IMG/VR virus record: IMGVR_UViG_3300027969_000114
Span: 1-59,277 of that record
Length of the DNA stretch: 59,277 nt
Reading direction: 5' to 3' (one strand)
Origin: a virus
In this document: piece after piece, positions 1 through 59,277 of the stretch
How the letters are laid out: each line of letters opens with the position of its first letter
How positions within the stretch are numbered: the stretch's first letter is position 1
The notes under the pieces: model-generated
Seen by the model: only the letters and a program-made list of their open reading frames with translations
What the model was told of the DNA's origin: nothing
The model's database searches: none
Program-made: the position numbers and the translations under genes

Positions 1-373
1 CTAAAACTACATAAATCTTACCTTGTTCTCCCGTTACGGGTAACGCTCCGAAAGTAGCAACCTCTATTATATCGTCTACAAAGCTAGGTAATTGACTAGA
101 AGGTACTAAGCCTCCTACTAAATCAGCTTTTACATTTAAAACGTTTTGTAAGTCGGTTTGATTAGATAATGTTCCTGTAATTTGCCCCCAATTAACCCCG
201 AAGTTTCCTACTAAAGAATTGATATTAATTTCTACAACGCTAGGAGTTACGTTAAGAACTATGTCCTCACGGTTATCTATAATATTGACATCTATTACAT
301 CATCTGCACCTTGTGAAGTAATCTGTATTAAATTAGTTGTTTCGGTAACTATGATGTCTACAATATCTTCCAT
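1..373 (-). CDS. Tail fibre/appendage protein, N-terminal part (cut by window start)
   Basis: This is the first 124 codons of a fibre gene whose remainder lies outside the window. The start codon at 373 follows the upstream baseplate-like gene by only 3 nt. The translation closely matches the N terminus of the complete fibre at 26716-29874, with no indels. Bases 1-127 are identical to 29502-29628, and divergence begins at base 128. The N terminus should anchor the fibre to the virion, but no specific domain is visible in this fragment. Joining base 1 directly to base 59277 would give a fragment of 587 bp, not a multiple of three, so a middle segment is missing. Confidence 0.85.
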   Translation of the reverse strand, partial: MEDIVDIIVTETTNLIQITSQGADDVIDVNIIDNREDIVLNVTPSVVEININSLVGNFGVNWGQITGTLSNQTDLQNVLNVKADLVGGLVPSSQLPSFVDDIIEVATFGALPVTGEQGKIYVVL

Positions 374-376
374 TTC

Positions 377-715
377 TTAGCGTGTTACTTCTGGTGTTAC
401 ATTAAATCCCCCTTTTACGTATGTCTTTACTTCGCCACTAGCTAAAGTAAATTGAATATCGTAAACGTAATTGTAAACTTCAATGTCGATTATTTGAGCG
501 TTAATTTTGAATAAACCCGAAGCTGCGGTCGTGATTGTGATACCAGCCGAGCCTACGGAAGTAAAAGAAAGAATAGCACTTGTATCGCTATAATTCTTTC
601 TAAGTTGCATTCTAATAGTCGCACCCGTTAGGTTTATTGCCGTTCCGTTCTTTTTGACTTCAAAGGCTACCTCGTTAAAAGTATCGCCTTTTGTATGCGT
701 GAAATTAAGAGCCAT
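377..715 (-). CDS. Putative baseplate/fibre-adaptor protein (BppU-like N-domain?)
   Basis: A 112-residue beta-rich protein starting MALNFTHTKGDTF. The pattern of alternating strands around 'INLTGATIRMQLRK' resembles the small N-terminal domain of upper baseplate proteins, but this is recognition by pattern only. It sits immediately upstream of the fibre gene in both units (second copy 29878-30216, nearly identical), which suggests an adaptor between tail tip and fibre. A fibre-specific chaperone is an alternative. Confidence 0.5.
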   Translation of the reverse strand: MALNFTHTKGDTFNEVAFEVKKNGTAINLTGATIRMQLRKNYSDTSAILSFTSVGSAGITITTAASGLFKINAQIIDIEVYNYVYDIQFTLASGEVKTYVKGGFNVTPEVTR

Positions 716-768
716 TTTCTATTTTGTTAAGGTAAACCTTTAGTTTTTTAATATTTGCCTTTTTAGGC

Positions 769-1269
769 TTATAAGTACCAGCCATTGAAGTCAGCTTTTT
801 TGTCGGGGAACATATCTGCATTTGAGTTCGTGTTATATTCTGGATAAGAAGACTGGTTAAAAGACATATAATCTACAAATCTACGAGTGTAGTGTTCAGC
901 TATTGAGCGTTCCTTTTCTACCAAGTAATCTACTTCGGCTTTATCTACGTTAGAGCTATTCTCGCTATTGTGCTTAAATACTCCTTTGTTAGCTATCGTG
1001 TAAGCTGCAAACGGTAAGAACTCAACCATAGACCAATGGATAACCATAGGCTTAATATACACGTTTAAAAGCATCGTGTAAGGGTTAGTTAAGTTAGCTG
1101 CTACAATACCATCGTTAATCTTGTTAAATAGCTTAGTTCCTAGATAGCCTTGAATATGCGTATCTTGAGCAACCTTTACCCATTGAATAAATTTATCGAC
1201 ATCAAGGTTACCGCTAATAGCAGTAAATTTAACGATATCATCACGACTTACAAATAATGCTTGTGCCAT
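769..1269 (-). CDS. Head-tail connector-like protein (DUF6712-type)
   Basis: A 166-residue, mostly helical protein with an aromatic C terminus (DFNGWYL). It resembles the DUF6712 family common in Bacteroidota phages, which lies close to portal genes and is thought to act in head completion. Here it is encoded just after the portal gene in transcription order, separated from it by the HNH gene. The start at 1269 overlaps the HNH reading frame by 22 nt. The second-unit homologue at 30270-30770 lacks an HNH neighbour. Confidence 0.55.
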   Translation of the reverse strand: MAQALFVSRDDIVKFTAISGNLDVDKFIQWVKVAQDTHIQGYLGTKLFNKINDGIVAANLTNPYTMLLNVYIKPMVIHWSMVEFLPFAAYTIANKGVFKHNSENSSNVDKAEVDYLVEKERSIAEHYTRRFVDYMSFNQSSYPEYNTNSNADMFPDKKADFNGWYL

Positions 1270-1766
1270 AAGTGCTTATATGCTAATTTGTTCTTTATTC
1301 TCCATACTATTGTACTATTAATACTATATTGTATTCCTAATTTTCTATTTGACAATTTAGAGTTATAAATATCTAACGCTTCATTATCTTTTAACTTTGT
1401 TTTTATTAACCTTAATTTAACTGCGTGTATGTTGTTTTCACTACTTGTACACCATTCTAAATTTTCGGCTCTATTATCGGTTTTAAGACCATTAATATGA
1501 TTAACTAATACGTTTGTACTATTATTAATAATAAACGCTTCAGCGACCAATCTATGTACCCTAAAATGGAATATATTTCCATCTTGTTTTAGAGTACATC
1601 TAAAATAACCATCTTTGCCTAACCTAACTTTTTTAGGTTGCCCTTTGTACTTTCTTGTAAAACCTTCTACATAATGTTTTACAATTCTATCTACACTTCT
1701 TAAATTACCTAGATTTGAAATTTCATATTGAGCTTCAAATCCTTTAATCTGTTTCCACATTTCCAT
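1248..1766 (-). CDS. HNH homing endonuclease with NUMOD4 domain
   Basis: A 172-residue free-standing homing endonuclease. Residues 4-30 (WKQIKGFEAQYEISNLGNLRS) match the NUMOD4 motif. The central block has LVNHINGLKTDNRAENLEW, the HNH signature with H-N-H spacing typical of phage I-HmuI-like enzymes. The C-terminal third may hold a DNA-binding helix. It is present only in unit A: in unit B the portal and connector genes are 7 nt apart. It is therefore a recent insertion, probably able to nick the phage lineage that lacks it. Confidence 0.88.
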   Translation of the reverse strand: MEMWKQIKGFEAQYEISNLGNLRSVDRIVKHYVEGFTRKYKGQPKKVRLGKDGYFRCTLKQDGNIFHFRVHRLVAEAFIINNSTNVLVNHINGLKTDNRAENLEWCTSSENNIHAVKLRLIKTKLKDNEALDIYNSKLSNRKLGIQYSINSTIVWRIKNKLAYKHLWHKHYL

Positions 1767-1824
1767 ATTTGCTTTTTTTTACAAATATAACTAATATGGT
1801 TACACTATGCAACTACCTTTGTAA

Positions 1825-3564
1825 TTACATATCGTGAGGCGCAATGTACGCTCTCTTATCTACCGTTGGTAATATTTCGCCAGCCTTTCTAGCTTGTGCT
1901 GGAGTAATTTCTACCGCTCCTTTTTTGCGTGGGTCTGTAAAACGCTTATAGGTTTCTCTAGTCCAAAAGTGTTTACACGTTCCAAAGTTATAAGCATCGC
2001 TTAATTTACCGCCACCTTTCCAAAGAAAAATATCATAAGGAGCATCAGGGTTAGGGCTCATACCAAAACCTGGATTTACGTTCTTATCGCTCATTTTATC
2101 TATATCTTCTTTACGATATAGTTTATTCATTTGCATCATTTTTTTACAAAAATCACGTTGTGGATTTGAGTTACCGCTATAACGATAGCGACTAGCAAAC
2201 AACTTACCATCCAAAGAAGATTTTAAATCTGGTCTAGCCACCCCAGTGGACACGCTTGCAAATTCCAAAATCTTAGATAATACCGATTTTTTAGGATTGT
2301 TTAATAATTCTAATTCAGCATCTAACTTTTGTTCTTCTTCTAAACTTTCAACTACACGAGAATCAACTAACTCCCATTCGTTTGGGTCTAACTCTTCTCC
2401 AAATGATTCTAGCTCATCTAAATGAGATGATAATTTTACACCTGTTTCTTCTTCAATTGCCGCCGCATCCATTACTGGGTTCTGGTCAATAAACTCTAAA
2501 GGTTGCAAAGTCTTAAAGTAAAGATTTAAGCTAATAGAATTGTAAGCTAAAATTTTATCTATAGCATCTAAAACCGTACCTTGCTTAGGTCGGATAGTCA
2601 TATTATCAAATAGAATAGAAGCGTTCTTTAACTCATCAGCATTAGAACTAAATCCGTTGCTAGAAGGAATACCAAAAAGTAAACCACTTGTTACGCTATG
2701 TCCTAATAAAATTTTACCTCTAGATTCTTCACTCAAATAAGTATAGTGAGCTGGAGCATCATTTAAAGGTACATTGTCAATAGTAGTTTTCTTAGTCTCA
2801 TCGCTATTAAAAGATACTACAATCTTAGCACCGCTTGCACCTGTTAATTTACGCTTAACATCCGCAGCTTGTAAAGACATTTTCTCTTCGTCAGGTACTC
2901 CGTTATTAAAGTTAATAACCGAAGTGGGAGAAAATCCGTTTTGTACATCGTTAATTAAGTAGTCCGCTATCTCTTCTTCTAATTGAGTATATGGTAAAGC
3001 ACCGATATAATCTACGTTAGAATAGTATTTTTGTCCTACGCTATAATCACGAACGCTAAGAATCTCTAGCGTTTTATCGCCATAACCAAAAGCTCCAATA
3101 CGTTTAGGAGGGAAGTTTTTTACATCTGCCCAATTATCGGAATAATAATAACCAGTAATTTCTCCGTACTCATTACACTTTTCCGCTCTAATTAATTGAG
3201 CTGGTGCGTGTTCGATTCTTACAATAGCGTTTTTTGCCTTGTTGTAAATTACTTGGAAGTATCCTTGACCTAAAAGCTTATAGTCCGTAATTACGCACTT
3301 TAAGACATCGGGTCTAAATAACATTTTCATTTGAGCGTACTCGTTCGGCTTCTTATTTGAATCCGTAGCATCTAATCCACGACCATAGATTAATTTAACA
3401 ATAGAATTAATAATCGAGTTATTTGTAGTCGAGTTATTATATCGCTTAATTAAATACTGAAAATAGTCATTGTCATCGCCAAAAGTAACCCAAGCTTCCC
3501 TGTTAGATTCTACGGATTGCGGTGGCTTATGAGATTCAAAATTAAAAACGTGAACGTTACTCAT
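1825..3564 (-). CDS. Portal protein
   Basis: A 579-residue protein that should form the dodecameric portal at the capsid vertex. It contains conserved portal-like blocks in the N-terminal half (NSIINSIVKLIYGRGLDATD, VITDYKLLGQGYFQVIY) and a later segment LLGHSVTSGLLFGIPSSNGF typical of Bacteroidota portal proteins. The C terminus has an extra module rich in basic and aromatic residues (RYSGNSNPQRDFCKKM, CKHFWTRETYKRF), perhaps a fused structural domain. Its start overlaps the end of the 108-residue gene by 8 nt. Homologue: 30778-32550. Confidence 0.8.
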   Translation of the reverse strand: MSNVHVFNFESHKPPQSVESNREAWVTFGDDNDYFQYLIKRYNNSTTNNSIINSIVKLIYGRGLDATDSNKKPNEYAQMKMLFRPDVLKCVITDYKLLGQGYFQVIYNKAKNAIVRIEHAPAQLIRAEKCNEYGEITGYYYSDNWADVKNFPPKRIGAFGYGDKTLEILSVRDYSVGQKYYSNVDYIGALPYTQLEEEIADYLINDVQNGFSPTSVINFNNGVPDEEKMSLQAADVKRKLTGASGAKIVVSFNSDETKKTTIDNVPLNDAPAHYTYLSEESRGKILLGHSVTSGLLFGIPSSNGFSSNADELKNASILFDNMTIRPKQGTVLDAIDKILAYNSISLNLYFKTLQPLEFIDQNPVMDAAAIEEETGVKLSSHLDELESFGEELDPNEWELVDSRVVESLEEEQKLDAELELLNNPKKSVLSKILEFASVSTGVARPDLKSSLDGKLFASRYRYSGNSNPQRDFCKKMMQMNKLYRKEDIDKMSDKNVNPGFGMSPNPDAPYDIFLWKGGGKLSDAYNFGTCKHFWTRETYKRFTDPRKKGAVEITPAQARKAGEILPTVDKRAYIAPHDM

Positions 3565-3883
3565 AGAATATTATGTTTTGTTCGTTTTGAACATACTCGC
3601 CTGTATTGACTGAGTAAGTCCCGATTGTTTGGTTAGTACAAAAAACCTTATCACGATAGATTAATTCGTTATTTTGTTGAATAACCATCGTATAAAAATG
3701 CCCTTCTTTTAAAGCTAAAATCTTTGAGAAAGTTAAGTAGTAAGAAACTTGAGTACAAGTAATTGAATACTCGGTAGTAACGTTAGTTGTTTCGTTAGTT
3801 AAAAATAGCCTATTGCCCGCATTTCTACGAGTAGGTACAAATTGCACCGTTTGAGCCGTACCGATTTCTTTTAAAACTATCAT
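3557..3883 (-). CDS. Unknown small structural protein, first gene of a late transcript
   Basis: A 108-residue beta-rich protein (MIVLKEIGTAQTVQFVPTRR...) of unrecognised family. It begins 5 nt after a late-promoter-like motif at 3889-3915, itself just downstream of a terminator hairpin, so it opens the portal-connector-fibre transcription unit and may be translated from an almost leaderless mRNA. The stop overlaps the portal start. The homologue 32543-32869 keeps the same arrangement. A small virion or baseplate component is plausible. Confidence 0.6.
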   Translation of the reverse strand: MIVLKEIGTAQTVQFVPTRRNAGNRLFLTNETTNVTTEYSITCTQVSYYLTFSKILALKEGHFYTMVIQQNNELIYRDKVFCTNQTIGTYSVNTGEYVQNEQNIIFYE

Positions 3884-3888
3884 TATAG

Positions 3889-3915
3889 TATAAACGTTTT
3901 TTAATATGTTTTGTT
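3889..3915 (-). promoter_or_regulatory. Late promoter-like motif, site A3
   Basis: Read on the minus strand: AACAAA, 12 nt, then ACGTTTATA. It matches seven other sites in the window. It lies between the terminator at 3925-3950 and the start codon at 3883, leaving only 5 nt between CGTTTATA and ATG. Confidence 0.7.
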
Positions 3916-3924
3916 TCTAAAACG

Positions 3925-3950
3925 AAAAAGGGTAGGACATCAGCCTACCC
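3925..3950 (-). terminator. Intrinsic terminator after tail-tube gene
   Basis: On the minus strand a perfect 7-bp stem GGGTAGG/CCTACCC with a 7-nt loop is followed directly by TTTTTCGTTTT. It lies 28 nt after the stop of the tube gene. An equivalent hairpin stands at the same place in unit B. Confidence 0.85.
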
Positions 3951-3977
3951 AGTTTCAAACTCAAACAACAAAACTAA

Positions 3978-4505
3978 TTAAGAACCTGAAGTTACGGTAA
4001 AGCCCGCAGCCGTTAAGGTAGTCGTTAAGAAGTTAGCTGGAACTTGCTCTTGTCCGCTAAGAACTAAAGTGTATCCGCTTAAATCTCCCATTGCAGCACC
4101 AGTTACGATAGTACCGCCAGATACTTCCATACCGTTCTTTAAACCGCAATAGAATAAATTTCCATTGTTATCTTCTACGATAACTTGAGGACGAGTATAA
4201 GCCAAAAGCTTAATTTGCTTATGATCTACAATCGATAACTTTTTTAACGTTAAGTTTAAAGTTTGCTCGAAAAACGTAGTTCCGTTTTCACGAGATGAGT
4301 TAATAGTTTGCTCGAAAGAACTATTACCTTTTAAGTCGTACTTAAATGCTATTGGAGTACCAGCAACCGCAGAGATTGCATCGGTATTTGTAGCATCGTA
4401 AGTAACTCCAGTTGCATCGCCCTCGTTTACAAAGTACACGGATTTTAATCCTCCCGTACTTGTTTTGCAAGGCTCAATTCTTCCTAAAGAAATATCACAA
4501 GGCAT
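3978..4505 (-). CDS. Putative major tail tube protein
   Basis: A 175-residue protein starting MPCDISLGRI. An upstream in-frame ATG at 4538 would add 11 residues, but these lie across a terminator hairpin and are absent from the homologue at 32959-33483, so 4505 is chosen. The composition (Thr/Ser/Gly rich, regular beta alternation, GGTIVTGAAMGDLSGYTLVLSG) and the position after the capsid gene fit a tail tube or abundant head-decoration protein. No diagnostic motif separates these two. Confidence 0.5.
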   Translation of the reverse strand: MPCDISLGRIEPCKTSTGGLKSVYFVNEGDATGVTYDATNTDAISAVAGTPIAFKYDLKGNSSFEQTINSSRENGTTFFEQTLNLTLKKLSIVDHKQIKLLAYTRPQVIVEDNNGNLFYCGLKNGMEVSGGTIVTGAAMGDLSGYTLVLSGQEQVPANFLTTTLTAAGFTVTSGS

Positions 4506-4524
4506 ATTGATTAATTTAAAATGT

Positions 4525-4557
4525 TGAAAAATAAGCACCCCGAATTAACGAGGTGCT
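4525..4557 (-). terminator. Terminator-like hairpin after capsid gene
   Basis: On the minus strand: AGCACCTCG, TTAATT loop, CGGGGTGCT (one G-U pair), then TTATTTTTC. It starts 12 nt after the capsid stop. Almost the same sequence occurs at 33504-33536. It may attenuate between capsid and tube genes. Confidence 0.75.
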
Positions 4558-4568
4558 CTTAATTGCTA

Positions 4569-5528
4569 TTAGTTAGCCGAGTTAGTGATACCGTAAGTAA
4601 CGATATCTTCAACAGCACCGTATTGAACGCCAGCAGTCATTCTCATAACTACTCTGACATTCTCACTGCCATCTACATCTGCCATATCAATAACCTTAAC
4701 GGAAGAAGAATCCATATCAGCTAGAACACCAGTACCGAAGTATAAGTTATCCTTGATAGTAGCGATTGCTTTGTTAGAAGCTAAACCGTTTGCTACGAAG
4801 ATTTTAACACCATCGAAAGAAAGAGAACCATTGTTATACCATTGAGTTCCCATTGCGTTAGAACCGTTAGCTCCTAAACCTGATGCACCAAAACCACCTA
4901 AAGCACGAACATAAGCACGAGCGATATTTTGAGATACATAAAGGTAAAGACCATCGTTTCCGTAAAGAGCTGCAGGGATCGCATCAACAATCTTGCCTAA
5001 TTCCGCAACTACGTTAGCTGCAGTTACAGTAGTTCCAGCAACCTCATTGGCTGCAGGTAAAGAAGCATCCGTAGTTAATAAAGTAACGAAACCATCGAAC
5101 TCGCCAGCGTTAGCAGTAACACCAGACCAAATGTTAGTCTCATTCTTGGCAGCAACTTTAGAAGCTACGTGAGCTACTAAGAAATCAGCGAAAGAAGTTG
5201 GAAGAACATCAAATGCTGAATAACCTTGTTGAGCTGATAACCAGTCCGAATGAAAGTCTTTTTTGCATAATTGTAAATTTACTTGAAATTCCTCTGGAGT
5301 TAAAACACGCTCCGTTAAAGTAACCGTAGAAGTTGCATCAAAATCACAAGAAGCATTTTTTAAGATTGCATCCGTAGAGATTTTCTTGATAACTTCTTTG
5401 TACTTGATACCTGGTTTAACCATAATTCCACCAGCGTCGATAGTTGGGGAAGACAAAAGAGCTGCAGAGATAATTTGATTCTTAAACTCGCCTGCATAAG
5501 TAGTTGTAATACTGGTCGTAGTAGCCAT
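4569..5528 (-). CDS. Major capsid protein
   Basis: A 319-residue protein consistent with an HK97-fold capsid subunit. It follows XkdF-type protease and scaffold-like genes in transcription order and is among the best conserved proteins between the two units. Internal features include a central Ala/Gly-rich region (ARAYVRALGGFGASGLGANG) and a conserved C-terminal stretch RMTAGVQYGAVEDIVTYG. Stop followed by a strong hairpin, as expected of a highly expressed gene. The assignment rests on context and composition. Confidence 0.75.
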   Translation of the reverse strand: MATTTSITTTYAGEFKNQIISAALLSSPTIDAGGIMVKPGIKYKEVIKKISTDAILKNASCDFDATSTVTLTERVLTPEEFQVNLQLCKKDFHSDWLSAQQGYSAFDVLPTSFADFLVAHVASKVAAKNETNIWSGVTANAGEFDGFVTLLTTDASLPAANEVAGTTVTAANVVAELGKIVDAIPAALYGNDGLYLYVSQNIARAYVRALGGFGASGLGANGSNAMGTQWYNNGSLSFDGVKIFVANGLASNKAIATIKDNLYFGTGVLADMDSSSVKVIDMADVDGSENVRVVMRMTAGVQYGAVEDIVTYGITNSAN

Positions 5529-5550
5529 TTTTTTTAAATTTGTTTGTTAA

Positions 5551-6144
5551 TTATTTTGAAAAAATTCTGTTAAATACTGAGTCTTCAATAGAAGACACTT
5601 TGTTTTTTGAAATTCTAAATTGCTTTGGAGCGATTCCCGCTTCTGGATTGTGTGCCAAAGGTTGAGCACCTTCTTCAATAGAAGACATTTCAACTTTTAA
5701 CGATTCGTTTTCCGCTTTTAAAGCTTCGTTTTCTTCTTTGATAGATGAGAACTCTTGACGTAATTTCTCGATCTCAGCAAAGAAAGTTTCTTTAGAAACC
5801 GATTCCACAATACGTTTAGCCTTTGGAGCTTCTTCCGACATCTCTGGAGCTACAACTTCCGCTGGTGCTTCCTCAATCATTGGAGCTTCTTCCTCAACCT
5901 CTTCTGGAGCAATCGAAGCGATAATACCTTCAACCGCTACAACTAAAATGTTTCCATCTTCAAGCTTGTACTCGCCTACGGGCATAGGTACAATTCCATC
6001 AGCCGTTACAATTCCTACCGAGAAATCAGGTGCAAACTCTTCCGCTTCGATAACGGTAATTCCGTCTTCTAACTTCATTTGCGCAAGCTTAATCTCCATA
6101 GAAAGAACTGCCTTAATCTTGTTTAATTTGTTCTTGTATTCCAT
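5551..6144 (-). CDS. Putative scaffolding protein
   Basis: A 197-residue acidic protein. Residues 1-80 form a small domain (EYKNKLNKIKAVLSMEIKLAQMK, then a beta segment containing VGEYKLEDGN). Residues 80-110 are Glu/Ala/Pro rich. Residues 115-155 have a heptad pattern (IEKLRQEFSSIKEENEALKA) predicting a coiled coil. The C terminus is basic (FRISKNKVSS). An acidic linker, coiled coil and basic capsid-binding tail immediately before the capsid gene are typical of phage scaffolds. Homologue 34516-35112. Confidence 0.6.
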   Translation of the reverse strand: MEYKNKLNKIKAVLSMEIKLAQMKLEDGITVIEAEEFAPDFSVGIVTADGIVPMPVGEYKLEDGNILVVAVEGIIASIAPEEVEEEAPMIEEAPAEVVAPEMSEEAPKAKRIVESVSKETFFAEIEKLRQEFSSIKEENEALKAENESLKVEMSSIEEGAQPLAHNPEAGIAPKQFRISKNKVSSIEDSVFNRIFSK

Positions 6145-6163
6145 ATATTTATTTAATTAATTA

Positions 6164-6556
6164 CTAAATTTTTGTATAAAGCTTTCTAAACTTTACCGAT
6201 AAATCTTTTAAGCGTGTTACTAAATCAGCTGCAGGCTTAAATCCGTCAATACCTTGAGCAGATTTTTCATCTCCACCAATTGCGCTAATTGCATCCATTA
6301 TAGCTACTAAATCTCCCTCAGAAGAATTAGCTCCCGCTAATACTTGGTCTAAAACACCTTGAAAGGTTGCGTACTCTTTTCTATAAGAACTATCTGCTGC
6401 ACCCATTTTTAAAGAAGCCTTTGCAAGCAAATCGTCTATTTTTTTAATCTCGCTTAATATTTGAGAAGGTTTTTTAGCAAACTCGTACTTTTGAGATGCT
6501 AATTCTGTTTTTGGGTTTGAGAATAATTTCTCAAATACTTTTTTGTCTGTATTCAT
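6164..6556 (-). CDS. Unknown late protein with conserved N-terminal leader
   Basis: A 130-residue helical protein of unrecognised family, between the Cys-rich protein and the scaffold. Its first 26 residues (MNTDKKVFEKLFSNPKTEL...) are nearly identical to those of the unit B protein at 35138-35545, while the rest is unrelated by eye. That suggests a conserved docking or packaging signal attached to an exchangeable body, for example an internal head protein. Function not known. Confidence 0.55.
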   Translation of the reverse strand: MNTDKKVFEKLFSNPKTELASQKYEFAKKPSQILSEIKKIDDLLAKASLKMGAADSSYRKEYATFQGVLDQVLAGANSSEGDLVAIMDAISAIGGDEKSAQGIDGFKPAADLVTRLKDLSVKFRKLYTKI

Positions 6557-6569
6557 TATATATTTATAT

Positions 6570-6752
6570 TTAGTTTACACTTACAATAACTCTCGGAGTA
6601 TTTGTATTTACGACCGTTGAAGCAACTTGACCAACTAAAGCCCCGATCCCTTGATTAATTAACTCCCCCTTACAACAATCTTTTGAGTAAGTTCCGTCTT
6701 GACAAAGACAAGCTCTAGACGAATCCTGAGGACTATTATTCTTATTTGCCAT
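6570..6752 (-). CDS. Small cysteine-rich protein
   Basis: A 60-residue protein with a CLCQDG...DCC cluster at residues 15-27, conserved in the homologue 35547-35729. The four cysteines might bind a metal or form disulfides. It starts 11 nt inside the end of the XkdF-like protease gene. No family recognised. Confidence 0.6.
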   Translation of the reverse strand: MANKNNSPQDSSRACLCQDGTYSKDCCKGELINQGIGALVGQVASTVVNTNTPRVIVSVN

Positions 6753-7320
6753 CGCTTAAAATATTAATGATTTGGTTAACTAATTCTTGCTCCTCTAATT
6801 CTTGTAAAGACATCTCTAATTTATCAGCAAAAAAACCTTCGATAGAAAAACCTTTATATTTACCTTCCTTAACATCACCCCAAACTTTGTCATCTTCTAT
6901 TTTCATAGATATCATCCAAGTTCCCTTTGGTAAACTAAATCCGTATTGTTTAGATTTGTCCATATCGGGGTTATCTATAATCCAAGATTCGACCACCGTA
7001 GCACCATCAAATTTAGATTTGTGTTCTAAGGTTGCGTTTGATTGGTTACCATTCTTTAAGAATAACTCGCTCGCTTGCTTAACCGTAGCCTCGCTAAAGA
7101 ATACATAGAACTCGTCTTTGCCATTCTTACGATAGATTTGCTTATTAGGAATAAGAGCTGCACCCATAAGGATACGCTTCTCCGCATCTACCTCCGCTAA
7201 ATCCATTTTATACTCTTTATTCAATGCGATAAAATTCTCCTCGATCGCTGGTGCATCTACCAAGCTTACCGCATCAATTCCATCTAAATCTTTCTCGATT
7301 ATTAATTCGACAATTCTCAT
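6742..7320 (-). CDS. XkdF-like prohead protease
   Basis: A 192-residue protein resembling the phage XkdF family (putative serine protease). Supporting blocks are FFSEATVKQASELFLKNG, TLEHKSKFDGATVVESWI, and KGTWMISMKIEDDKVW followed by KYKGFSIEGFF. The His in the TLEH block and the Ser in GFSIEG are candidate catalytic residues. Position before scaffold and capsid genes supports prohead maturation. A late promoter-like motif ends 4 nt before the start codon, so its mRNA may be leaderless. Confidence 0.75.
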   Translation of the reverse strand: MRIVELIIEKDLDGIDAVSLVDAPAIEENFIALNKEYKMDLAEVDAEKRILMGAALIPNKQIYRKNGKDEFYVFFSEATVKQASELFLKNGNQSNATLEHKSKFDGATVVESWIIDNPDMDKSKQYGFSLPKGTWMISMKIEDDKVWGDVKEGKYKGFSIEGFFADKLEMSLQELEEQELVNQIINILSDGK

Positions 7321-7324
7321 AGCC

Positions 7325-7350
7325 TATAAACGTTTATATTAATTTTTGTT
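7325..7350 (-). promoter_or_regulatory. Late promoter-like motif, site A2
   Basis: Minus strand AACAAA, 11 nt, ACGTTTATA, ending 4 nt before the protease ATG at 7320. The core extends to a perfect 14-bp palindrome TATAAACGTTTATA. Spacing is one base shorter than at the other sites. Confidence 0.65.
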
Positions 7351-7361
7351 ACATTTTCATT

Positions 7362-9293
7362 TTAACCAAGACTCGAAGTCTTTACAATATTTCTATCTAA
7401 AGCTTGTTGAGTTGTAATATCTTGAGATACTACGTAAGCTCTCATAGGCTCTTGAGGCTTGCCCAAAGTTTGCGCTAATTGATTTACTCCGCTTACTCCT
7501 ACTACATTAAAAGAAGGTGCGGAACTTGTAGCACTCGGTGCGGTATTTTCGCCACCGCCTCCGCTTCCTACGTTTGTAGAAAGAATATCTTGTACCGATT
7601 TAAAACCAATCGCTGCGGTAGTAGCAATATTTGCAAGCTTAATACCAAACTCGAAAGGAGTAACGGTCTTAGTTGCAAGTTCCGCTGTAATACCTTGATA
7701 AGTATTAATTAAAGCCGAAGCTACCGCAAAGGCTTTACCCTCCGTAGAACTTTGCTCAAATAAACCCGACATATTAGAAAGCGTTTGGCTAACCATTGCT
7801 ATCTTTTGTTTATTTAATGCTTGTTCTTGTTTAAAAGTTTCCGTTGCAATCTTGCGTTTTTCTTCTTCGCTTATTTGCGTAGAAGCTTGAGCTAAAGCGT
7901 TGTATTGCTTTAAAGCCTCTAGCTTCATAGACAAAGAGTTTTGCTCGTTTGAAATTTCTGCTTGTAAGCGTTCGCTTTGCTTTGAATAATTATAAGTAGC
8001 TATCTCATCTTCTTTAGTACGAATAGAAGCGTTTAATTCTTGCTTCTTAGTATTAAATTCATTTTCCGCATCTATTCTAGCTTGAGTACCTTCTTTGTAA
8101 AGTCTTACGTTATCGGATAATCTTTCTAATTGAATTGCTTTTTCTTCTTTTAAATTAGCTAATTGTGCTTTTAACTTTTCGTCTTCATTTTTTATTAGTT
8201 CCGTACTTGCTTGCTTTTCCGCTATTGCTAACTCGTCTATACTTTGAATTTGAGTCTTTTGTAAATCAAGTCTTTCTTTTATTAAAGCATTACGATTGGC
8301 ATCTTGTTCAGAACGTAATCCTTCTATTTGTGCTAAAACTCCATCTGCGTTAGCTAAAGCATTTATTAAAGCTACTTGATTTTCAATTGAATTATTTTTG
8401 TTTAAATCAGCTTGAGCAGAAGCTACTTGAGCTTGTGCTACCGCTTTCATTGCTCCTTCTTGCTTATTTAAAACTTGTAATAATTTATCATTTGCTTTAA
8501 TACGATCTTCAATAGAATTTAAATCGTTATCTCTTGCTTGTCTTAATTTTTCGGCTTGTCTATCGTATTGCTCAACTAATCTAGCTTGTTGAGCTGCAGC
8601 AAGCATAGCATTATTTTTAAGTTGAACTAATTTAACGGCTGCATCTAAGACTTTTTTACCGTAAGCTGTTAATCCAGCTGCAGCATTTTTTATTGTATCC
8701 GTTGCTCTATCTACGCTATTATCTACGCCAGTTAATACATCTACCGATTCTTTACCAGCTTTTTTTAGGTTATCTAAGGCTGCAGAAAAATTACCACTAA
8801 ACAATTCCTTTAAAGCTCCACTTAAATATCCTAGCGTATCAAGGAATGAGTTAAATCTCTCTATTAAATTCTCCTTAATTGCATCTCCTAATTTCTTTAA
8901 ATTCTCTACTGGATTCTCAAATACATCTTTGAAAAAATCAATTACTTTAGGGAAATTATCAAATATGATTTTTATTAAATCATTAAATACAATAGAGATT
9001 GCTTCTAAAGCGGTATTAAGAATATCTACTACTTTTTGATTCTTAGATAGCACCTCTTTAAACATATTGAAAGCTTCCATTACAAGCCCTATACCAAGTG
9101 CTTTAATGGCTAACCCCATACCTTTAAAACCACCAGCTAAAGCTTTGATTCCTCCTTCGGCATTCTTAGTAGATTTACCAATATCTTTTACGGCTTCTTG
9201 GGTTTCCTCAAAGCTGTCTTTTAAATCATCTACGTTTTTAGTGACTTTTTTAATGTCATTCTTTAACTCTAACTCTATTGTGATTTTTTCCAT
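7362..9293 (-). CDS. Tail tape measure protein
   Basis: A 643-residue protein setting tail length. The N terminus is charged and heptad-rich (ELKNDIKKVTKNVDDLKDSF). Hydrophobic segments follow near residues 52-78 and 90-120, with a long Gln/Lys/Ala coiled coil at about 230-490. A hydrophobic/amphipathic stretch around 530-575 precedes a GSGGGGEN linker and a conserved C terminus. This layout is usual for tape measures. Every Gln codon in the last 45 codons is CAA, unlike its unit B homologue. Start overlaps a 49-residue gene by 19 nt. Confidence 0.88.
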   Translation of the reverse strand: MEKITIELELKNDIKKVTKNVDDLKDSFEETQEAVKDIGKSTKNAEGGIKALAGGFKGMGLAIKALGIGLVMEAFNMFKEVLSKNQKVVDILNTALEAISIVFNDLIKIIFDNFPKVIDFFKDVFENPVENLKKLGDAIKENLIERFNSFLDTLGYLSGALKELFSGNFSAALDNLKKAGKESVDVLTGVDNSVDRATDTIKNAAAGLTAYGKKVLDAAVKLVQLKNNAMLAAAQQARLVEQYDRQAEKLRQARDNDLNSIEDRIKANDKLLQVLNKQEGAMKAVAQAQVASAQADLNKNNSIENQVALINALANADGVLAQIEGLRSEQDANRNALIKERLDLQKTQIQSIDELAIAEKQASTELIKNEDEKLKAQLANLKEEKAIQLERLSDNVRLYKEGTQARIDAENEFNTKKQELNASIRTKEDEIATYNYSKQSERLQAEISNEQNSLSMKLEALKQYNALAQASTQISEEEKRKIATETFKQEQALNKQKIAMVSQTLSNMSGLFEQSSTEGKAFAVASALINTYQGITAELATKTVTPFEFGIKLANIATTAAIGFKSVQDILSTNVGSGGGGENTAPSATSSAPSFNVVGVSGVNQLAQTLGKPQEPMRAYVVSQDITTQQALDRNIVKTSSLG

Positions 9294-9424
9294 TGTCTTT
9301 TTATTTGCTCAAATGCCATTTTAAACGTTTTGGGAATCTCGAATCTTCCCTTTGCTATTTCTATGTTTTCGCTTTGGTTATAGTGCGGTAACATATTAAG
9401 CATATCTAATATTTGCTTTATCAT
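9275..9424 (-). CDS. Conserved 49-residue protein before the tape measure
   Basis: Starts at 9424 with an ATGA overlap on the preceding tail gene and ends inside the tape measure start. The translation MIKQILDMLNMLPHYNQSEN... ends FEQIKRQWKKSQ. The copy at 38326-38475 has the same length and about 65% identical residues, including the ends. Both overlaps and both termini are conserved, so it is very likely expressed. It could be a small tail-assembly factor. Confidence 0.8.
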   Translation of the reverse strand: MIKQILDMLNMLPHYNQSENIEIAKGRFEIPKTFKMAFEQIKRQWKKSQ

Positions 9425-11409
9425 ATCGTTCTAAAATCGGTTAGTAATTCAAATTGAACTTCTCCGCTTGTTAGGTCGGTTGTGAATTGGTTAATAGTAT
9501 AACGTTTATCTCTAATAATTACACGATCGTTTACCTTTAAATTAGTCAAAAGGCTAATAGGTAAAACCGCCTTTAGTTTAAATATCCTAGACTTAATACC
9601 AAAAATATTATTAAGGTAGTTTGAATAGTAGTTATTAAATAACGATTGATTTTCAATAGCAAGAGTATAAGTAGATTGTTCCGCTCCAAAATTTAGCGTG
9701 TAATCTACCGCACTTATTAAGGTATCTTGACCAAATATATTAGCCGAAGTTACGCTTGCCGTAGAAGTACCATCATTAAATTTATAAGCCGAAACCGTTT
9801 GCGTTGATCCGTAATCGTAAAGAATAACGGGCTTAGGAATATATGGAATATAACTAGGCTTTAAAGCATACGCTACTTGTAAGTTAGTGCTAGTAAATTT
9901 AGTTCCTAGTATTGTTTCAAACGGAAGTTCTACGGTGTATTCTTCTCCATCGTTATCTAGCTCATAATACAAATCCCCATAAGGAACTTTAGAACGAGAC
10001 ATAAATTCCACGTTTAACCACGATTCCGCAGGTTGATATTTAAAGTTTACCTTCTTATAAGCCTTGCTCCGTTCAATATCGAAAACATCGTTTACTATGT
10101 ATTGCGTTATATCTCTAGTAGTTCCGCTTGCATACCAGCCCTCTAATTGCTCAATTCTAAATACTCCACTTACATCCGAATAGCAAGTAAGATTAAACAT
10201 TTTAAGAATTCCGCTAAAGAACTCCTCGATAGTCATCTCTGGCATATATTGATTTATAGCCATTGTAGTCGTAGTAGTTTGCGTAGTACTTTGCGTTACG
10301 GTTAAGTCGGTTACTTTTGTATACGTTCCCCCTATTAAAGTACCCGTTTCATAATAGTATACACTTGTAAACGAAATCGCTGCCGTGCTTGCAATATAAA
10401 ACGTATAAGCTCCCGATTCCTCTAAAGGTACTTCTAAGTACATTGGAGTAATTTGAGTTAAATAGCTTTGCGTATTAACTACAACTCCATCACGATAAAC
10501 ATAAAAGAAAAACTCTTGTGCATCTTGTCCGATACTAGGAACGCTAAACGTTATTGTTATGTTTGACTTAAATTGATATTCGGGTAACGTAGGCTTTACG
10601 TAGTTAAGCGTATCGCTAAATACGTTAAATATTCCTTGCGTTCCAGTAGTTGAAGTATTAGTTTGAAAGTTAAGCTTATTAGCAACCGTTTTAAGTTCAA
10701 ATGTTTCGCTATTTTTTAACCATAAAAATGCTCTAGTAAATCTTGCATCACTTAAAAACGCTCCTTCAAATGTTACCCCAAGACTAGAAGCTATCGCATC
10801 AAATACACGCTTTACCCTAATCGCTGGGAATAAATCCGTATGATAAATAGGGGTAGCCGTTTGCGATATATCCCAAATGCTCCCCGCTCCGTAACCCCAA
10901 ACATTCTTAGAAGATATTAAAGGAAACATTACATCGTTACCAGCCCCACCCGTTACACGAGTTTTTACAACCGTTCCCGTATAGCTAAAATTATATGCAC
11001 TTAAATCTAAGTCTTTTAAAAACTTGCCTCCAAAGGCATCCTTTAAAGATACAAGAGAACCAAAGAACGTAATTTGATAGTTATCTATTTTACCATCTTT
11101 ATAGCTTGCTTTCTCTAATTGAATTTTACCTTTACGAAATGGAGAATAATCTAGTTCTATATACGCATTCTTTCTCGTTCTAGCGTCGAATCCATTGTCT
11201 AACGAGTTCTCGTACCAATGCTTAAAAATTCGGTTGTTATACGGAGTCGCTGGAACGGTAAACGATTGGCTAAAATCCGTAAAGACTTTAGATATATCAT
11301 TAACGTTTTGGATATTACTTGTAACGCTTATTTTTTCGTCATCAAATAGCTCTATCCTTTTAGGTTCGTTAGTAGCATCGTCGTAAATATAAAGTAGAAC
11401 GTTAATCAT
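9421..11409 (-). CDS. Large tail/baseplate protein
   Basis: A 662-residue protein starting MINVLLYIYDD. The N-terminal region (SFTVPATPYNNRIFKHWYEN) and the beta-rich middle are typical of large minor tail proteins in Bacteroidota siphoviruses, probably part of the distal tail or hub. A low-complexity Thr/Gln stretch (TVTQSTTQTTTTTMAIN) lies near residue 380. The C terminus binds a repeated theme of VNDRVIIRDKRYTINQF. Start overlaps the upstream gene by one base. Homologue 38472-40460 is highly similar. Confidence 0.6.
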   Translation of the reverse strand: MINVLLYIYDDATNEPKRIELFDDEKISVTSNIQNVNDISKVFTDFSQSFTVPATPYNNRIFKHWYENSLDNGFDARTRKNAYIELDYSPFRKGKIQLEKASYKDGKIDNYQITFFGSLVSLKDAFGGKFLKDLDLSAYNFSYTGTVVKTRVTGGAGNDVMFPLISSKNVWGYGAGSIWDISQTATPIYHTDLFPAIRVKRVFDAIASSLGVTFEGAFLSDARFTRAFLWLKNSETFELKTVANKLNFQTNTSTTGTQGIFNVFSDTLNYVKPTLPEYQFKSNITITFSVPSIGQDAQEFFFYVYRDGVVVNTQSYLTQITPMYLEVPLEESGAYTFYIASTAAISFTSVYYYETGTLIGGTYTKVTDLTVTQSTTQTTTTTMAINQYMPEMTIEEFFSGILKMFNLTCYSDVSGVFRIEQLEGWYASGTTRDITQYIVNDVFDIERSKAYKKVNFKYQPAESWLNVEFMSRSKVPYGDLYYELDNDGEEYTVELPFETILGTKFTSTNLQVAYALKPSYIPYIPKPVILYDYGSTQTVSAYKFNDGTSTASVTSANIFGQDTLISAVDYTLNFGAEQSTYTLAIENQSLFNNYYSNYLNNIFGIKSRIFKLKAVLPISLLTNLKVNDRVIIRDKRYTINQFTTDLTSGEVQFELLTDFRTI

Positions 11410-12482
11410 TAAACTACATCGTTAATAAGTGAGAATGCGTAATCAAATTGAATCTCGTAATTTATATTCTTATCCTTTAGGCTAGTCTTTAAATCGGTAG
11501 CTGTAGTCTTAACTTCTACGGGTACTCCATCTAAAAGGATCGTCTCCGCTAAAAGCAAGTCTTGTATAAGCTCGTTATAATTTTCGGGAATCCAACCAGT
11601 GTTCAATCTTACGCTTTGGCTACCATTAATATTAAACGATTTTGTTTGCGCTCTAGCTACGTTATAATCTACCGCATCGGGTAACAATTTAAACGTAGTA
11701 CCCATCGTTTGAATAGCGTTCGTTTTGGCTTTAAAGAAAGTTAAGAATTGCCAACCGCCATAACGGTTAATAAATTGGCATTGAATTGGGTTATACTTAG
11801 GCTCACAAATAGGAGTAACTAAAATTTGAGCAATAGTATCCGTATATTCTCCCGTTGGCTTCCATAAAATAGTGCAAGTATTACCTTTGTCGTATTTAAT
11901 GCTAGTCGTTCTTAATGGTATCTTGTAAAGTTTTGCGCCATCTCTAGCTATCGTAACTATAACCTCGTTTCTACCTCTTAAATCCTTATAAGAAACTTGC
12001 AAAGAAGCTGGACTAATATTATTAGCCCAAACGTTAATATATGGATATTGCGCCTCCGCAATTCCTTCCTCGTAAAAATACTCAAGGCTTGTATTAGCAA
12101 GAGGCAAAATAATAGCAGTTGAACCGCTTTGATTGTAACCTCCGCTATAATTTGTATATCCACCAGTTGAATAGTTTGTAGTTGTATCTAATAACGTATA
12201 AGTTCCTAATGAAGCTTCTTTAAATCTCTTAACTTCATAGATTGCCATCATTGAGTTAGTATTATCGCTAGGCTTAATAGCCTCGATAAATTCCTTAATG
12301 TATGGTGCAATATTATAAACGTTCTTTCTATTAGTCGTGGAGGCTATGGACTTTGTAAAAATATAAGTTGCTACATCGGGTCTTGAGTTTGGGTTATTCC
12401 AAATTCTTAACTCTATTCTTGAGCCTAGTTGAGCCGTTTCGTTTACTTCAATAAAGTAAGGACTTCTTGCGTAAAGTATCAT
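11409..12482 (-). CDS. Tail-associated protein of unknown role
   Basis: A 357-residue beta-rich protein beginning MILYARSPYFIEVN. No family recognised. It is one base from the 662-residue tail protein and 4 nt into the previous gene, so translation is coupled. The Tyr/Asn/Thr-rich composition and position between tail-completion genes and the baseplate-like protein suggest a distal tail component. Homologue 40460-41536. Confidence 0.55.
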   Translation of the reverse strand: MILYARSPYFIEVNETAQLGSRIELRIWNNPNSRPDVATYIFTKSIASTTNRKNVYNIAPYIKEFIEAIKPSDNTNSMMAIYEVKRFKEASLGTYTLLDTTTNYSTGGYTNYSGGYNQSGSTAIILPLANTSLEYFYEEGIAEAQYPYINVWANNISPASLQVSYKDLRGRNEVIVTIARDGAKLYKIPLRTTSIKYDKGNTCTILWKPTGEYTDTIAQILVTPICEPKYNPIQCQFINRYGGWQFLTFFKAKTNAIQTMGTTFKLLPDAVDYNVARAQTKSFNINGSQSVRLNTGWIPENYNELIQDLLLAETILLDGVPVEVKTTATDLKTSLKDKNINYEIQFDYAFSLINDVV

Positions 12483-13015
12483 TTTTTATTTGCTAATTTA
12501 TAACTTATAATAGTATCTATGTCGGCTTTAAATGCTTTAATTAATTCTTTACCTAAGTATTTATCCTTTGCCCTTTCAAATGGCTTTGTAAAGAATAAAG
12601 AAGGACGAATCCCCGTTTGATAAATGCTTCTAGTAATTATAAAAGCGGTAGATTGATAACTCAAAAACTTACCGCTCTTTTTATCTCTAAATTGTATGCC
12701 TTTAACTTTTACCCACTTATCTATTCCTTCGGTTAATCCTCCTTCTCTACCTTTTCCACTTCCAAACTTATAAGGGCTATTAGGGGCTTTAGCACTTTTA
12801 GATTTTCCTTGAACACCTAAATCTTGATAAGCTCCGTAATCCTCCATCGAGAAATTAATTAAAGAATAATTATCCTCTTTCAATACTTCGCTTTTAAGGC
12901 TATTATAAAGTTTACTAGAAACGTTCTTACCGCCTTTGGTTAGATTGCTTCGTGATTGTTGAATAACGTAGCCTCTAAACTTCTTAATTAAATCGTCTAC
13001 GTTCTTTAGTACCAT
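12479..13015 (-). CDS. Putative head-tail joining/tail-completion protein (HK97 gp10-like?)
   Basis: A 178-residue basic protein. The helical N terminus VDDLIKKFRGYVIQQSRSNL, a flexible Gly/Lys loop in the centre and the C-terminal pattern RSIYQTGIRPSLFFTKPF resemble small gp10-type tail-completion proteins in layout only. It overlaps the next gene by 4 nt. Homologue 41533-42075 conserves both ends. Confidence in the exact role is low. Confidence 0.45.
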   Translation of the reverse strand: MVLKNVDDLIKKFRGYVIQQSRSNLTKGGKNVSSKLYNSLKSEVLKEDNYSLINFSMEDYGAYQDLGVQGKSKSAKAPNSPYKFGSGKGREGGLTEGIDKWVKVKGIQFRDKKSGKFLSYQSTAFIITRSIYQTGIRPSLFFTKPFERAKDKYLGKELIKAFKADIDTIISYKLANKK

Positions 13016-13471
13016 TTAGCAAATAGTCATATCGTTAGGAATAGTAACGTCGAACGTTAGCGTCCATCCCGCTACTTTATTTTCAAATCGATCCGTAAAC
13101 GGTTCGGCATTTGGAGCGGTAGTTACTTGAATCAAATAAGAAAATAAACTTCCTCTCATAAGCTCGCTAGATAACCTAGACCCTAAAATAAGTTGTGTAT
13201 TTAATACATCTTGCTCATTATCGTTACCATCCCAAATATTAGTAACCTCTTCCTTGCTTTCATCTACCAAATCCATAAGTAAAATCGAAATATTTAAGGA
13301 AGTTGTACTTTCTCCTAATTGCGCATTATTCACAATAATATGCGATAACGGGTAAATAGTTTGCTTGCTCAAATCTACCTTGAAAATATCCCCAATAGTA
13401 ACGGTATTAATTACACCCGTATTTTTTAGGTAGTCTTTTAAAGTATTTACTATGTAATAATATCCGTTCAT
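13016..13471 (-). CDS. Putative tail terminator/neck protein
   Basis: A 151-residue protein (MNGYYYIVNTLKDYLKN...). The ATG at 13471 overlaps the TAA that ends the -1 frame of the chaperone gene (TAATG), so its translation appears coupled to the frameshifted product. The helix-beta pattern and the conserved ending ENKVAGWTLTFDVTIPNDMTIC fit tail terminator proteins, a contextual inference. Homologue 42075-42533. Confidence 0.45.
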   Translation of the reverse strand: MNGYYYIVNTLKDYLKNTGVINTVTIGDIFKVDLSKQTIYPLSHIIVNNAQLGESTTSLNISILLMDLVDESKEEVTNIWDGNDNEQDVLNTQLILGSRLSSELMRGSLFSYLIQVTTAPNAEPFTDRFENKVAGWTLTFDVTIPNDMTIC

Positions 13472-13731
13472 TATTTTTGATTTTTAATCATTTTAACCTC
13501 TAAGTTATTCTTTTGCTTTTCAAAAGTTAAGAACATCAAACACTGATGAACGCTAAGTTTTGAAATTTCATCAAATCTTCTAACATCTCCTTGAGCGAGA
13601 GCATAGAGAGAGCTATACCATCCCCATCGTTTGCCAAATTGTGCTTGTTCACTATATCCGTTATCTTCGGATTCTCCTCCAAATAGGTCAGCGTACTTTT
13701 CAATAATTCGTTGCCTAAATGATAAAAAAAA
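13471..13731 (-). CDS. -1 frame extension of the tail assembly chaperone (frameshift product)
   Basis: An 86-residue open frame overlapping the C-terminal part of the 225-residue gene, beginning at the T9 run 13724-13732. It contains FGKRWGWYSSLYALAQGDVR and ends in a Lys-rich tail. The same frame in unit B has equal length, with about 67 of 86 residues identical by eye. It has no evident start of its own and stops as TAATG on the next gene. A -1 slip after codon 161 would give a 247-residue fusion, like the lambda G/GT chaperone pair. Confidence 0.85.
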   Translation of the reverse strand, partial: FFLSFRQRIIEKYADLFGGESEDNGYSEQAQFGKRWGWYSSLYALAQGDVRRFDEISKLSVHQCLMFLTFEKQKNNLEVKMIKNQK

Positions 13732-14213
13732 ACCACCGCACCTAAAACAACATCAAGCGGAGCGTGTCTCATAACATCCGAGTAAGTTACCGATCCTTTG
13801 TATTCTTCTATCTCGTACCTATCTCCCGCCTTATTTGTAATCGGTCTATATAGTACCGCCATAGCTTTGTGCATCTCGTCCCAATCGGTAATATAGGTAT
13901 CTAAATCTACATACTCGCCTTGAGTCATATCGTCAAGGTTTGGTATAAATCCAAACTCCGCACCGCCAATTTTAAACCGTTGTATTAACTTATGATTGCT
14001 ATTAAATAACAATCCTAAATTGCTTGTTATGCTTGCGACATCTTTTCTTTTAATGTTTGCGACATCTCTTAAATCAATACCGCAAAAAATCTGTACCATC
14101 TTTTGGTGCAAGAATTCGCTCTCTTCGTTTTCTTTGGCAATCTTTAGAAATTTTTGGTATTGAAGTAACTTAATTTCTTTTAGATGCGTTGGAATTGTTA
14201 GCTCTAGCTTCAT
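13536..14213 (-). CDS. Tail assembly chaperone, zero-frame product
   Basis: A 225-residue protein starting MKLELTIPTHLKEIKLLQYQ. The zero frame continues past the T9 run for 64 more codons (YHLGNELLKSTLTYLEEN...), and these are also conserved with unit B, so this DNA encodes two proteins at once. The dual product and the location in the tail module upstream of the tape measure identify it as a G/GT-like chaperone. It begins 4 nt after a late promoter-like motif. Confidence 0.78.
   Translation of the reverse strand: MKLELTIPTHLKEIKLLQYQKFLKIAKENEESEFLHQKMVQIFCGIDLRDVANIKRKDVASITSNLGLLFNSNHKLIQRFKIGGAEFGFIPNLDDMTQGEYVDLDTYITDWDEMHKAMAVLYRPITNKAGDRYEIEEYKGSVTYSDVMRHAPLDVVLGAVVFFYHLGNELLKSTLTYLEENPKITDIVNKHNLANDGDGIALSMLSLKEMLEDLMKFQNLAFISV
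13724..13732 (-). promoter_or_regulatory. Programmed frameshift/slippage site (T9)
   Basis: Nine consecutive T on the minus strand (zero frame GTT TTT TTT TAT). This is exactly where the -1 frame becomes the conserved 86-residue frame, and the run is kept at nine in unit B. Ribosomal -1 slipping and transcriptional slippage are both possible. Confidence 0.75.
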
Positions 14214-14217
14214 AATC

Positions 14218-14244
14218 TATAAACGTTATTTGTTGTTTTTTGTA
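14218..14244 (-). promoter_or_regulatory. Late promoter-like motif, site A1
   Basis: Minus strand TACAAA, 12 nt, ACGTTTATA, ending 4 nt before the chaperone ATG at 14213 and overlapping the end of the terL gap. It would drive the tail operon. Confidence 0.68.
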
Positions 14245-15456
14245 TTAGTAGACAAAATACTTCCCGTTATTGGGGTTTGATAATTGATAGAATACGTTGT
14301 AACGTATGGCATCGATAGCGTGGTTAAAGTTATCGACCACAAGCCCAGATTTTTTATCTGAGTATATGTAATTGTTGAGTTCTTTTCCAATGTTTTGCGA
14401 GTTAGATTCTATGATTAATTCGTAGTCTTGCATAAGAGCAAGTCCAGCGGTAATACTTCCCGCTCCTTTAGCGGTCGCAATTATGTTACATCCTTGAGAT
14501 TGAAGCTCGGCTATAAGTCTAGGCTCGGCACTATCCGCTACGATTAAACTTTTAGCACAAACACGCTTGTTTATTTGCGCTATCTCGCTGGTGGTTAGCT
14601 TTGGTTTATATAAATGCTCCTTAATGTATATTTTACGCTTAGTCTTATCTATGGCTACTTCTACTAAGGTTGTAGGATCAATAGAGAAACCAAAATCTTG
14701 CCCAAATGAAGTTTGTAAGTTATCGGGATTAAATGCCCCATAAGACCAATTAGTAAATACAACTCCTTCCGCTTTGTCTAGCCATCCTCCTAAAATCGTA
14801 TGCTCGTATTTACGCTTATTATTATTCTCTAAAGATTCAATTTGATTTAAGAACGATTCACTAAGGTATTCAATATTATCCTTGTACGTGGTATGTATGT
14901 AAGTTGTATCGCCTTTTGTTAGTGAGTTTCCATCTTGTATACCTTTCTCTTCAAAGAATCTACCATAAATAAAGTGTTCTTTTGTAGTCGGATTTAGAAT
15001 AAGAATAACTCGGTTTTGTCTTTGGCTATTACGAATCGAGAAGTCTATCTTATCAAATATATCTTCGTCCGTTAGCTCTTCGGCTTCGTCTAGTATCCAA
15101 GTGGTTACACCTTGCAAGGATTTTAAATTAGCGGTTTGAGTTCCGCTTGAAGTTTTAATCCCCCTAAAAAGAATCTTTGAATTAGTGCGAGTGTTAATAA
15201 TCTCGTCTTTGGTAATATAGAAATCGGATTCTAGCCCCGCCATTTCTATCTTCTCTACAAACTCGGGTATAATTGAGATATGAGCCGAAGTAAGAGTATA
15301 TCTAGTAAATAGTATTACGTGTCCGACTTCGTACGTTAGAAGCAAAAGGAAGGAGTTTAGAGCAAATGATTTACCCGAACCCCTTCCTCCCGTAATTACA
15401 AAGTAACGACTATCGCTTTCAAATAGTGGAACGTATTTACTATTTAATTCTATCAC
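14245..15456 (-). CDS. terL: Terminase large subunit
   Basis: A 403-residue packaging ATPase/nuclease of the Terminase_3 type. Walker A GGRGSGKS is at residues 23-30. Walker B with catalytic acid is TTWILDEAEEL, and a coupling motif LILNPTT follows. The RNase H-like nuclease has acidic residues in FGQDFGFSID, LIVADSAEPRLI and NHAIDAIRYN. Its start overlaps the small terminase by 4 nt. Full length compared with the unit B protein of 402 residues. Confidence 0.95.
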   Translation of the reverse strand: MIELNSKYVPLFESDSRYFVITGGRGSGKSFALNSFLLLLTYEVGHVILFTRYTLTSAHISIIPEFVEKIEMAGLESDFYITKDEIINTRTNSKILFRGIKTSSGTQTANLKSLQGVTTWILDEAEELTDEDIFDKIDFSIRNSQRQNRVILILNPTTKEHFIYGRFFEEKGIQDGNSLTKGDTTYIHTTYKDNIEYLSESFLNQIESLENNNKRKYEHTILGGWLDKAEGVVFTNWSYGAFNPDNLQTSFGQDFGFSIDPTTLVEVAIDKTKRKIYIKEHLYKPKLTTSEIAQINKRVCAKSLIVADSAEPRLIAELQSQGCNIIATAKGAGSITAGLALMQDYELIIESNSQNIGKELNNYIYSDKKSGLVVDNFNHAIDAIRYNVFYQLSNPNNGKYFVY

Positions 15457-15716
15457 TTGAATTTAACAATATCCTTTATATCAAAGTCGTTAATCGTATG
15501 CGTATTATTTTGATCTACCACTTGTTTAGGCATTCCGTATTGATATTGAAAGAATAGCTTAACCGCCCAGTCTTTGTGGTCTTCTAATGCTTGCAATAAA
15601 ACCGCAAAAGCTTTAGGCTCTAATGGAGTTAATTTCTCTACTAGAGATTGTTCTTCGGCTTTGGACTTACGACCCGCTCCTTCTCTTGCGCCTCCTCTTT
15701 TATCTATCTTATCCAT
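15453..15716 (-). CDS. Putative terminase small subunit
   Basis: An 87-residue protein with an N-terminal GGAREGAGRK motif, a basic DNA-binding signature common at the N terminus of small packaging proteins, directly upstream of and overlapping terL. It shares no body similarity with the unit B small terminase, but the two end alike (INDFDIKDIVKFK here), suggesting a common TerL-contact tail. Confidence 0.65.
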   Translation of the reverse strand: MDKIDKRGGAREGAGRKSKAEEQSLVEKLTPLEPKAFAVLLQALEDHKDWAVKLFFQYQYGMPKQVVDQNNTHTINDFDIKDIVKFK

Positions 15717-15717
15717 A

Positions 15718-16149
15718 TTAAAATTTAATTGCTTTAGCGTCCGTGTTTTCTCTAATCTTATCTACTTCGTTTTGGTTATTATCGTAGTGAGTTCCAATTT
15801 CTAAACGTTTAACGGTCTCCCATTTTAAGCTTCCATTAGTAAAGTAAACTCTTGAGCGTGGAATCCCTAACTCGTCCGCTACCTTATAAACTTCTTTGCT
15901 ATCGCTTTCTTGTCTTCTAGTAATAATGTAAACGGTCTTATTGTCGTTCATTAATCTCTTAGCAATATCTTGCCCTCTTTGAGTGCTAAGCGTGTCATCG
16001 AAATCAAAAGACACTTTATTACCTTGCGCTTCAAGGCTACCGCTTGAGATAATTGCGACATATACTTCTGTCGCTTTTTCTTTGGTATCATATTGACATA
16101 AGCCAGAGCCAATTCTCCATTTACCATTTGAACATTTAATTACTGGCAT
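15718..16149 (-). CDS. HAD-like phosphatase domain protein
   Basis: A 143-residue protein. Residues 1-33 (MPVIKCSNGKWRIGSG...) form a short module seen at the N terminus of many phage proteins. It is followed by a HAD motif SFDFDDTLS near residues 47-55, with the nucleophile Asp and the general acid two residues later, then ITRR as motif II. Acidic residues for motif IV are less clear. Nucleotide or DNA-end phosphatase activity is possible. Present only in unit A, beside the terminase genes where unit B has the IbrA/B cassette. Confidence 0.75.
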   Translation of the reverse strand: MPVIKCSNGKWRIGSGLCQYDTKEKATEVYVAIISSGSLEAQGNKVSFDFDDTLSTQRGQDIAKRLMNDNKTVYIITRRQESDSKEVYKVADELGIPRSRVYFTNGSLKWETVKRLEIGTHYDNNQNEVDKIRENTDAKAIKF

Positions 16150-16570
16150 TTTCTTCTAAGTGAACGTTATAAACTTGTCTAATTTGTCCGATATAATCTC
16201 GCCAACAAGAAGAACAACTAGAGTTCTCTAAACGGATTCCAAAGATTCTAAAATAAATATCCGTTAAATCCCATTGCGTTTTAGGGGGTATTTCGTTTTG
16301 TGGTTTACTAAAGAAGTCTTGTAAGTATTCAAAGTCCTCTACTTGTAAACATTGCGGTTTACGATAAGACCAAAGTTGGTTTAACTTCTCTTTGCGTTCG
16401 TCACATCCACAATCCCAATCTAAGGCTTTAGATAATAAAGTAATTCCCGCCTTAATTCCCGTTGCGGTTGTGATTGCCTCAATGGTATCCCCTAGCCCTT
16501 GAGCGTTTGCAAATGTAGCAACCTCTTTAGGCTCTACACTAATTGCTTGTTTGTTTGGTTTTCTTGCCAT
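16136..16570 (-). CDS. Conserved Cys-containing protein linked to sigma-like gene
   Basis: A 144-residue protein if started at MARKPNKQ (16570), which matches the unit B start; an earlier ATG at 16591 is possible. Shared features are KALDWDCGCDERKEKLN and a C-terminal CSSCWRD block, four cysteines that could bind zinc. It overlaps the sigma-like gene in both units, so a regulatory partner (anti-sigma or co-factor) is an attractive but unproven idea. No family name recognised. Confidence 0.65.
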   Translation of the reverse strand: MARKPNKQAISVEPKEVATFANAQGLGDTIEAITTATGIKAGITLLSKALDWDCGCDERKEKLNQLWSYRKPQCLQVEDFEYLQDFFSKPQNEIPPKTQWDLTDIYFRIFGIRLENSSCSSCWRDYIGQIRQVYNVHLEENASN

Positions 16571-17031
16571 TCCTTTAATTTTAGTTTGCATTTTTTGATT
16601 GTATTGTAAACGCTCATAAATCCTATGTTCGTTTCTCTTGAAAGTTTTCTAATTGAAATTCGATTATTAACCCAAAGCATAAATAGCTTCTTATCATACC
16701 AATCCCAAGTATCTATAAACTCAATATATGGTTGAGCTAGTTCTTCGGCTAGTTCGTTGCTTTCGTCTTCTCGTAAGCTATACTCGATATCTTGCGTTAC
16801 CTCTACCTTAACCACCTTCTTAGAATGTAAGTCCATCGTAAGGCTTCTAAGCGTATAGTAAAAATAAGCTTCATTAATATCTTTTCCATAAACTTTAATG
16901 TATGCTTCTTGGACTACATCTTCGGCATAATTTACCTCGCCAAACTTCTTAACCATTGCGACCCAATGTTTGTGCCGAGAGTAGATATGATCCATTAAAG
17001 AAGGTAAATATTTTCGGCTACCAATTTCCAA
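16534..17031 (-). CDS. Sigma-70-like (ECF-type) RNA polymerase factor
   Basis: A 165-residue protein with a region 2-like block near residues 32-50 (GEVNYAEDVVQEAYIKVYGK, matching the usual A-[ED]-D-x-x-Q-E signature) and a C-terminal helix-turn-helix (ISIRKLSRETNIGFMSVYNT) corresponding to region 4. The short length fits an ECF sigma or a late-transcription factor. It is the obvious candidate to read the late motif found at eight places. Start overlaps the 58-residue gene by 37 nt. Confidence 0.75.
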   Translation of the reverse strand: MEIGSRKYLPSLMDHIYSRHKHWVAMVKKFGEVNYAEDVVQEAYIKVYGKDINEAYFYYTLRSLTMDLHSKKVVKVEVTQDIEYSLREDESNELAEELAQPYIEFIDTWDWYDKKLFMLWVNNRISIRKLSRETNIGFMSVYNTIKKCKLKLKEWQENQTNKQLV

Positions 17032-17171
17032 TAAATCTTATCGTCAATTCTTTGGCAATACTCGCCAAACATTCCGCACATAAATAAGCAAAGCTCTCGA
17101 GCAAGCATCTTATTACCCGTAAAGTAATAAGCGTTGTTCATTAAAGAAGAGGCTCTTTCGTCTGGTTTCAT
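16995..17171 (-). CDS. Conserved 58-residue protein
   Basis: Starts MKPDERASSLMNNAYYFTG and ends KLVAENIYLL. It is almost identical to the protein at 49571-49747, and its DNA is about 95% identical across 132 bases, far above the flanks. Start codon overlaps the stop of the DUF3310 gene (TAATG), and the end overlaps the sigma-like gene. The conserved Cys pair LCLFMCGMFGEYC is notable. Function unknown. Confidence 0.8.
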   Translation of the reverse strand: MKPDERASSLMNNAYYFTGNKMLARELCLFMCGMFGEYCQRIDDKIYWKLVAENIYLL

Positions 17172-17395
17172 TATATCGATTTAGTTATTTCTCTATTAAG
17201 ATACCATCTAGCCTTTTCTAAGTCTTGCTTTCTATTGCCTTTCTTATCCGCTCTTAAAATATATTTGATTGCATTCCCTAAAGCAAAGTTTAACTTGAAA
17301 GAATCTATGATATCGATAACTTCGATTCCGTTACCTTGATAGTGCTCGGGATGATTAACTAAACTAAGTCTTTCATGAGGTTCTACGTAGTTCAT
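17171..17395 (-). CDS. DUF3310 protein
   Basis: A 74-residue protein carrying the DUF3310 signature: VNHPEHYQGNGIEVIDIIDSF, LGNAIKYILRADKKGN, then DLEKARWYLNREI. The family is common in phage early regions and has been named a nucleotide-kinase-like protein in some genomes, but its activity is not established. A 125-bp AT-rich gap separates it from the upstream gene. Confidence 0.85.
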   Translation of the reverse strand: MNYVEPHERLSLVNHPEHYQGNGIEVIDIIDSFKLNFALGNAIKYILRADKKGNRKQDLEKARWYLNREITKSI

Positions 17396-17520
17396 ATTAT
17401 TTTAGTTTTGCAAAGTTTAATGAAAAAAAATGATTAAACAAAATTTCTAAGCATTTATTTTATATGCAAAAAGATGCTATTTTCCATCATTAAGGTAAAT
17501 TATATCTATTAACGTATAAA

Positions 17521-17871
17521 TTAACCAACATTAAGCCCATAAGATTTTAGCAAAATGTTTAATTGATTGTTTAAAGTCTCTCGCTTAGTGTCATCTAGTC
17601 TTGCCATTTGAATCCCAATCTTGTAAAAATATATCATTGCCTCAGCTGCATCTATAAACTGCTCGGTAGCTCTCATTCCTTCTTCACTATGTTCGCCTTT
17701 GGGTAATAGAATCTCAACTACCTTTTCAAGTTCTACAAGTTGTTGATTTGTAATAGACTTAACCCTTTGCTTGTTAGCTTGGTTACCCCTCCAATCGTCT
17801 TCGATAATATGTATCATAGCTTGACACATTGTAAAATAGGTTAGTGCTTTGTCTTTGTCTTCTTGTGTCAT
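17521..17871 (-). CDS. Conserved helical protein, unknown
   Basis: A 116-residue all-helical protein (MTQEDKDKALTYFTMCQAMIHIIEDD...), with the C-terminal pattern RETLNNQLNILLKSYGLNVG shared with the unit B protein at 50093-50437. The start overlaps the previous gene in an ATGA. It lies among recombination and replication genes. No family recognised. Confidence 0.65.
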   Translation of the reverse strand: MTQEDKDKALTYFTMCQAMIHIIEDDWRGNQANKQRVKSITNQQLVELEKVVEILLPKGEHSEEGMRATEQFIDAAEAMIYFYKIGIQMARLDDTKRETLNNQLNILLKSYGLNVG

Positions 17872-18089
17872 TTGTATTTTTGGTTTAGATAGTCTTTAAT
17901 TTCTCGCACTCTTAAAAATGCTAACTTTCTCAAAGGATCAATACCAAATAATATCCGTTCCTTTTGCGATTTAAGACACGAATGCAAGTCGTTTATATAA
18001 ATCCCTTCCTTTAGAATAAATCTATCGTTAGGTTTAAGTAATTGAGCCTCTATCCATTCGACGGCTTTGGTTTGATTTGTAGTTAGCAT
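17868..18089 (-). CDS. Small unknown protein, unit A only
   Basis: A 73-residue protein (MLTTNQTKAVEWIEAQLLKP...). No counterpart seen in unit B, where VRR-NUC occupies the place. It ends with an ATGA overlap and starts 2 nt after the RusA stop. Possibly a short DNA-binding protein, without clear motif. Confidence 0.55.
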   Translation of the reverse strand: MLTTNQTKAVEWIEAQLLKPNDRFILKEGIYINDLHSCLKSQKERILFGIDPLRKLAFLRVREIKDYLNQKYK

Positions 18090-18090
18090 A

Positions 18091-18438
18091 TTATAATTTA
18101 GTTATTTCGAAATCTATTCTAGGATTGTCTTTATCGATAAATTTATACATTAGTAATCTATGGCAAAGTCTATCGTTTTCTATTACTCCGCTAGTTTGTA
18201 GGCAATCAAGTATAATCTTTGCAGAATTATCGAGATCGCTTCTATTCGATTGAAAGTAAACGTGTATCTCAATGCTAAACTTTTCTTTGAAAGGCTCATT
18301 CGGTTTTCCTTTTGCCAAAGCAAGTAACCAAGTAAATCGCTTTTCGTATTCCGTAAGCTCTTTAGATTTATAAAGCCTATTGTTTCCAATCTTGTACCCG
18401 TTTGATTTGCTAGGCACTTGCCCAAGTATTGTTATCAT
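18091..18438 (-). CDS. rusA: RusA-like Holliday junction resolvase
   Basis: A 115-residue protein with the RusA arrangement: PSKSNGYKIG near the N terminus, then acidic motif RSDLDNSAKIILDCLQTSGVIEN, with the metal-binding Asp pair of RusA-type enzymes and the Lys between. It should resolve branched DNA before packaging. Start overlaps the glycosyltransferase end by 4 nt. Unit B instead has a VRR-NUC nuclease here. Confidence 0.8.
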   Translation of the reverse strand: MITILGQVPSKSNGYKIGNNRLYKSKELTEYEKRFTWLLALAKGKPNEPFKEKFSIEIHVYFQSNRSDLDNSAKIILDCLQTSGVIENDRLCHRLLMYKFIDKDNPRIDFEITKL

Positions 18439-19262
18439 TTTTTATGCTTGGGGTCTAAAATACAAGGAGCGGTATTATTCCATTTTATAGAATGGTGTAA
18501 CCTTGTGTGGTTTGTATTCATCATTGAAACTTTAACTCCGCTAGGGTGCATTAAAACCGAATGAAAGGATTTTACATAAGTTCCGCTTAATGCGTATTCG
18601 TCGGTCATTCCTCCGTTGTTACTTTGTGTATCCTTTTGGTCTAATTGAATATTTGTAAAGGTAAAGAATATATCTCCCCTATTTCCCAAAGAAGTGTAGG
18701 TATTAACATCTTCGTTAATTGATCCTACAAATTGAAACTCTCGATCGGTAGAACATATAAACGAGTTCATACATTTACGCTTTAATTTAATCCCGCTAAA
18801 TCCTCCGATATGGTCTCCTCCCTGTGAGAATGCAATCGATTTAATATTTACGCTCTTATAAAAATCAAGCATTTTTTCAAATACGACATCTAAGTTAGTA
18901 ATTATTTTAGCTCCCGTATCGTAACGATAACCAAAGTAATAGTAGTCATCGTCGAGTTGCATAAAGTATTTAACTCCAATTTCTTTAGCTATTTTAAAGC
19001 AAGCGTTACGAGCGTGAATAATAACTTTACGATTATCGAAGTTATTTCCCTCGTCTACGGAATCAGCCATAGCTTTTTTATCAAATACTTTTACGCTTTC
19101 TTCTCCAAAGTTTGCGATATATTGATTTATGGATTTGTCCTCATTATCGACAATAAAATAAATCTTACCCGTATAACCGCATTTTTTTAAAGTTGAATAA
19201 GTCTTAACGTTATCGGGTCTTCCGTGCGTTAGTATAAATACGGCAAAATTATTGTTCTCCAT
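18435..19262 (-). CDS. TET-associated-type glycosyltransferase (TAGT/GREB1-like)
   Basis: A 275-residue GT-A fold glycosyltransferase. The N-terminal LTHGRPDNVKT (11-21), a conserved HARNAC near residue 83 and a DDD metal motif in FMQLDDDYYYF (104-106) fit the TAGT group, which has been linked computationally to glycosylation of oxidised bases in phage DNA. The donor and target here are unknown, and no TET/JBP oxygenase is seen in the window, so any hydroxylated base would have to arise elsewhere. Unit A only. Confidence 0.72.
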   Translation of the reverse strand: MENNNFAVFILTHGRPDNVKTYSTLKKCGYTGKIYFIVDNEDKSINQYIANFGEESVKVFDKKAMADSVDEGNNFDNRKVIIHARNACFKIAKEIGVKYFMQLDDDYYYFGYRYDTGAKIITNLDVVFEKMLDFYKSVNIKSIAFSQGGDHIGGFSGIKLKRKCMNSFICSTDREFQFVGSINEDVNTYTSLGNRGDIFFTFTNIQLDQKDTQSNNGGMTDEYALSGTYVKSFHSVLMHPSGVKVSMMNTNHTRLHHSIKWNNTAPCILDPKHKK

Positions 19263-19650
19263 ATTCTTCTAGGTATTGCTTTCTAATCTCGTCGCATAAT
19301 TTTACGTAACCGTATTGAATTGCTTTTTCAAAGTCGATTATAACTAGACCGCTTTTCTCCATTAAGTTTTGCATTTCGCTAGAAGAGTGTGCGTAGTAAT
19401 CCGCAATTTTTTCGTAATTAAAAACGTTGTGTCTCCTTGAGGCATCCATTAAGAATAACTTTTCTTCGTAAGGAAGCGAGGAAGCTTCTATCTCTTTTAA
19501 TAATCTATGAGTCTTTTGTTTGTCGCATAGCTCCATAATATGGGGCTTAACATTTTTAGCTTCGTAGATCGGAGATTCTATTTTAGAAGAATACTTCTTA
19601 TCGTTTTCGTTTGGAGCAAACTCTTGCCCAAATAAGTTAATTTGTTTCAT
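19249..19650 (-). CDS. Conserved phage protein paired with glycosyltransferase
   Basis: A 133-residue protein. Visible blocks are SPIYEAKNVKPHIMELCDKQ, RRHNVFNYEKIADYYAHSSSEMQ and LVIIDFEKAIQYGYVKL. I recognise this block pattern from phage replication/modification regions but know no activity. The end overlaps the glycosyltransferase start by 14 nt, arguing for shared function. Unit A only. Confidence 0.55.
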   Translation of the reverse strand: MKQINLFGQEFAPNENDKKYSSKIESPIYEAKNVKPHIMELCDKQKTHRLLKEIEASSLPYEEKLFLMDASRRHNVFNYEKIADYYAHSSSEMQNLMEKSGLVIIDFEKAIQYGYVKLCDEIRKQYLEEYGEQ

Positions 19651-20411
19651 TAGTCTATGGGTTTAATATTTCCATTTTCGTCGAGATATGCCTTAAAGTC
19701 TGCCAAATTTTCAACAAACTCCCGATAACATTGCGATTTACAAGCTATTATTAGTTGTTCTTTGTTATCAAATTTGTTTACAAATGAATTATAAATACGC
19801 TTTTTGTCTTCTACGCTAGTCTCGTAAATTTGAAATTTAACTATGTAATCGTAAAGAACGTGTAAACCTCCAGCTATCCAATTCATTTTAATATTGCGTT
19901 CGTGGCATCTAATCATTTCTTGCGAATACATATTAGCCGAGTTAATCGCTGCCATCTTTAAATCTGCGTCGCTAGGAATTTCTTGAGGTGCTTCTATCTC
20001 TTTTACTACGGTTATTGTTTCTTGTCTAGCGTAATCTATATAAGCCTTCATAATTCTTCCGAAGTATTCACAAGAAAAGTTTTCGTAACATTTTGCATCT
20101 ATTCCAAGTTTACCACTAACCGCCCATTCAAATGCTAATTTGATTTCTTCGGGTGTAACATTGCCAAAATTTGATCTAATAAAATTTAGTAACACAAATT
20201 TCTCTTCTTCGGTAGGCATATTGTTACCTCTAAGCCCTACTAAAACCATTGAATAACGTAAGACTTGCTTAATGTCTTCTTCTTGTCTTAAACGTAAGCT
20301 TTGGGTGCTTTGTGCTTGTAGTATGCTATTAGCTTCGGAGTTACCAATTTTTAAGGGCTTCCATTCTTGCTGCGCTAGTTCCGAGCGGTTGTTTGTCGTT
20401 TGAAGTTCCAT
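19650..20411 (-). CDS. Putative replication protein (helicase-loader position)
   Basis: A 253-residue protein conserved with 50784-51542. The first 40 residues are variable and Gln-rich; the rest is helical, with VGLRGNNMPTEEEKFVLLNFI and AKCYENFSCEYFGRIMKAYI. It overlaps the DUF4373-like gene by 71 nt and is placed like a lambda P/DnaC partner, but no Walker motif is present, so helicase loading is inference only. Confidence 0.5.
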   Translation of the reverse strand: MELQTTNNRSELAQQEWKPLKIGNSEANSILQAQSTQSLRLRQEEDIKQVLRYSMVLVGLRGNNMPTEEEKFVLLNFIRSNFGNVTPEEIKLAFEWAVSGKLGIDAKCYENFSCEYFGRIMKAYIDYARQETITVVKEIEAPQEIPSDADLKMAAINSANMYSQEMIRCHERNIKMNWIAGGLHVLYDYIVKFQIYETSVEDKKRIYNSFVNKFDNKEQLIIACKSQCYREFVENLADFKAYLDENGNIKPID

Positions 20412-21057
20412 ATTGTTGTTTAGAATAAATTGTTATTTCGTCGTTAAAGCATTTACCATTTAAATAAGTCAAAGGATTTTTTCGGTATTGAGAATCGGGG
20501 TTTGCATCAACATATTTTTTAACGCTTAAAGTTATTTTATTTATTTCTTCTAAAGTTAATTTATCAAAAATCTTTTCGCATTTAACTCTATCTATTTTCT
20601 TATTATAGGTTTCCCAGAAATACTCAAAATCTTCTATATTATTTACTTTACTTTCTTTTACTTTACTTTTATTTACTTTAGGAGCGTTACTAACGTGTTC
20701 GTTACGTGTTACATTTTCGCTAACTTGTTGATTTTCACGCCATTCCGCAATTCGTTTTGCGTTTTTTTCTTTTGAAACTTGATACTTTTGACTAAAGTTT
20801 AGTAATTGTTTGTTAAAAGTTTCACCATTATTTGTAGAAATCAAATCAATTTCTTCAATAAACTGCCAAACTTTCTCTAATTTCTTACCAACATTTAGCT
20901 GATGCTTTAAGACTTTTGTCTTTATAGGCTTTTCTTGCATTGCAAGCTTTTCCAATATGGTATAAAATAAACCCAAGCCTTCGTAACCATACTCTAGGTA
21001 AAGCTCCGTTATCTTCTCGTCATTAAAAGAACTCGAATCGTGTAGGTAGTATTTCAT
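20341..21057 (-). CDS. DUF4373-like replication initiator protein
   Basis: A 238-residue protein whose N terminus (MKYYLHDSSSFNDEKITELYLEYGYEGLGLFYTILEKLA) is the Lin1244/Lin1753-type DUF4373 winged-helix domain, seen in phage and plasmid replication initiators and helicase loaders. The middle is charged and Asn/Lys-rich, and the end (KKIDRVKCEKIF, ...NPLTYLNGKCF) may bind DNA. The unit B protein has the same domain but unrelated sequence. An RNA element with a terminator hairpin ends 12 nt before the start codon. Confidence 0.7.
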   Translation of the reverse strand: MKYYLHDSSSFNDEKITELYLEYGYEGLGLFYTILEKLAMQEKPIKTKVLKHQLNVGKKLEKVWQFIEEIDLISTNNGETFNKQLLNFSQKYQVSKEKNAKRIAEWRENQQVSENVTRNEHVSNAPKVNKSKVKESKVNNIEDFEYFWETYNKKIDRVKCEKIFDKLTLEEINKITLSVKKYVDANPDSQYRKNPLTYLNGKCFNDEITIYSKQQYGTSNDKQPLGTSAARMEALKNW

Positions 21058-21065
21058 TTTGAAAT

Positions 21066-21140
21066 AAAAAAAGCCAGTCTGCGTAGGAGTGCAAATCTGG
21101 CTTTGGTTTTTTAACCCTAAAATAACCGAAGAACTCCTAC
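21066..21140 (-). ncRNA. Structured leader: attenuator-like hairpin with loop-complement 8-mer
   Basis: On the minus strand an 8-mer GTAGGAGT (21140-21133) is followed 28 nt later by a hairpin with outer stem AAAGCCAG/CTGGCTTT, inner stem TTGC/GCAG and an 8-nt apical loop ACTCCTAC, perfectly complementary to the 8-mer. A T-run (TTTTATTT) follows, so it looks like an intrinsic terminator whose loop can form a pseudoknot. The element is almost unchanged in unit B (52168-52243), although the gene behind it is a different allele. Confidence 0.75.
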
Positions 21141-21173
21141 CCCCTTCGCTTATTGTTTCGCAATATAAATAAA

Positions 21174-21440
21174 TTATCTATTCTTGCATAATCTTTTTTC
21201 AAAGATTCCAAAAAAATGCGGAAAATCTTGCTCAAACTTTCTAGCATAATCAGCGGTAAAATTATTGTTTACCTTAAATTGATCGTTGCGTTTAATTTTA
21301 GATTCCCATCTTATTCTTTCAAAAACCGATTTAGCTCCTACTTTAGTTTGTCCAGCCTCTACCATTTCGTGAGTATAGTAAACAAACTCTTTATAAATTC
21401 TAGGATTTCTTTCTTGATATTGTTCGAACGTTTCTTTCAT
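21174..21440 (-). CDS. Conserved early protein, unknown
   Basis: An 88-residue basic protein. The core VFERIRWESKIKRNDQFKVNNNFTADYARKFEQDFP is a pattern I know from many phage replication regions, without a known role. It precedes the structured leader by 34 nt. Homologue 52277-52546. Confidence 0.7.
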   Translation of the reverse strand: MKETFEQYQERNPRIYKEFVYYTHEMVEAGQTKVGAKSVFERIRWESKIKRNDQFKVNNNFTADYARKFEQDFPHFFGIFEKRLCKNR

Positions 21441-21528
21441 CTTGTCGTATAAGTTTTAGTTTTATGTAATTCTTATTTAGCTCTTTTGCTAAATGTGCTT
21501 GCCATTGATTAAAGGTTATCTTTTCCAT
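21400..21528 (-). CDS. Conserved 42-residue basic microprotein
   Basis: Translation starts MEKITFNQWQAHLAKELNKN and ends in VRTISRKKS. It overlaps the start of the 88-residue gene by 41 nt. The same microprotein at 52494-52631 keeps FNQWQ, KLKLIR and the basic SRKKS ending despite a different overlap, which argues that it is a real gene. Confidence 0.72.
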   Translation of the reverse strand: MEKITFNQWQAHLAKELNKNYIKLKLIRQDERNVRTISRKKS

Positions 21529-21529
21529 T

Positions 21530-21718
21530 TTAATTAGTATTTATTAACGCATCTTGCACCGCTTCCCAATAGTCTAAATCTTCGCCTAGAGTAACTCCTA
21601 CAAGTAAATCGATATGAAGTATTGCGGAGGCTATTGCTTCTTCTTTGCTTTTCTTTGATCTAACTTGAGCGTTAGTAAAATGTTTAATTAGCTCGGTAGC
21701 TTTTTGCTTTGGTGTCAT
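21530..21718 (-). CDS. Small helical protein, unknown
   Basis: A 62-residue helical protein (MTPKQKATELIKHFTNAQVR...), overlapping the upstream gene by 35 nt. A similar-length protein with weak similarity (MIPKSKAEFLVNRF...) lies at 52636-52863. Function not recognised. Confidence 0.6.
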   Translation of the reverse strand: MTPKQKATELIKHFTNAQVRSKKSKEEAIASAILHIDLLVGVTLGEDLDYWEAVQDALINTN

Positions 21719-22091
21719 TTGCGTAAGGGTTAGTAATAGTTAAATATTTAAATGCTCTTATATTTTCTTCGTCATTATCGGGAGAAACTATGTAAGGATA
21801 TTTAGAATTTTGAATATAATGAATAAAATGATTTATATCCCATTTATCATCATTGTCATCTCTTACCCAAACTATATCTCCTTGATTTGGAGATTTTTCG
21901 GGTTCTTCTTGGCTAAATCCTTCAAAGGTATATTCCGTAAAAGATAATAATCTAGTTTCAAATATTAGAATTGGCTTATCATCATTTATAAATTTAATAG
22001 CAAAATGAGATATAGATTCGTCTATTATAACTCCCCATCCATAACAAATATGGTAAACTTTATCTTCGATTTTAAATATTTTCTCGTTCAT
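21684..22091 (-). CDS. Unknown protein, possible KOW/CarD-like beta domain
   Basis: A 135-residue acidic protein. The N-terminal EDKVYHICYGWGVIIDESISHFAIKF resembles the small beta-barrel of KOW- or CarD-like domains, and a second block QGDIVWVRDDNDDKW follows. No homologue is seen in unit B at this place, where an 84-residue unrelated protein stands. Overlaps the next upstream gene by 20 nt. Confidence 0.5.
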   Translation of the reverse strand: MNEKIFKIEDKVYHICYGWGVIIDESISHFAIKFINDDKPILIFETRLLSFTEYTFEGFSQEEPEKSPNQGDIVWVRDDNDDKWDINHFIHYIQNSKYPYIVSPDNDEENIRAFKYLTITNPYANDTKAKSYRAN

Positions 22092-22266
22092 ATTCTTCCA
22101 TTATAAGTTTGATTTCTTCCATTACTTCGGGGTAATTAACTTTACCGTAAACCGTTTGTTGGATTATCGGTAAGCTCCACTCCCTTGCGCTAAAGGGTTG
22201 AATCCCCTTAGCGTTTAATCGATCAGCACATAGCTGATATAAATTCATTTTTTTGATCCTTTGCAT
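22072..22266 (-). CDS. Small conserved DNA-binding-like protein
   Basis: A 64-residue helical protein with LCADRLNAKGIQPFSAREWS and QQTVYGKVNYPEVMEEIKLI, conserved closely in unit B (53131-53328). Positions of the first seven residues (x-R/K-IKKM) also match, which supports the first ATG as start. The fold could be a winged or helix-turn-helix DNA-binding domain, a guess from size and charge. Confidence 0.65.
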   Translation of the reverse strand: MQRIKKMNLYQLCADRLNAKGIQPFSAREWSLPIIQQTVYGKVNYPEVMEEIKLIMEEYERENI

Positions 22267-22271
22267 TTTTT

Positions 22272-22601
22272 CTAATTAAAATTTTTATAAGGTTGTGAGC
22301 CTATTACTTTTAAACCTTCCATTAATCGTTCATCACAATACCTAGTATAATCTTCGCTATTTGCAAAGTGTTGAACCGTTGAATAGTACCCACCTCGTTC
22401 GCCTTTTAAATCAAGCTTTAATACTTGTGGATAAACTTCTATCAATTGTTTAACTGGCTCTTCGGATATTAATTCAAATCCACTTTTTACCCATTCTTTG
22501 ATAAACGAATCATAATCCGATTCGGTATCAAGGTTTTTAGTAACCTTCCAAGTATTAGCTGGAGCTTTAAAAAACGTAAATGTTAGGTCTTGCTTATACA
22601 T
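22272..22601 (-). CDS. Conserved early protein, unknown
   Basis: A 109-residue protein. Conserved segments are LTFTFFKAPANTWKVTK, a central EPVKQLIEVYP and LDLKGERGGYYSTVQHF, all shared with 53315-53671. It lies between the SSB-like gene and the small DNA-binding-like gene, 1-5 nt from each. No family recognised. Confidence 0.65.
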   Translation of the reverse strand: MYKQDLTFTFFKAPANTWKVTKNLDTESDYDSFIKEWVKSGFELISEEPVKQLIEVYPQVLKLDLKGERGGYYSTVQHFANSEDYTRYCDERLMEGLKVIGSQPYKNFN

Positions 22602-22602
22602 A

Positions 22603-22905
22603 TTAAAAAGGTAAATCTTTAGAAATTTCTTGAGCTATTGGATTTGGAATTTCGGGGGCATTTTGGCGAGGTAAATCCGAATCATAGATAACCTTTCCAT
22701 TACCAATATAAACTTTTGGAGTTTTTGCTTCCCGCTCTTCTTTTGTTTGTGATATCCAAATAGAAGCATTGTTTCCGTATTGGTCGGGAGTGTCGTTTAA
22801 AGAGATGGTAATATTTACCGATTCTTCGTTAGTACGTTTGTTCGTGTAGTGAACCAAGCCATTTAATTTAGACTTGTTAATTTGTGAGTTAATTAGCTTT
22901 CCCAT
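22603..22905 (-). CDS. SSB-like protein with DLPF tail
   Basis: A 100-residue protein with a compact beta-rich core (SVNITISLNDTPDQYGNNASIW) and a low-complexity linker ending in KDLPF. The acidic C-terminal tip resembles the DDLPF motif that single-stranded DNA-binding proteins use to recruit partners. The homologue ends SDLPF. It lies 1 nt after the ERF annealing gene, a common recombination pair. An OB fold cannot be confirmed from sequence alone. Confidence 0.55.
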   Translation of the reverse strand: MGKLINSQINKSKLNGLVHYTNKRTNEESVNITISLNDTPDQYGNNASIWISQTKEEREAKTPKVYIGNGKVIYDSDLPRQNAPEIPNPIAQEISKDLPF

Positions 22906-22906
22906 T

Positions 22907-23428
22907 TTATTTATTGATTTGTTGTTTACGAGTTTTGAATGCTTCTAAGTCGCTAGGAGTTAGTGAGCTTTTAAATGTATTGTAAAGTATTCCTAGTTCG
23001 TCTTCGGTATGTACGTTAGGTAACATATCTAAGCGAAACTTTGGCGATTGTGCTACCGTTACACTTGATCCCGAAGCATCCGTATCCTTGTCTGTCACTA
23101 ACCCAAGCATCGAGCTTAAAGCGTATCTTCTGAAGTACGTTACACCCGATCCGTAGCTCTGATATTCGTTCATAGCTCCCAACTTTACAAGCGGTATAGT
23201 AGTAAAGCTTTCTAGTTGTTCTCCACTCTCTACGTGGAAAAGAATAGTCTTAATCCCGTTGTCTTGTAATAGTTGAGTAAAACAAAGCTTATGCTTTTTA
23301 AGTAGCGGATTAATAACGCTAAAGATTTGAGGTAAGTCCGCATAGGTGTAGTTATGCCCCTTAGTGTCCTTGTGAATAATCGGGCATTCGTTTTGAAAAT
23401 CCGATAGTGCTTTAATTAAGTTTTTCAT
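22907..23428 (-). CDS. erf: ERF-family single-strand annealing protein
   Basis: A 173-residue recombinase of the ERF superfamily. The N terminus (IKALSDFQNECPIIHKD) is followed by YADLPQIFSVINPLLKKHKL, then HVESGEQLES and GSGVTYFRRYALSSMLGLVTDKDTDAS, the conserved ERF core. It would anneal complementary single strands during replication and recombination. The start overlaps the 53-residue microprotein by 17 nt. Confidence 0.88.
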   Translation of the reverse strand: MKNLIKALSDFQNECPIIHKDTKGHNYTYADLPQIFSVINPLLKKHKLCFTQLLQDNGIKTILFHVESGEQLESFTTIPLVKLGAMNEYQSYGSGVTYFRRYALSSMLGLVTDKDTDASGSSVTVAQSPKFRLDMLPNVHTEDELGILYNTFKSSLTPSDLEAFKTRKQQINK

Positions 23429-23573
23429 TTGAAATTATGTTTACAAGTTTAGAATTTGATTTGTAGCATTCGCTTTGTATTAAGTCCTTGACTTCCCAAA
23501 GGTTTGCATCGTACGACCAAGTCATAGTATATAAACCCGCTTGGTCTTGGAATTGTGCTTTTAAAACTTTCAT
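23412..23573 (-). CDS. Conserved 53-residue early microprotein
   Basis: Begins MKVLKAQFQDQAGLYTMTWS and ends IISNEKLN. The start ATG overlaps the stop of the 36-residue gene (ATGA) and its end runs 17 nt into erf. The unit B version (54713-54886) has the same pattern of aromatic and acidic residues, and the same couplings at its 5' end. Unknown role. Confidence 0.78.
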   Translation of the reverse strand: MKVLKAQFQDQAGLYTMTWSYDANLWEVKDLIQSECYKSNSKLVNIISNEKLN

Positions 23574-23680
23574 AGCCCTTGAACGATATAAAGAACTTGG
23601 AAGATAATACCTACGAATGTAGCGACTAAGACTAACTCCGTTAAATCTTGTTTGTCAAAATTTTTAATGTAATCTCTCAT
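23570..23680 (-). CDS. Conserved 36-residue membrane microprotein
   Basis: Starts MRDYIKNFDKQDLTELVL and continues VATFVGIIFQVLYIVQGL. Residues about 15-36 form one hydrophobic membrane segment after a polar N terminus. The unit B copy (54883-54993) has 36 residues and differs at only about four positions. It is the first gene after the early promoter-like element. A host-takeover or membrane-remodelling peptide is possible. Confidence 0.85.
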   Translation of the reverse strand: MRDYIKNFDKQDLTELVLVATFVGIIFQVLYIVQGL

Positions 23681-23719
23681 TTTTTTGTTGTTTAGAATTA
23701 ATTACCCTTTTTGTTGAAA

Positions 23720-23727
23720 CAAAGATA
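23720..23727 (-). promoter_or_regulatory. Early promoter -7 element (Bacteroidota type)
   Basis: The minus strand reads TATCTTTG, an exact match to the Bacteroidota TAnnTTTG -7 consensus, 39 nt before the first early start codon. No convincing TTTG -33 box at the usual distance, only a T-rich tract. Confidence 0.5.
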
Positions 23728-23797
23728 TGAGGTTTAACCCAATAAAAAAAATTCTTTTTTAAATTTATTTATCTAACGGTCAATTATTTTTATTTAT

Positions 23798-23825
23798 TGT
23801 CACACATTTATATAAAATTGTGACA
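23798..23825 (-). promoter_or_regulatory. Inverted repeat upstream of early promoter
   Basis: TGTCACA, 14 nt, TGTGACA forms a perfect 7-bp inverted repeat in a very AT-rich stretch about 70 bp upstream of the early -7 element. An operator or activator site is plausible; its right arm touches the terminator. Confidence 0.35.
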
Positions 23826-23827
23826 CA

Positions 23828-23860
23828 AAAAAGCCCTAAGACATTATCCTAGAGCTTTTT
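23828..23860 (-). terminator. Intrinsic terminator after lysis operon
   Basis: Minus strand AAAAAGCTCTA, 11-nt loop, TAGGGCTTTTT (one G-U) followed by a further T. It lies 43 nt after the phosphoesterase stop and separates late and early transcription. A different hairpin serves the same place in unit B. Confidence 0.82.
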
Positions 23861-23903
23861 ACACACAATTCTAAACCTATAACACTATGAAAAACAATCT
23901 AAT

Positions 23904-24893
23904 TTACACTATTCTACCATCTTTTATCATAATATTGGAAACTTTTGTTTTACCATTATTGATTTCTACCAATCCGAATCCGTGATTATGTTGAGCAAAA
24001 GGATAATACTTAGGGGATAGTTGAGTTAAACAACCCATTGAGTAAGTATGAAAGAACTCTTTAAAGCCATTCTTTTTAGTTGTGCTTGTCGTTCTATGAA
24101 CGTGACCTATGATCGTGTTACAAAACGTTTTGTTAAACGTAGATTGGCTAGGATTCATCCCGCCAGCCATAACCTCGTGTCCGTGTAGTAATAGCAAGTC
24201 GGCTATTTCCATACCTTGCCAATCGGGAACGTAAGTAATATTAAGCTTATCTAATCTAAAGAATTGCTCGAATTGCATCTCGTGTAATTGCGCAAACTCT
24301 TCCGCTTGATCGTTAAGATATCTTTGCCATCTATTCTCGTGGTTTCCCATCTTATAATAGATAGGAATTAAAGGAAAAATATCTCTTATCTTTTGTAAAA
24401 AATTTCGCCCCATCTCGATTTCACGAGGGAAGTCCCTCATATCTTTTTCCTTTTCGTGTCTACTTATTGCGTAGCAGTCTAGGACATCTCCTAGCAGAAT
24501 TAGACAATCGATTTTTTCTTCTCTTAAATGTTTAATTGCACAAGTCAAAGCCTCTAAAGAATGATAAGGAACGTGAATATCTGAAAGGATTCCTACCTTC
24601 TTAAAGTCATCCGTAAGCTTTAGGCTAGTATATTCTTTACCTAAGCTTTGCTCTATTCCGAAATTATCTACTTCGCTAAGGTCGAACGATTCTATTACCG
24701 CACTTGGTCGATTTTTTTTAAAATGCTCCGAGCGGTTGCTTACCGTAATACCCATTCTAGTTAAATGCCTATGAAAGTTTTCTTGAGATTCAAAGCCATA
24801 GCTTGCAAAGTTCTCACGTTCAAAGTCTACCCGAGTTAAATTGACCGAAAAGAAATGGTCTTTAATAGCTTGCGCCTTTTTATTTAATTGCAT
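23904..24893 (-). CDS. Calcineurin-like metallophosphoesterase
   Basis: A 329-residue protein with all metal-binding motifs in order: SDIHVPYHS, LILLGDVLDCY, KMGNHENRW, LLLHGHEV, IGHVHRTTS. The N-terminal 95 residues are unlike a catalytic domain and contain YGFESQENFHRHLTRMGITV, possibly a DNA-binding helix. It starts 14 nt inside the u-spanin gene, so belongs to the lysis operon. Nuclease or phosphatase substrate is not evident. Confidence 0.85.
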   Translation of the reverse strand: MQLNKKAQAIKDHFFSVNLTRVDFERENFASYGFESQENFHRHLTRMGITVSNRSEHFKKNRPSAVIESFDLSEVDNFGIEQSLGKEYTSLKLTDDFKKVGILSDIHVPYHSLEALTCAIKHLREEKIDCLILLGDVLDCYAISRHEKEKDMRDFPREIEMGRNFLQKIRDIFPLIPIYYKMGNHENRWQRYLNDQAEEFAQLHEMQFEQFFRLDKLNITYVPDWQGMEIADLLLLHGHEVMAGGMNPSQSTFNKTFCNTIIGHVHRTTSTTKKNGFKEFFHTYSMGCLTQLSPKYYPFAQHNHGFGLVEINNGKTKVSNIMIKDGRIV

Positions 24894-25335
24894 TTAATCC
24901 GAATTTAAGATACAAATAAGCTACCAAAGCTATTAACTCAATAAGTAATAACCAAACTACCCACATAGGAACTCGGTACTTAATAACTTCTTTGTCTCGG
25001 TATTCAATCCATTTTACCTTTGAGTTACGATAGTTATTCTCTATCTCGTTTCTCATTGAATCAATATCGATTTGAGCTTGAATATTGCCACCTACGGAAC
25101 GAATTATAACCTTCCCTTGTGGTAGGACTAATTTACTATAAAAGTTGCTTAAAAGCCCACTTGAGTCGCAAGGGTTTACGATAGTTAAAGTATCGTGAAT
25201 AGCCCTAAACTTTTCGACTATTTTCACGCTTTGTATAGTATCGATTCTGAGGACTTCTTTATACTCAGTAATAGATTTACTAGGCTTGCAAGATAAGAAT
25301 CCAACACAAGCCAAAAGAATAAGGAATTTTTGCAT
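24880..25335 (-). CDS. Unimolecular spanin (u-spanin)
   Basis: A 151-residue protein with a lipoprotein signal and lipobox FLSC (lipidated Cys16) at the N terminus, a periplasmic segment, and a C-terminal membrane helix (about 124-143, VVWLLLIELIALVAYLYLKF). Having both an outer-membrane lipid anchor and an inner-membrane helix is the hallmark of u-spanins, which fuse the two membranes in the last step of Gram-negative lysis. It follows lysozyme by 2 nt. Confidence 0.8.
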   Translation of the reverse strand: MQKFLILLACVGFLSCKPSKSITEYKEVLRIDTIQSVKIVEKFRAIHDTLTIVNPCDSSGLLSNFYSKLVLPQGKVIIRSVGGNIQAQIDIDSMRNEIENNYRNSKVKWIEYRDKEVIKYRVPMWVVWLLLIELIALVAYLYLKFGLNAIK

Positions 25336-25337
25336 AT

Positions 25338-25793
25338 CTATGAGAAATAAAGGTTAGCCTCAGCTTGTCTTCTTAAAGTTAATCCTTTTAAGACAGTTCC
25401 ATTAGCTTTGTTCCATTTCATAAACTCATCTGCTATGGTTACATCTAATGGATTAGCGTTTACCTTTTTGATTAAGGTAGATTTTTGTAAGTTACCATTG
25501 CCTAGATTATAAGCAAAAGAAGTGAGTGCATCGAAGTTCCCTTGAGATATGTCATCACGGCAAAATGAATCAACCGCTTTCTCATACGTTACCAATAAAA
25601 ATTTAAGTAGTTCTTCAGCTTTCTCTTTTGTAATAGGAGTATCTGTTAATTTAACTTTTGTTCCATCTGGGTAATATGTATTACCAAAACCGATTGTAGG
25701 AATCGAGGCTGGACAAAGGTACGGCTTGAGTTTCAATCCCTCAAACTGCTTTATTAGGTCGAGACCTTTTTGGCTTAACTTCGTTATTTTCAT
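25338..25793 (-). CDS. Phage lysozyme (endolysin), GH24
   Basis: A 151-residue muramidase if started at MKITKLSQ (25793), matching unit B in length and overlap; an ATG 10 codons upstream is unlikely. The E-8aa-C-5aa-T triad is Glu18, Cys27 and Thr33 (the T4 type with Cys replacing Asp), in QFEGLKLKPYLC...PTIGFG. No signal sequence, so export needs a holin. It overlaps the holin-like gene by 53 nt. Confidence 0.93.
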   Translation of the reverse strand: MKITKLSQKGLDLIKQFEGLKLKPYLCPASIPTIGFGNTYYPDGTKVKLTDTPITKEKAEELLKFLLVTYEKAVDSFCRDDISQGNFDALTSFAYNLGNGNLQKSTLIKKVNANPLDVTIADEFMKWNKANGTVLKGLTLRRQAEANLYFS

Positions 25794-26067
25794 CTGTAAT
25801 ATTAAGTTTAGATTTAAGTACACTATTTTCGCTTTTTAGGCTATGTACTTCGGCAGTCAAGATATCTATTTTATCACTTAATTCTTTTACTTTATCGCTC
25901 ATATCTTGCGCCATCTCTCGCCAAATTTTAATTGCTGCTTCGGTATTCGACAACTCCCCACCTTGTAAATCTACTTTCTCTTTTTTGCGTGTGCTAAAAT
26001 AAGTTGCAATTGATGCAATTAAAGCCGTAAGAATATTAGTAAACCAGTCGGGTAGGGAGTTAAGCAC
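25741..26067 (-). CDS. Putative holin-like membrane protein
   Basis: A 108-residue protein with one N-terminal hydrophobic segment (WFTNILTALIASIATYF, about 8-24), a basic turn RKKEK, and a coiled coil from residue 50 (VKELSDKIDILTAEVHSLKSE). Its place directly upstream of and overlapping the lysozyme fits a class III-like holin, though single-helix anchors of other function are possible. Nearly identical to 58088-58414. Confidence 0.55.
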   Translation of the reverse strand: MLNSLPDWFTNILTALIASIATYFSTRKKEKVDLQGGELSNTEAAIKIWREMAQDMSDKVKELSDKIDILTAEVHSLKSENSVLKSKLNITDENNEVKPKRSRPNKAV

Positions 26068-26069
26068 CG

Positions 26070-26339
26070 TTAATCTTTTTTAAGTTTGTGTAAAATTTGA
26101 GCCTTTGCGATAATAGCGAAGTTTTCGTTATCCTTTACAAAGTTTTTAAACGTTTCTTGGTCGCTAGAATCTAAGTCTAATTCTTCTCCTTTATTAAGAG
26201 CTAAAGCCCACTCCCAGAATTTAAGTGCATCGCCCTTAGATTGTTGAACAAGTGAGTTAGCGACAAGCTTACCAGCGTTAGCGTTTTCAATGGCTTTGCC
26301 ATCTAAATCTACTAGGTTAAAGTTTAAATCTATTTTCAT
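26070..26339 (-). CDS. Conserved late protein, unknown
   Basis: An 89-residue soluble protein (MKIDLNFNLVDLDGKAIENANAGK...). One of the best conserved proteins between the units, two residue changes. It opens the lysis transcription unit, 20 nt after the late motif at 26360-26386, and has a leader with AACAACAAAAGA. Could regulate lysis or be a small tail factor. Confidence 0.65.
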   Translation of the reverse strand: MKIDLNFNLVDLDGKAIENANAGKLVANSLVQQSKGDALKFWEWALALNKGEELDLDSSDQETFKNFVKDNENFAIIAKAQILHKLKKD

Positions 26340-26359
26340 TCTTTTGTTGTTTATTTCAC

Positions 26360-26386
26360 TATAAACGCAATTAGATATTTTTTGTT
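26360..26386 (-). promoter_or_regulatory. Late promoter-like motif, site A4
   Basis: Minus strand AACAAA, 12 nt, GCGTTTATA. Unlike the other positions the start codon is 20 nt further on, leaving room for a short leader. It would drive the lysis operon. Confidence 0.7.
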
Positions 26387-26393
26387 TCTAAAT

Positions 26394-26714
26394 TTAGAAA
26401 GGCAAAGGATAAGCTACAATCTCAGGATACAAAAAGTTTTGAATTTGAGCATCCAAGTTAGCTTCGATTGCCTCGCAGTCTAGTAAAGCCGTAAGCCAAG
26501 ATTCGACCATTTCTTTAGTGACCTCATCGTAAGGAGTGAAGCTTGCTTCGTGTGGTGCATCTACTTTTAATAAATTATAATAGTCTGCCGTAAAATGAAT
26601 GACATCTTCTTCGTATTGCTTTTGCGCTCTGTAATGAATTGTGCTAATTACTTTGTCCATTCCGTCAATGGAAGGGATAGAGTCTAATTGAGATATTACC
26701 CAGTTGAATGCCAT
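26394..26714 (-). CDS. Conserved small protein after the tail fibre
   Basis: A 106-residue protein with IPSIDGMDKVISTIHYRAQKQY and FTPYDEVTKEMVESWLTALLDCEAIEANLDAQ. It resembles a family seen near tail genes in Bacteroidota phages, without known role. Starts 1 nt after the fibre stop. The second copy is 58736-59062, the C termini differ. Confidence 0.65.
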   Translation of the reverse strand: MAFNWVISQLDSIPSIDGMDKVISTIHYRAQKQYEEDVIHFTADYYNLLKVDAPHEASFTPYDEVTKEMVESWLTALLDCEAIEANLDAQIQNFLYPEIVAYPLPF

Positions 26715-26715
26715 A

Positions 26716-29700
26716 TTATTTATTTTCTAAGATTTTAATTTTTGCTTCTAATTCTTGAACTGCTTTAATTAAAGGAACTACGATATTAGCATATCTTACG
26801 TTTTCAACTTGACCGCTTCCATCTTCATTTGCAAAATCTGCTAAGTATGAAGAAACTTCAGCCACTTCCTCAGCTATAAGTCCTAAGAATTTTTTATCTG
26901 AATATCTATAATAGTCTTTTTTGTAAGTAAATTCTTTAGGCTTTAGTGCTAAAATTGTATTTAATCCGCTAGCATTCCAATCTGTAATGTTGTCTTTAAA
27001 TCTAGCAGACGATACGGTAGAGCGTTGCATTGACCCATCGCTAAACACAACCACATTTGCGACTGAACTAGTTGTAAAATTGTAGACTCCGGGTGCATAA
27101 ATTGCCCCATCATTTCTTACACCAAATCTTGTGTTACCTAAATTATCTGCAGCAACAAAAGCATAATTTGAACTTCCTCCATCTTGACCGCAAACAATTA
27201 ATTTAATACTAGAGCTTCCTGTTGTATTTATGCCTACATTCCCCCCGCTAGTAATCCGCATACGTTCGGCTGAATTAACATCAAAACGAATAAAATTACT
27301 TGTTTCATTTACATAAATAATGTTATTTCTACTTCCGCTAGCAGACAATCCTAAACCTGTAGAACCACCTTGAATGTATAAATATCCATTCCCCGAATAA
27401 CTATAAATCGAGTTATTAGTAGTAGGAATAGATGCCGTAGTAGATAGTTGAATTATACCATCGCTAGTAATCCGCATACGTTCGGTAGCTGCAGTTTCAA
27501 AGACTAAATTATTATCTGCACCAATAGAAGCAGCTGAACCTCCTCGAATACCTAAATAACCCGTGTTATTTGCATTATCAGTCCAGCTAATTCCATTCCC
27601 TCCATTTGGACCTACTACTGATAATTTATAACCCGGCGCCGTCGTTCCTATGCCGACATTTCCACCTAAGCCATTTAAAATTAAAGAACGATATGCAACA
27701 CCATCTTGGAAAGATTGTAAGAATGCTAAGTTATTAGCACCATCTACCCCTATTGATAAAGTCTTTGATGTAGTTACTGAATCATTTACTCTTAATTGAC
27801 CATTATTTGTTGAAGCTGTTGTACTACCGAATACTTGTAATAATGCTACTGAACTTGTGCTAGATGTTCCGTTGATTAATACGTTTCCAGCGGAAGTAAT
27901 AACTTGTCTAAAAGCCCCTACTGTTCTATCATAAATGCCAAAAAATCCGTCATCTACTGCATTGACATCAATAATTAAATCAAATCTTTTATTACTATTT
28001 CTATTTGTTATTGCAATTGGTACAGCATTTGTAGAAGTTGCTTGTATTGTAATAGCTACCCCTGACAAAGCAGTGCTTTGACTTGCTATTTGACCACTAA
28101 ACGTAGCACTTGTACCGCTTAAAGCTCCCGAAAGTGTGCCTCCCGATAAAGGTAGGTAAGCAGATAAATTTGAAGTAAGGGCAATAGTACCGCTTGAGTT
28201 TGGCATCGTAAACTCATAAGCTGCATTACCGTGAATAAATTTAGTAGCCTTTGTATTTGTGCTATTAATAAATTCTACGTGGTTAGTATTTGCTTTAAAA
28301 TGAGAATAACCAGCTTGACTTGCGTATCCTACGGTTTCACTTACAAAAAGTAAATCGTGTTTAGAGCCAGCAAAAAAGTATTTTAATCCAGTAATTGTTT
28401 CAAGTCCAGTAAGATGAACAACCGCCGAATCTAAAGCGTAAGTAGAAGTATCTACAGAACCATCTGCTTTTAAGAATTGCGCAGAAGTACCGCTAGTCTT
28501 AATAAATGAAGTTGCGGTTATGCTATTTTCAAAAGTTGCACTTTTATCTGAATTTAAAGTTAAAGCTCCAACACCTCCGTTTACTTCAAAGTGTAAAGTT
28601 CCGCTTGGGTTATAATTTGCAAAAGTTAAACGTGAACCAGTATGATAAATAGCACCGCTTCCCGCAGTCATTCCAGTAACAAATAAAGCAGAAGCAGTAA
28701 TTGAACTAGATAAACTTACTGAAGTTCCGTTCAAAGCTCCAGTTAAAGTTCCGCCCGCTAAAGGCAAATAAGTAGAAGATGCTGCGCTTGTAGTTAAATA
28801 AGTGCTATTATCGTAGCTAATTGTAGTTCCACTTGCCTTTACAAAACCAGTACCATTTAATTGAGCTTGAGCGCCTAAGTTAGTTAATGCAGCTCCAGAA
28901 GTTGTTGCTCCAGTTCCACCTCTATTAATAGCTACTGCTACTCCATTCCAAGTAGCTGAAGTTATTGAGCCAGCATAATCAAAAGTATTAGTAGACCAAG
29001 AAACATTTGATGGAGCTTGAAAATGTCTATCCCAAGAACCAGCTGCTATTGAATTATCTGTTAATTCGACTTGAGCATATCCTCCAGATGGAATTGAAAC
29101 AATTAACGTGTTAGAATTATTATTAACAGTTATTGCTCCACTAGATTGATTATTATTAAATATATAAACTGCACCTTTAGGCAAAGTTGTCGCATCCGGT
29201 AGCTTAATTGTTTGACCTCCAGAGCCATTAACTAAATATGAAGGAACTGAAGCAACTGTTAAAACTATTTGAGTTCCAGAAGCAGTAACAGAACTAAATC
29301 CATCAAAAATATTATTAACAGTAAGATTATTACTACCTAAGTTTACGTTTGTTGTAGCACCCGTGTAAGGAACAAGTAAATTTAAAGCATTTTGTAAATC
29401 AACTTGAGAACTAAGAGTTCCAGTAATTGCTCCCCAAACTGCACTAGAATCTTTTATTTCAATGTAAGCCGAACCCGACCATCTATAAATAAGGTTAGTA
29501 GCTAAAACTACATAAATCTTACCTTGTTCTCCCGTTACGGGTAACGCTCCGAAAGTAGCAACCTCTATTATATCGTCTACAAAGCTAGGTAATTGACTAG
29601 AAGGTACTAAGCCTCCTACTAAATCAGCCTTTAAACCTAGTACCGTGTTTAAGTCGGTTTGGTTAGTTAGTGTACCTCCGATTTGCCCCCAATTAACTCC

Positions 29701-29874
29701 AAAGTTTCCTACTAAGGAATTGATATTTATCTCAACTACGCTAGGAGTTACGTTTAAAACTATGTCCTCTCTATTGTCTATAATATTGACATCTATTACC
29801 TCATCGCTTCCGCTAGAAGTAATCGTAATTAAATTAGTCGTTTCGGTAACTATGATGTCTATAATATCTTCCAT
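26716..29874 (-). CDS. Tail fibre with S74 intramolecular chaperone
   Basis: A 1052-residue fibre. Repeats of YLPLAGGTLTGAL and related Gly/Thr/Ser segments form the shaft. Long beta-helical-like stretches follow, and the C terminus (about 955-1052) is a peptidase S74 domain with SARFKDNI, FLGLIAEEVAEV and a closing coiled coil. S74 domains trimerise the fibre and cut themselves off at a Ser. The first 126 codons and the last 75 match the partial fibres at the window ends. The gene shares A-type codon use, suggesting it belongs to the A lineage. Confidence 0.9.
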   Translation of the reverse strand: MEDIIDIIVTETTNLITITSSGSDEVIDVNIIDNREDIVLNVTPSVVEININSLVGNFGVNWGQIGGTLTNQTDLNTVLGLKADLVGGLVPSSQLPSFVDDIIEVATFGALPVTGEQGKIYVVLATNLIYRWSGSAYIEIKDSSAVWGAITGTLSSQVDLQNALNLLVPYTGATTNVNLGSNNLTVNNIFDGFSSVTASGTQIVLTVASVPSYLVNGSGGQTIKLPDATTLPKGAVYIFNNNQSSGAITVNNNSNTLIVSIPSGGYAQVELTDNSIAAGSWDRHFQAPSNVSWSTNTFDYAGSITSATWNGVAVAINRGGTGATTSGAALTNLGAQAQLNGTGFVKASGTTISYDNSTYLTTSAASSTYLPLAGGTLTGALNGTSVSLSSSITASALFVTGMTAGSGAIYHTGSRLTFANYNPSGTLHFEVNGGVGALTLNSDKSATFENSITATSFIKTSGTSAQFLKADGSVDTSTYALDSAVVHLTGLETITGLKYFFAGSKHDLLFVSETVGYASQAGYSHFKANTNHVEFINSTNTKATKFIHGNAAYEFTMPNSSGTIALTSNLSAYLPLSGGTLSGALSGTSATFSGQIASQSTALSGVAITIQATSTNAVPIAITNRNSNKRFDLIIDVNAVDDGFFGIYDRTVGAFRQVITSAGNVLINGTSSTSSVALLQVFGSTTASTNNGQLRVNDSVTTSKTLSIGVDGANNLAFLQSFQDGVAYRSLILNGLGGNVGIGTTAPGYKLSVVGPNGGNGISWTDNANNTGYLGIRGGSAASIGADNNLVFETAATERMRITSDGIIQLSTTASIPTTNNSIYSYSGNGYLYIQGGSTGLGLSASGSRNNIIYVNETSNFIRFDVNSAERMRITSGGNVGINTTGSSSIKLIVCGQDGGSSNYAFVAADNLGNTRFGVRNDGAIYAPGVYNFTTSSVANVVVFSDGSMQRSTVSSARFKDNITDWNASGLNTILALKPKEFTYKKDYYRYSDKKFLGLIAEEVAEVSSYLADFANEDGSGQVENVRYANIVVPLIKAVQELEAKIKILENK

Positions 29875-29877
29875 TTC

Positions 29878-30216
29878 TTAGCGTGTTACTTCTGGTGTTA
29901 CATTAAATCCCCCTTTTACGTATGTCTTTACTTCGCCAGTAGACAAAGTAAATTGAATATCGTAAACGTAATTGTAAACCTCAATGTCAATTATTTGAGC
30001 GTTGATTTTGAATAAACCCGAAGCTGCGGTTGTAATTGTAATGCCAGCCGAGCTAACCGAAGTTAAAGAAAGAATAGCAGCAGTATCGCTATAATTCTTT
30101 CTAAGTTGCATTCTGATTGTAGCACCAGTTAAATTAATAGCCGTGCCATTCTTTTTAACCTCGAAAGCTACTTCGCTAAAAGTATCGCCTTTTGTATGCG
30201 TGAAATTAAGAGCCAT
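29878..30216 (-). CDS. Putative baseplate/fibre-adaptor protein, unit B
   Basis: A 112-residue copy of the protein at 377-715 with few residue changes (for example TAAILSLTSVSSAG). It is one of several stretches next to the fibre gene that are far more alike between units than the rest, marking the edge of the shared cassette. Gln codons here are still CAA, whereas genes from 30270 onward use CAG often. Confidence 0.55.
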   Translation of the reverse strand: MALNFTHTKGDTFSEVAFEVKKNGTAINLTGATIRMQLRKNYSDTAAILSLTSVSSAGITITTAASGLFKINAQIIDIEVYNYVYDIQFTLSTGEVKTYVKGGFNVTPEVTR

Positions 30217-30269
30217 TTTGTATTTTGTTAAGGTAAACCTTTAGTTTTGTAACGTTAGATTTCTTTGGT

Positions 30270-30770
30270 TTATAAATACCAGCCACCGAAATCTGCTGTT
30301 TTGTCTGGGTACATATCTGCATTTGAGTTGTTATTATATTCTGGAAATGAAGACTGATTAAAACTCATATAATCGATAAACCTTCTAGTGTAGTGTTCGG
30401 CTATTGATCGCTCTTTTTCTACTAAAAAGTCGATTTCGTCCTTATCTACGTTTTGGCTATTTTCGCTGTTATGTTTATAAACACCTTTATTTGCAATAGT
30501 ATAAGCAGAGAAAGGCAAAAATTCCACCATAGCCCAATGGATTACCATAGGTTTAATATACACGTTTAATAAAGTTAGGTATGGATTAGCTAAATTACCT
30601 GCAACTAAAGCATTTGTGATTTTATCAAATAACTTAGTGCCTAAGTAGTTCTGAATATGAATATCCTGAGCTACCTTAATCCATTGCACAAATTTATCTG
30701 GATCAATGTTTCCATTAATTGCAGTAAATTTTACTAAATCATCTCTTGTAATTAATAAAGCCTGAGCCAT
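30270..30770 (-). CDS. Head-tail connector-like protein (DUF6712-type), unit B
   Basis: A 166-residue homologue of 769-1269, same length. Conserved ends are MAQAL at the start and NGWYL/GGWYL. It is 7 nt from the portal gene: no homing endonuclease separates them here, showing the original arrangement. Assigned as head-completion by family resemblance and position. Confidence 0.55.
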   Translation of the reverse strand: MAQALLITRDDLVKFTAINGNIDPDKFVQWIKVAQDIHIQNYLGTKLFDKITNALVAGNLANPYLTLLNVYIKPMVIHWAMVEFLPFSAYTIANKGVYKHNSENSQNVDKDEIDFLVEKERSIAEHYTRRFIDYMSFNQSSFPEYNNNSNADMYPDKTADFGGWYL

Positions 30771-30777
30771 CGTCTAA

Positions 30778-32550
30778 TTATTTTGGTAAAAATCCCTGAT
30801 TCGGCATATCGATTGGCCTCGTATACACCAGTTTGCTATTCTTGCTTGCATCCTTACCTTCGCTTTTATTAAAAGGTGCAGGTAAAATTTCTCCTGCTTT
30901 TCTAGCCTCCGCAGGGGTTATTTGTTCTGATCCTTTTTTTCTTGGATCAGTAAATCTTTTGTATGTTTCTCTTGTCCAAAAGTGATGGCAAGCTCCACCG
31001 CCCTTGTAAAGAAATATGTCGTATGTGTTAGTTCCGCCAGGCCCCCATTTCGGGTTAGTTTTTGGATCTTTACTCATTCTAACTATGTCTTCTTTACGAT
31101 ATAGCTTATTAGCTTTAATCATTTTCTTGCAGAAATCTCTTGAATCCTCTGACAAAGCACCTGTGTATCTATATCTTGAAGCAAATAACTTGCCATCTTG
31201 ATCTGATTTAATATCAGGTCTTGCTACTCCTGTCGTTGCAAACTCCCAGATCTTAGATAATATGCTTTTTTTAGGATTATTAAGTGCCTCTAATTCTGCA
31301 TCTAACAGCTCTTCGTCTTCGTAAGATACTACTCGGCTGTCAATCAATTCCCATTCAGCAGGATCAAGATCTGAGCCAAATTCTTCGACATCTAAGCTAT
31401 CTATGTGACTAGACATTTTAACTCCTGTTTCCTCTTCCATATCGTCTTTACCTATAACTGGATTCTGATCAATAAATTCAAGAGGCTGTAAAGTCTTAAA
31501 GTATAGATTTAAAGAGATACCGTTAAATGCTAAGATTGCATCTAAAGCCTCAATAACTCTATGCTGTTTAGGACGAATAACCATATTATCAAATAAGGTT
31601 GTTGCATTAGCTAACTCATCTGCGTTTGAGCTAAATCCATTATTAGATGGAATACCAAATAGCAATCCAGATGTAATTGAGTGTCCAAGCAAAATCTTAC
31701 CACGAGATTCTTCGCTTAAATACTGATAATGAGCAGGTGCATCATTTAATGGAACTGAATCTAATGTAGTCTTGTTATTGATGTCGTTATTAAATGACAC
31801 TACTACTTTAGCTCCTTTTGAACCAGTTAATTTGTTCTGAACGTCTTTAGCTATTAGCTCTCTCTTTTCTTCGTCTGGAACGTTATTGTTAAAATTGACA
31901 ATAGTCGTTGGCGAAAATCCATTCTGGACATCGTTAATTAAAAAATCAGCGATCTCTTCTTCTAGCATAGCATACGGTAATGCACCGATATAATCTACGT
32001 TTGAATAGTATTTTTGACCTACACTATAATCACTTACGCAAAGCAATTCTAATGTCTTATCGCCATATCCAAAAGCACCAATTCTTTTAGGTACAAATTT
32101 CTTTGTGTCTTCCCAATTATCGCAATAGTAATAACCAGTTATTTCTCCTTTGTCATTACACTTTTCTGATCTTATTAACTGAGCAGGTATATGCTCTACA
32201 CGAACAATAGCATTTTTAGCCTTGTTATAAATTAATTGTAGATAGCCTTGACCTAATAACTTGTAATCAGTAATAACGCATTTTAGAACATCTGATCTAA
32301 AAAGCATTTTCATTTGAGCATACTCGTTTGGCTTTTTGTTTGAATCCGTAGCATCTAAACCACGACCAAAAATCAATTTTACAACCGAATTTATAATAGA
32401 ATTGTTAGTTGTAGAATTATTATAACGGTCAATTAGGTAAGTAAAATAGTCGTTATCGTCTCCAAACTCTACCCAGTTATCTCTTTTAGATTCCTTAGAT
32501 TGAGGTGGCTTATGTGATTCAAAATTAAATACGTGAACGTTATTACTCAT
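30778..32550 (-). CDS. Portal protein, unit B
   Basis: A 590-residue homologue of the unit A portal. It shares SIINSVVKLIFGRGLDATD and GLLFGIPSNNGFSSNADELAN, but has a different C terminus, extended by about 11 residues (KSEGKDASKNSKLVYTRP). The Cys/His/Trp block ACHHFWTRETYKRF is retained. Start overlaps the previous gene by 8 nt. Confidence 0.8.
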   Translation of the reverse strand: MSNNVHVFNFESHKPPQSKESKRDNWVEFGDDNDYFTYLIDRYNNSTTNNSIINSVVKLIFGRGLDATDSNKKPNEYAQMKMLFRSDVLKCVITDYKLLGQGYLQLIYNKAKNAIVRVEHIPAQLIRSEKCNDKGEITGYYYCDNWEDTKKFVPKRIGAFGYGDKTLELLCVSDYSVGQKYYSNVDYIGALPYAMLEEEIADFLINDVQNGFSPTTIVNFNNNVPDEEKRELIAKDVQNKLTGSKGAKVVVSFNNDINNKTTLDSVPLNDAPAHYQYLSEESRGKILLGHSITSGLLFGIPSNNGFSSNADELANATTLFDNMVIRPKQHRVIEALDAILAFNGISLNLYFKTLQPLEFIDQNPVIGKDDMEEETGVKMSSHIDSLDVEEFGSDLDPAEWELIDSRVVSYEDEELLDAELEALNNPKKSILSKIWEFATTGVARPDIKSDQDGKLFASRYRYTGALSEDSRDFCKKMIKANKLYRKEDIVRMSKDPKTNPKWGPGGTNTYDIFLYKGGGACHHFWTRETYKRFTDPRKKGSEQITPAEARKAGEILPAPFNKSEGKDASKNSKLVYTRPIDMPNQGFLPK

Positions 32551-32869
32551 AGAAAATTATGTTTTGTTGGTTTTCTACATATTCATCTTTATTAACAGAA
32601 TACGTTTCAATCGTTTGATTTGTGCAAAAAACTTTGTCACGGTAAACTAAATCGGTGCCATCTAGGATTGTCATCTCATAAAAATGACCTTCTTTTAAGG
32701 CTAATATTTTAGAAAAAGTAGAATAATAAGATATTGATGTGGCTGTAATAGAATAGGTTGTAGAAACTTTAGTAGATTCGTCTCTTAAAATTAAAGAAGT
32801 ACCACCATTTCTTCTAGTAGGTATAAATCTTACCGTTTGCGCAGTTCCTATTTGTTTTAAAACTATCAT
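32543..32869 (-). CDS. Unknown small structural protein, unit B
   Basis: A 108-residue homologue of 3557-3883 (MIVLKQIGTAQTVRFIPTRR...). It begins 4 nt after CGTTTATA of the late motif 32874-32900 and overlaps the portal start, the same layout as in A. Function unknown. Confidence 0.6.
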   Translation of the reverse strand: MIVLKQIGTAQTVRFIPTRRNGGTSLILRDESTKVSTTYSITATSISYYSTFSKILALKEGHFYEMTILDGTDLVYRDKVFCTNQTIETYSVNKDEYVENQQNIIFYE

Positions 32870-32873
32870 ATTA

Positions 32874-32900
32874 TATAAACGCTATTTATTTAGGTTTGTT
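32874..32900 (-). promoter_or_regulatory. Late promoter-like motif, site B3
   Basis: Minus strand AACAAA, 12 nt, GCGTTTATA. The spacer sequence is unlike that of A3 while both boxes are kept, indicating that the boxes are what is selected. Confidence 0.72.
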
Positions 32901-32903
32901 TTT

Positions 32904-32936
32904 AAATGGAAAGAGAGGCAATCAAGCCCCCCTTTC
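32904..32936 (-). terminator. Intrinsic terminator after tail-tube gene, unit B
   Basis: Minus strand GAAAGGGGGGC, TTGATT loop, GCCTCTCTTTC: an 11-bp stem with two G-U pairs. The sequence is unrelated to the A hairpin at the same place. The tail (CATTTAAAAAC) is poorer in T than the other terminators. Confidence 0.7.
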
Positions 32937-32958
32937 AAAACCACAAACAAAAAAACAA

Positions 32959-33483
32959 TTATGAACCAGTTACGATTGTAAATCCTGCAGTCACTAATGA
33001 AGCAGTAATAAAGTTAGCTGGTAAAGGCTCTTGTCCTGATAAAGTTAATGTGTAACCAGATAGATCACCCATTGCCGCACCCGTTACAATAGTACCTCCC
33101 GTTACTTCCATACCGTTTTGTAAACCAGCGTAGAAAAAGTTACCATTCATATCTTCGATCACAACTTGTGGTCTTCCGTATGCTAGTAATTTAATCTGCT
33201 TGTGATCAACAACCGACAATTTCTTTAAAGTCAAACTTAAAGTTTGCTCAAAGAAAGTAGTTCCGTTTTCACGGCTAGATGTAATTGTCTGCTCAAAGCT
33301 AGAGTTTCCCTTTAATTCATATTTGAATCCAGTCGGAGTTCCAGCTACGGCAGTAATTGCATCAGTATTTGTTACATCATACGTGTAAGATGTAGCATCC
33401 TTCCAGTTAACAAAGTAAACGGCTCTTAAACCTCCGTTACTCGTTTTACAAGATTCGATGCGCCCCAATGAAATATCGCACAT
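32959..33483 (-). CDS. Putative major tail tube protein, unit B
   Basis: A 174-residue homologue of 3978-4505, beginning MCDISLGRIESCKT, which fixes the start chosen for the A gene. Conserved segments include GNSSFEQTI and GGTIVTGAAMGDLSGYTL. Tube identity is from position and beta-rich composition; no motif is decisive. Confidence 0.5.
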   Translation of the reverse strand: MCDISLGRIESCKTSNGGLRAVYFVNWKDATSYTYDVTNTDAITAVAGTPTGFKYELKGNSSFEQTITSSRENGTTFFEQTLSLTLKKLSVVDHKQIKLLAYGRPQVVIEDMNGNFFYAGLQNGMEVTGGTIVTGAAMGDLSGYTLTLSGQEPLPANFITASLVTAGFTIVTGS

Positions 33484-33503
33484 AGTTATTTATATTTAAA
33501 ATG

Positions 33504-33536
33504 TTAAAAATTAGCACCCCGAATTAACGAGGTGCT
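33504..33536 (-). terminator. Terminator-like hairpin after capsid gene, unit B
   Basis: Minus strand AGCACCTCG, TTAATT, CGGGGTGCT, then AATTTTTAAC. Stem and loop are identical to the copy at 4534-4557 although flanking bases differ. Confidence 0.72.
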
Positions 33537-33544
33537 TAGTGCTA

Positions 33545-34498
33545 TTAATTTGCGGAATTTGTGATTCCGTATGTGACGATATCTTCAACAATACCATACT
33601 GAACTCCAGCCGTCATACGCATTACGATTCTAGCGTTCTGAGATCCGTCAATATCTGCCATGTCTATAACCTTAACCTCTGACAAATCAGATAATAAACC
33701 TGTTCCGAAATATAAGTTATCCTTAGTTGTAGCGATTGCTTTGTTAGAAGCTAAACCGTTTGCTACGAAGATTTTTACACCATCGAATGCTAAAGATCCA
33801 TTGTTATACCATTGTGTACCTTGTGCGTTTGTACCATTAGCTCCTAATCCTGATGCACCAAAACCACCTAAAGCACGAACATAAGCACGAGCCATATTCT
33901 GAGAAACGTAGATGTAAAGGTTATCGTTAGTGTACAAAGTAGCAGGGATAGCATCAACGATCTTGCCCATTTCAGCAATAACGTTCGCTGCAGTAACCGT
34001 TGTTCCAGCTACTTCTTGTGCCGCAGGTAATGCTGCATCTAAAGCTAACAAAGTAGAAAAACCATCAAATTCTCCTGCGTTTGCAGTCACACCAGACCAG
34101 ATATTTGTCTCGTTTTTAGCGGCAACTTTAGCGGCAACGTGTGCTACTAAGAAGTCAGCAAAAGTTTTTGGCAAAGTATCAAATGCAGAGAAACCTTGCT
34201 GTGCCGAAAGAAAGTCGCTGTGAAAATCTTTTTTGCAAAGGCTAAGATTTACTTGAAATTCCTCTGGTTGTAAAATACGCTCAGTTAAAGTTACCGTAGA
34301 AGTAGCATCAAAATCACAAGTAGCGTTCTTTAAGATCGCATCTGTAGAGATTTTTTTGATTACCTCTTTGTACTTTACGTTTGGTTTGATCTCGATACCA
34401 CCGTTGTCGATAGTAGGAGATGACAATAATGCTGCAGCAATGATTTTATCCTTAAATTCACCGCTGTAACTTGTGGTAATAGATGTTGTAGTCGCCAT
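33545..34498 (-). CDS. Major capsid protein, unit B
   Basis: A 317-residue homologue of 4569-5528. Most differences are conservative, and the ends match exactly (VTYGITNSAN). Two residues shorter around LLSDLSEVKVIDMAD. Some DNA stretches over 50 bp near the coding middle are identical to A while neighbouring bases vary, a sign of strong constraint or exchange. Confidence 0.75.
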   Translation of the reverse strand: MATTTSITTSYSGEFKDKIIAAALLSSPTIDNGGIEIKPNVKYKEVIKKISTDAILKNATCDFDATSTVTLTERILQPEEFQVNLSLCKKDFHSDFLSAQQGFSAFDTLPKTFADFLVAHVAAKVAAKNETNIWSGVTANAGEFDGFSTLLALDAALPAAQEVAGTTVTAANVIAEMGKIVDAIPATLYTNDNLYIYVSQNMARAYVRALGGFGASGLGANGTNAQGTQWYNNGSLAFDGVKIFVANGLASNKAIATTKDNLYFGTGLLSDLSEVKVIDMADIDGSQNARIVMRMTAGVQYGIVEDIVTYGITNSAN

Positions 34499-34515
34499 TT
34501 TTGTTAATTAATTAA

Positions 34516-35112
34516 TTATGAAAGTTTTGAAAATACTGTGTCAAGAATACCTTTCTGCTTGTTTTTTGCAAAACGGATTCCTTCGTTTTTGTTTTGAGAT
34601 TCTGGATTAAATGACAAAGGTTGTGCACCTTCCTCTTGCATAGACATTTCTACCTTCTTTGCCTCTTCAGCAACAGATAATTTTAATGCCTCTAATTCAG
34701 ATTTAATAGCTAAGTTTTCAGCTTTTAATTCTGCGATCTGAGATTCAAAGAAAGTCTCTTTGCTTACAGATTCCACAATGCGTTTTGCCTTTGGTATTTC
34801 CGTAGCTAAATCAGGAGCGACAACATCAGAAGGAGCGTCTTCGATCATTGGCATTTCTTCTTCTACTTCCTCAGCAGAGATAGATGCAATAATACCTTCA
34901 ACAGCAACAACTAAAATCATTCCGTCTTCTAGCTTGTACTCGCCTACTGGCATAGGTACAACACCATCTGCTGTTACAATTCCTACCGAAAACTCAGGCT
35001 CAAATGATTCTGCTTCAATAACGGTAATTCCGTCTTCTAACTTCATTTGTGCTAATTTGATTTCCATAGAAAGAACAGCCTTAATCTTGTTTAATTTGTT
35101 CTTGTATTCCAT
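34516..35112 (-). CDS. Putative scaffolding protein, unit B
   Basis: A 198-residue protein if started at MEYKNKLNK (35112), matching A; an in-frame ATG 17 codons earlier lies in the previous gene. The N-terminal domain is almost unchanged, the acidic middle and coiled coil (IAELKAENLAIKSELEALKL) vary, and the basic tail keeps a Lys-rich ending. The pattern again fits a scaffold. Confidence 0.6.
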   Translation of the reverse strand: MEYKNKLNKIKAVLSMEIKLAQMKLEDGITVIEAESFEPEFSVGIVTADGVVPMPVGEYKLEDGMILVVAVEGIIASISAEEVEEEMPMIEDAPSDVVAPDLATEIPKAKRIVESVSKETFFESQIAELKAENLAIKSELEALKLSVAEEAKKVEMSMQEEGAQPLSFNPESQNKNEGIRFAKNKQKGILDTVFSKLS

Positions 35113-35137
35113 ATATTTATTTAATTTATTTACTATA

Positions 35138-35545
35138 TTAATTTTGAACAATTCTACCTGCAATTACTTTTCCTAAACCAGCAAATTGATCTAATACATC
35201 AATGTCTTTTAACAATGTTTCATTTAATCTATATGAATCTGTTGTCTTAGGATCAAAACCAAAGTTTTTTGCATTTTCATTTAATGTAGCCATTATAGCT
35301 TTTGATCTTGTACGCAAGTTAGCTCCAGTAGCTGTATGTTGTTTAGACTCGCTAATAACAGCATTTAAACTATCTAATAATCCAAAAGCTTTGTTATCTG
35401 CTGATTCAGCCTTTTTAATTGTTGCAGTAGCTAATGTTGCTAAGGCTTTAACATCGTCATAAATTAAAAACTCGTATTTTTGAGATGCTAATTCTGTTTT
35501 ATCTTCTGAGAATAATTTTTGAAATACCTTTTTGTCTGTGTTCAT
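35138..35545 (-). CDS. Unknown late protein with conserved N-terminal leader, unit B
   Basis: A 135-residue protein. Residues 1-26 match the A protein 6164-6556 with about five changes. The remaining helical body (ATLATATIKKAESADNK...) has no evident similarity. Such a conserved leader with swapped body is unusual for this part of the genome. Function unknown. Confidence 0.55.
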   Translation of the reverse strand: MNTDKKVFQKLFSEDKTELASQKYEFLIYDDVKALATLATATIKKAESADNKAFGLLDSLNAVISESKQHTATGANLRTRSKAIMATLNENAKNFGFDPKTTDSYRLNETLLKDIDVLDQFAGLGKVIAGRIVQN

Positions 35546-35546
35546 T

Positions 35547-35729
35547 TTAGTTTTGCTTTACGATTACTCTGGTTTCACTTGTATTTACAATAACAGAAGT
35601 AACCTGACCTTCTAGCGATCCGATTCCCTGATTAATTTCTTCTCCTTTGCAACAATCTCTTGAATAAGATCCGTCTTCACAAAGGCAAGCTCTCTTGCTA
35701 TCACTTGGACTAGTTTTTTTATTTGCCAT
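35547..35729 (-). CDS. Small cysteine-rich protein, unit B
   Basis: A 60-residue protein with the same CLCEDG and DCCKGE cluster as the A copy. The rest varies freely, so the cysteines are presumably functional. Confidence 0.62.
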   Translation of the reverse strand: MANKKTSPSDSKRACLCEDGSYSRDCCKGEEINQGIGSLEGQVTSVIVNTSETRVIVKQN

Positions 35730-36297
35730 CTTCTAAAATATTTATGATTTGTTTTACTAATTCCTCGTCTTCTAAATCTTGTAATGACATCTCTAGTTTA
35801 TCCGCAAAATAACCTTCAATAGAAAAACCTTTGTAAAGCCCGCTTTTAACCTCTTGCCATACCTTGTCGTCTTCGATCTTCATTGAGATCATCCAAGTGC
35901 CTTTAGGTAAGCTAAATCCGTACTGCTTAGATTTGTCCATTTCTGGATTATCTACAATCCAAGATTCTACAACCGTTGCACCGTTAAATTTTGCCTTATG
36001 TTCGATCGTAGCATTAGACTGATTCCCGTTTTTAAGAAATAACTCGCTTGCCTTTTTAACCGTTGCCTCAGAAAAGAAAACGTAAAACTCATCTTCTTTG
36101 TGCTTGCGATAAATTTGCTTGTTAGGAACGAGTGCCGCACCCATAAGAATACGCTTCTCAGCATCTACTTCCGCAAAATGTATTTTAATATCTTTATTTA
36201 AGGCAATAAAATTCTCTTCGATTGCAGGAGCATTAACAAGGCTAACCGCATCAATGCCATCCAAATCCTTTTCGATAATTAATTCCACAATTCTCAT
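35719..36297 (-). CDS. XkdF-like prohead protease, unit B
   Basis: A 192-residue homologue of 6742-7320, same length, with TIEHKAKFNGATVVESWI and YKGFSIEGYF preserved. Starts 4 nt after the late motif. It differs by about 30 residues from A, mostly outside the blocks. Confidence 0.76.
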   Translation of the reverse strand: MRIVELIIEKDLDGIDAVSLVNAPAIEENFIALNKDIKIHFAEVDAEKRILMGAALVPNKQIYRKHKEDEFYVFFSEATVKKASELFLKNGNQSNATIEHKAKFNGATVVESWIVDNPEMDKSKQYGFSLPKGTWMISMKIEDDKVWQEVKSGLYKGFSIEGYFADKLEMSLQDLEDEELVKQIINILEDGK

Positions 36298-36301
36298 AAT
36301 C

Positions 36302-36328
36302 TATAAACGCTTTAATATTATTCTTGTT
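36302..36328 (-). promoter_or_regulatory. Late promoter-like motif, site B2
   Basis: Minus strand AACAAG, 12 nt, GCGTTTATA. The only mismatch in the upstream box among eight sites is its final G. The start codon of the protease follows after 4 nt. Confidence 0.68.
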
Positions 36329-36337
36329 TTATTTTCG

Positions 36338-38344
36338 TTACCCTAAAGTTGCTGATTTTATAATATTTCTATTTAAAGCCTGCTGTGTAGTTACATCTCC
36401 TGCTACTACATAAGCCCGTACAGGTGGCTGATCTTTGCCAAGAGACTGAGCGATCTGATTTACTCCAGACGTTCCTACAACGTTAAAGGATGGCGAACTA
36501 GCCGTAGGTGCAGATGGTGCTGATCCACCGCCACCGCCACCGGGTACTTCTACCTCTAATATCTTCTTTACGTTTTGGAATGCTGATGTAGCAACGGCTA
36601 TTGTAGATGCTACCTTTACTGCTGTACCGAAAGGCTCAGGGTAAATATTCTTAGCTTTCCAAACCTCTGAAATACCTAAGTAAGCATTTATAGTTGCCTG
36701 AGCGATTGCAAGTGCTTTTCCCTCTGCCGTTTGTTGCCCTAGCATAGCACTAAAGTCTCCTAATAAAGATGCAGTCTGGCCTAGTAATTGTCGCTTGCCA
36801 TCATAAGCTAAACGCTCAATAGCTAATCGCTTGTCAGTATTCTCTTTTAGTGCCGCAGTTCTTTCGGTCTCGTTTGCATACTCCTTCTTTTTAATAATAG
36901 CATTTTCTGCATCTAATGCTTCTAGCTTTGCATTAAATGTAGATTTGTCATTATTTAGTATTAACTCATTAAATGCGTATTGACGATTTAAAGCCTCCTC
37001 TTTAATCTCTTTGTCTTTTGCTTTTAGTGCATTATCTAGCTCTTGCTTTTTAAGGTTAAATGCTCGTTCTGCATCTACTCGTTTCTGAGTACCTACTTCT
37101 GCTGTGTTAATTATACCTTGTAATCTTTCTAGCTCTGTTGCCTTTAGTCTTTGTAATTCCTGCTTCTGAGCAAGCAGTCTTAGTGCATCATTCTTAATTG
37201 CATCCGCATTACCTTGCTTTTGTAATGCTAAAACCTCTGATTTGCCATCAATCAAAGCCTGATTTAGATCTAGCTCTTCCTGATTTAAGGCTGTAGTATT
37301 TGTTAATTGCTCAGATATTAAACCAGTAATTTGTGATTCTACACCCTTCTTATTATTTATTGCGTCTTGTATTTTTACTCTATTCTCCTGATTTTGTAAA
37401 GCATCAAATTCTGCTTGTGCCGCAGCGATTTGTAAGTCAGCTAAAGATGTCATTGCTATCTTTTGCTCTTGAAGTATCTTACCTAATTTATCATTAGCTT
37501 CTTTTCTTACCTTAATGCTTTTAGACACATTATCTCTTGTCTGTCTTTCAAGTTCTGCCTCTCTGTCTTTCCCTTCTACAATACCTTGCTGTAATGATAC
37601 AGCTAACTGAGAATCCTTTCTTAACTGAACTAACAGCTTTGCTTTTTCGGCATTTGCTTTTAGATCAATTTTGCTAATACCTTCTACGGATGCAACAACG
37701 ACCTGACTAATTTCAGTAATCGCTTTACCTAAATTTAATGCTACTTTTTTACCTGCTTTAATAGCGTCTTCTCCTGTTTCTTTTATACCATCTTGAAATG
37801 ACTTAATTCGTTCCGTTAATACTTTTACCTGCTTAGGATCTTTGTCTCCAAAAAAAGAGTTTTCCCAAAGTAATTGTATTTCCGCTATTGCTAGGCCAAC
37901 ACCAAAAAAAGCTAATTTAAGTGGTGTTAAAGCTATTGTTAATAATCCCTTAATTACATTAGTAAGCCCCTCAAATCCCTTGCTAGATTTAGATACCTTT
38001 TCGATTACTCCTACAATAATATTTGTAACCTGATTTAAGGTAATAGAGATTGTCTCAAAAATAGTAGATAAAGCATCTGCTACTTTTTGGTTACGCTGAA
38101 AAGCCTCAGACAATAGCTCAAATCCTTTCATTAGGATTCCGATACCCATTGCCTTAATAGCTAGGCCGACACCACTAAATCCTTTTGCTAAAGACTGAGT
38201 TGCATTAGTAGCATCCTTAGTTGCTTTCTCTGAATTTTCAGTTGCATCGGATACTTTATTTAACCCAGCTACAACGTCCTTTAAAGACGAAACAACGTCT
38301 TCTAAGTTATTCTTAATTTCTAAATCTACTGTCCTTTTTTCCAT
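36338..38344 (-). CDS. Tail tape measure protein, unit B
   Basis: A 668-residue homologue, 25 residues longer than A, so the virion tail is predicted slightly longer. The N-terminal third (VDLEIKNNLEDVVSSLKDVV..., hydrophobic SGVGLAIKAMGIGILMKGFE) is alignable only weakly, while the C terminus, after a GGGGGS linker, matches A. Gln codons near the end are CAG without exception. Confidence 0.86.
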   Translation of the reverse strand: MEKRTVDLEIKNNLEDVVSSLKDVVAGLNKVSDATENSEKATKDATNATQSLAKGFSGVGLAIKAMGIGILMKGFELLSEAFQRNQKVADALSTIFETISITLNQVTNIIVGVIEKVSKSSKGFEGLTNVIKGLLTIALTPLKLAFFGVGLAIAEIQLLWENSFFGDKDPKQVKVLTERIKSFQDGIKETGEDAIKAGKKVALNLGKAITEISQVVVASVEGISKIDLKANAEKAKLLVQLRKDSQLAVSLQQGIVEGKDREAELERQTRDNVSKSIKVRKEANDKLGKILQEQKIAMTSLADLQIAAAQAEFDALQNQENRVKIQDAINNKKGVESQITGLISEQLTNTTALNQEELDLNQALIDGKSEVLALQKQGNADAIKNDALRLLAQKQELQRLKATELERLQGIINTAEVGTQKRVDAERAFNLKKQELDNALKAKDKEIKEEALNRQYAFNELILNNDKSTFNAKLEALDAENAIIKKKEYANETERTAALKENTDKRLAIERLAYDGKRQLLGQTASLLGDFSAMLGQQTAEGKALAIAQATINAYLGISEVWKAKNIYPEPFGTAVKVASTIAVATSAFQNVKKILEVEVPGGGGGGSAPSAPTASSPSFNVVGTSGVNQIAQSLGKDQPPVRAYVVAGDVTTQQALNRNIIKSATLG

Positions 38345-38475
38345 TGACGTTTTATTTGCTCAAATGCAGTTTTTAAATTAGTAGGTAGCATATTTTTCCC
38401 TTTTGCTATTTCGATCGTCTCGCTAATTCCATAGTGTGGAAGTAAGTTTAACATTGTAAATATCTGTTTTATCAT
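38326..38475 (-). CDS. Conserved 49-residue protein before the tape measure, unit B
   Basis: MIKQIFTMLNLLPHYGISET at the start, FEQIKRQWKKGQ at the end, with a variable middle. Same length and both overlaps as the A copy at 9275-9424. Confidence 0.8.
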   Translation of the reverse strand: MIKQIFTMLNLLPHYGISETIEIAKGKNMLPTNLKTAFEQIKRQWKKGQ

Positions 38476-40460
38476 ATCGTTCTAAAGTCAGTTAGTAATT
38501 CAAAATCCACTTGTCCTGTTGTTAGATCAGTCGTAAACTGATTAATTGTATAGCGTTTGTCTCTAATAATTACCCTATCGTTTACCTTTAAGTTAGTCAA
38601 AAGGCTAATTGGTAAAATTGCTTTTAGTTTAAATATCCTAGATTTAACACCAAATATATTATTTAGGTAGTTAGAATAGTAGTTACTAAATAGCGACTGA
38701 TTCTCTATTGCATTAGTGTATGTCGATTGCTCAGCACCAAAGTTAAGAGAATAATCAACAGAGCTAATTAAAGTATCCTGACCAAATATGTTTGCCGAAG
38801 TTACGCTTGCCGTAGAAGTACCATCGTTAAACTTGTAAGCAGATACGGTTTGCGTAGAACCATAATCGTATAATATAACTGGCTTAGGGATATAAGGAAT
38901 ATAGCTAGGCTTTAATGCGTATGCTACTTGCAAATTAGTTCCTGTAAATTTAGTATGATATAAATGCTCAAACGGTAATTCTACATTGTACTCTTCGCCA
39001 TCGTTATCTAGCTCATAATATAGATCGCCATACGGAACTTTAGAACGTGATAAAAATTCTATGTTTAAAAACGACTCAGGTTTCTGATATTTAAAGTTTA
39101 CCTTCTTATAGGCTTTTGATCGCTCTATGTCAAACGAATCGTTTATAATATACTTAGTTATATCTCTAGTAATTCCGCTTGCATACCATCCCTCTAATTG
39201 TTCTATTTTAAATACTCCAGCTACATCCGAATAGCAGGTAAGATTAAACATTTTAAGAATACCACCAAAAAACTCTTCGATCGTCATTTCTGGCATATAT
39301 TGATTTATAGCCATTGTGGTTGTCGTTGTCTGAGTTGTGCTTTGTGTAACAGTTAAGTCGGTTACTTTTGTATACGTTCCACCGATTAAAGTTCCTGTTT
39401 CGTAATAGTATACAGATGTAAACGATATGGCTGATGTAGATGCAATATAAAATTCATAAACCCCTGATTCCTCTAAAGGTACTTCTAAGTACATAGGAGT
39501 GATTTGAGTTAAATAGCTTTGCGTATTAACTACAAGACCATCTCTATAAACGTAAAAGAAAAATTCCTTTGCATCCTGACCAATGCTAGGAACGCTAAAG
39601 GTAATTGTGATATTAGACTTAAATTGATATTCTGGCAATGTAGGCTTTACATAAGTTAGCTTATCATTAAACGTATTAAATATACCTTGTGATCCTGTTG
39701 TAGATGTATTAGTTTGAAAGTTAAGTTTGTTAGCAACCGTTTTTAGCTCAAATGTCTCGCTATTTTTTAGCCATAAGAATGCTCTTGTAAATCTAAGATC
39801 GCTCAGAAATGCACCTTCAAAAGTTACTCCTAAAGAAGTAGCGATTGCATCGAATACGGTCTTTACTCTAATTGCAGGGAATAAGTCTGTATAGTAAATA
39901 GGAGTAGATGTATTTGTAATATCCCAAATGCTACCAGCTCCAAAACCCCATACGTTTTTAGAGGATATTAAAGGGAACATAACGTTATTACCTGCACCGC
40001 CTGTTACTCTTGTCTTTACAACCGAACCCGTATAACTAAAATTACTAGAACTTAGATCTAGGTCTTTTAAAAACTTACCACCAAAAGCATCCTTTAACGA
40101 AATCAAAGATCCAAAAAACGTAATTTGGTAATTGTCGATCTGACCGTTTTTATAGCTTGCCTTTTCTAATTGCATTTTGCCCCTACGGAATAGAGCATAG
40201 TCTAGCTCTATGTAGCCATCCTTTCTAGTCCTAGCGTCAAAACCATTGTCAATAGAGTTCTCATACCAATGCTTAAATATCTTGTTATTATGAGCAGTTG
40301 CTGGCACCGTAAAAGACTGACTAAAATCAGTAAAAATTTTAGATATATCATTTACGTTTTGGATGTTGCTTGTGACACTAATCTTTTCGTCATCGAACAG
40401 CTCTATCCTTTGTGGCTCTAAAGTCGTAGCATCGTAAATATAAAGTAGTGCATTAATCAT
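38472..40460 (-). CDS. Large tail/baseplate protein, unit B
   Basis: A 662-residue homologue of 9421-11409 with no length change and most residues identical; differences cluster at GGTIDNYQ-like loops and the region around LPFEHLYHTKFTG. It is the best conserved large protein of the tail module, as expected for a hub with many contacts. Confidence 0.6.
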   Translation of the reverse strand: MINALLYIYDATTLEPQRIELFDDEKISVTSNIQNVNDISKIFTDFSQSFTVPATAHNNKIFKHWYENSIDNGFDARTRKDGYIELDYALFRRGKMQLEKASYKNGQIDNYQITFFGSLISLKDAFGGKFLKDLDLSSSNFSYTGSVVKTRVTGGAGNNVMFPLISSKNVWGFGAGSIWDITNTSTPIYYTDLFPAIRVKTVFDAIATSLGVTFEGAFLSDLRFTRAFLWLKNSETFELKTVANKLNFQTNTSTTGSQGIFNTFNDKLTYVKPTLPEYQFKSNITITFSVPSIGQDAKEFFFYVYRDGLVVNTQSYLTQITPMYLEVPLEESGVYEFYIASTSAISFTSVYYYETGTLIGGTYTKVTDLTVTQSTTQTTTTTMAINQYMPEMTIEEFFGGILKMFNLTCYSDVAGVFKIEQLEGWYASGITRDITKYIINDSFDIERSKAYKKVNFKYQKPESFLNIEFLSRSKVPYGDLYYELDNDGEEYNVELPFEHLYHTKFTGTNLQVAYALKPSYIPYIPKPVILYDYGSTQTVSAYKFNDGTSTASVTSANIFGQDTLISSVDYSLNFGAEQSTYTNAIENQSLFSNYYSNYLNNIFGVKSRIFKLKAILPISLLTNLKVNDRVIIRDKRYTINQFTTDLTTGQVDFELLTDFRTI

Positions 40461-41536
40461 TAAACAACATTGTTTATAAGGTTAAACCCATAGGCAAATT
40501 CAATCTCATAATTTATGTTTTTGTCCTTTAAGCTAGTCTTTAAATCTGTAGCTGTAGTTTTGATCTCTACTGGCACACCATCTAAAAGTATAGTTTCGGC
40601 TAAAAATAAGTCTTGAATAAGCTCATTATAATTCTCAGGAATCCATCCTGTGTTTAATCTAATAACCTCGTTTCCGTTAATGTTAAATGACTGGCTTTGT
40701 GGCCTTGCAGGGTTATAGTTTACGGCATCAGGCAAAACGTTATATGTCGTACCCATTGTCTGTATGTTATTCATTTTAGCTTTAAAGAAAGTTAAGAACT
40801 GCCAACCACCATAACGATTTATAAACTGACAAATGATCGGATCGTATTTACTCTCACATACGGGTGTAACAATTATCTGAGCTATTGTATCCGTATATTC
40901 CCCTGTTGGCTTCCATAGTATTGTACACGTATTGCCTTTGTCGTATTTAATGCTTGTAGTCCTTAATGGTATTTTGTATAGCTTAGCTCCATCTCTTGCG
41001 ATCGTAACTATTACCTCATTACGGCCTCGTTTGTCTTTATAAGAAACGGTTAGTGTAGCAGGGCTAGCGTTGTTAGCCCAAACATTTATGTAGGGATATT
41101 TAGCCTCCGCAATTCCTTCTTCGTAAAAATACTCTAAGCTAGTATTTGCAAGTGGTAAAATAGTCGCTGTTGATCCTGACTGATTATAGCCACCAGAATA
41201 ATTAGTGTAACCTGCTGTCGAATAGTATGTAGTTGTGTCTAATGCAGTTCCATAGTTACCTAGTGTAGCCTCTTTAAACCGTTTAACCTCTACAATAGCC
41301 ATCATAGAATTTGTGTTGTCTGATGGCTTAATTGCATCAATGTATTCTCTGATGTACGGAGCTATATTATACACGTTTTTTCTGTTGCTTGTAGATGCAA
41401 TAGACTTTGTAAATATATAGGTTGCATCAATAGGCTTTGTATCTGGATTATTCCAAATACGTAATTCTACCCTAGAACCTAATTGACCAGCTTCATTGAC
41501 TTCAATAAAATAAGGACTGCGTGCGTAAATTATCAT
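40460..41536 (-). CDS. Tail-associated protein of unknown role, unit B
   Basis: A 358-residue homologue of 11409-12482, with one residue inserted near ALDTTTYYSTAGY. Conserved blocks include SPYFIEVNE, GNTCTILWKPTGEYTDTIAQI and NRYGGWQFLTFFKAK. Distal tail role is inferred from location. Confidence 0.55.
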   Translation of the reverse strand: MIIYARSPYFIEVNEAGQLGSRVELRIWNNPDTKPIDATYIFTKSIASTSNRKNVYNIAPYIREYIDAIKPSDNTNSMMAIVEVKRFKEATLGNYGTALDTTTYYSTAGYTNYSGGYNQSGSTATILPLANTSLEYFYEEGIAEAKYPYINVWANNASPATLTVSYKDKRGRNEVIVTIARDGAKLYKIPLRTTSIKYDKGNTCTILWKPTGEYTDTIAQIIVTPVCESKYDPIICQFINRYGGWQFLTFFKAKMNNIQTMGTTYNVLPDAVNYNPARPQSQSFNINGNEVIRLNTGWIPENYNELIQDLFLAETILLDGVPVEIKTTATDLKTSLKDKNINYEIEFAYGFNLINNVV

Positions 41537-42075
41537 TGTGCTTTTAAATTATAGCTTACTATGGTTTCTACATCCTGACCGAATGCTTTAATTAAATCTG
41601 TTTCTATGTACTTTTTATAACCTGCAATAAATGGCTTTGTAAAGAACAATGTCGGCTTTAGCCCTTTCATATAAATACTGCGTGCTATTATAAACGCAGT
41701 TGATTGATATGTCAAAAACTTACCCGACTTCTGATCTCTAAATTGTATCTGTCTGCTTTTAACCCATTTGTTAATTCCAGATGTTAAACCACCTTTTCCA
41801 CTTCCTGATCCAAACTGAAAGCCTCCCTTCTTGTAGTCTTGTCTGGTTTCAAATTTACCGTTCTTTCCTTTTACACCCTGATCTTGATACCAACCGTATT
41901 CTACCATAGAGAATCCGACAAGCGTATATTTATTGTCGTGTACTATTTCCCCCTTAATGCTATTATACAATTCCTTAGTGTCATTCATCTTTCTCTTGCT
42001 AAGGTTAGATCGAGATTGTTGAACTACATAATCCTTGTATTTCTTAATTAGCTTGTCTAGGTTCTTTAGTTCCAT
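41533..42075 (-). CDS. Putative head-tail joining/tail-completion protein, unit B
   Basis: A 180-residue homologue of 12479-13015. The basic N terminus and the C-terminal FIIARSIYMKGLKPTLFFTKPF are conserved, but the central Gly/Lys loop differs. Role inferred as in A. Confidence 0.45.
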   Translation of the reverse strand: MELKNLDKLIKKYKDYVVQQSRSNLSKRKMNDTKELYNSIKGEIVHDNKYTLVGFSMVEYGWYQDQGVKGKNGKFETRQDYKKGGFQFGSGSGKGGLTSGINKWVKSRQIQFRDQKSGKFLTYQSTAFIIARSIYMKGLKPTLFFTKPFIAGYKKYIETDLIKAFGQDVETIVSYNLKAQ

Positions 42076-42533
42076 TAGCAGATCGTCATATCGTTTGGTA
42101 TAATTAAATCAAATGACAAAGTCCATCCTGCAATCTTGTTCTCAAATCTATCTACAAATGGTTCTGCGTTTAGTTCGCCTTGCACCTGCACATTCTGGGA
42201 ATACAAATTGCCTCTGATTAAATCTACACTTAGTCTCTGTGCGATTGTTAGCTGTGTATTTAGTACATCCTGCTCATTATCGTTTGATTCCCATTTGCTT
42301 GTCTCACCGTGATCCGCTATATCTACTATATCCATAAACAAAATACTAACGTTTAACGTCATTGTTGTTTCTGCTATGCCAGCGTTATTAACAATAATAT
42401 GGCTTAAAGGAAATATAGTCTGCTTATATAGATCAACAGCATTAAGATCGCCAACGGTAACGGTGTTAATAAACGGTGTTGCCTTTAGATAGTCCTTTAG
42501 CTTGTTAATTACGTAATAATATCCTTGTGTCAT
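42075..42533 (-). CDS. Putative tail terminator/neck protein, unit B
   Basis: A 152-residue homologue of 13016-13471. The ATG overlaps the TGA that closes the -1 chaperone frame (TGATG), a different stop from A but the same coupling. Confidence 0.45.
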   Translation of the reverse strand: MTQGYYYVINKLKDYLKATPFINTVTVGDLNAVDLYKQTIFPLSHIIVNNAGIAETTMTLNVSILFMDIVDIADHGETSKWESNDNEQDVLNTQLTIAQRLSVDLIRGNLYSQNVQVQGELNAEPFVDRFENKIAGWTLSFDLIIPNDMTIC

Positions 42534-42793
42534 CAGTTACCTTTTTTTATCATTTTAATTTCTAAATCGTTCTTTTGCTTTTCGAATGTTAAAAACGTTA
42601 AGCATTGATGTATTGGAAGTCGGGAAATTTCACTAAATCGTCTAACATCTCCCTGAGCAAGTGCATAGATGGAATTATACCATCCCCATCGTTTTCCGAA
42701 TTGTGCTTGTTCACTATATTCATTACCGCTGGATTCTGCTCCAAATAAATCAGGGTATTTGTCAATAATTCGTTGCCTAAATGGTAAAAAAAA
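42533..42793 (-). CDS. -1 frame extension of the tail assembly chaperone, unit B
   Basis: An 86-residue open frame entered at the T9 run 42786-42794, with FGKRWGWYNSIYALAQGDVR and FLTFEKQKNDLEIKMIKK. The changes from A are mainly conservative, while in the overlapping zero frame the protein is also conserved. Both lengths being 86 and the stop lying on the next start codon point to a translated product. Confidence 0.85.
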   Translation of the reverse strand, partial: FFLPFRQRIIDKYPDLFGAESSGNEYSEQAQFGKRWGWYNSIYALAQGDVRRFSEISRLPIHQCLTFLTFEKQKNDLEIKMIKKGN

Positions 42794-43275
42794 ACCGTTG
42801 CACCTAAAACAACATTAACAGGAGCACCCCTCATTGTATCACAATACTTATGCGATCCCTCATAGTCTTCAATCATATACCTATTACCGTACTTATTTGT
42901 AATCGGTCTATATAAGACAGCCATTGCCCTATGCATTTGATCCCAGTCGCCAATATACGTGTCAAGGTCTACATACTCTCCCTGAGTTATATCGTCTAAA
43001 TTAGGTATAAATCCGAACTCTACACCGTTTAATTTAAACGTAGGTATATGCTTATGATTTACGTTAAATAAAGCCCCAATTCCAGATGTTATTTGTGCAA
43101 CATCCTTATGTTTAATAGTAGCAATATCCTTTAGCTCAATCCCACAAAAAATCTGCACCATCTTTTGATGCAAAAATTCACTTTCTTCGTTTTCCTTTAC
43201 AATCTTTAGAAATTTCTGGTATTGATCCAGCCTGATTTCGCTCAGTTGCGTAGGAACATTAAGTTCTAGCTTCAT
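42598..43275 (-). CDS. Tail assembly chaperone, zero-frame product, unit B
   Basis: A 225-residue protein, exactly the A length. The N-terminal domain keeps YQKFLKIVKENEESEFLHQKM and the overlapping region keeps YHLGNELLTNTLIYLEQNP. Starts 4 nt after a late motif. Confidence 0.78.
   Translation of the reverse strand: MKLELNVPTQLSEIRLDQYQKFLKIVKENEESEFLHQKMVQIFCGIELKDIATIKHKDVAQITSGIGALFNVNHKHIPTFKLNGVEFGFIPNLDDITQGEYVDLDTYIGDWDQMHRAMAVLYRPITNKYGNRYMIEDYEGSHKYCDTMRGAPVNVVLGATVFFYHLGNELLTNTLIYLEQNPAVMNIVNKHNSENDGDGIIPSMHLLREMLDDLVKFPDFQYINA
42786..42794 (-). promoter_or_regulatory. Programmed frameshift/slippage site (T9), unit B
   Basis: Nine T on the minus strand, flanked by GG upstream and ACC downstream (ATC in A). 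The run length is preserved although flanking codons changed. Confidence 0.75.
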
Positions 43276-43279
43276 ATTA

Positions 43280-43306
43280 TATAAACGTTATATTGATTTT
43301 TTTGTT
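43280..43306 (-). promoter_or_regulatory. Late promoter-like motif, site B1
   Basis: Minus strand AACAAA, 12 nt, ACGTTTATA, and 4 nt to the ATG. Located directly after terL as in A. Confidence 0.7.
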
Positions 43307-43307
43307 A

Positions 43308-44516
43308 TTAGTAGATGAAATACTTGCCTCTATTGGGATTAGACAAGTGATAGAAGACGTTGTAACGTATGGCATCCATAGCGTGGTTAAAGTCATCGAC
43401 AATAAGTCCTGATTTTCTATCCGTGTATCTGTAGTTGTTAAGTTCCTTTGCGACATTGACTGAGTTTGATTCTACTATTATTTCATAATCCTGCATTAAA
43501 GCTATACCAGCCGTTATGCTACCTGCTCCTTTTTCGGTTGCTATTATATTACATCCCTTAGATGCAAGCTCAGATATAAGTCTAGGCTCAGCACTATCCC
43601 CTACGATTAATGAATTACCGCACACATCATTGTTTATTTTGCATATCTCGGACGTTGTTAGCTTCGGAGTATACAAATGCTCTTTAACATATATCTTGTG
43701 CTTAGAGCGATCTATTGCAACCTCAATTAAAGTGGTCGGATCAATAGAGAATCCAAAGTCCTGACCGAAAGAAGTTTGCAAGGTATCTGGATTAAAGTCT
43801 CCAAATCTCCAGTTAGTAAATACTACACCCTCTGCTTTATCTAGCCAACCACCTAATATCTGATGCGTGTACTTTTTAGGGTTATGGCTTTTAAGCCGTT
43901 CGATCTCATCAATAAAGGATTGATCTAAATGCTTTATGTTATCTAAATAGGTAGTGTGTATATATGTTACATTATTCTTTATACCATTATATCCTTCTTC
44001 TACACCCTGACTTTGAAAGAATCGGTTATAGATCCAATGCTCTTTGGTCGCAGGGTTTAGGATTAACACTACTCTATTCTGAACACCCTTTTGACGAATA
44101 GATAAATTAATCTTGTCAAAGGTAGTTTCGTCTACAAGCTCTTCGGCCTCATCTAGTATCCAAGTGGTTACACCTTGCAATGATTTAAGGTTTGCGGTCT
44201 GATCTCCGCTTGAAGTCTTTAATCCCCTAAATAGAATCTCGCTTCCTGATTCCTTATTTATAATCTCTGATTTCGTAATATGAAATAAGTGTTCCGTATC
44301 TAATAGCTCTATCTTCTCTTGAAACTCAGGTATAATAGATAGATGTGCAGATGTCATAGTAGATCGGGTAAACAAAATCTTATGCCCTTTCTCAAAAGAT
44401 AAGAGGCTGGCAAATGTGCCAACCCCAAATGACTTTGAACTACCACGACCTCCTGTAACTACAAAGAAGCGTGTCTGATTCCATAACGATTTATATTTCG
44501 GACTGAGTTGTATCAT
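43308..44516 (-). CDS. terL: Terminase large subunit, unit B
   Basis: A 402-residue protein if started at MIQLSPKYK (44516), matching A; an in-frame ATG 21 codons upstream runs through the small terminase. GGRGSSKS replaces GGRGSGKS in Walker A. TTWILDEAEEL and the nuclease blocks FGQDFGFSIDP, LIVGDSAEPRLI and NHAMDAIRYN are intact. It overlaps the small terminase by 26 nt. Confidence 0.95.
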   Translation of the reverse strand: MIQLSPKYKSLWNQTRFFVVTGGRGSSKSFGVGTFASLLSFEKGHKILFTRSTMTSAHLSIIPEFQEKIELLDTEHLFHITKSEIINKESGSEILFRGLKTSSGDQTANLKSLQGVTTWILDEAEELVDETTFDKINLSIRQKGVQNRVVLILNPATKEHWIYNRFFQSQGVEEGYNGIKNNVTYIHTTYLDNIKHLDQSFIDEIERLKSHNPKKYTHQILGGWLDKAEGVVFTNWRFGDFNPDTLQTSFGQDFGFSIDPTTLIEVAIDRSKHKIYVKEHLYTPKLTTSEICKINNDVCGNSLIVGDSAEPRLISELASKGCNIIATEKGAGSITAGIALMQDYEIIVESNSVNVAKELNNYRYTDRKSGLIVDDFNHAMDAIRYNVFYHLSNPNRGKYFIY

Positions 44517-44871
44517 CGTCAAATTTAAATACGTCTTGTACTTTAAACTCTTTAACCGTATGAGAATTAACACTCTCAATATGTTGCATCGATAACTGCT
44601 TTAATTCGTCCTGAGTAGCAATCAGTTTCATAAGCCCCATTTGTAATGTAGGATTATCTGACTTATACCACTTAGATCGCATAGAGACTTTAATCTCAGT
44701 CTTTACTTTTGTTAAAGCATCTTTTATATCGTCTAATTTGTCTAATTCAAGATTATAAAATGTAGCTCTTGAACAAGGCAAATAGGATATAATGTCATCT
44801 ATAAAAAATAGTTTGTTCTTGTTAATCGCCTCTAATGCGGAGGCAATCAGTTCTTCTTTATTGTATGCCAT
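44491..44871 (-). CDS. Putative terminase small subunit, unit B
   Basis: A 126-residue protein. The N-terminal helix-turn-helix (SALEAINKNKLFFIDDIISY..PCSRATFYN) fits DNA recognition in packaging. Unrelated to the A small terminase except for the ending (VKEFKVQDVFKFD here). Overlaps the ibrB-like gene by 14 nt, linking the modification-like cassette to packaging. Confidence 0.65.
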   Translation of the reverse strand: MAYNKEELIASALEAINKNKLFFIDDIISYLPCSRATFYNLELDKLDDIKDALTKVKTEIKVSMRSKWYKSDNPTLQMGLMKLIATQDELKQLSMQHIESVNSHTVKEFKVQDVFKFDDDTTQSEI

Positions 44872-45505
44872 TTTCTTCTTCGATTCTATATTTAATCATA
44901 TTCTTTGTTTCCCAAGCCTTCTTGTATTCTACGCTTTCGAATAGCTTTGAGAATCCAGTTATGTGCTTTAGCTTTAATAGCTCTTCGGGTTGCATCCCTA
45001 GCTCATTACAAATGTCGTTATCTTTCCATCCATTTTCTAGCATTTTAAACACCATATTTGACATACCTGATACTGAGTGGCTTCCTCTAGCTCTGTTGTG
45101 TCTAACCGTACTTGCCATACGATCATTAATGTCCTTGTTAATAACAACAATAGGAAGGCATCCCTGATTACGATTTAATATATCTGCATTATTCTTGCAA
45201 GTAAAGTATCGGTGAAATCCATCTACGATTGTATACATATCTTTCTCGCTATCGTAAATTGTAACAATAGGTTGTGTGTAACCATCGTGTAAGATGCTAG
45301 TGTATAGCAATCCCATTTCGATATTAGCGACTGCATTTGGATTATAGTCGTTAGGGGTTACCTTGTCTATATTTACCCAACGTACCCTATCTACGGGCTG
45401 TTCTTTTAATGGGCTTTTCTTATGTAGTGCTTCACGTATTGATTCAATAGTGCTTAAATCTAATTCAGCATTCTGAATATGCTTTAGAATTTCATTTGGT
45501 TTCAT
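44858..45505 (-). CDS. ibrB: IbrB-like ParB-domain protein
   Basis: A 215-residue protein with a ParB/sulfiredoxin-like domain: VRWVNIDKVTPNDYNPN, DGYTQPIVTI, IVDGFHRYFTCKN and VRHNRARGSHSV, then helices (ICNELGMQPEELLKLK). The order IbrA then IbrB with a one-base overlap is that of the ibrAB pair first described as prophage regulators in E. coli. Biochemical activity is unknown; some ParB-domain proteins hydrolyse CTP or cut DNA. Confidence 0.8.
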   Translation of the reverse strand: MKPNEILKHIQNAELDLSTIESIREALHKKSPLKEQPVDRVRWVNIDKVTPNDYNPNAVANIEMGLLYTSILHDGYTQPIVTIYDSEKDMYTIVDGFHRYFTCKNNADILNRNQGCLPIVVINKDINDRMASTVRHNRARGSHSVSGMSNMVFKMLENGWKDNDICNELGMQPEELLKLKHITGFSKLFESVEYKKAWETKNMIKYRIEEENGIQ

Positions 45506-46671
45506 TATTGCTTTTTAAATTGTGGAACGTATTTGTTATAAATGTAAGTGTATTTGTTAATTATACCTTTCTTAAATTTCTTGTAGGTATTTACGTTTGC
45601 ATTAATTTTCCAGTTTAGGAATTTAGTATAATCCCAATCGCTAGAAAGGATCGTGTTGATCATAACCCTATTAAAGTCAATGCTTATTTCTGGATCGCAG
45701 AACTCTTCATTAAACTTATTGTATTTAGCTATAAATTTAGTGTAGTTCTTTTCGTCTTGAATTATGTTTTTAGCTAGGTGCAATGTGTATTCGCTCCAGT
45801 TATTAAACATAGTTGGATGTACTTTAGGACATACAAAGGCTTCGTTCTTTAGGTGTTTAATTGTATTCGCTCCATCGATACGCTTAGATATTTTCTCCCA
45901 AGTAGGTGGCTCGATCTCTTGTATTAAAAGCAGGGCTTGTATTGCTGTTTCGTGGTGTACGTTTGAGATCCGCATATCTTTAATTACGACACCGTATCTG
46001 TACATCTCGTTGTACACGTTATTGTAATCCCATTTGTTTTTAAATATCGCTGCCCAAACATCTGAATAAGACCAATCGTATAATGGATAAAAAGTATAAT
46101 GCTCTTGCTCTTTAGATAGTATTTTGCCCCAAGTAATATGCTTATAGGTTCGATCCTCAGTTAATACCATAGCTCGCTTTGGGCTTTCCTCTGCTCTTAC
46201 ACCTGCTAGGTAGCAACTCTTTACTCCTTTAAAGTGGTAATTAAATATCTTGCCAAACAATTCGTGAAATCTATTAGTGCCATAGTTATTCTCCTTAATA
46301 GATAAATCGTTTTTAGGATGTATCCAGACATCTTCTTTAGTTACATCCCAGCAGTAAGAATAGCGTTCGTAAGAGCTAGCGTTGTTCGTAATTACCATAG
46401 GCATTTGAAACCACATAGGTTCTACACGAGGATCTTGCATAATCTTTGTGCAATAATCTACCGTTCCCTGCCATTCGGCTTCCTGATCTATCCATAATAC
46501 TTTTAATGGTAGTCTATTTCTTTGCTCTGCTACGATCAAAGCTAAATTTAGGGTGCAGGTACTATCCTTGCCTCCGCTAAATCCTACAACAACGTTTTCA
46601 AATTCGTCAAATAGGTAATTCATCCTATCTAAGGCATCGTCAAATACGTTTTTGGTTTTATAAATCTTCAT
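45505..46671 (-). CDS. ibrA: IbrA-like PAPS reductase-family protein
   Basis: A 388-residue protein. The ATP-pyrophosphatase P-loop SGGKDST begins near residue 32 (VVVGFSGGKDSTCTLNLAL), followed by VLWIDQEAEWQGT. The C-terminal half (WEKISKRIDGANTIKHL) resembles the DUF3440 segment found in IbrA homologues. The fold adenylates a substrate, as in sulfate reduction, tRNA thiolation and DndC-type DNA phosphorothioation. It overlaps the methyltransferase-like gene by 14 nt. Confidence 0.8.
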   Translation of the reverse strand: MKIYKTKNVFDDALDRMNYLFDEFENVVVGFSGGKDSTCTLNLALIVAEQRNRLPLKVLWIDQEAEWQGTVDYCTKIMQDPRVEPMWFQMPMVITNNASSYERYSYCWDVTKEDVWIHPKNDLSIKENNYGTNRFHELFGKIFNYHFKGVKSCYLAGVRAEESPKRAMVLTEDRTYKHITWGKILSKEQEHYTFYPLYDWSYSDVWAAIFKNKWDYNNVYNEMYRYGVVIKDMRISNVHHETAIQALLLIQEIEPPTWEKISKRIDGANTIKHLKNEAFVCPKVHPTMFNNWSEYTLHLAKNIIQDEKNYTKFIAKYNKFNEEFCDPEISIDFNRVMINTILSSDWDYTKFLNWKINANVNTYKKFKKGIINKYTYIYNKYVPQFKKQ

Positions 46672-47233
46672 AAATATCGCTTATAAATTTGATGCACTTA
46701 CTATTGTAATCAGACATAACAAATTTCTTATTCATTTTCTTAAATATCCTGCCTGTGTTTCCGTAACCACAGCAAAAGTCTCCTACACAATTAAACTTAG
46801 ATGCTATATTTAATATAATAGCAGTTGTAGTGCTATGCATACCATCAAAATTATAGTTGTAAACGAATGCTTTTGCATTAGCCCCATTAATTTTAGTATC
46901 TAGTACCTGATGTGGCTTTTCTATTTTGCTCATAATCTTAATGCTACCTATAATAATCATAGGCACTTTAGTGATTTTGATAATAGAATTAACTGCTGTA
47001 ATGTACTGAGTAAAATCAAGGCTTGCGTTTGCTCTCTTGTTAAACTTTTCTAGTCCATCGATCCAGCTAATCTCTGTGTAAAGTATATCGCATTTATTAA
47101 ATACATTAGGTATACCATTAAGCACATTGTTTGCTAGTGCTATATTGCCATCCTTTTCAAAATAGTCTAAGTTTCCGTTTACCTCGATTGGATCGTGTAA
47201 TGCAGAATGATAGGGAAATTTTTTAGTTGCCAT
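46658..47233 (-). CDS. Permuted methyltransferase-like protein
   Basis: A 191-residue protein with an AdoMet-site-like motif GDFCCGYGNTGRIF near residues 151-164 and an acidic SDYN at 174-177, near its C terminus. A possible catalytic strand CDILYTEISW lies at 48-57. Catalytic motif before the AdoMet motif is the permuted order of some amino-methyltransferases, but the usual DPPY is not intact, so methylation of adenine or cytosine is uncertain. Starts 11 nt before the glycosyltransferase stop. Confidence 0.6.
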   Translation of the reverse strand: MATKKFPYHSALHDPIEVNGNLDYFEKDGNIALANNVLNGIPNVFNKCDILYTEISWIDGLEKFNKRANASLDFTQYITAVNSIIKITKVPMIIIGSIKIMSKIEKPHQVLDTKINGANAKAFVYNYNFDGMHSTTTAIILNIASKFNCVGDFCCGYGNTGRIFKKMNKKFVMSDYNSKCIKFISDIYEDL

Positions 47234-47972
47234 TTAAGATAAAGTTATTGGTTGTGTGCATCTGAACAGCTAGCTTATTAAACTTAGTAGTTTTGTCTGA
47301 TTCATAATACTCATAACCTGATGGAGAAACTATTGTCGTATTTACATATTTAAGCATATCGTTTTGCGAATTGCCTAGATTAGCGTTCTCTTTTAATGCT
47401 TGCTTGTAACCTCCCTTAGATGTTCCCTGCTTGTGGTATGCGTAACAGGATCTAGTTCGGTAATTCTTGTAACCATTAATGTAAGATTTGATGCAAATAT
47501 CCCATTCATCAACGCTATTGTAAGGAGTAAACTTCCCAATAGAATGAAATACATCTTTTTTAATAAACCAGCCACCGCCTTTGTAAACAAAATTAGACTG
47601 AATAGCTACATTCATTCTTTTAACTGAATTAATTATACGGGTAATTGATACTAAACCAGTATCGTTTTTAGCTAAAAGGCTAAATATATAATTGTCTATA
47701 ACCGTATCCTCTGTAAAATAGACATCGTCGTCTGTAAATAAATATGCTTCTGTCTCAGGAAAACATTTGTCGGCAATAGATACACCAAAATTAAAAGCAT
47801 TTGTTAGTGGCATCTGAGCTGTATCCACAATTACAACATTAGGCTTTCTGATTATATCTGTGCTATCTGATAGGCTTACAATAACTATGTTGATCCAATC
47901 AGGCACAGAATTAATTAGCCTATTGCAAATATCGTTTCTCTTATAGGTCGGTGCAATTAAGGTTATTTTCAT
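47223..47972 (-). CDS. GT2-like glycosyltransferase, unit B
   Basis: A 249-residue GT-A fold enzyme. ITLIAPTYKR opens the nucleotide-binding fold, and a DDD motif (YLFTDDDVYF, Asp81-83) binds the metal-sugar nucleotide. A later KGGGWFIKKDVF and VDEWDICIK support acceptor and catalytic base positions. Unrelated in detail to the unit A glycosyltransferase. The acceptor could be DNA, a virion protein or host envelope; its place among ParB and methyltransferase-like genes favours DNA. Confidence 0.78.
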   Translation of the reverse strand: MKITLIAPTYKRNDICNRLINSVPDWINIVIVSLSDSTDIIRKPNVVIVDTAQMPLTNAFNFGVSIADKCFPETEAYLFTDDDVYFTEDTVIDNYIFSLLAKNDTGLVSITRIINSVKRMNVAIQSNFVYKGGGWFIKKDVFHSIGKFTPYNSVDEWDICIKSYINGYKNYRTRSCYAYHKQGTSKGGYKQALKENANLGNSQNDMLKYVNTTIVSPSGYEYYESDKTTKFNKLAVQMHTTNNFILNGN

Positions 47973-48244
47973 TCATTCTCAATTAAAGTGCGATTAATGA
48001 TTCCGCTACCATCGTTAATAGTCATTGCCCAATACTTGTACTCGCCTAAATTGTAATAGGTATAGATCCGATTAAAGAATCTTTTTTGGTATCCATTTGC
48101 ATTAATGTATTTAACAACCTCGCTGTAAAGCTCTTTGTTATCCCATTTTTTTTCTAGTGTATACCAATGTGGTATTTTAGGCATTGACTTTGCAAATGTA
48201 TAATCAATGCTGTTTAGAATTTTGTCTGCTGTTTCCTTGTCCAT
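47969..48244 (-). CDS. Unknown protein in the modification-like cassette
   Basis: A 91-residue protein (MDKETADKILNSIDYTFAKSMPKIPHWYTLEKK...) with many aromatic residues. It overlaps the glycosyltransferase by 4 nt and is 1 nt from the ParB-like gene, so is cotranslated. No family recognised. Confidence 0.6.
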   Translation of the reverse strand: MDKETADKILNSIDYTFAKSMPKIPHWYTLEKKWDNKELYSEVVKYINANGYQKRFFNRIYTYYNLGEYKYWAMTINDGSGIINRTLIENE

Positions 48245-48245
48245 T

Positions 48246-48782
48246 TTACTTTGTTTTCATAATAAAAAATTCATTTGCACATTTAGGACAAATTACTTCT
48301 ATTAAATCGTCCTGAGTATTCATTTCTCCCATACGCTCATTTAGCTCTTTAGTAACTTTGTCAACGTTTTCCTCTGTTACCGCCTCGTAATTAGTGCTAG
48401 GATTTAGGACTGGATTATAATCAGGAATATCCCATTGAATTAAACCCCAGTCTTTTAATTCTGTTGTATCCCATTCGTTAGCAAGTGCATCCCAATCCCA
48501 TTCGCCTCCGCTAATGTTATCCTTAATTAAAAACTCTTTTTGCTTTGCTTCGGATAGGTCTGTAATAATAACTGGGATCTCTTTGATGCCAGCCTCTAAG
48601 CAGGCTCTATATCTCATATTCCCTCCTAGTATAATCATTTCCTGATTAACAACGATAGGTCGAATAGAAAGCATTTCTGGGAAATCCTTAATAGATTTAA
48701 CTAGCTTTTTAAATTTGTCATCCTTAATCGTTCTAGGATTATTAGGATTAAGTTTAATGTCTGTGATTTTTTTGATTTCCAT
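48246..48782 (-). CDS. ParB-like domain protein with C-terminal zinc motif
   Basis: A 178-residue protein. The ParB N-terminal pattern is complete: IKLNPNNPRTIKDDKFKKLV, IRPIVVNQEMIILGGNMRYR and IPVIITDLSEAKQKEFLIKDN. The C terminus has CPKCANEF, which with other residues might bind a metal. Such proteins often precede phage DNA methyltransferases. A second ParB-type gene lies 3 kb downstream at 44858, so the cassette carries two. Confidence 0.82.
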   Translation of the reverse strand: MEIKKITDIKLNPNNPRTIKDDKFKKLVKSIKDFPEMLSIRPIVVNQEMIILGGNMRYRACLEAGIKEIPVIITDLSEAKQKEFLIKDNISGGEWDWDALANEWDTTELKDWGLIQWDIPDYNPVLNPSTNYEAVTEENVDKVTKELNERMGEMNTQDDLIEVICPKCANEFFIMKTK

Positions 48783-48783
48783 A

Positions 48784-49146
48784 TTAGTATTCGTTATAAA
48801 TTCTTCTTAAATCTCCTATCATATCCCTCCAGCAAGATGCACAAGATGTGTCAGTAAATGGTACTCTAAAAACACCTAAGTAAACAGCTTGTAGCTCTCT
48901 TTGAATTTGTAATCCAATTGAATTTGGATTGGTTTTAAAAAATTCATTTAGATAATTGTAATCTGATTCGGCTAGACAATTAGGTTTTTTGTAAGGAAAG
49001 ATCCTGTTTAATGCCTCTTTGCGTTCTTCGCATCCGCAATCCCAATCTAGGGCTTTTGACAATGCTTCTACTCCTGCTTTAATTCCTAATGCTTCGGTAA
49101 GGTTTTCAACTGAATCGCCTAGACCTTTTGATTTTCTTTTTGCCAT
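48784..49146 (-). CDS. Conserved Cys-containing protein linked to sigma-like gene, unit B
   Basis: A 120-residue homologue of 16136-16570. KALDWDCGCEERKEALN and CASCWRDMIGDLRR are retained; the extension at the A N terminus is absent. Overlaps the sigma-like gene by 28 nt. Confidence 0.65.
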   Translation of the reverse strand: MAKRKSKGLGDSVENLTEALGIKAGVEALSKALDWDCGCEERKEALNRIFPYKKPNCLAESDYNYLNEFFKTNPNSIGLQIQRELQAVYLGVFRVPFTDTSCASCWRDMIGDLRRIYNEY

Positions 49147-49607
49147 TGTTTTAATTTTAGTTTACATCTTTGAATTGTTTGAAAAATATTCATTAGGGGA
49201 ATCCCTGACTCTTTTGCCATTTTACGCATTGAAACGTTATTGTTAATATATATTAAATACATTTTGCGATCGTACCAATCCCAAGTATTAATAAAATCCA
49301 TATATGGTTTAATAAATTCATTAAGGTCTTCATTATAGGTGTCTTCTTTTAATGAGTATTCTATCTCTCTTGTTATTTCGACCTTGTCAATTTTTTTACG
49401 ATGTAAATTAACGGTTAGCGATCGGAGTGTATAGTAAAAATACGACTCATTTACTTCCTTACCTAATAATTTTATGTATGCTTCTTGGACAATGTCTTCT
49501 GCGTAGTTTGTTTCGCCAAACTTTTTGACTATTTGAATCCAATGCTTATGACGCTTGTATATGTTATCCACTAAAGCAGGTAGATATTTTCTGCAACCAA
49601 CTTCCAA
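49119..49607 (-). CDS. Sigma-70-like factor, unit B
   Basis: A 162-residue homologue of 16534-17031. TNYAEDIVQEAYIKLLGKEV in region 2 and VSMRKMAKESGIPLMNIFQT in region 4 are recognisable. The DNA-contacting helix differs at several positions from the A protein, yet the late motif boxes are the same in both units, so the recognition residues may lie elsewhere or another factor reads the motif. Confidence 0.75.
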   Translation of the reverse strand: MEVGCRKYLPALVDNIYKRHKHWIQIVKKFGETNYAEDIVQEAYIKLLGKEVNESYFYYTLRSLTVNLHRKKIDKVEITREIEYSLKEDTYNEDLNEFIKPYMDFINTWDWYDRKMYLIYINNNVSMRKMAKESGIPLMNIFQTIQRCKLKLKQWQKENQKV

Positions 49608-49747
49608 TAAATTTTGTCATCTATTCTTTGGCAATACTCGCCAAACATTCCGCACATAAATAAACAAAGCTCTCTTGCAAGCATCTTATTCCCCGTAAAG
49701 TAATAAGCGTTGTTCATTAAAGAAGAGGCTCTTTCGTCTGGCTTCAT
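49571..49747 (-). CDS. Conserved 58-residue protein, unit B
   Basis: Start placed at MKPDERASS (49747) by analogy with A; a longer frame to 49783 exists. Translation identical to the A copy at nearly every residue. The start lies in a TAATG overlap with the 39-residue gene, its end overlaps the sigma-like gene by 37 nt. Confidence 0.8.
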   Translation of the reverse strand: MKPDERASSLMNNAYYFTGNKMLARELCLFMCGMFGEYCQRIDDKIYWKLVAENIYLL

Positions 49748-49866
49748 TAGTCCATCCATTTTCCGTGCTTGAATAAATGCCAAGTACGATGCTTTAAAAC
49801 TTCTATAACTAATTGAAACAAAGTATCTGCTTCATAGCTACCTACTTTTTTAATTATTAGTTTCAT
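49747..49866 (-). CDS. Small basic protein, unit B only
   Basis: A 39-residue protein starting MKLIIKKVGSYEADTLFQLV and ending KHGKWMD. It starts on the stop of the DUF3310 gene and ends in a TAATG overlap with the 58-residue gene. These tight junctions, with no A counterpart, suggest an inserted but expressed microprotein. Confidence 0.55.
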   Translation of the reverse strand: MKLIIKKVGSYEADTLFQLVIEVLKHRTWHLFKHGKWMD

Positions 49867-50069
49867 TATTTAGATTTCGTTAATTCATTAACAATGTACC
49901 ATCTAGCCTTTTCTAAGTCTTGCTTTTTATTGCCTTTCTTATCAGCTCTTAAAATATACTTGATTGCGTTTCCTAATGCAAAATTTAAACCAAAAGCCTC
50001 AATTACATTAATAGCTTCAAGGCCATTTGCCCCTTTATAGTGTTCTGGAGAATTTACTTGATCGCTCAT
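49866..50069 (-). CDS. DUF3310 protein, unit B
   Basis: A 67-residue homologue of 17171-17395, with VNSPEHYKGANGLEAINVIEAF and LGNAIKYILRADKKGN. Seven residues shorter at the N terminus. Role unproven as for A. Confidence 0.85.
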   Translation of the reverse strand: MSDQVNSPEHYKGANGLEAINVIEAFGLNFALGNAIKYILRADKKGNKKQDLEKARWYIVNELTKSK

Positions 50070-50092
50070 AGTTACAAAGTTTATATAAATTT

Positions 50093-50437
50093 TTATTTAA
50101 AGTCAATATTTAATCCATAATTTTTCATAAGGATTATTAATTGAGTATTTAATCCTTCGGCTCTTGTCTTATCCATTAGCTCTATATTCATTCCAATCTT
50201 AAAAAATTCTAGCATTAATTTTCCTGCTTGAAAATACTGATCTGATACGGTTGCATCAGGATCTCCTTTGTATAATTGCTGTTCAATTTTAAGTAATTCT
50301 TCTAAAACTGAATTAGATTTAGACTTTAGCGATTGCTTATTAAATACAGATGGCCTAAAATCGTTTTCAATGTGATCAATTAATGCGTTTAAAAGTCCGC
50401 AGTAAATAATTATTGTTTCTCTTTGTGTTAATTTCAT
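50093..50437 (-). CDS. Conserved helical protein, unit B
   Basis: A 114-residue protein if started at MKLTQRET (50437), giving an ATGA overlap on the VRR-NUC gene, the same type of overlap as for the A homologue; a start at 50476 is possible. The C terminus LNTQLIILMKNYGLNIDFK and helical core match 17521-17871. Confidence 0.65.
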   Translation of the reverse strand: MKLTQRETIIIYCGLLNALIDHIENDFRPSVFNKQSLKSKSNSVLEELLKIEQQLYKGDPDATVSDQYFQAGKLMLEFFKIGMNIELMDKTRAEGLNTQLIILMKNYGLNIDFK

Positions 50438-50784
50438 ATTTGATTTAGTCTGTATTTTTTTAATAGCTCTTGACAATCCTCTATTGAACGTACTATTGCA
50501 TAATAGTATTTATGCTCTAATGCTATTTTCTGAAAATCTTTTTGATTTGGAGACTGCACTCCTTTGGCTATTTTAACTTCTACAAATAGTCCTTTCCAAT
50601 TATCGTTTGAAATCATCCAAAACATATCTGCTACTCCTGATTTCACACCCTCCATTTTTAGTTTTATGCCGACTAAAAGACTTCTTTGCCCCCCATTAGG
50701 TACTGCAAAAAACGGAAATTCTTGTGTTAGATCTAACCACTTACATATGGCTACTTGTAATCGATGTTCGTCCTGATTTCTCAT
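50434..50784 (-). CDS. VRR-NUC nuclease
   Basis: A 116-residue stand-alone VRR-NUC domain. Visible elements are FFAVPNGGQRS, KMEGVKSGVADMFWM (Asp of the metal site) and LFVEVKIAKGVQSPNQKDF with the ExK motif. Such enzymes cleave branched DNA and can replace RusA-type resolvases. It stands in the place where unit A has RusA. Start shares one base with the replication protein stop. Confidence 0.85.
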   Translation of the reverse strand: MRNQDEHRLQVAICKWLDLTQEFPFFAVPNGGQRSLLVGIKLKMEGVKSGVADMFWMISNDNWKGLFVEVKIAKGVQSPNQKDFQKIALEHKYYYAIVRSIEDCQELLKKYRLNQI

Positions 50785-51542
50785 TAGTCTATTGCAGATA
50801 TTTTACCTTCTGCTGTTAGGTATGCTTTAAAGTCTGCTAAGTTTTCTACAAATTCCTTGTAACATTGAGCCTTGCAAGCCCAAAGTAGTTCGTCTTTGTC
50901 TTTATATTTAGGCAATAAGGACAAATATATTCTTTTTTTATCTTCCTCGTTTGCCTCATAGATGTTAAATTTTACTATGCTGTCATATAGCGAGTGCAAA
51001 CCGCCTGCAATCCATACCATTTTTATGCTTTTTTCTTGACATCTTATGATTTCCTGAGAATACATATTTGCAATATTTATTGCTGTCATTTTTTGATCTT
51101 CTTCACTTGGGATAGGTGCTACTTCTTCGATCTGTTTTACAACTAATTTAGTCTCTTGCCTAGCAAATTCTATATAGGCATTCATAATTCTACTAAAATA
51201 CTCGCAAGAAAAGTTTTCGTAACACTTTGCATCTACGTTTAGCTTGCCTGCAACAGCATATTCAAATGCTAAAACTATTTCTTTGGCTGTTTGATTACCA
51301 AAATTTGATTTAATAAATTTAAGTAGAACGTATTTCTCTTCTTCTATTGGTAAATTATTGCCTCTTAGCCCTACAAATAACATTGCGTAGCGTAGAGCCT
51401 GCTTTATCTCCTCTTCGTCGCTCTGTCGCAAAGTATGGTGGCTCTGTGCCTCGACAATAGCATTAGCTAGACCGCTACCAAATGTTAAGGCTCGTGATTC
51501 GGTCTTTACTAGTTCCTGTTTTTGCGTTGTTTGAATTTCCAT
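50784..51542 (-). CDS. Putative replication protein (helicase-loader position), unit B
   Basis: A 252-residue homologue of 19650-20411. The N-terminal 35 residues are different; FVGLRGNNLPIEEEKYVLLKFI and AKCYENFSCEYFSRIM are conserved. Overlaps the DUF4373-like gene by 68 nt. No ATPase motif. Confidence 0.5.
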   Translation of the reverse strand: MEIQTTQKQELVKTESRALTFGSGLANAIVEAQSHHTLRQSDEEEIKQALRYAMLFVGLRGNNLPIEEEKYVLLKFIKSNFGNQTAKEIVLAFEYAVAGKLNVDAKCYENFSCEYFSRIMNAYIEFARQETKLVVKQIEEVAPIPSEEDQKMTAINIANMYSQEIIRCQEKSIKMVWIAGGLHSLYDSIVKFNIYEANEEDKKRIYLSLLPKYKDKDELLWACKAQCYKEFVENLADFKAYLTAEGKISAID

Positions 51543-52158
51543 TTTGACTAAACTTATTTTTATTTAACATCCACGTTGTAATTCTTCTTTTAATATCAAA
51601 GAACTTTTCCATTTCCCAGCGTTCTTTACCTTTAGGATTTTTTTCTGTCCAATAAGAAAAGAAATTATTGTACTCAGATCCTAAATCATTAGTGTGAGGC
51701 GAAAGCATTTCGCTAAAAGATACTATACTTTCTTTTTCTTTTATTTCATTTACTTTACTTTCCTTTCCTTTCCTTTGTTGAACGGTCGTTGAACGGTCGT
51801 TGAGCAATCGTTTATCGGCCGATGCTTTACCTGCCATTTTACGCTGTTCTTTCATCTTAAAGTAAGGTTCTAAGTAAACTAGCATTTTAGGCGAAAAGAA
51901 CTTTTCTGTTTCGTCTATTTCAAATAATTCGTAGTTACATACACAAACTCTGACTTTTGCCTCTGAGACGCTAAATTCTTCTGCTAATAGGTCTAGGTCG
52001 CTTAGGGGATACATAAGGTCTTGTTGCTCCCTTAATGTCTCTAATAGCATAAAGTATATGCCGTAACCCTCTGTTCCTAGTTCTCTTCTTAATCGCCTAA
52101 TTTTTCGATCGTGTCTTGCATTACAAAAATGCGGGAAATAATACGCTTCTTTTTCCAT
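51475..52158 (-). CDS. DUF4373-like replication initiator protein, unit B
   Basis: A 227-residue protein. EAYYFPHFCNARHDRKIRRL then LGTEGYGIYFMLLETLREQ is a typical DUF4373 N terminus, clearly recognisable and yet not alignable to the A protein beyond the fold pattern. A low-complexity Lys/Glu stretch precedes the C-terminal helices. The same structured leader lies 12 nt upstream as in A, so gene and leader have separate histories. Confidence 0.72.
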   Translation of the reverse strand: MEKEAYYFPHFCNARHDRKIRRLRRELGTEGYGIYFMLLETLREQQDLMYPLSDLDLLAEEFSVSEAKVRVCVCNYELFEIDETEKFFSPKMLVYLEPYFKMKEQRKMAGKASADKRLLNDRSTTVQQRKGKESKVNEIKEKESIVSFSEMLSPHTNDLGSEYNNFFSYWTEKNPKGKERWEMEKFFDIKRRITTWMLNKNKFSQNGNSNNAKTGTSKDRITSLNIW

Positions 52159-52167
52159 TTTAAAATA

Positions 52168-52243
52168 AAAAAAGCCAGCTTGCGTAGGAGTGCAAAACTG
52201 GCTTGGTTGGTTTTTAACCCTAAAATAACCGAAGAACTCCTAC
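52168..52243 (-). ncRNA. Structured leader: attenuator-like hairpin with loop-complement 8-mer, unit B
   Basis: 8-mer GTAGGAGT (52243-52236) then, 31 nt later, a hairpin with stem AAGCCAG/CTGGCTT, inner stem TTGC/GCAA and loop ACTCCTAC, followed by TTTTTATTTT. The inner stem differs from A by a base change that keeps pairing (A has GCAG, a U-G pair). The between region GGTTATTTTAGGGTTAAAAA is the same in both. Confidence 0.78.
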
Positions 52244-52276
52244 CCTCTTCGCTTATTTATTCAAATATATAAACAC

Positions 52277-52546
52277 TTATCTAGGTTTACAAGTCCGAAA
52301 CTCAAAATATCCTATGTACTCAGGAAAATCATTTTCAAACTTTCTAGCATAATCTGCTGTATAATTATTGTTTACTTTAAAATCGTCATTGCGATCTATC
52401 TTTGCATCCCATCTGATGCGTTCGCAAATTGCTTTAGATCCTATACTAGTTGCTCTTGAATGTATCGCCTCAAAAGCGTAGTGTACATAGGCTCTATATA
52501 TTAACGGATTTTTTACGTGATACTCTTCGAATGTTAGCTTTTTCAT
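52277..52546 (-). CDS. Conserved early protein, unit B
   Basis: An 89-residue homologue of 21174-21440, with ICERIRWDAKIDRNDDFKVN and NYTADYARKFENDFP. It ends 34 nt before the structured leader. Confidence 0.7.
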   Translation of the reverse strand: MKKLTFEEYHVKNPLIYRAYVHYAFEAIHSRATSIGSKAICERIRWDAKIDRNDDFKVNNNYTADYARKFENDFPEYIGYFEFRTCKPR

Positions 52547-52631
52547 AAGGTCTGATTAATTTAAGTTTTAGAAGATCAATTTGTAACTGATTAGCTAGGT
52601 GTGTTTGCCATTGATTAAAAGTTAGCTTCAT
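52494..52631 (-). CDS. Conserved 45-residue basic microprotein, unit B
   Basis: Translation starts MKLTFNQWQTHLANQLQIDL and ends RRVSRKKSVNI, overlapping the 89-residue gene by 53 nt. The conserved FNQWQ and SRKKS elements match the A copy at 21400-21528. Confidence 0.72.
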   Translation of the reverse strand: MKLTFNQWQTHLANQLQIDLLKLKLIRPYEKANIRRVSRKKSVNI

Positions 52632-52635
52632 AATT

Positions 52636-52863
52636 TTATGCGTTTAAATTAAACTTATCTGCTTTAGCTTCGTGCTTGTCGATGTTAATATAATAAATTT
52701 CATTGATAACTTCCTGATAATACGCTGTATCTTCTTCGTTATCAGTTTTCTCATTTATGATTTCCATTACTGCTATGATGGCACATTTAGTTGCTAGTTC
52801 TCTGTTTTGTAAAATGATATTAAATCTATTTACAAGGAATTCGGCTTTAGATTTAGGTATCAT
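52636..52863 (-). CDS. Small helical protein, unit B
   Basis: A 75-residue protein (MIPKSKAEFLVNRFNIILQNR...). Its place and opening residues parallel the 62-residue protein of A. Acidic C-terminal half. Overlaps the 84-residue gene by 4 nt. Confidence 0.58.
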   Translation of the reverse strand: MIPKSKAEFLVNRFNIILQNRELATKCAIIAVMEIINEKTDNEEDTAYYQEVINEIYYINIDKHEAKADKFNLNA

Positions 52864-53114
52864 ATTTTGCTTAATTTAATTATGTTCCAATTTGGGATTC
52901 CAATCGTTTTGTTTACGAGGCTAGGATGATTAAAAATAAGAGTTCTTTGACCTTCGGTTGTTCCTACTAATCGGCTCTCAAACTCATCGTTATAATTACC
53001 TAGCTTGTAATCTAAGTGGTATATTTCGCCTATTGAAAGCTTGTAGTTTTTAACTTCGTAAATGTTAATTTCATTGCCACTTTCTGATTTTAATACTTCT
53101 ACTATGTTTCTCAT
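52860..53114 (-). CDS. Unknown small protein, unit B only
   Basis: An 84-residue protein with beta-strand-like segments (VKNYKLSIGEIYHLDY, FESRLVGTTEGQRTLIF). It holds the place of the KOW-like protein of A but no sequence similarity is visible. Confidence 0.55.
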   Translation of the reverse strand: MRNIVEVLKSESGNEINIYEVKNYKLSIGEIYHLDYKLGNYNDEFESRLVGTTEGQRTLIFNHPSLVNKTIGIPNWNIIKLSKI

Positions 53115-53130
53115 TTTATTTTTGTTTAGA

Positions 53131-53328
53131 TTATGATTTACCTTCTTCGTAATATTCGTCCATTAATTCCCTTAATTCTTTAGTCACTTCTGGGTAGTTT
53201 ACCTTGCCATAAACGGCCTGCTGTACTAGCCCTGATGACCATTCTCTTGCACTAAAAGGTAGAATACCTTTCTTATTTAATCTATCAGCTACTAACTGAT
53301 ATGCAAACATTTTTTTAATTTTCGTCAT
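53131..53328 (-). CDS. Small conserved DNA-binding-like protein, unit B
   Basis: A 65-residue homologue of 22072-22266, with LVADRLNKKGILPFSAREWS and QQAVYGKVNYPEV retained. Overlaps the upstream gene by 14 nt. Confidence 0.65.
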   Translation of the reverse strand: MTKIKKMFAYQLVADRLNKKGILPFSAREWSSGLVQQAVYGKVNYPEVTKELRELMDEYYEEGKS

Positions 53329-53671
53329 TTTCTTCGTTTTTTAAATTATAATCTTTGTACGGTCTTTCTCCTATAATTTTGTATCCTTTCCAAAGTTGCT
53401 CTTGCTCATATTTATTATAGTCTTCGAGCGACACAAATCTTTGTACCGTTGTAAAATAAGCTCCAAAAGTTCCTTTTAAATCTAGCAATAAAACTATTGG
53501 ATAAACTTGTGTTATTTCTTTTATAGGATCTTCGGATATTAATAAAAATCCGTCTTTCATCCACGATGCGATGTATAAATGATTCTCTAATTCCGTTTCA
53601 AAGCCTTTAGTTACTTTCCAAGTATTGGATGGGGCTTTAAAAAAAGTATATGTTAGCCTTTCCTTATACAT
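53315..53671 (-). CDS. Conserved early protein, unit B
   Basis: A 118-residue homologue of 22272-22601 with LTYTFFKAPSNTWKVTKGF and LLLDLKGTFGAYFTTVQRF. The C terminus is longer by nine mostly acidic residues. Start shares one base with the SSB-like stop. Confidence 0.65.
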   Translation of the reverse strand: MYKERLTYTFFKAPSNTWKVTKGFETELENHLYIASWMKDGFLLISEDPIKEITQVYPIVLLLDLKGTFGAYFTTVQRFVSLEDYNKYEQEQLWKGYKIIGERPYKDYNLKNEENDEN

Positions 53672-53949
53672 TAGAATGGTAGATCAGATGCTGGAAAATT
53701 AACGTTTTGCTTTGGAAGGTTTGAATCATAAACTACCTTGCCATTTCCTATGTATATTTTAGGAGTCTTTGCATCACGCTCGTCTTTGGTTTGTGAAACC
53801 CAGATAGATGCATTATTCCCGTATTGATCGGGAGTGTCGTTTAATGAGATGGTAATATTTACCGATTCGTCATTTGTTTTTTTGTTCGTGTAGTGAACTA
53901 AGTCTGTTAATTTTGACTTGTTGATCTGAGCATTAATTAATTGTCCCAT
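53671..53949 (-). CDS. SSB-like protein with DLPF tail, unit B
   Basis: A 92-residue homologue of 22603-22905. The core SVNITISLNDTPDQYGNNASIW is unchanged; the linker is shorter and the end is ASDLPF. Conservation of just the core and the tip is what the SSB layout predicts. Confidence 0.56.
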   Translation of the reverse strand: MGQLINAQINKSKLTDLVHYTNKKTNDESVNITISLNDTPDQYGNNASIWVSQTKDERDAKTPKIYIGNGKVVYDSNLPKQNVNFPASDLPF

Positions 53950-53950
53950 T

Positions 53951-54493
53951 TTAAGATAGTTGTAGTTTACGTGTTGTTAAAAAATTAAGTACTTTTTCGT
54001 CTCCTGCCATTACTGATTCGTTGGCTATGTAGAGCATTGATAATTCATTAAGTGTTTTGCAATCGTCTATGATTGCCTTCCAATCTGTTTCTCCGTTTTT
54101 CATTGGATATTTTTTTGCGACTGGTACGCTAGATCCTGATGCATCCGTATCTTTGTCGGTTACTAAACCTAGCAAACTCGATATGGAGTATCTCCGAAAA
54201 TAGGAAATCCCCGCTCCGATGCTCTGAAATTCATTCATTGCTCCTAGTTTTACCGTAGGAATGCTAGTAAACGATTCTAGCTGTTCGCCTGATTCAACGT
54301 GAAAAAGAATTGTTCTGATTCCATCGTTTTCGAGTAATTGCGTAAAGCATAATTTATGCTTTTTTAGAAGTGGATTAATTACGCTAAAAATCTGTGGTAA
54401 ATCAGCGTAGGTGTAGTTGTGGCCTTTCGTATCCTTATGGATAATCGGACACTCGTTTTGAAATTCCGCTAGGGATTTAATTAAGTTTTTCAT
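53951..54493 (-). CDS. erf: ERF-family single-strand annealing protein, unit B
   Basis: A 180-residue homologue of 22907-23428. The first 120 residues are nearly identical up to LLGLVTDKDTDASGSS, then the tail changes to a different C-terminal helical region (CKTLNELSMLYIANES). Tail variation outside the annealing core is common in the family. Confidence 0.88.
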   Translation of the reverse strand: MKNLIKSLAEFQNECPIIHKDTKGHNYTYADLPQIFSVINPLLKKHKLCFTQLLENDGIRTILFHVESGEQLESFTSIPTVKLGAMNEFQSIGAGISYFRRYSISSLLGLVTDKDTDASGSSVPVAKKYPMKNGETDWKAIIDDCKTLNELSMLYIANESVMAGDEKVLNFLTTRKLQLS

Positions 54494-54498
54494 TTGAT

Positions 54499-54741
54499 TT
54501 AGGTTAAAATTATTTGAAAAGGTATTTCGTTAAATATAAAGTCAAATTCTACAAATCCATTGGTGCTAATTTTAGGTGCTCCGTATTTGTTTGCAATTAC
54601 TAATGGATCTTTATTGCTATATCCCTGCATTGTAACGTTGTGAGTATAAATACTAATTAAGTAAAAATAATTGCTATCTAATTTTGACTCTTCTAAAAAG
54701 TCTGCTACTGCTTTAAATTTGGTTTCCATTGAGTTTTTCAT
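54499..54741 (-). CDS. Unknown early protein, unit B only
   Basis: An 80-residue protein (MKNSMETKFKAVADFLEESK...), with a second possible start at METKF. It overlaps the 57-residue gene by 29 nt and precedes erf, a place where A has no separate gene. Beta-rich C terminus. No family known. Confidence 0.58.
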   Translation of the reverse strand: MKNSMETKFKAVADFLEESKLDSNYFYLISIYTHNVTMQGYSNKDPLVIANKYGAPKISTNGFVEFDFIFNEIPFQIILT

Positions 54742-54886
54742 TTGAGATTATACGAATTAATTTTGAGTTTGATTTGTCCATTTCGTGAGCGACTAGCTCT
54801 GCAATAGTCCATAATTCTGGATCGTATGACAATGTCATTGTGTACGTTCCTGCTTTGTCTCTGAATTCTGCTTTTACGATCATCAT
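54713..54886 (-). CDS. Conserved 57-residue early microprotein, unit B
   Basis: Begins MMIVKAEFRDKAGTYTMTLS and ends IISNEKLNGNQI. It overlaps the 36-residue gene by 4 nt. Residue pattern K-A-x-F-x-D-x-A-G-x-Y-T-M and IISNEKLN is shared with A. Confidence 0.78.
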   Translation of the reverse strand: MMIVKAEFRDKAGTYTMTLSYDPELWTIAELVAHEMDKSNSKLIRIISNEKLNGNQI

Positions 54887-54993
54887 AGCCCTTGAACGAT
54901 ATAAAGTACTTGAAAGATAATGCCTACAAACGTTGCTAGTAACACTAGCTCGGTTAGGTCTTGCTTGTCGAAATTTTGGATGTAATTTCTCAT
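54883..54993 (-). CDS. Conserved 36-residue membrane microprotein, unit B
   Basis: MRNYIQNFDKQDLTELVL followed by LATFVGIIFQVLYIVQGL. Same length and membrane segment as 23570-23680. The stop overlaps the next start. Confidence 0.85.
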   Translation of the reverse strand: MRNYIQNFDKQDLTELVLLATFVGIIFQVLYIVQGL

Positions 54994-55079
54994 TTTTGAT
55001 TGTGTTTAGAATTGTTATGTCTTATTGACTTGTAAATATACTAAAAATATAATATAATAAAAACTTTTTATAATCTTTT

Positions 55080-55382
55080 TTACTCTTCATCGTAATTTTT
55101 ATCTAGCGATTCTACTGCCTCATCGTAACTATTTAAAAAGTGCTCTTCGCCTGTTTTAAAATCTGATGTGATATAATCAACTTCTTGCCCCATTGAAGAT
55201 CCAATGCTTATTCCGTTTTCTAATGCTATATAAACATAACCAGATAGGTGGTTAAAGCCTATTTGCATTATTTCTTCTGTTCCTGAGTATTTTGCGTATG
55301 CCTCAAAGCATTTTGACAAACCTAATGCTTCTAGGTATGCAATTCGATTATTTTGAAATCCGTGTAATTGTAAGTTTTCCAT
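55080..55382 (-). CDS. Unknown early protein, unit B only
   Basis: A 100-residue acidic protein (MENLQLHGFQNNRIAYLEAL...) ending EAVESLDKNYDEE. The high acidic content and early place are typical of phage host-interaction or DNA-mimic proteins, which is speculation. A short hairpin lies just before its start codon. Confidence 0.6.
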   Translation of the reverse strand: MENLQLHGFQNNRIAYLEALGLSKCFEAYAKYSGTEEIMQIGFNHLSGYVYIALENGISIGSSMGQEVDYITSDFKTGEEHFLNSYDEAVESLDKNYDEE

Positions 55383-55388
55383 TTTGTG

Positions 55389-55412
55389 TTACGGTTTACC
55401 TAAGCACCGTAA
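55389..55412 (-). promoter_or_regulatory. Hairpin before the 100-residue early gene
   Basis: TTACGGT, 10 nt, ACCGTAA gives a 7-bp perfect stem ending 6 nt before the ATG at 55382. No T-run follows, so translational control is more plausible than termination. Confidence 0.35.
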
Positions 55413-55422
55413 GGTTTAGTGA

Positions 55423-55797
55423 TTAAAGTCCTGTTATGTCGCCTACCATTAAGCTGTTGTCTGCTTTAGTAAATAAGCCTGCTAGTCTTCTGCCAGTAGG
55501 AGTCTTTTCAAATCGGTATGGGGCTTTCTTTAAATATTGATTGTCTTCGAGATAGTACGATTGCATCGGGTACGATGTTAGGGATGAGCAATAAGATACT
55601 TCTTGAATTACTCTAAATCCATCTACGATGTAGATTGCGTAAAGGGATGTAGATCCGTAAGAGATTTCCTCGCTAGAAAAGAATTTTGCATCTCTTTCTG
55701 CATATCTGTTTACGGTTTGAATCCAGATTCTGCGATTGTAATCGCTTCTTGTGTGATTTACTGCTTGGTCTAGGGATACTTCTACTAATGTTTTCAT
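55423..55797 (-). CDS. Unknown early protein, unit B only
   Basis: A 124-residue protein (MKTLVEVSLDQAVNHTRSDY...) with many Tyr and Ser in the centre. No counterpart in A and no family recognised. Its leader TTAGAATTAAT-type sequence resembles those of other early genes. Confidence 0.6.
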   Translation of the reverse strand: MKTLVEVSLDQAVNHTRSDYNRRIWIQTVNRYAERDAKFFSSEEISYGSTSLYAIYIVDGFRVIQEVSYCSSLTSYPMQSYYLEDNQYLKKAPYRFEKTPTGRRLAGLFTKADNSLMVGDITGL

Positions 55798-55815
55798 TTT
55801 GATTTTTGTTTAGAA

Positions 55816-56004
55816 TTAATATGGAAAGTATGATTTTGATTTTGGATTAGATATTTCGGCATTCATTTCTCGAATATTGTATATCTTTTGGACTGCTTTG
55901 TACTCTGCTTCTAGATCTGTGCATTTGCAGTATTCTATGTGAAACTGCTTTGTGTGCTTAAAAATTACTCTTTCTGTGTTTGTTAGAATTAAGATGTCTC
56001 TCAT
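55816..56004 (-). CDS. Unknown early protein, unit B only, promoter-proximal
   Basis: A 62-residue protein (MRDILILTNTERVIFKHTKQ...). It is the first gene after the early intergenic region of unit B. Charged, with a Cys-containing segment IEYCKCTDLEAEYK. No function assigned. Confidence 0.58.
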   Translation of the reverse strand: MRDILILTNTERVIFKHTKQFHIEYCKCTDLEAEYKAVQKIYNIREMNAEISNPKSKSYFPY

Positions 56005-56126
56005 TTTAGCTGTTTTTTAGGTATTCTGCCTTATTGCTCTGTAAAGGTAACAATAGTTTTAACAAATAAAAATCTTTTTTAATCTTTTTTTATATGTAGT
56101 GTAAAATAATTACTGATTAGGTTTTT

Positions 56127-56160
56127 AATAGGTAACCTATTTTTTACATATTTTTTACAT
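56127..56160 (-). promoter_or_regulatory. Operator-like palindrome plus tandem 11-bp repeats
   Basis: AATAGGT-A-ACCTATT is a perfect 15-bp palindrome (56127-56141). It overlaps two head-to-tail copies of ATTTTTTACAT at 56139-56149 and 56150-56160. Both lie in the early control region, upstream of the B early genes. A comparable palindrome is absent from A, which has a different inverted repeat. Confidence 0.4.
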
Positions 56161-56170
56161 ATATGCACAA

Positions 56171-56201
56171 AAAAGCCTCCAGACAGAATCCAGAGGCTTT
56201 T
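56171..56201 (-). terminator. Intrinsic terminator after lysis operon, unit B
   Basis: Minus strand AAAAGCCTC, 13-nt loop, GAGGCTTTT, then TTGTGC; the stem flanks can extend by CCAGA-type pairs. It lies 41 nt after the phosphoesterase stop. Confidence 0.82.
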
Positions 56202-56241
56202 AAAACACAATTCTAAACCTATTTATGAAAAACAACCAAAA

Positions 56242-57240
56242 TTACACTATTTTACCATCTTTAATTAAAAGATTAGAAACTTTTGTTTTGCCATCTATTA
56301 TTTCTACAACGGCAAAACCGTTATTGTGCTGTGCAAAAGGATAGTATTTAGGGCTTAATTGAGTTAGGCATCCAGCTGAATAGCTATGTATAAACTTTTT
56401 AAACCCAGTCTTTTTAATAGTATTTGTCGTACGATGTACGTGTCCAATCAGCGTATTACAGAAAGTCTTATTAAATGTGCTTTGCGAAGGATTCATTCCG
56501 CTTGCCATAATTTCGTGGCCGTGTAATATTAGTAAATCAGCTAATTCTATGCCTTGCCAATCAGGTACATAAATAATATTTAGCTTGTCTAGCCTAAAGA
56601 ACTGCTCAAATTGCATCTCGTGTAACTGAGAAAACTCTTCTGCTTGTTCGTTTAAATACTTTTGCCACCTGTTTTCGTGGTTGCCTAGCTTGTAATAGAT
56701 AGGAATATGAGAAAACAGATCTCTTAGTTTCTGTAGAAAGTTTCTGCCCATCTCTATTTCCCTTGGAAAGTCTCTTAGATCCTTTTCTTTTTCGTGTCTT
56801 GAGATAGAATAAAAGTCAAAAATATCTCCATTTAAAATTAGGCAGTCAATATTTTGTTCTCTTAAATGCTTAATTGCACACGTTATTGCACTAAGAGAAT
56901 GATATGGAACGTGTATGTCTGATAACACACCCACTTTTTTAAAATCATCTGTTAAAGTAAGGCTAGTATATTCTCTGCCTAAGCTATCTTCTATCCCAAA
57001 ATTATTTAATTCTTCTAAATTAAAATCAATAGATTCAATTTTAGTGTTAGGTCTTGTTTGTTTAAAATGCTCGCTTCTTTTTACTACACTTAATCCAAGT
57101 CTAGTAATTTTTTTATGAAATTGCTCTACGCTTGCATAGCCGTATGTATCCCAGTTTTCACGCTCAAAGTCTGCCCTTGTTAAATTAGTAGAATAAAAAT
57201 GATCTTTAATTGATTGACCTCTTTCTTTATCTGATTGCAT
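56242..57240 (-). CDS. Calcineurin-like metallophosphoesterase, unit B
   Basis: A 332-residue homologue of 23904-24893. Metal motifs SDIHVPYHS, LILNGDIFDFY, KLGNHENRW, LILHGHEI and IGHVHRTTN are intact (GDI replaces GDV). The N-terminal 95 residues vary most. Overlaps the u-spanin end by 14 nt as in A. Confidence 0.85.
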   Translation of the reverse strand: MQSDKERGQSIKDHFYSTNLTRADFERENWDTYGYASVEQFHKKITRLGLSVVKRSEHFKQTRPNTKIESIDFNLEELNNFGIEDSLGREYTSLTLTDDFKKVGVLSDIHVPYHSLSAITCAIKHLREQNIDCLILNGDIFDFYSISRHEKEKDLRDFPREIEMGRNFLQKLRDLFSHIPIYYKLGNHENRWQKYLNEQAEEFSQLHEMQFEQFFRLDKLNIIYVPDWQGIELADLLILHGHEIMASGMNPSQSTFNKTFCNTLIGHVHRTTNTIKKTGFKKFIHSYSAGCLTQLSPKYYPFAQHNNGFAVVEIIDGKTKVSNLLIKDGKIV

Positions 57241-57682
57241 TTAGTCCGAATTTAAGATACAACCAAGCCATTAACATAATAGCTTCGATTAGTAATAGTA
57301 TAATTACCCAAGTAGGAACACGGTATTTAATTATCTCTTTATCTCTGTATTCAATCCATTTTACCTGAGAATTACGATAGTTTTCTTCGTACACTTGTTG
57401 CATAGAATCAAGATCTACAATAGCACTAATATTATTGCCATCAGATTTAATAATAATCTTGCCTTGTGAAACGTTTAATTTGCTATAAAAACGAGTTAAA
57501 ATACCACTTGAATCACAAGGGTTATAAATCGTTAATGTATCTGTTACAGATTTATATTTTTCTATAACTTTTTCTGTTCTAAAAGTATCTACTCTGAGCG
57601 TCTCTTTATACTCCGTTAAGGTATTCGTACGTTTACACGAAGATAGTGCCAGAATCGTCAAAAGAATAATGAATTTTTGCAT
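57227..57682 (-). CDS. Unimolecular spanin (u-spanin), unit B
   Basis: A 151-residue homologue of 24880-25335: lipobox LSSC with Cys16, periplasmic segment and C-terminal membrane helix (TWVIILLLIEAIMLMAWLYL). Both anchors are preserved although many intervening residues vary. Confidence 0.8.
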   Translation of the reverse strand: MQKFIILLTILALSSCKRTNTLTEYKETLRVDTFRTEKVIEKYKSVTDTLTIYNPCDSSGILTRFYSKLNVSQGKIIIKSDGNNISAIVDLDSMQQVYEENYRNSQVKWIEYRDKEIIKYRVPTWVIILLLIEAIMLMAWLYLKFGLNAIR

Positions 57683-57684
57683 AT

Positions 57685-58140
57685 TTAGGAGAAGTATAGA
57701 TCTGATTCTGCTTGGCGTCTTCTAGTTAATCCAGTTAAAGCTCTGCCACCTGCCTTATTCCACTTTAAAAATTCTAATTTAATTGCAGGATCAGAAGGGT
57801 TTGCATTAACTTTTTTAATAAGTGTTGATTTTTGTAAGTTACCTGTGCCTACATTATAAGCAAAAGAACATAATGCATCGAATTGGCTTTGAGATATGTC
57901 ATCGCGACAAAATGAATCCACCGCTTTTTCATAAGTAGAAACTGATAATTTTAAAAGCTCTTCGGCTTCTTGTTTAGTAATTGCTTGATCGCTTAATAGA
58001 ACTCTTTTACCGTTCGTATAATACGTGTTTCCGTATCCAATCGTATTTATACCCCCAGCGCAAACATACGGCACTAGGCTCAATCCCTCAAACGACTTTA
58101 TTAGATCGAGACCTTTTTGGCTTAACTTCAATATTTTCAT
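57685..58140 (-). CDS. Phage lysozyme (endolysin), GH24, unit B
   Basis: A 151-residue muramidase, Glu18-Cys27-Thr33 triad in SFEGLSLVPYVCAGGINTIGYG. Compared with A the loop after the triad and the C terminus vary. The 53-nt overlap with the holin-like gene is the same. Confidence 0.93.
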   Translation of the reverse strand: MKILKLSQKGLDLIKSFEGLSLVPYVCAGGINTIGYGNTYYTNGKRVLLSDQAITKQEAEELLKLSVSTYEKAVDSFCRDDISQSQFDALCSFAYNVGTGNLQKSTLIKKVNANPSDPAIKLEFLKWNKAGGRALTGLTRRRQAESDLYFS

Positions 58141-58414
58141 CTAAAAGATTTAGTTTGGATTTAAGCGTAGAGTTTTCGCTTTTAAGACTATGTACTTCAG
58201 TTGTAAGATTGTCTATTTTATCAGATAGTTCTTTTACCTTATCGCTCATTTCTTGCGCCATCTCTCGCCATATTTTAATTGCTGCTTCGGTATTCGACAA
58301 CTCCCCACCTTGTATGTCTACATTCTCTTTTTTGCGTGTGCTAAAATATGTAGCTAATGAAGCTATTAAAGCGGTAAGAATATTAGTAAACCAGTCGGGT
58401 AGGGAGTTAAGCAC
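58088..58414 (-). CDS. Putative holin-like membrane protein, unit B
   Basis: A 108-residue copy of 25741-26067, with identical membrane segment (WFTNILTALIASLATYF, one change) and coiled coil. Among the most similar genes of the two units at the DNA level. Confidence 0.55.
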   Translation of the reverse strand: MLNSLPDWFTNILTALIASLATYFSTRKKENVDIQGGELSNTEAAIKIWREMAQEMSDKVKELSDKIDNLTTEVHSLKSENSTLKSKLNLLDENIEVKPKRSRSNKVV

Positions 58415-58416
58415 CG

Positions 58417-58686
58417 TTAATCTTTTTTAAGTTTGTGTAAAATTTGAGCCTTTGCGATAATAGCGAAGTTTTCGTTATCCTTTACAAAGTTTTTGAACGT
58501 TTCTTGATCGCTAGAATCTAAGTCTAGTACCTCGCCTTTGTTAAGAGCTAAAGCCCACTCCCAAAATTTAAGGGCATCGCCTTTAGATTGTTGAACAAGT
58601 GAGTTAGCTACTAGCTTTCCAGCGTTAGCGTTATCGATGGCTTTACCATCTAAATCCACTAAGTTAAAGTTTAAATCTATTTTCAT
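58417..58686 (-). CDS. Conserved late protein, unit B
   Basis: An 89-residue copy of 26070-26339 (changes IDNANAG and GEVLDLD). Starts 20 nt after the late motif at 58707-58733. Confidence 0.65.
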   Translation of the reverse strand: MKIDLNFNLVDLDGKAIDNANAGKLVANSLVQQSKGDALKFWEWALALNKGEVLDLDSSDQETFKNFVKDNENFAIIAKAQILHKLKKD

Positions 58687-58706
58687 TCTTTTGTTGTTTG
58701 TTTCAC

Positions 58707-58733
58707 TATAAACGCAATTTAAAGATTTTTGTT
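58707..58733 (-). promoter_or_regulatory. Late promoter-like motif, site B4
   Basis: Minus strand AACAAA, 12 nt, GCGTTTATA. Spacer and box-to-start distance parallel site A4, including the AAACAACAAAAGA leader. Confidence 0.7.
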
Positions 58734-58735
58734 TC

Positions 58736-59062
58736 TTATGACTGCCAAGGCAAGCCGTAGTTTACAATCGGAGGATTTAAAAAGTTCTCTATTTGTGCAT
58801 CTAAGTTTGCCTCGATTGCCTCGCAGTCTAGTGAAGCAGTAAGCCAAGATTCTACCATTTCCTTAGTCACCTCATCGTATGGAGTGAAGCTCGCTTCGTG
58901 TGGTGCATCGACTGCCAAAGCTCCGTAAGTATCAGCCGTAAAGTGAATGATATCCTCTTCGTATTGCTTTTGCGCTCTGTAATGAATTACGCTAATTACT
59001 TTGTCCATTCCGTCAAGGGAAGGGATACTATCTAACTGACTGATTAAAAATGAAAATGCCAT
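58736..59062 (-). CDS. Conserved small protein after the tail fibre, unit B
   Basis: A 108-residue homologue of 26394-26714. The DGMDKVIS(T/V)IHYRAQKQY and the C-terminal VTKEMVESWLTA segment agree; the middle (TYGALAVDAPHE) and last ten residues differ. Confidence 0.65.
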   Translation of the reverse strand: MAFSFLISQLDSIPSLDGMDKVISVIHYRAQKQYEEDIIHFTADTYGALAVDAPHEASFTPYDEVTKEMVESWLTASLDCEAIEANLDAQIENFLNPPIVNYGLPWQS

Positions 59063-59063
59063 A

Positions 59064-59277
59064 TTATTTATTTTCTAAGATTTTAATTTTTGCTTCTAAT
59101 TCTTGAACTGCTTTAATTAAAGGAACTACAATATTTGCATATCTTACGTTTTCTACTTGACCGCTTCCATCTTCATTTGCAAAATCTGCTAAGTATGAAG
59201 AAACTTCAGCCACTTCCTCAGCTATAAGTCCTAAGAATTTTTTATCTGAATATCTATAATAGTCTTTTTTGTAAGTA
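59064..59277 (-). CDS. Tail fibre/appendage protein, C-terminal part (cut by window end)
   Basis: The last 71 codons of a fibre gene, ending in the S74 chaperone region (FLGLIAEEVAEV..., coiled-coil ending ILENK). Bases 59155-59277 are identical to 26807-26929. It is the end of a unit B fibre whose upstream part lies outside the window. Confidence 0.85.
   Translation of the reverse strand, partial: TYKKDYYRYSDKKFLGLIAEEVAEVSSYLADFANEDGSGQVENVRYANIVVPLIKAVQELEAKIKILENK

Follow-up and report, generated by a model that had tools for sequence, protein, structure and literature searches.

Phage genes for IbrA and other proteins of the PAPS reductase type are usually explained as helpers of sulfur metabolism (PMC6145125, PMC8879888). 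The IbrA/IbrB pairs of phages and prophages, which have been tied to IbrAB of E. coli (PMC4541368), are annotated as co-activating the expression of prophage genes. Enzymes of the same superfamily also occur in Dnd systems, in which a PP-loop protein, DndC, bearing a distinct cysteine dyad, is accompanied by the ParB-superfamily protein DndB (PMC10853773). In Synechococcus phage S-B43, the CmoX/CmoY cluster is responsible for carboxymethylcytosine hypermodification; a handle on the base is followed by an ATP-dependent addition, and a ParB-domain protein is often found nearby (PMC12783734). Lastly, ParB domains are fused to DNA methyltransferases in the proteins of PHROG 498 (PF02195 and PF01555). 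The locus presented here bears a likeness to each of these systems, and its gene core was undescribed in the literature searched; Iyer et al. 2013 (gkt573), the likeliest earlier source, lay outside that search, and a prior mention is possible.

The stretch of DNA analysed, hereafter the window (59,277 nt), consists of two separate phage genomes, units A and B, joined at a 123-bp overlap common to both. Each is also recorded separately in IMG/VR, unit A as G002 (29624 bp; positions 5-29628 of the window) and unit B as G001 (29671 bp, 100% identical to positions 29506-59176). Unit B, a small Bacteroidota phage, carries a block of six genes adjoining its DNA-packaging genes (Table 1). All six open reading frames reported by the first-pass annotation were confirmed on the minus strand, from 48782 to 44858, with spacings from ParB1 to IbrB of +1, -4, -11, -14 and -1 nt; the IbrB gene in turn overlaps that of the small terminase subunit (TerS) by 14 nt. 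The block had been placed between the sigma region and the terminase, which holds on the terminase side but needs correction on the other, where p120 intervenes, the order being sigma-like gene, p120, block, TerS and large terminase subunit (TerL). A search of unit A for the six genes found none, in agreement with the earlier reading; since A and B are two phages, however, this absence amounts to a comparison between sister species.

Table 1. Genes of the six-gene block of unit B and of its flanks, in order of transcription (window coordinates).
Feature	Position	Strand	Role in the locus	Length and features
p120	48784..49146	-	upstream flank of slot	kept in unit A and relatives
ParB1	48246..48782	-	core gene 1	178 aa; ParB_N domain, C-terminal CPxC motif
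p91	47969..48244	-	core gene 2	91 residues; PH, YKYW and INR motifs
GT-A glycosyltransferase	47223..47972	-	variable cargo	249 aa; DDD motif, conserved C-terminal His
Methyltransferase-like	46658..47233	-	variable cargo	191 aa; permuted N6/N4-type, diverged
IbrA-like PP-loop ATPase	45505..46671	-	core gene 3	388 aa; PAPS reductase/CysD superfamily and DUF3440
IbrB-like	44858..45505	-	core gene 4	215 aa; ParB/Srx-fold, DGFHRY box, invariant C166
TerS	44491..44871	-	downstream flank of island
TerL	43308..44579	-	downstream flank	PF04466, 3.1e-36

We give a probability of roughly 70% to the reading in which the phage uses this block, one form of a modular phage island, to hypermodify its own DNA after replication. 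This reading is favoured by the exchange of its genomic slot with a DNA methyltransferase, the co-occurrence of its genes, their fusions, the decorating nature of the associated enzymes and the co-inheritance of its core. The DNA-directed pathway first proposed for the block is thus retained as the best reading, on account of this co-occurrence in many phages and of the shared slot. The proposal of a single six-gene pathway is not, since the glycosyltransferase and the methyltransferase-like protein are exchangeable and only ParB1, p91, IbrA and IbrB are constant.

Judged by gene neighbourhoods, the block is composed of a four-gene core (ParB1, p91, IbrA and IbrB) and exchangeable cargo, and gene islands of this kind are widespread among viruses. 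When viral loci were fetched with p91 alone, IbrA, IbrB and ParB1 were each present in 30 of the 31 loci with full flanks, a count for which dereplication was rough, several island copies being nearly identical records; among 80 loci anchored on a related terminase, none carried IbrA or p91. In the islands, the terminase genes come next after the core and cargo. The distances between IbrA and ParB1 sequences correlate at 0.89, as against 0.66 and 0.74 for either protein with TerL, and comparison shows a core that is inherited together, with decorating enzymes exchanged around it. Cultured phages also contain an equivalent island, namely the Microbacterium phages Hendrix and Leaf; tblastn of p91, the glycosyltransferase and the methyltransferase-like protein against cultured phages found nothing, but a p91 profile detected the fused p91 of these two phages. 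Across 54 sequences, p91 has six invariant residues (A18, M21, P25, H26, W72 and N84); its AF2 model is confident (pLDDT 92.8) and matched no fold in the PDB. It is fused to a class-I methyltransferase in nine records of relatives. In bacterial genomes, p91 is also present without IbrA, several copies being fused to a DUF488-like region, an observation that counts against a modification role.

The slot itself provides the strongest evidence for DNA as the island's target. Unit A has three close relatives (L142, L144 and L155; TerL 91-94% identical to that of unit A) in which the place between p120 and TerS is filled by one protein combining a ParB domain with an N6_N4_Mtase domain. The slot is marked in all three by p120, of which the unit B and unit A copies are 49.6% identical, and by a TerS homologue (69-72%) immediately ahead of TerL. 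The methyltransferase part of these fusions matches PF01555 at 2.5e-19 to 1.7e-29, and their ParB domain shares 68-78% identity with ParB1, reaching 78% over 123 aa in L142. ParB1 itself (PF02195, 9.6e-12) stands alone, its ParB domain being the sole family match in the chain; the PP-loop enzyme, p91, the glycosyltransferase and a degenerate methyltransferase take the place of the fused methyltransferase. That the target of the island would be the phage's own DNA is well supported by this exchange.

IbrA and IbrB show the domain architecture, adjacency and order of other IbrA/IbrB pairs: a protein matching PAPS_reduct (PF01507, 2.5e-14) and DUF3440 (PF11922, 1.8e-6) is directly followed by a ParB-like protein (phrog_2159, 1.3e-70; ParB_N at 4e-4, under the Pfam cut-off), 57-69% identical over 35 sequences. 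They differ in standing inside a larger core with ParB1, p91 and decorating cargo. In other cultured phages, IbrAB occurs without p91, the glycosyltransferase or the methyltransferase, either next to an SNF2-like helicase gene, with ParB and a DNA methyltransferase, or nearly alone. The first-pass annotation had held that regular separation of IbrAB from the other four genes would speak against its proposal; the separation just described goes part of the way there. The SNF2-like helicase genes and the DNA methyltransferase beside which IbrAB lies elsewhere count in favour of DNA modification. The co-activator annotation of the pair counts against DNA modification and, with the link to E. coli IbrAB, favours a regulatory cassette, in which IbrA and IbrB would regulate or co-activate late or lysogenic genes and the glycosyltransferase and methyltransferase would be unrelated morons. 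We regard this as unlikely: the PP-loop SGGKDS (S32 to S37) is invariant in 41 IbrA sequences, implying catalysis, p91 and ParB1 are constant partners, the cargo consists of enzymes only and is fused to core genes in relatives, and DNA methyltransferases occupy the same slot in relatives.

IbrA also matches DndC models (8.1e-11 and 9.5e-9), and with the ParB-superfamily companion of Dnd systems this could point to a sulfurtransferase akin to DndC that acts on the DNA backbone (phosphorothioation) or on a base (thiolation), the latter as the first-pass annotation had suggested. This is still less likely. The 41 IbrA sequences hold neither an invariant cysteine nor a co-varying cysteine pair, unlike DndC with its dyad, and the locus has no dndBDE neighbours; no cassette protein matched a cysteine desulfurase (DndA), DndD or DndE, the cassette holds no sulfur donor gene, and the decorating cargo would have no role in simple thiolation. 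Thiolation or phosphorothioation was therefore ruled out as the lead explanation, as was classical PAPS reduction (CysH), the conserved catalytic cysteine being missing from the same 41 sequences and a desulfurase from the cassette. Adenylyl-transfer rather than sulfur chemistry is the more likely activity of IbrA. A single IbrA sequence found no match among PDB sequences; the nearest solved proteins to its profile are the adenylyltransferases CysD (1zun, E 1.2e-6) and FAD synthase (8rom, E 3e-6), in short and partial matches to a protein that differs in its DUF3440 region and its phage, DNA-linked context.

The cargo slot between p91 and IbrA holds decorating enzymes: a GT-A glycosyltransferase, a permuted N6/N4-type methyltransferase, a GNAT acyltransferase, a class-I methyltransferase or a dioxygenase-like protein, the last a label based on an HxD...H pattern that has no Pfam support. 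Some islands add a SpeD gene, whose product has invariant S70, H75 and C90, corresponding to the catalytic Ser/His/Cys of the T. maritima AdoMet decarboxylase (S63, H68 and C83; PMC10407285); it appears AdoMet decarboxylase-like, ornithine and arginine being further candidate substrates. Aminopropylation by SpeD and a methyltransferase was rejected as a general mechanism, because the SpeD islands L012, L022 and L024 have no methyltransferase and the window has no SpeD. The glycosyltransferase gave no significant family match, and its assignment comes from the DDD motif together with the GT-A fold of its model (best Foldseek E 2.5e-9), which is of moderate confidence (pLDDT 70.8) and poor at the C-terminus (residues 183-232 mostly <50); in L017, its homologue is fused to IbrA. 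The methyltransferase-like protein keeps the SAM-binding motif I (GDFCCGYGNTG, aligned with DPFAGIGAT) in its C-terminal half, in permuted order, and reaches PF01555 at 0.055, below the Pfam threshold (relatives, 2.9e-7); a viral scan with it returned the same phage only. Its function as a methyltransferase is doubtful, because motif IV reads EISW where most relatives have DPPW; that it may be inactive counts against the modification reading. Glycosyltransferases and GNATs can target proteins or polysaccharides, which also counts against it. The structural neighbours of the glycosyltransferase act on glycans and proteins, and proteins can also be substrates of GNAT and 2OG-like enzymes, so that the island might instead modify a phage structural protein or a host surface glycan, next to unrelated ParB-like proteins; this is quite improbable given the constant ParB proteins, the slot exchange and the DPPW methyltransferases among the cargo. 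Least likely of all is ordinary methylation of DNA by ParB1 and the methyltransferase, with IbrAB, p91 and the glycosyltransferase as a separate anti-defence or metabolic set: the ParB-methyltransferase fusions of relatives fit it, but motif IV is degenerate in the window, many islands contain no methyltransferase and the linkage of p91 to IbrA is near-total.

In the preferred DNA-hypermodification reading, an adduct would probably be formed by ATP-dependent activation and then glycosylated. ParB1 and p91 would bring the machinery to DNA; IbrA, using ATP through its PP-loop, would activate a base by adenylyl transfer in the way of TilS or CysD, with IbrB as a nucleotide-using partner; a small nucleophile would then be attached, and the cargo would finish the group, here by addition of a sugar by the GT-A enzyme. 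An amine on the first adduct is hinted at by SpeD, a possible source of an amine or of decarboxylated AdoMet, and by GNAT, which would need one. The final product may shield DNA from host nucleases ahead of packaging. In favour of this reading, a scan of unit B genes for modification at the nucleotide level found nothing suggestive; against it, the search found no experiment, and no chemical evidence for any relative. The cassette also differs from the CmoX/CmoY cluster, having no cytosine C5-methyltransferase, CmoA or AMP-ligase and a PP-loop ATPase as its putative activator. More tentatively, the core may be a DNA-modifying machine whose PP-loop ATPase, in the manner of TilS, adenylates a base within the DNA polymer. 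An amine or another small molecule would then be joined to that base, and swappable glycosyltransferase, GNAT, methyltransferase or dioxygenase-like modules would diversify the product.

The neighbourhoods described here favour DNA modification over roles in sulfur metabolism or co-activation, and they define a constant core with swappable decorators. If the proposed chemistry is correct, these islands would represent a family of new, combinatorially built DNA bases across many phages, and a new ATP-dependent base chemistry would be predicted in phages already in culture.

ORF calling recovered the six genes of the unit B cassette in the order proposed by the first-pass annotation, all on the minus strand; neighbouring genes overlap by 1-14 nt or lie 1 nt apart (Table). 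IbrB overlaps the small terminase gene (TerS) by 14 nt, which couples the cassette to packaging. In a Pfam scan, p91 (a 91-residue protein), the glycosyltransferase (GT) and the methyltransferase (MTase)-like protein all scored below the thresholds. The predicted model of GT (pLDDT 70.8, poor past residue 182) resembles GT-A glycosyltransferases (211 matches at E ≤ 0.001, including B4GALNT1 at 2.5e-9), and its DDD motif and C-terminal His are conserved in 27 relatives. A series of short uncharacterised ORFs surrounds an Erf-like annealing protein and a replication-initiation-like protein.

Table. Features of the window and their profile matches.
Feature	Position	Profile match	Remark
Six-gene cassette	48782-44858		minus strand
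p120	48784-49146		flanks cassette on one side
Small terminase gene	44491-44871		flanks cassette on other side
ParB1		PF02195 9.6e-12	
IbrA		PF01507 2.5e-14; PF11922 (DUF3440) 1.8e-6	
IbrB		phrog_2159 1.3e-70	
HAD-like phosphatase gene	15718-16149		unit A slot; VSFDFDDTLS
Join of units A and B	29506-29628		
ORF crossing the join	26716-29874		probably chimeric
Replication-initiation-like protein	51475-52158		
Short uncharacterised ORFs	52100-56300		
Erf-like annealing protein	53951-54493		

Comparison of relatives shows a conserved core, varying cargo that homology identifies, and exchange of the slot between p120 and TerS. Gene order was mapped with HMMs built from the loci retrieved by an IbrA search (33 viral loci) and a p91 profile search (97 loci, 80 kept), and is constant in relatives as ParB1 - (SpeD) - p91 - cargo - IbrA - IbrB - terminase. 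Among 31 dereplicated p91 loci with at least 3 kb on each side, IbrA, IbrB and ParB1 were each present in 30 and the large terminase (TerL) in 23; conversely, p91 occurred in 8/8 full-flank loci anchored on IbrA. Neither IbrA nor p91 was found in 80 control loci anchored on the unit A terminase. Distance correlation was 0.89 between IbrA and ParB1, vs. 0.66 and 0.74, respectively, for each with TerL, and stayed below 0.3 after shuffling. Fusions of p91 to a class-I methyltransferase (nine records) and of GT to IbrA (locus L017) also tie parts of the island together. A variant order, p91 - MTase - IbrA - IbrB - ParB - ParB, often followed by GT and the terminase, is found in L026-L031. The fixed six-gene pathway first envisaged thus gives way to a constant four-gene core in which GT and MTase are swappable.

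The observation that the first-pass annotation named as refuting, IbrAB regularly lacking the other four genes, is borne out in part. IbrAB adjoins an SNF2-like helicase gene in the cultured phages FCL-2 (L124) and CHPC877 (L126), an annotated DNA helicase in Nebkiss (L125) and a gene of ~400 aa in 23T (L123), all four lacking ParB1 and p91 at these loci; in the cultured phages Athena, Salgado and Taranis it adjoins ParB and the terminase, and in L338C its neighbor carries a DNA methyltransferase annotation. Apart from the Microbacterium group, the cultured phages examined carry IbrAB without p91. GT and MTase are dispensable, but where viruses carry p91 the four-gene core is very tight. In bacterial genomes, p91 lacks IbrA in 10/11 cases and is thus a more general module; in Polaribacter, Flavobacterium and Tenacibaculum (L113, L114, L117-L119) it forms the C-terminus of DUF488-like proteins of ~240 aa, several of which adjoin a small-terminase-like or resolvase gene.

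The window is two phages joined. IMG/VR holds unit B alone (G001, 29671 bp, window 29506-59176, 100%) and unit A alone (G002, 29624 bp, whose end, 28896-29624, is window 28900-29628, 100%); these records of ~29.6 kb each have 123 identical bases in common at the join. Shared segments of the units are 68-84% identical. The cassette is indeed absent from unit A, but this means absent from a separate, related phage species. The nearest relatives of the terminase, from a Nonlabens phage (64%) and a Riemerella phage (48%), suggest a Bacteroidota host.

In three relatives (L142, L155, L144) whose terminases are 91-94% identical to that of unit A, the slot is filled by a single fusion of ParB with an N6/N4 DNA methyltransferase (PF01555, 2.5e-19 to 1.7e-29). 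The ParB domain of this fusion is 68-78% identical to the window ParB1. Unit A has a HAD-like phosphatase gene there. Of the relatives in which the space was measured, about half could fit the small terminase gene alone. In the simplest history, ParB1 would be the ParB half of a DNA-modifying fusion whose catalytic half was replaced by the p91-to-IbrB block. The shared slot argues that the island acts on DNA.

The cargo comprises two GT-A types, permuted DPPW methyltransferases, GNATs, class-I methyltransferases and a dioxygenase-like protein. The latter (170-190 aa, HxD...H pattern; L067, L068, L074, L075, L052, L053, L102) had no match in the Pfam scan and is possibly a 2OG/Fe(II) dioxygenase. 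SpeD, also a variable component, is an AdoMet decarboxylase-like protein (PF02675, 3e-22; catalytic S70/H75/C90 invariant) that may act on AdoMet, ornithine or arginine; it sits between ParB1 and p91 in L011-L018, L020-L022, L024, L025, L039, L048, and L059. The subfamily of the window MTase-like protein has (E/A)PP(W/Y) in place of DPPW, and its members often stand in tandem with a DPPW copy. In L061, L103-L107, and L045, such pairs or triplets (DPPW plus an EPPY, ELSW or APPW member) are reminiscent of METTL3-METTL14 heterodimers. The window copy has EISW and no tandem partner; perhaps it serves as a binding subunit or transfers another group.

Core co-occurrence and slot exchange with the ParB-DNA methyltransferase fusion indicate that the hypermodification originally suggested was probably right in kind. 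The solved sequences closest to the IbrA profile are CysD and FAD synthase, which are adenylyl-transferring enzymes. The IbrA PP-loop is invariant in an alignment with 44 invariant residues, and we infer that it is catalytic. A thiolated base, also suggested, is unlikely: the alignment has no invariant cysteine and its partly conserved cysteines do not co-vary, evidence against persulfide chemistry. Among the genes of unit B that were scanned, none matched a DNA polymerase or an enzyme that modifies nucleotides, so the modification would need polymerised DNA as its substrate. IbrA would activate a base with ATP, a small group then being attached. ParB1 and p91 would serve as its DNA-directed partners, and IbrB (invariant C166, DGFHRY box) as a nucleotide-using ParB/Srx protein. 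The cargo would decorate the adduct afterwards, in the unit B phage via glycosylation; speculatively, an amine in the primary adduct could account for the SpeD and GNAT of other islands.

Phage PAPS reductases have been reported as metabolic genes (PMC6145125, PMC8879888) and IbrAB as possible virulence regulators (PMC4541368), with mention of a resemblance to DndC (PMC8092301). A 2025 ParB-fold survey remarks on an enrichment of methyltransferase fusions among prophages (PMC12704722); ParB proteins close to hypermodification genes are mentioned in the CmoX paper (PMC12783734). In the passages of the phage PAPS reductase, IbrAB, ParB and hypermodification literature reached by key-term search, no description of the ParB1-p91-IbrA-IbrB core was found. 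The cultured Microbacterium phages Hendrix and Leaf carry a p91-methyltransferase fusion, GT, an acyltransferase and IbrA, to which Hendrix adds IbrB, two ParB1 and the terminase; being in culture, they make the hypermodification hypothesis directly testable.
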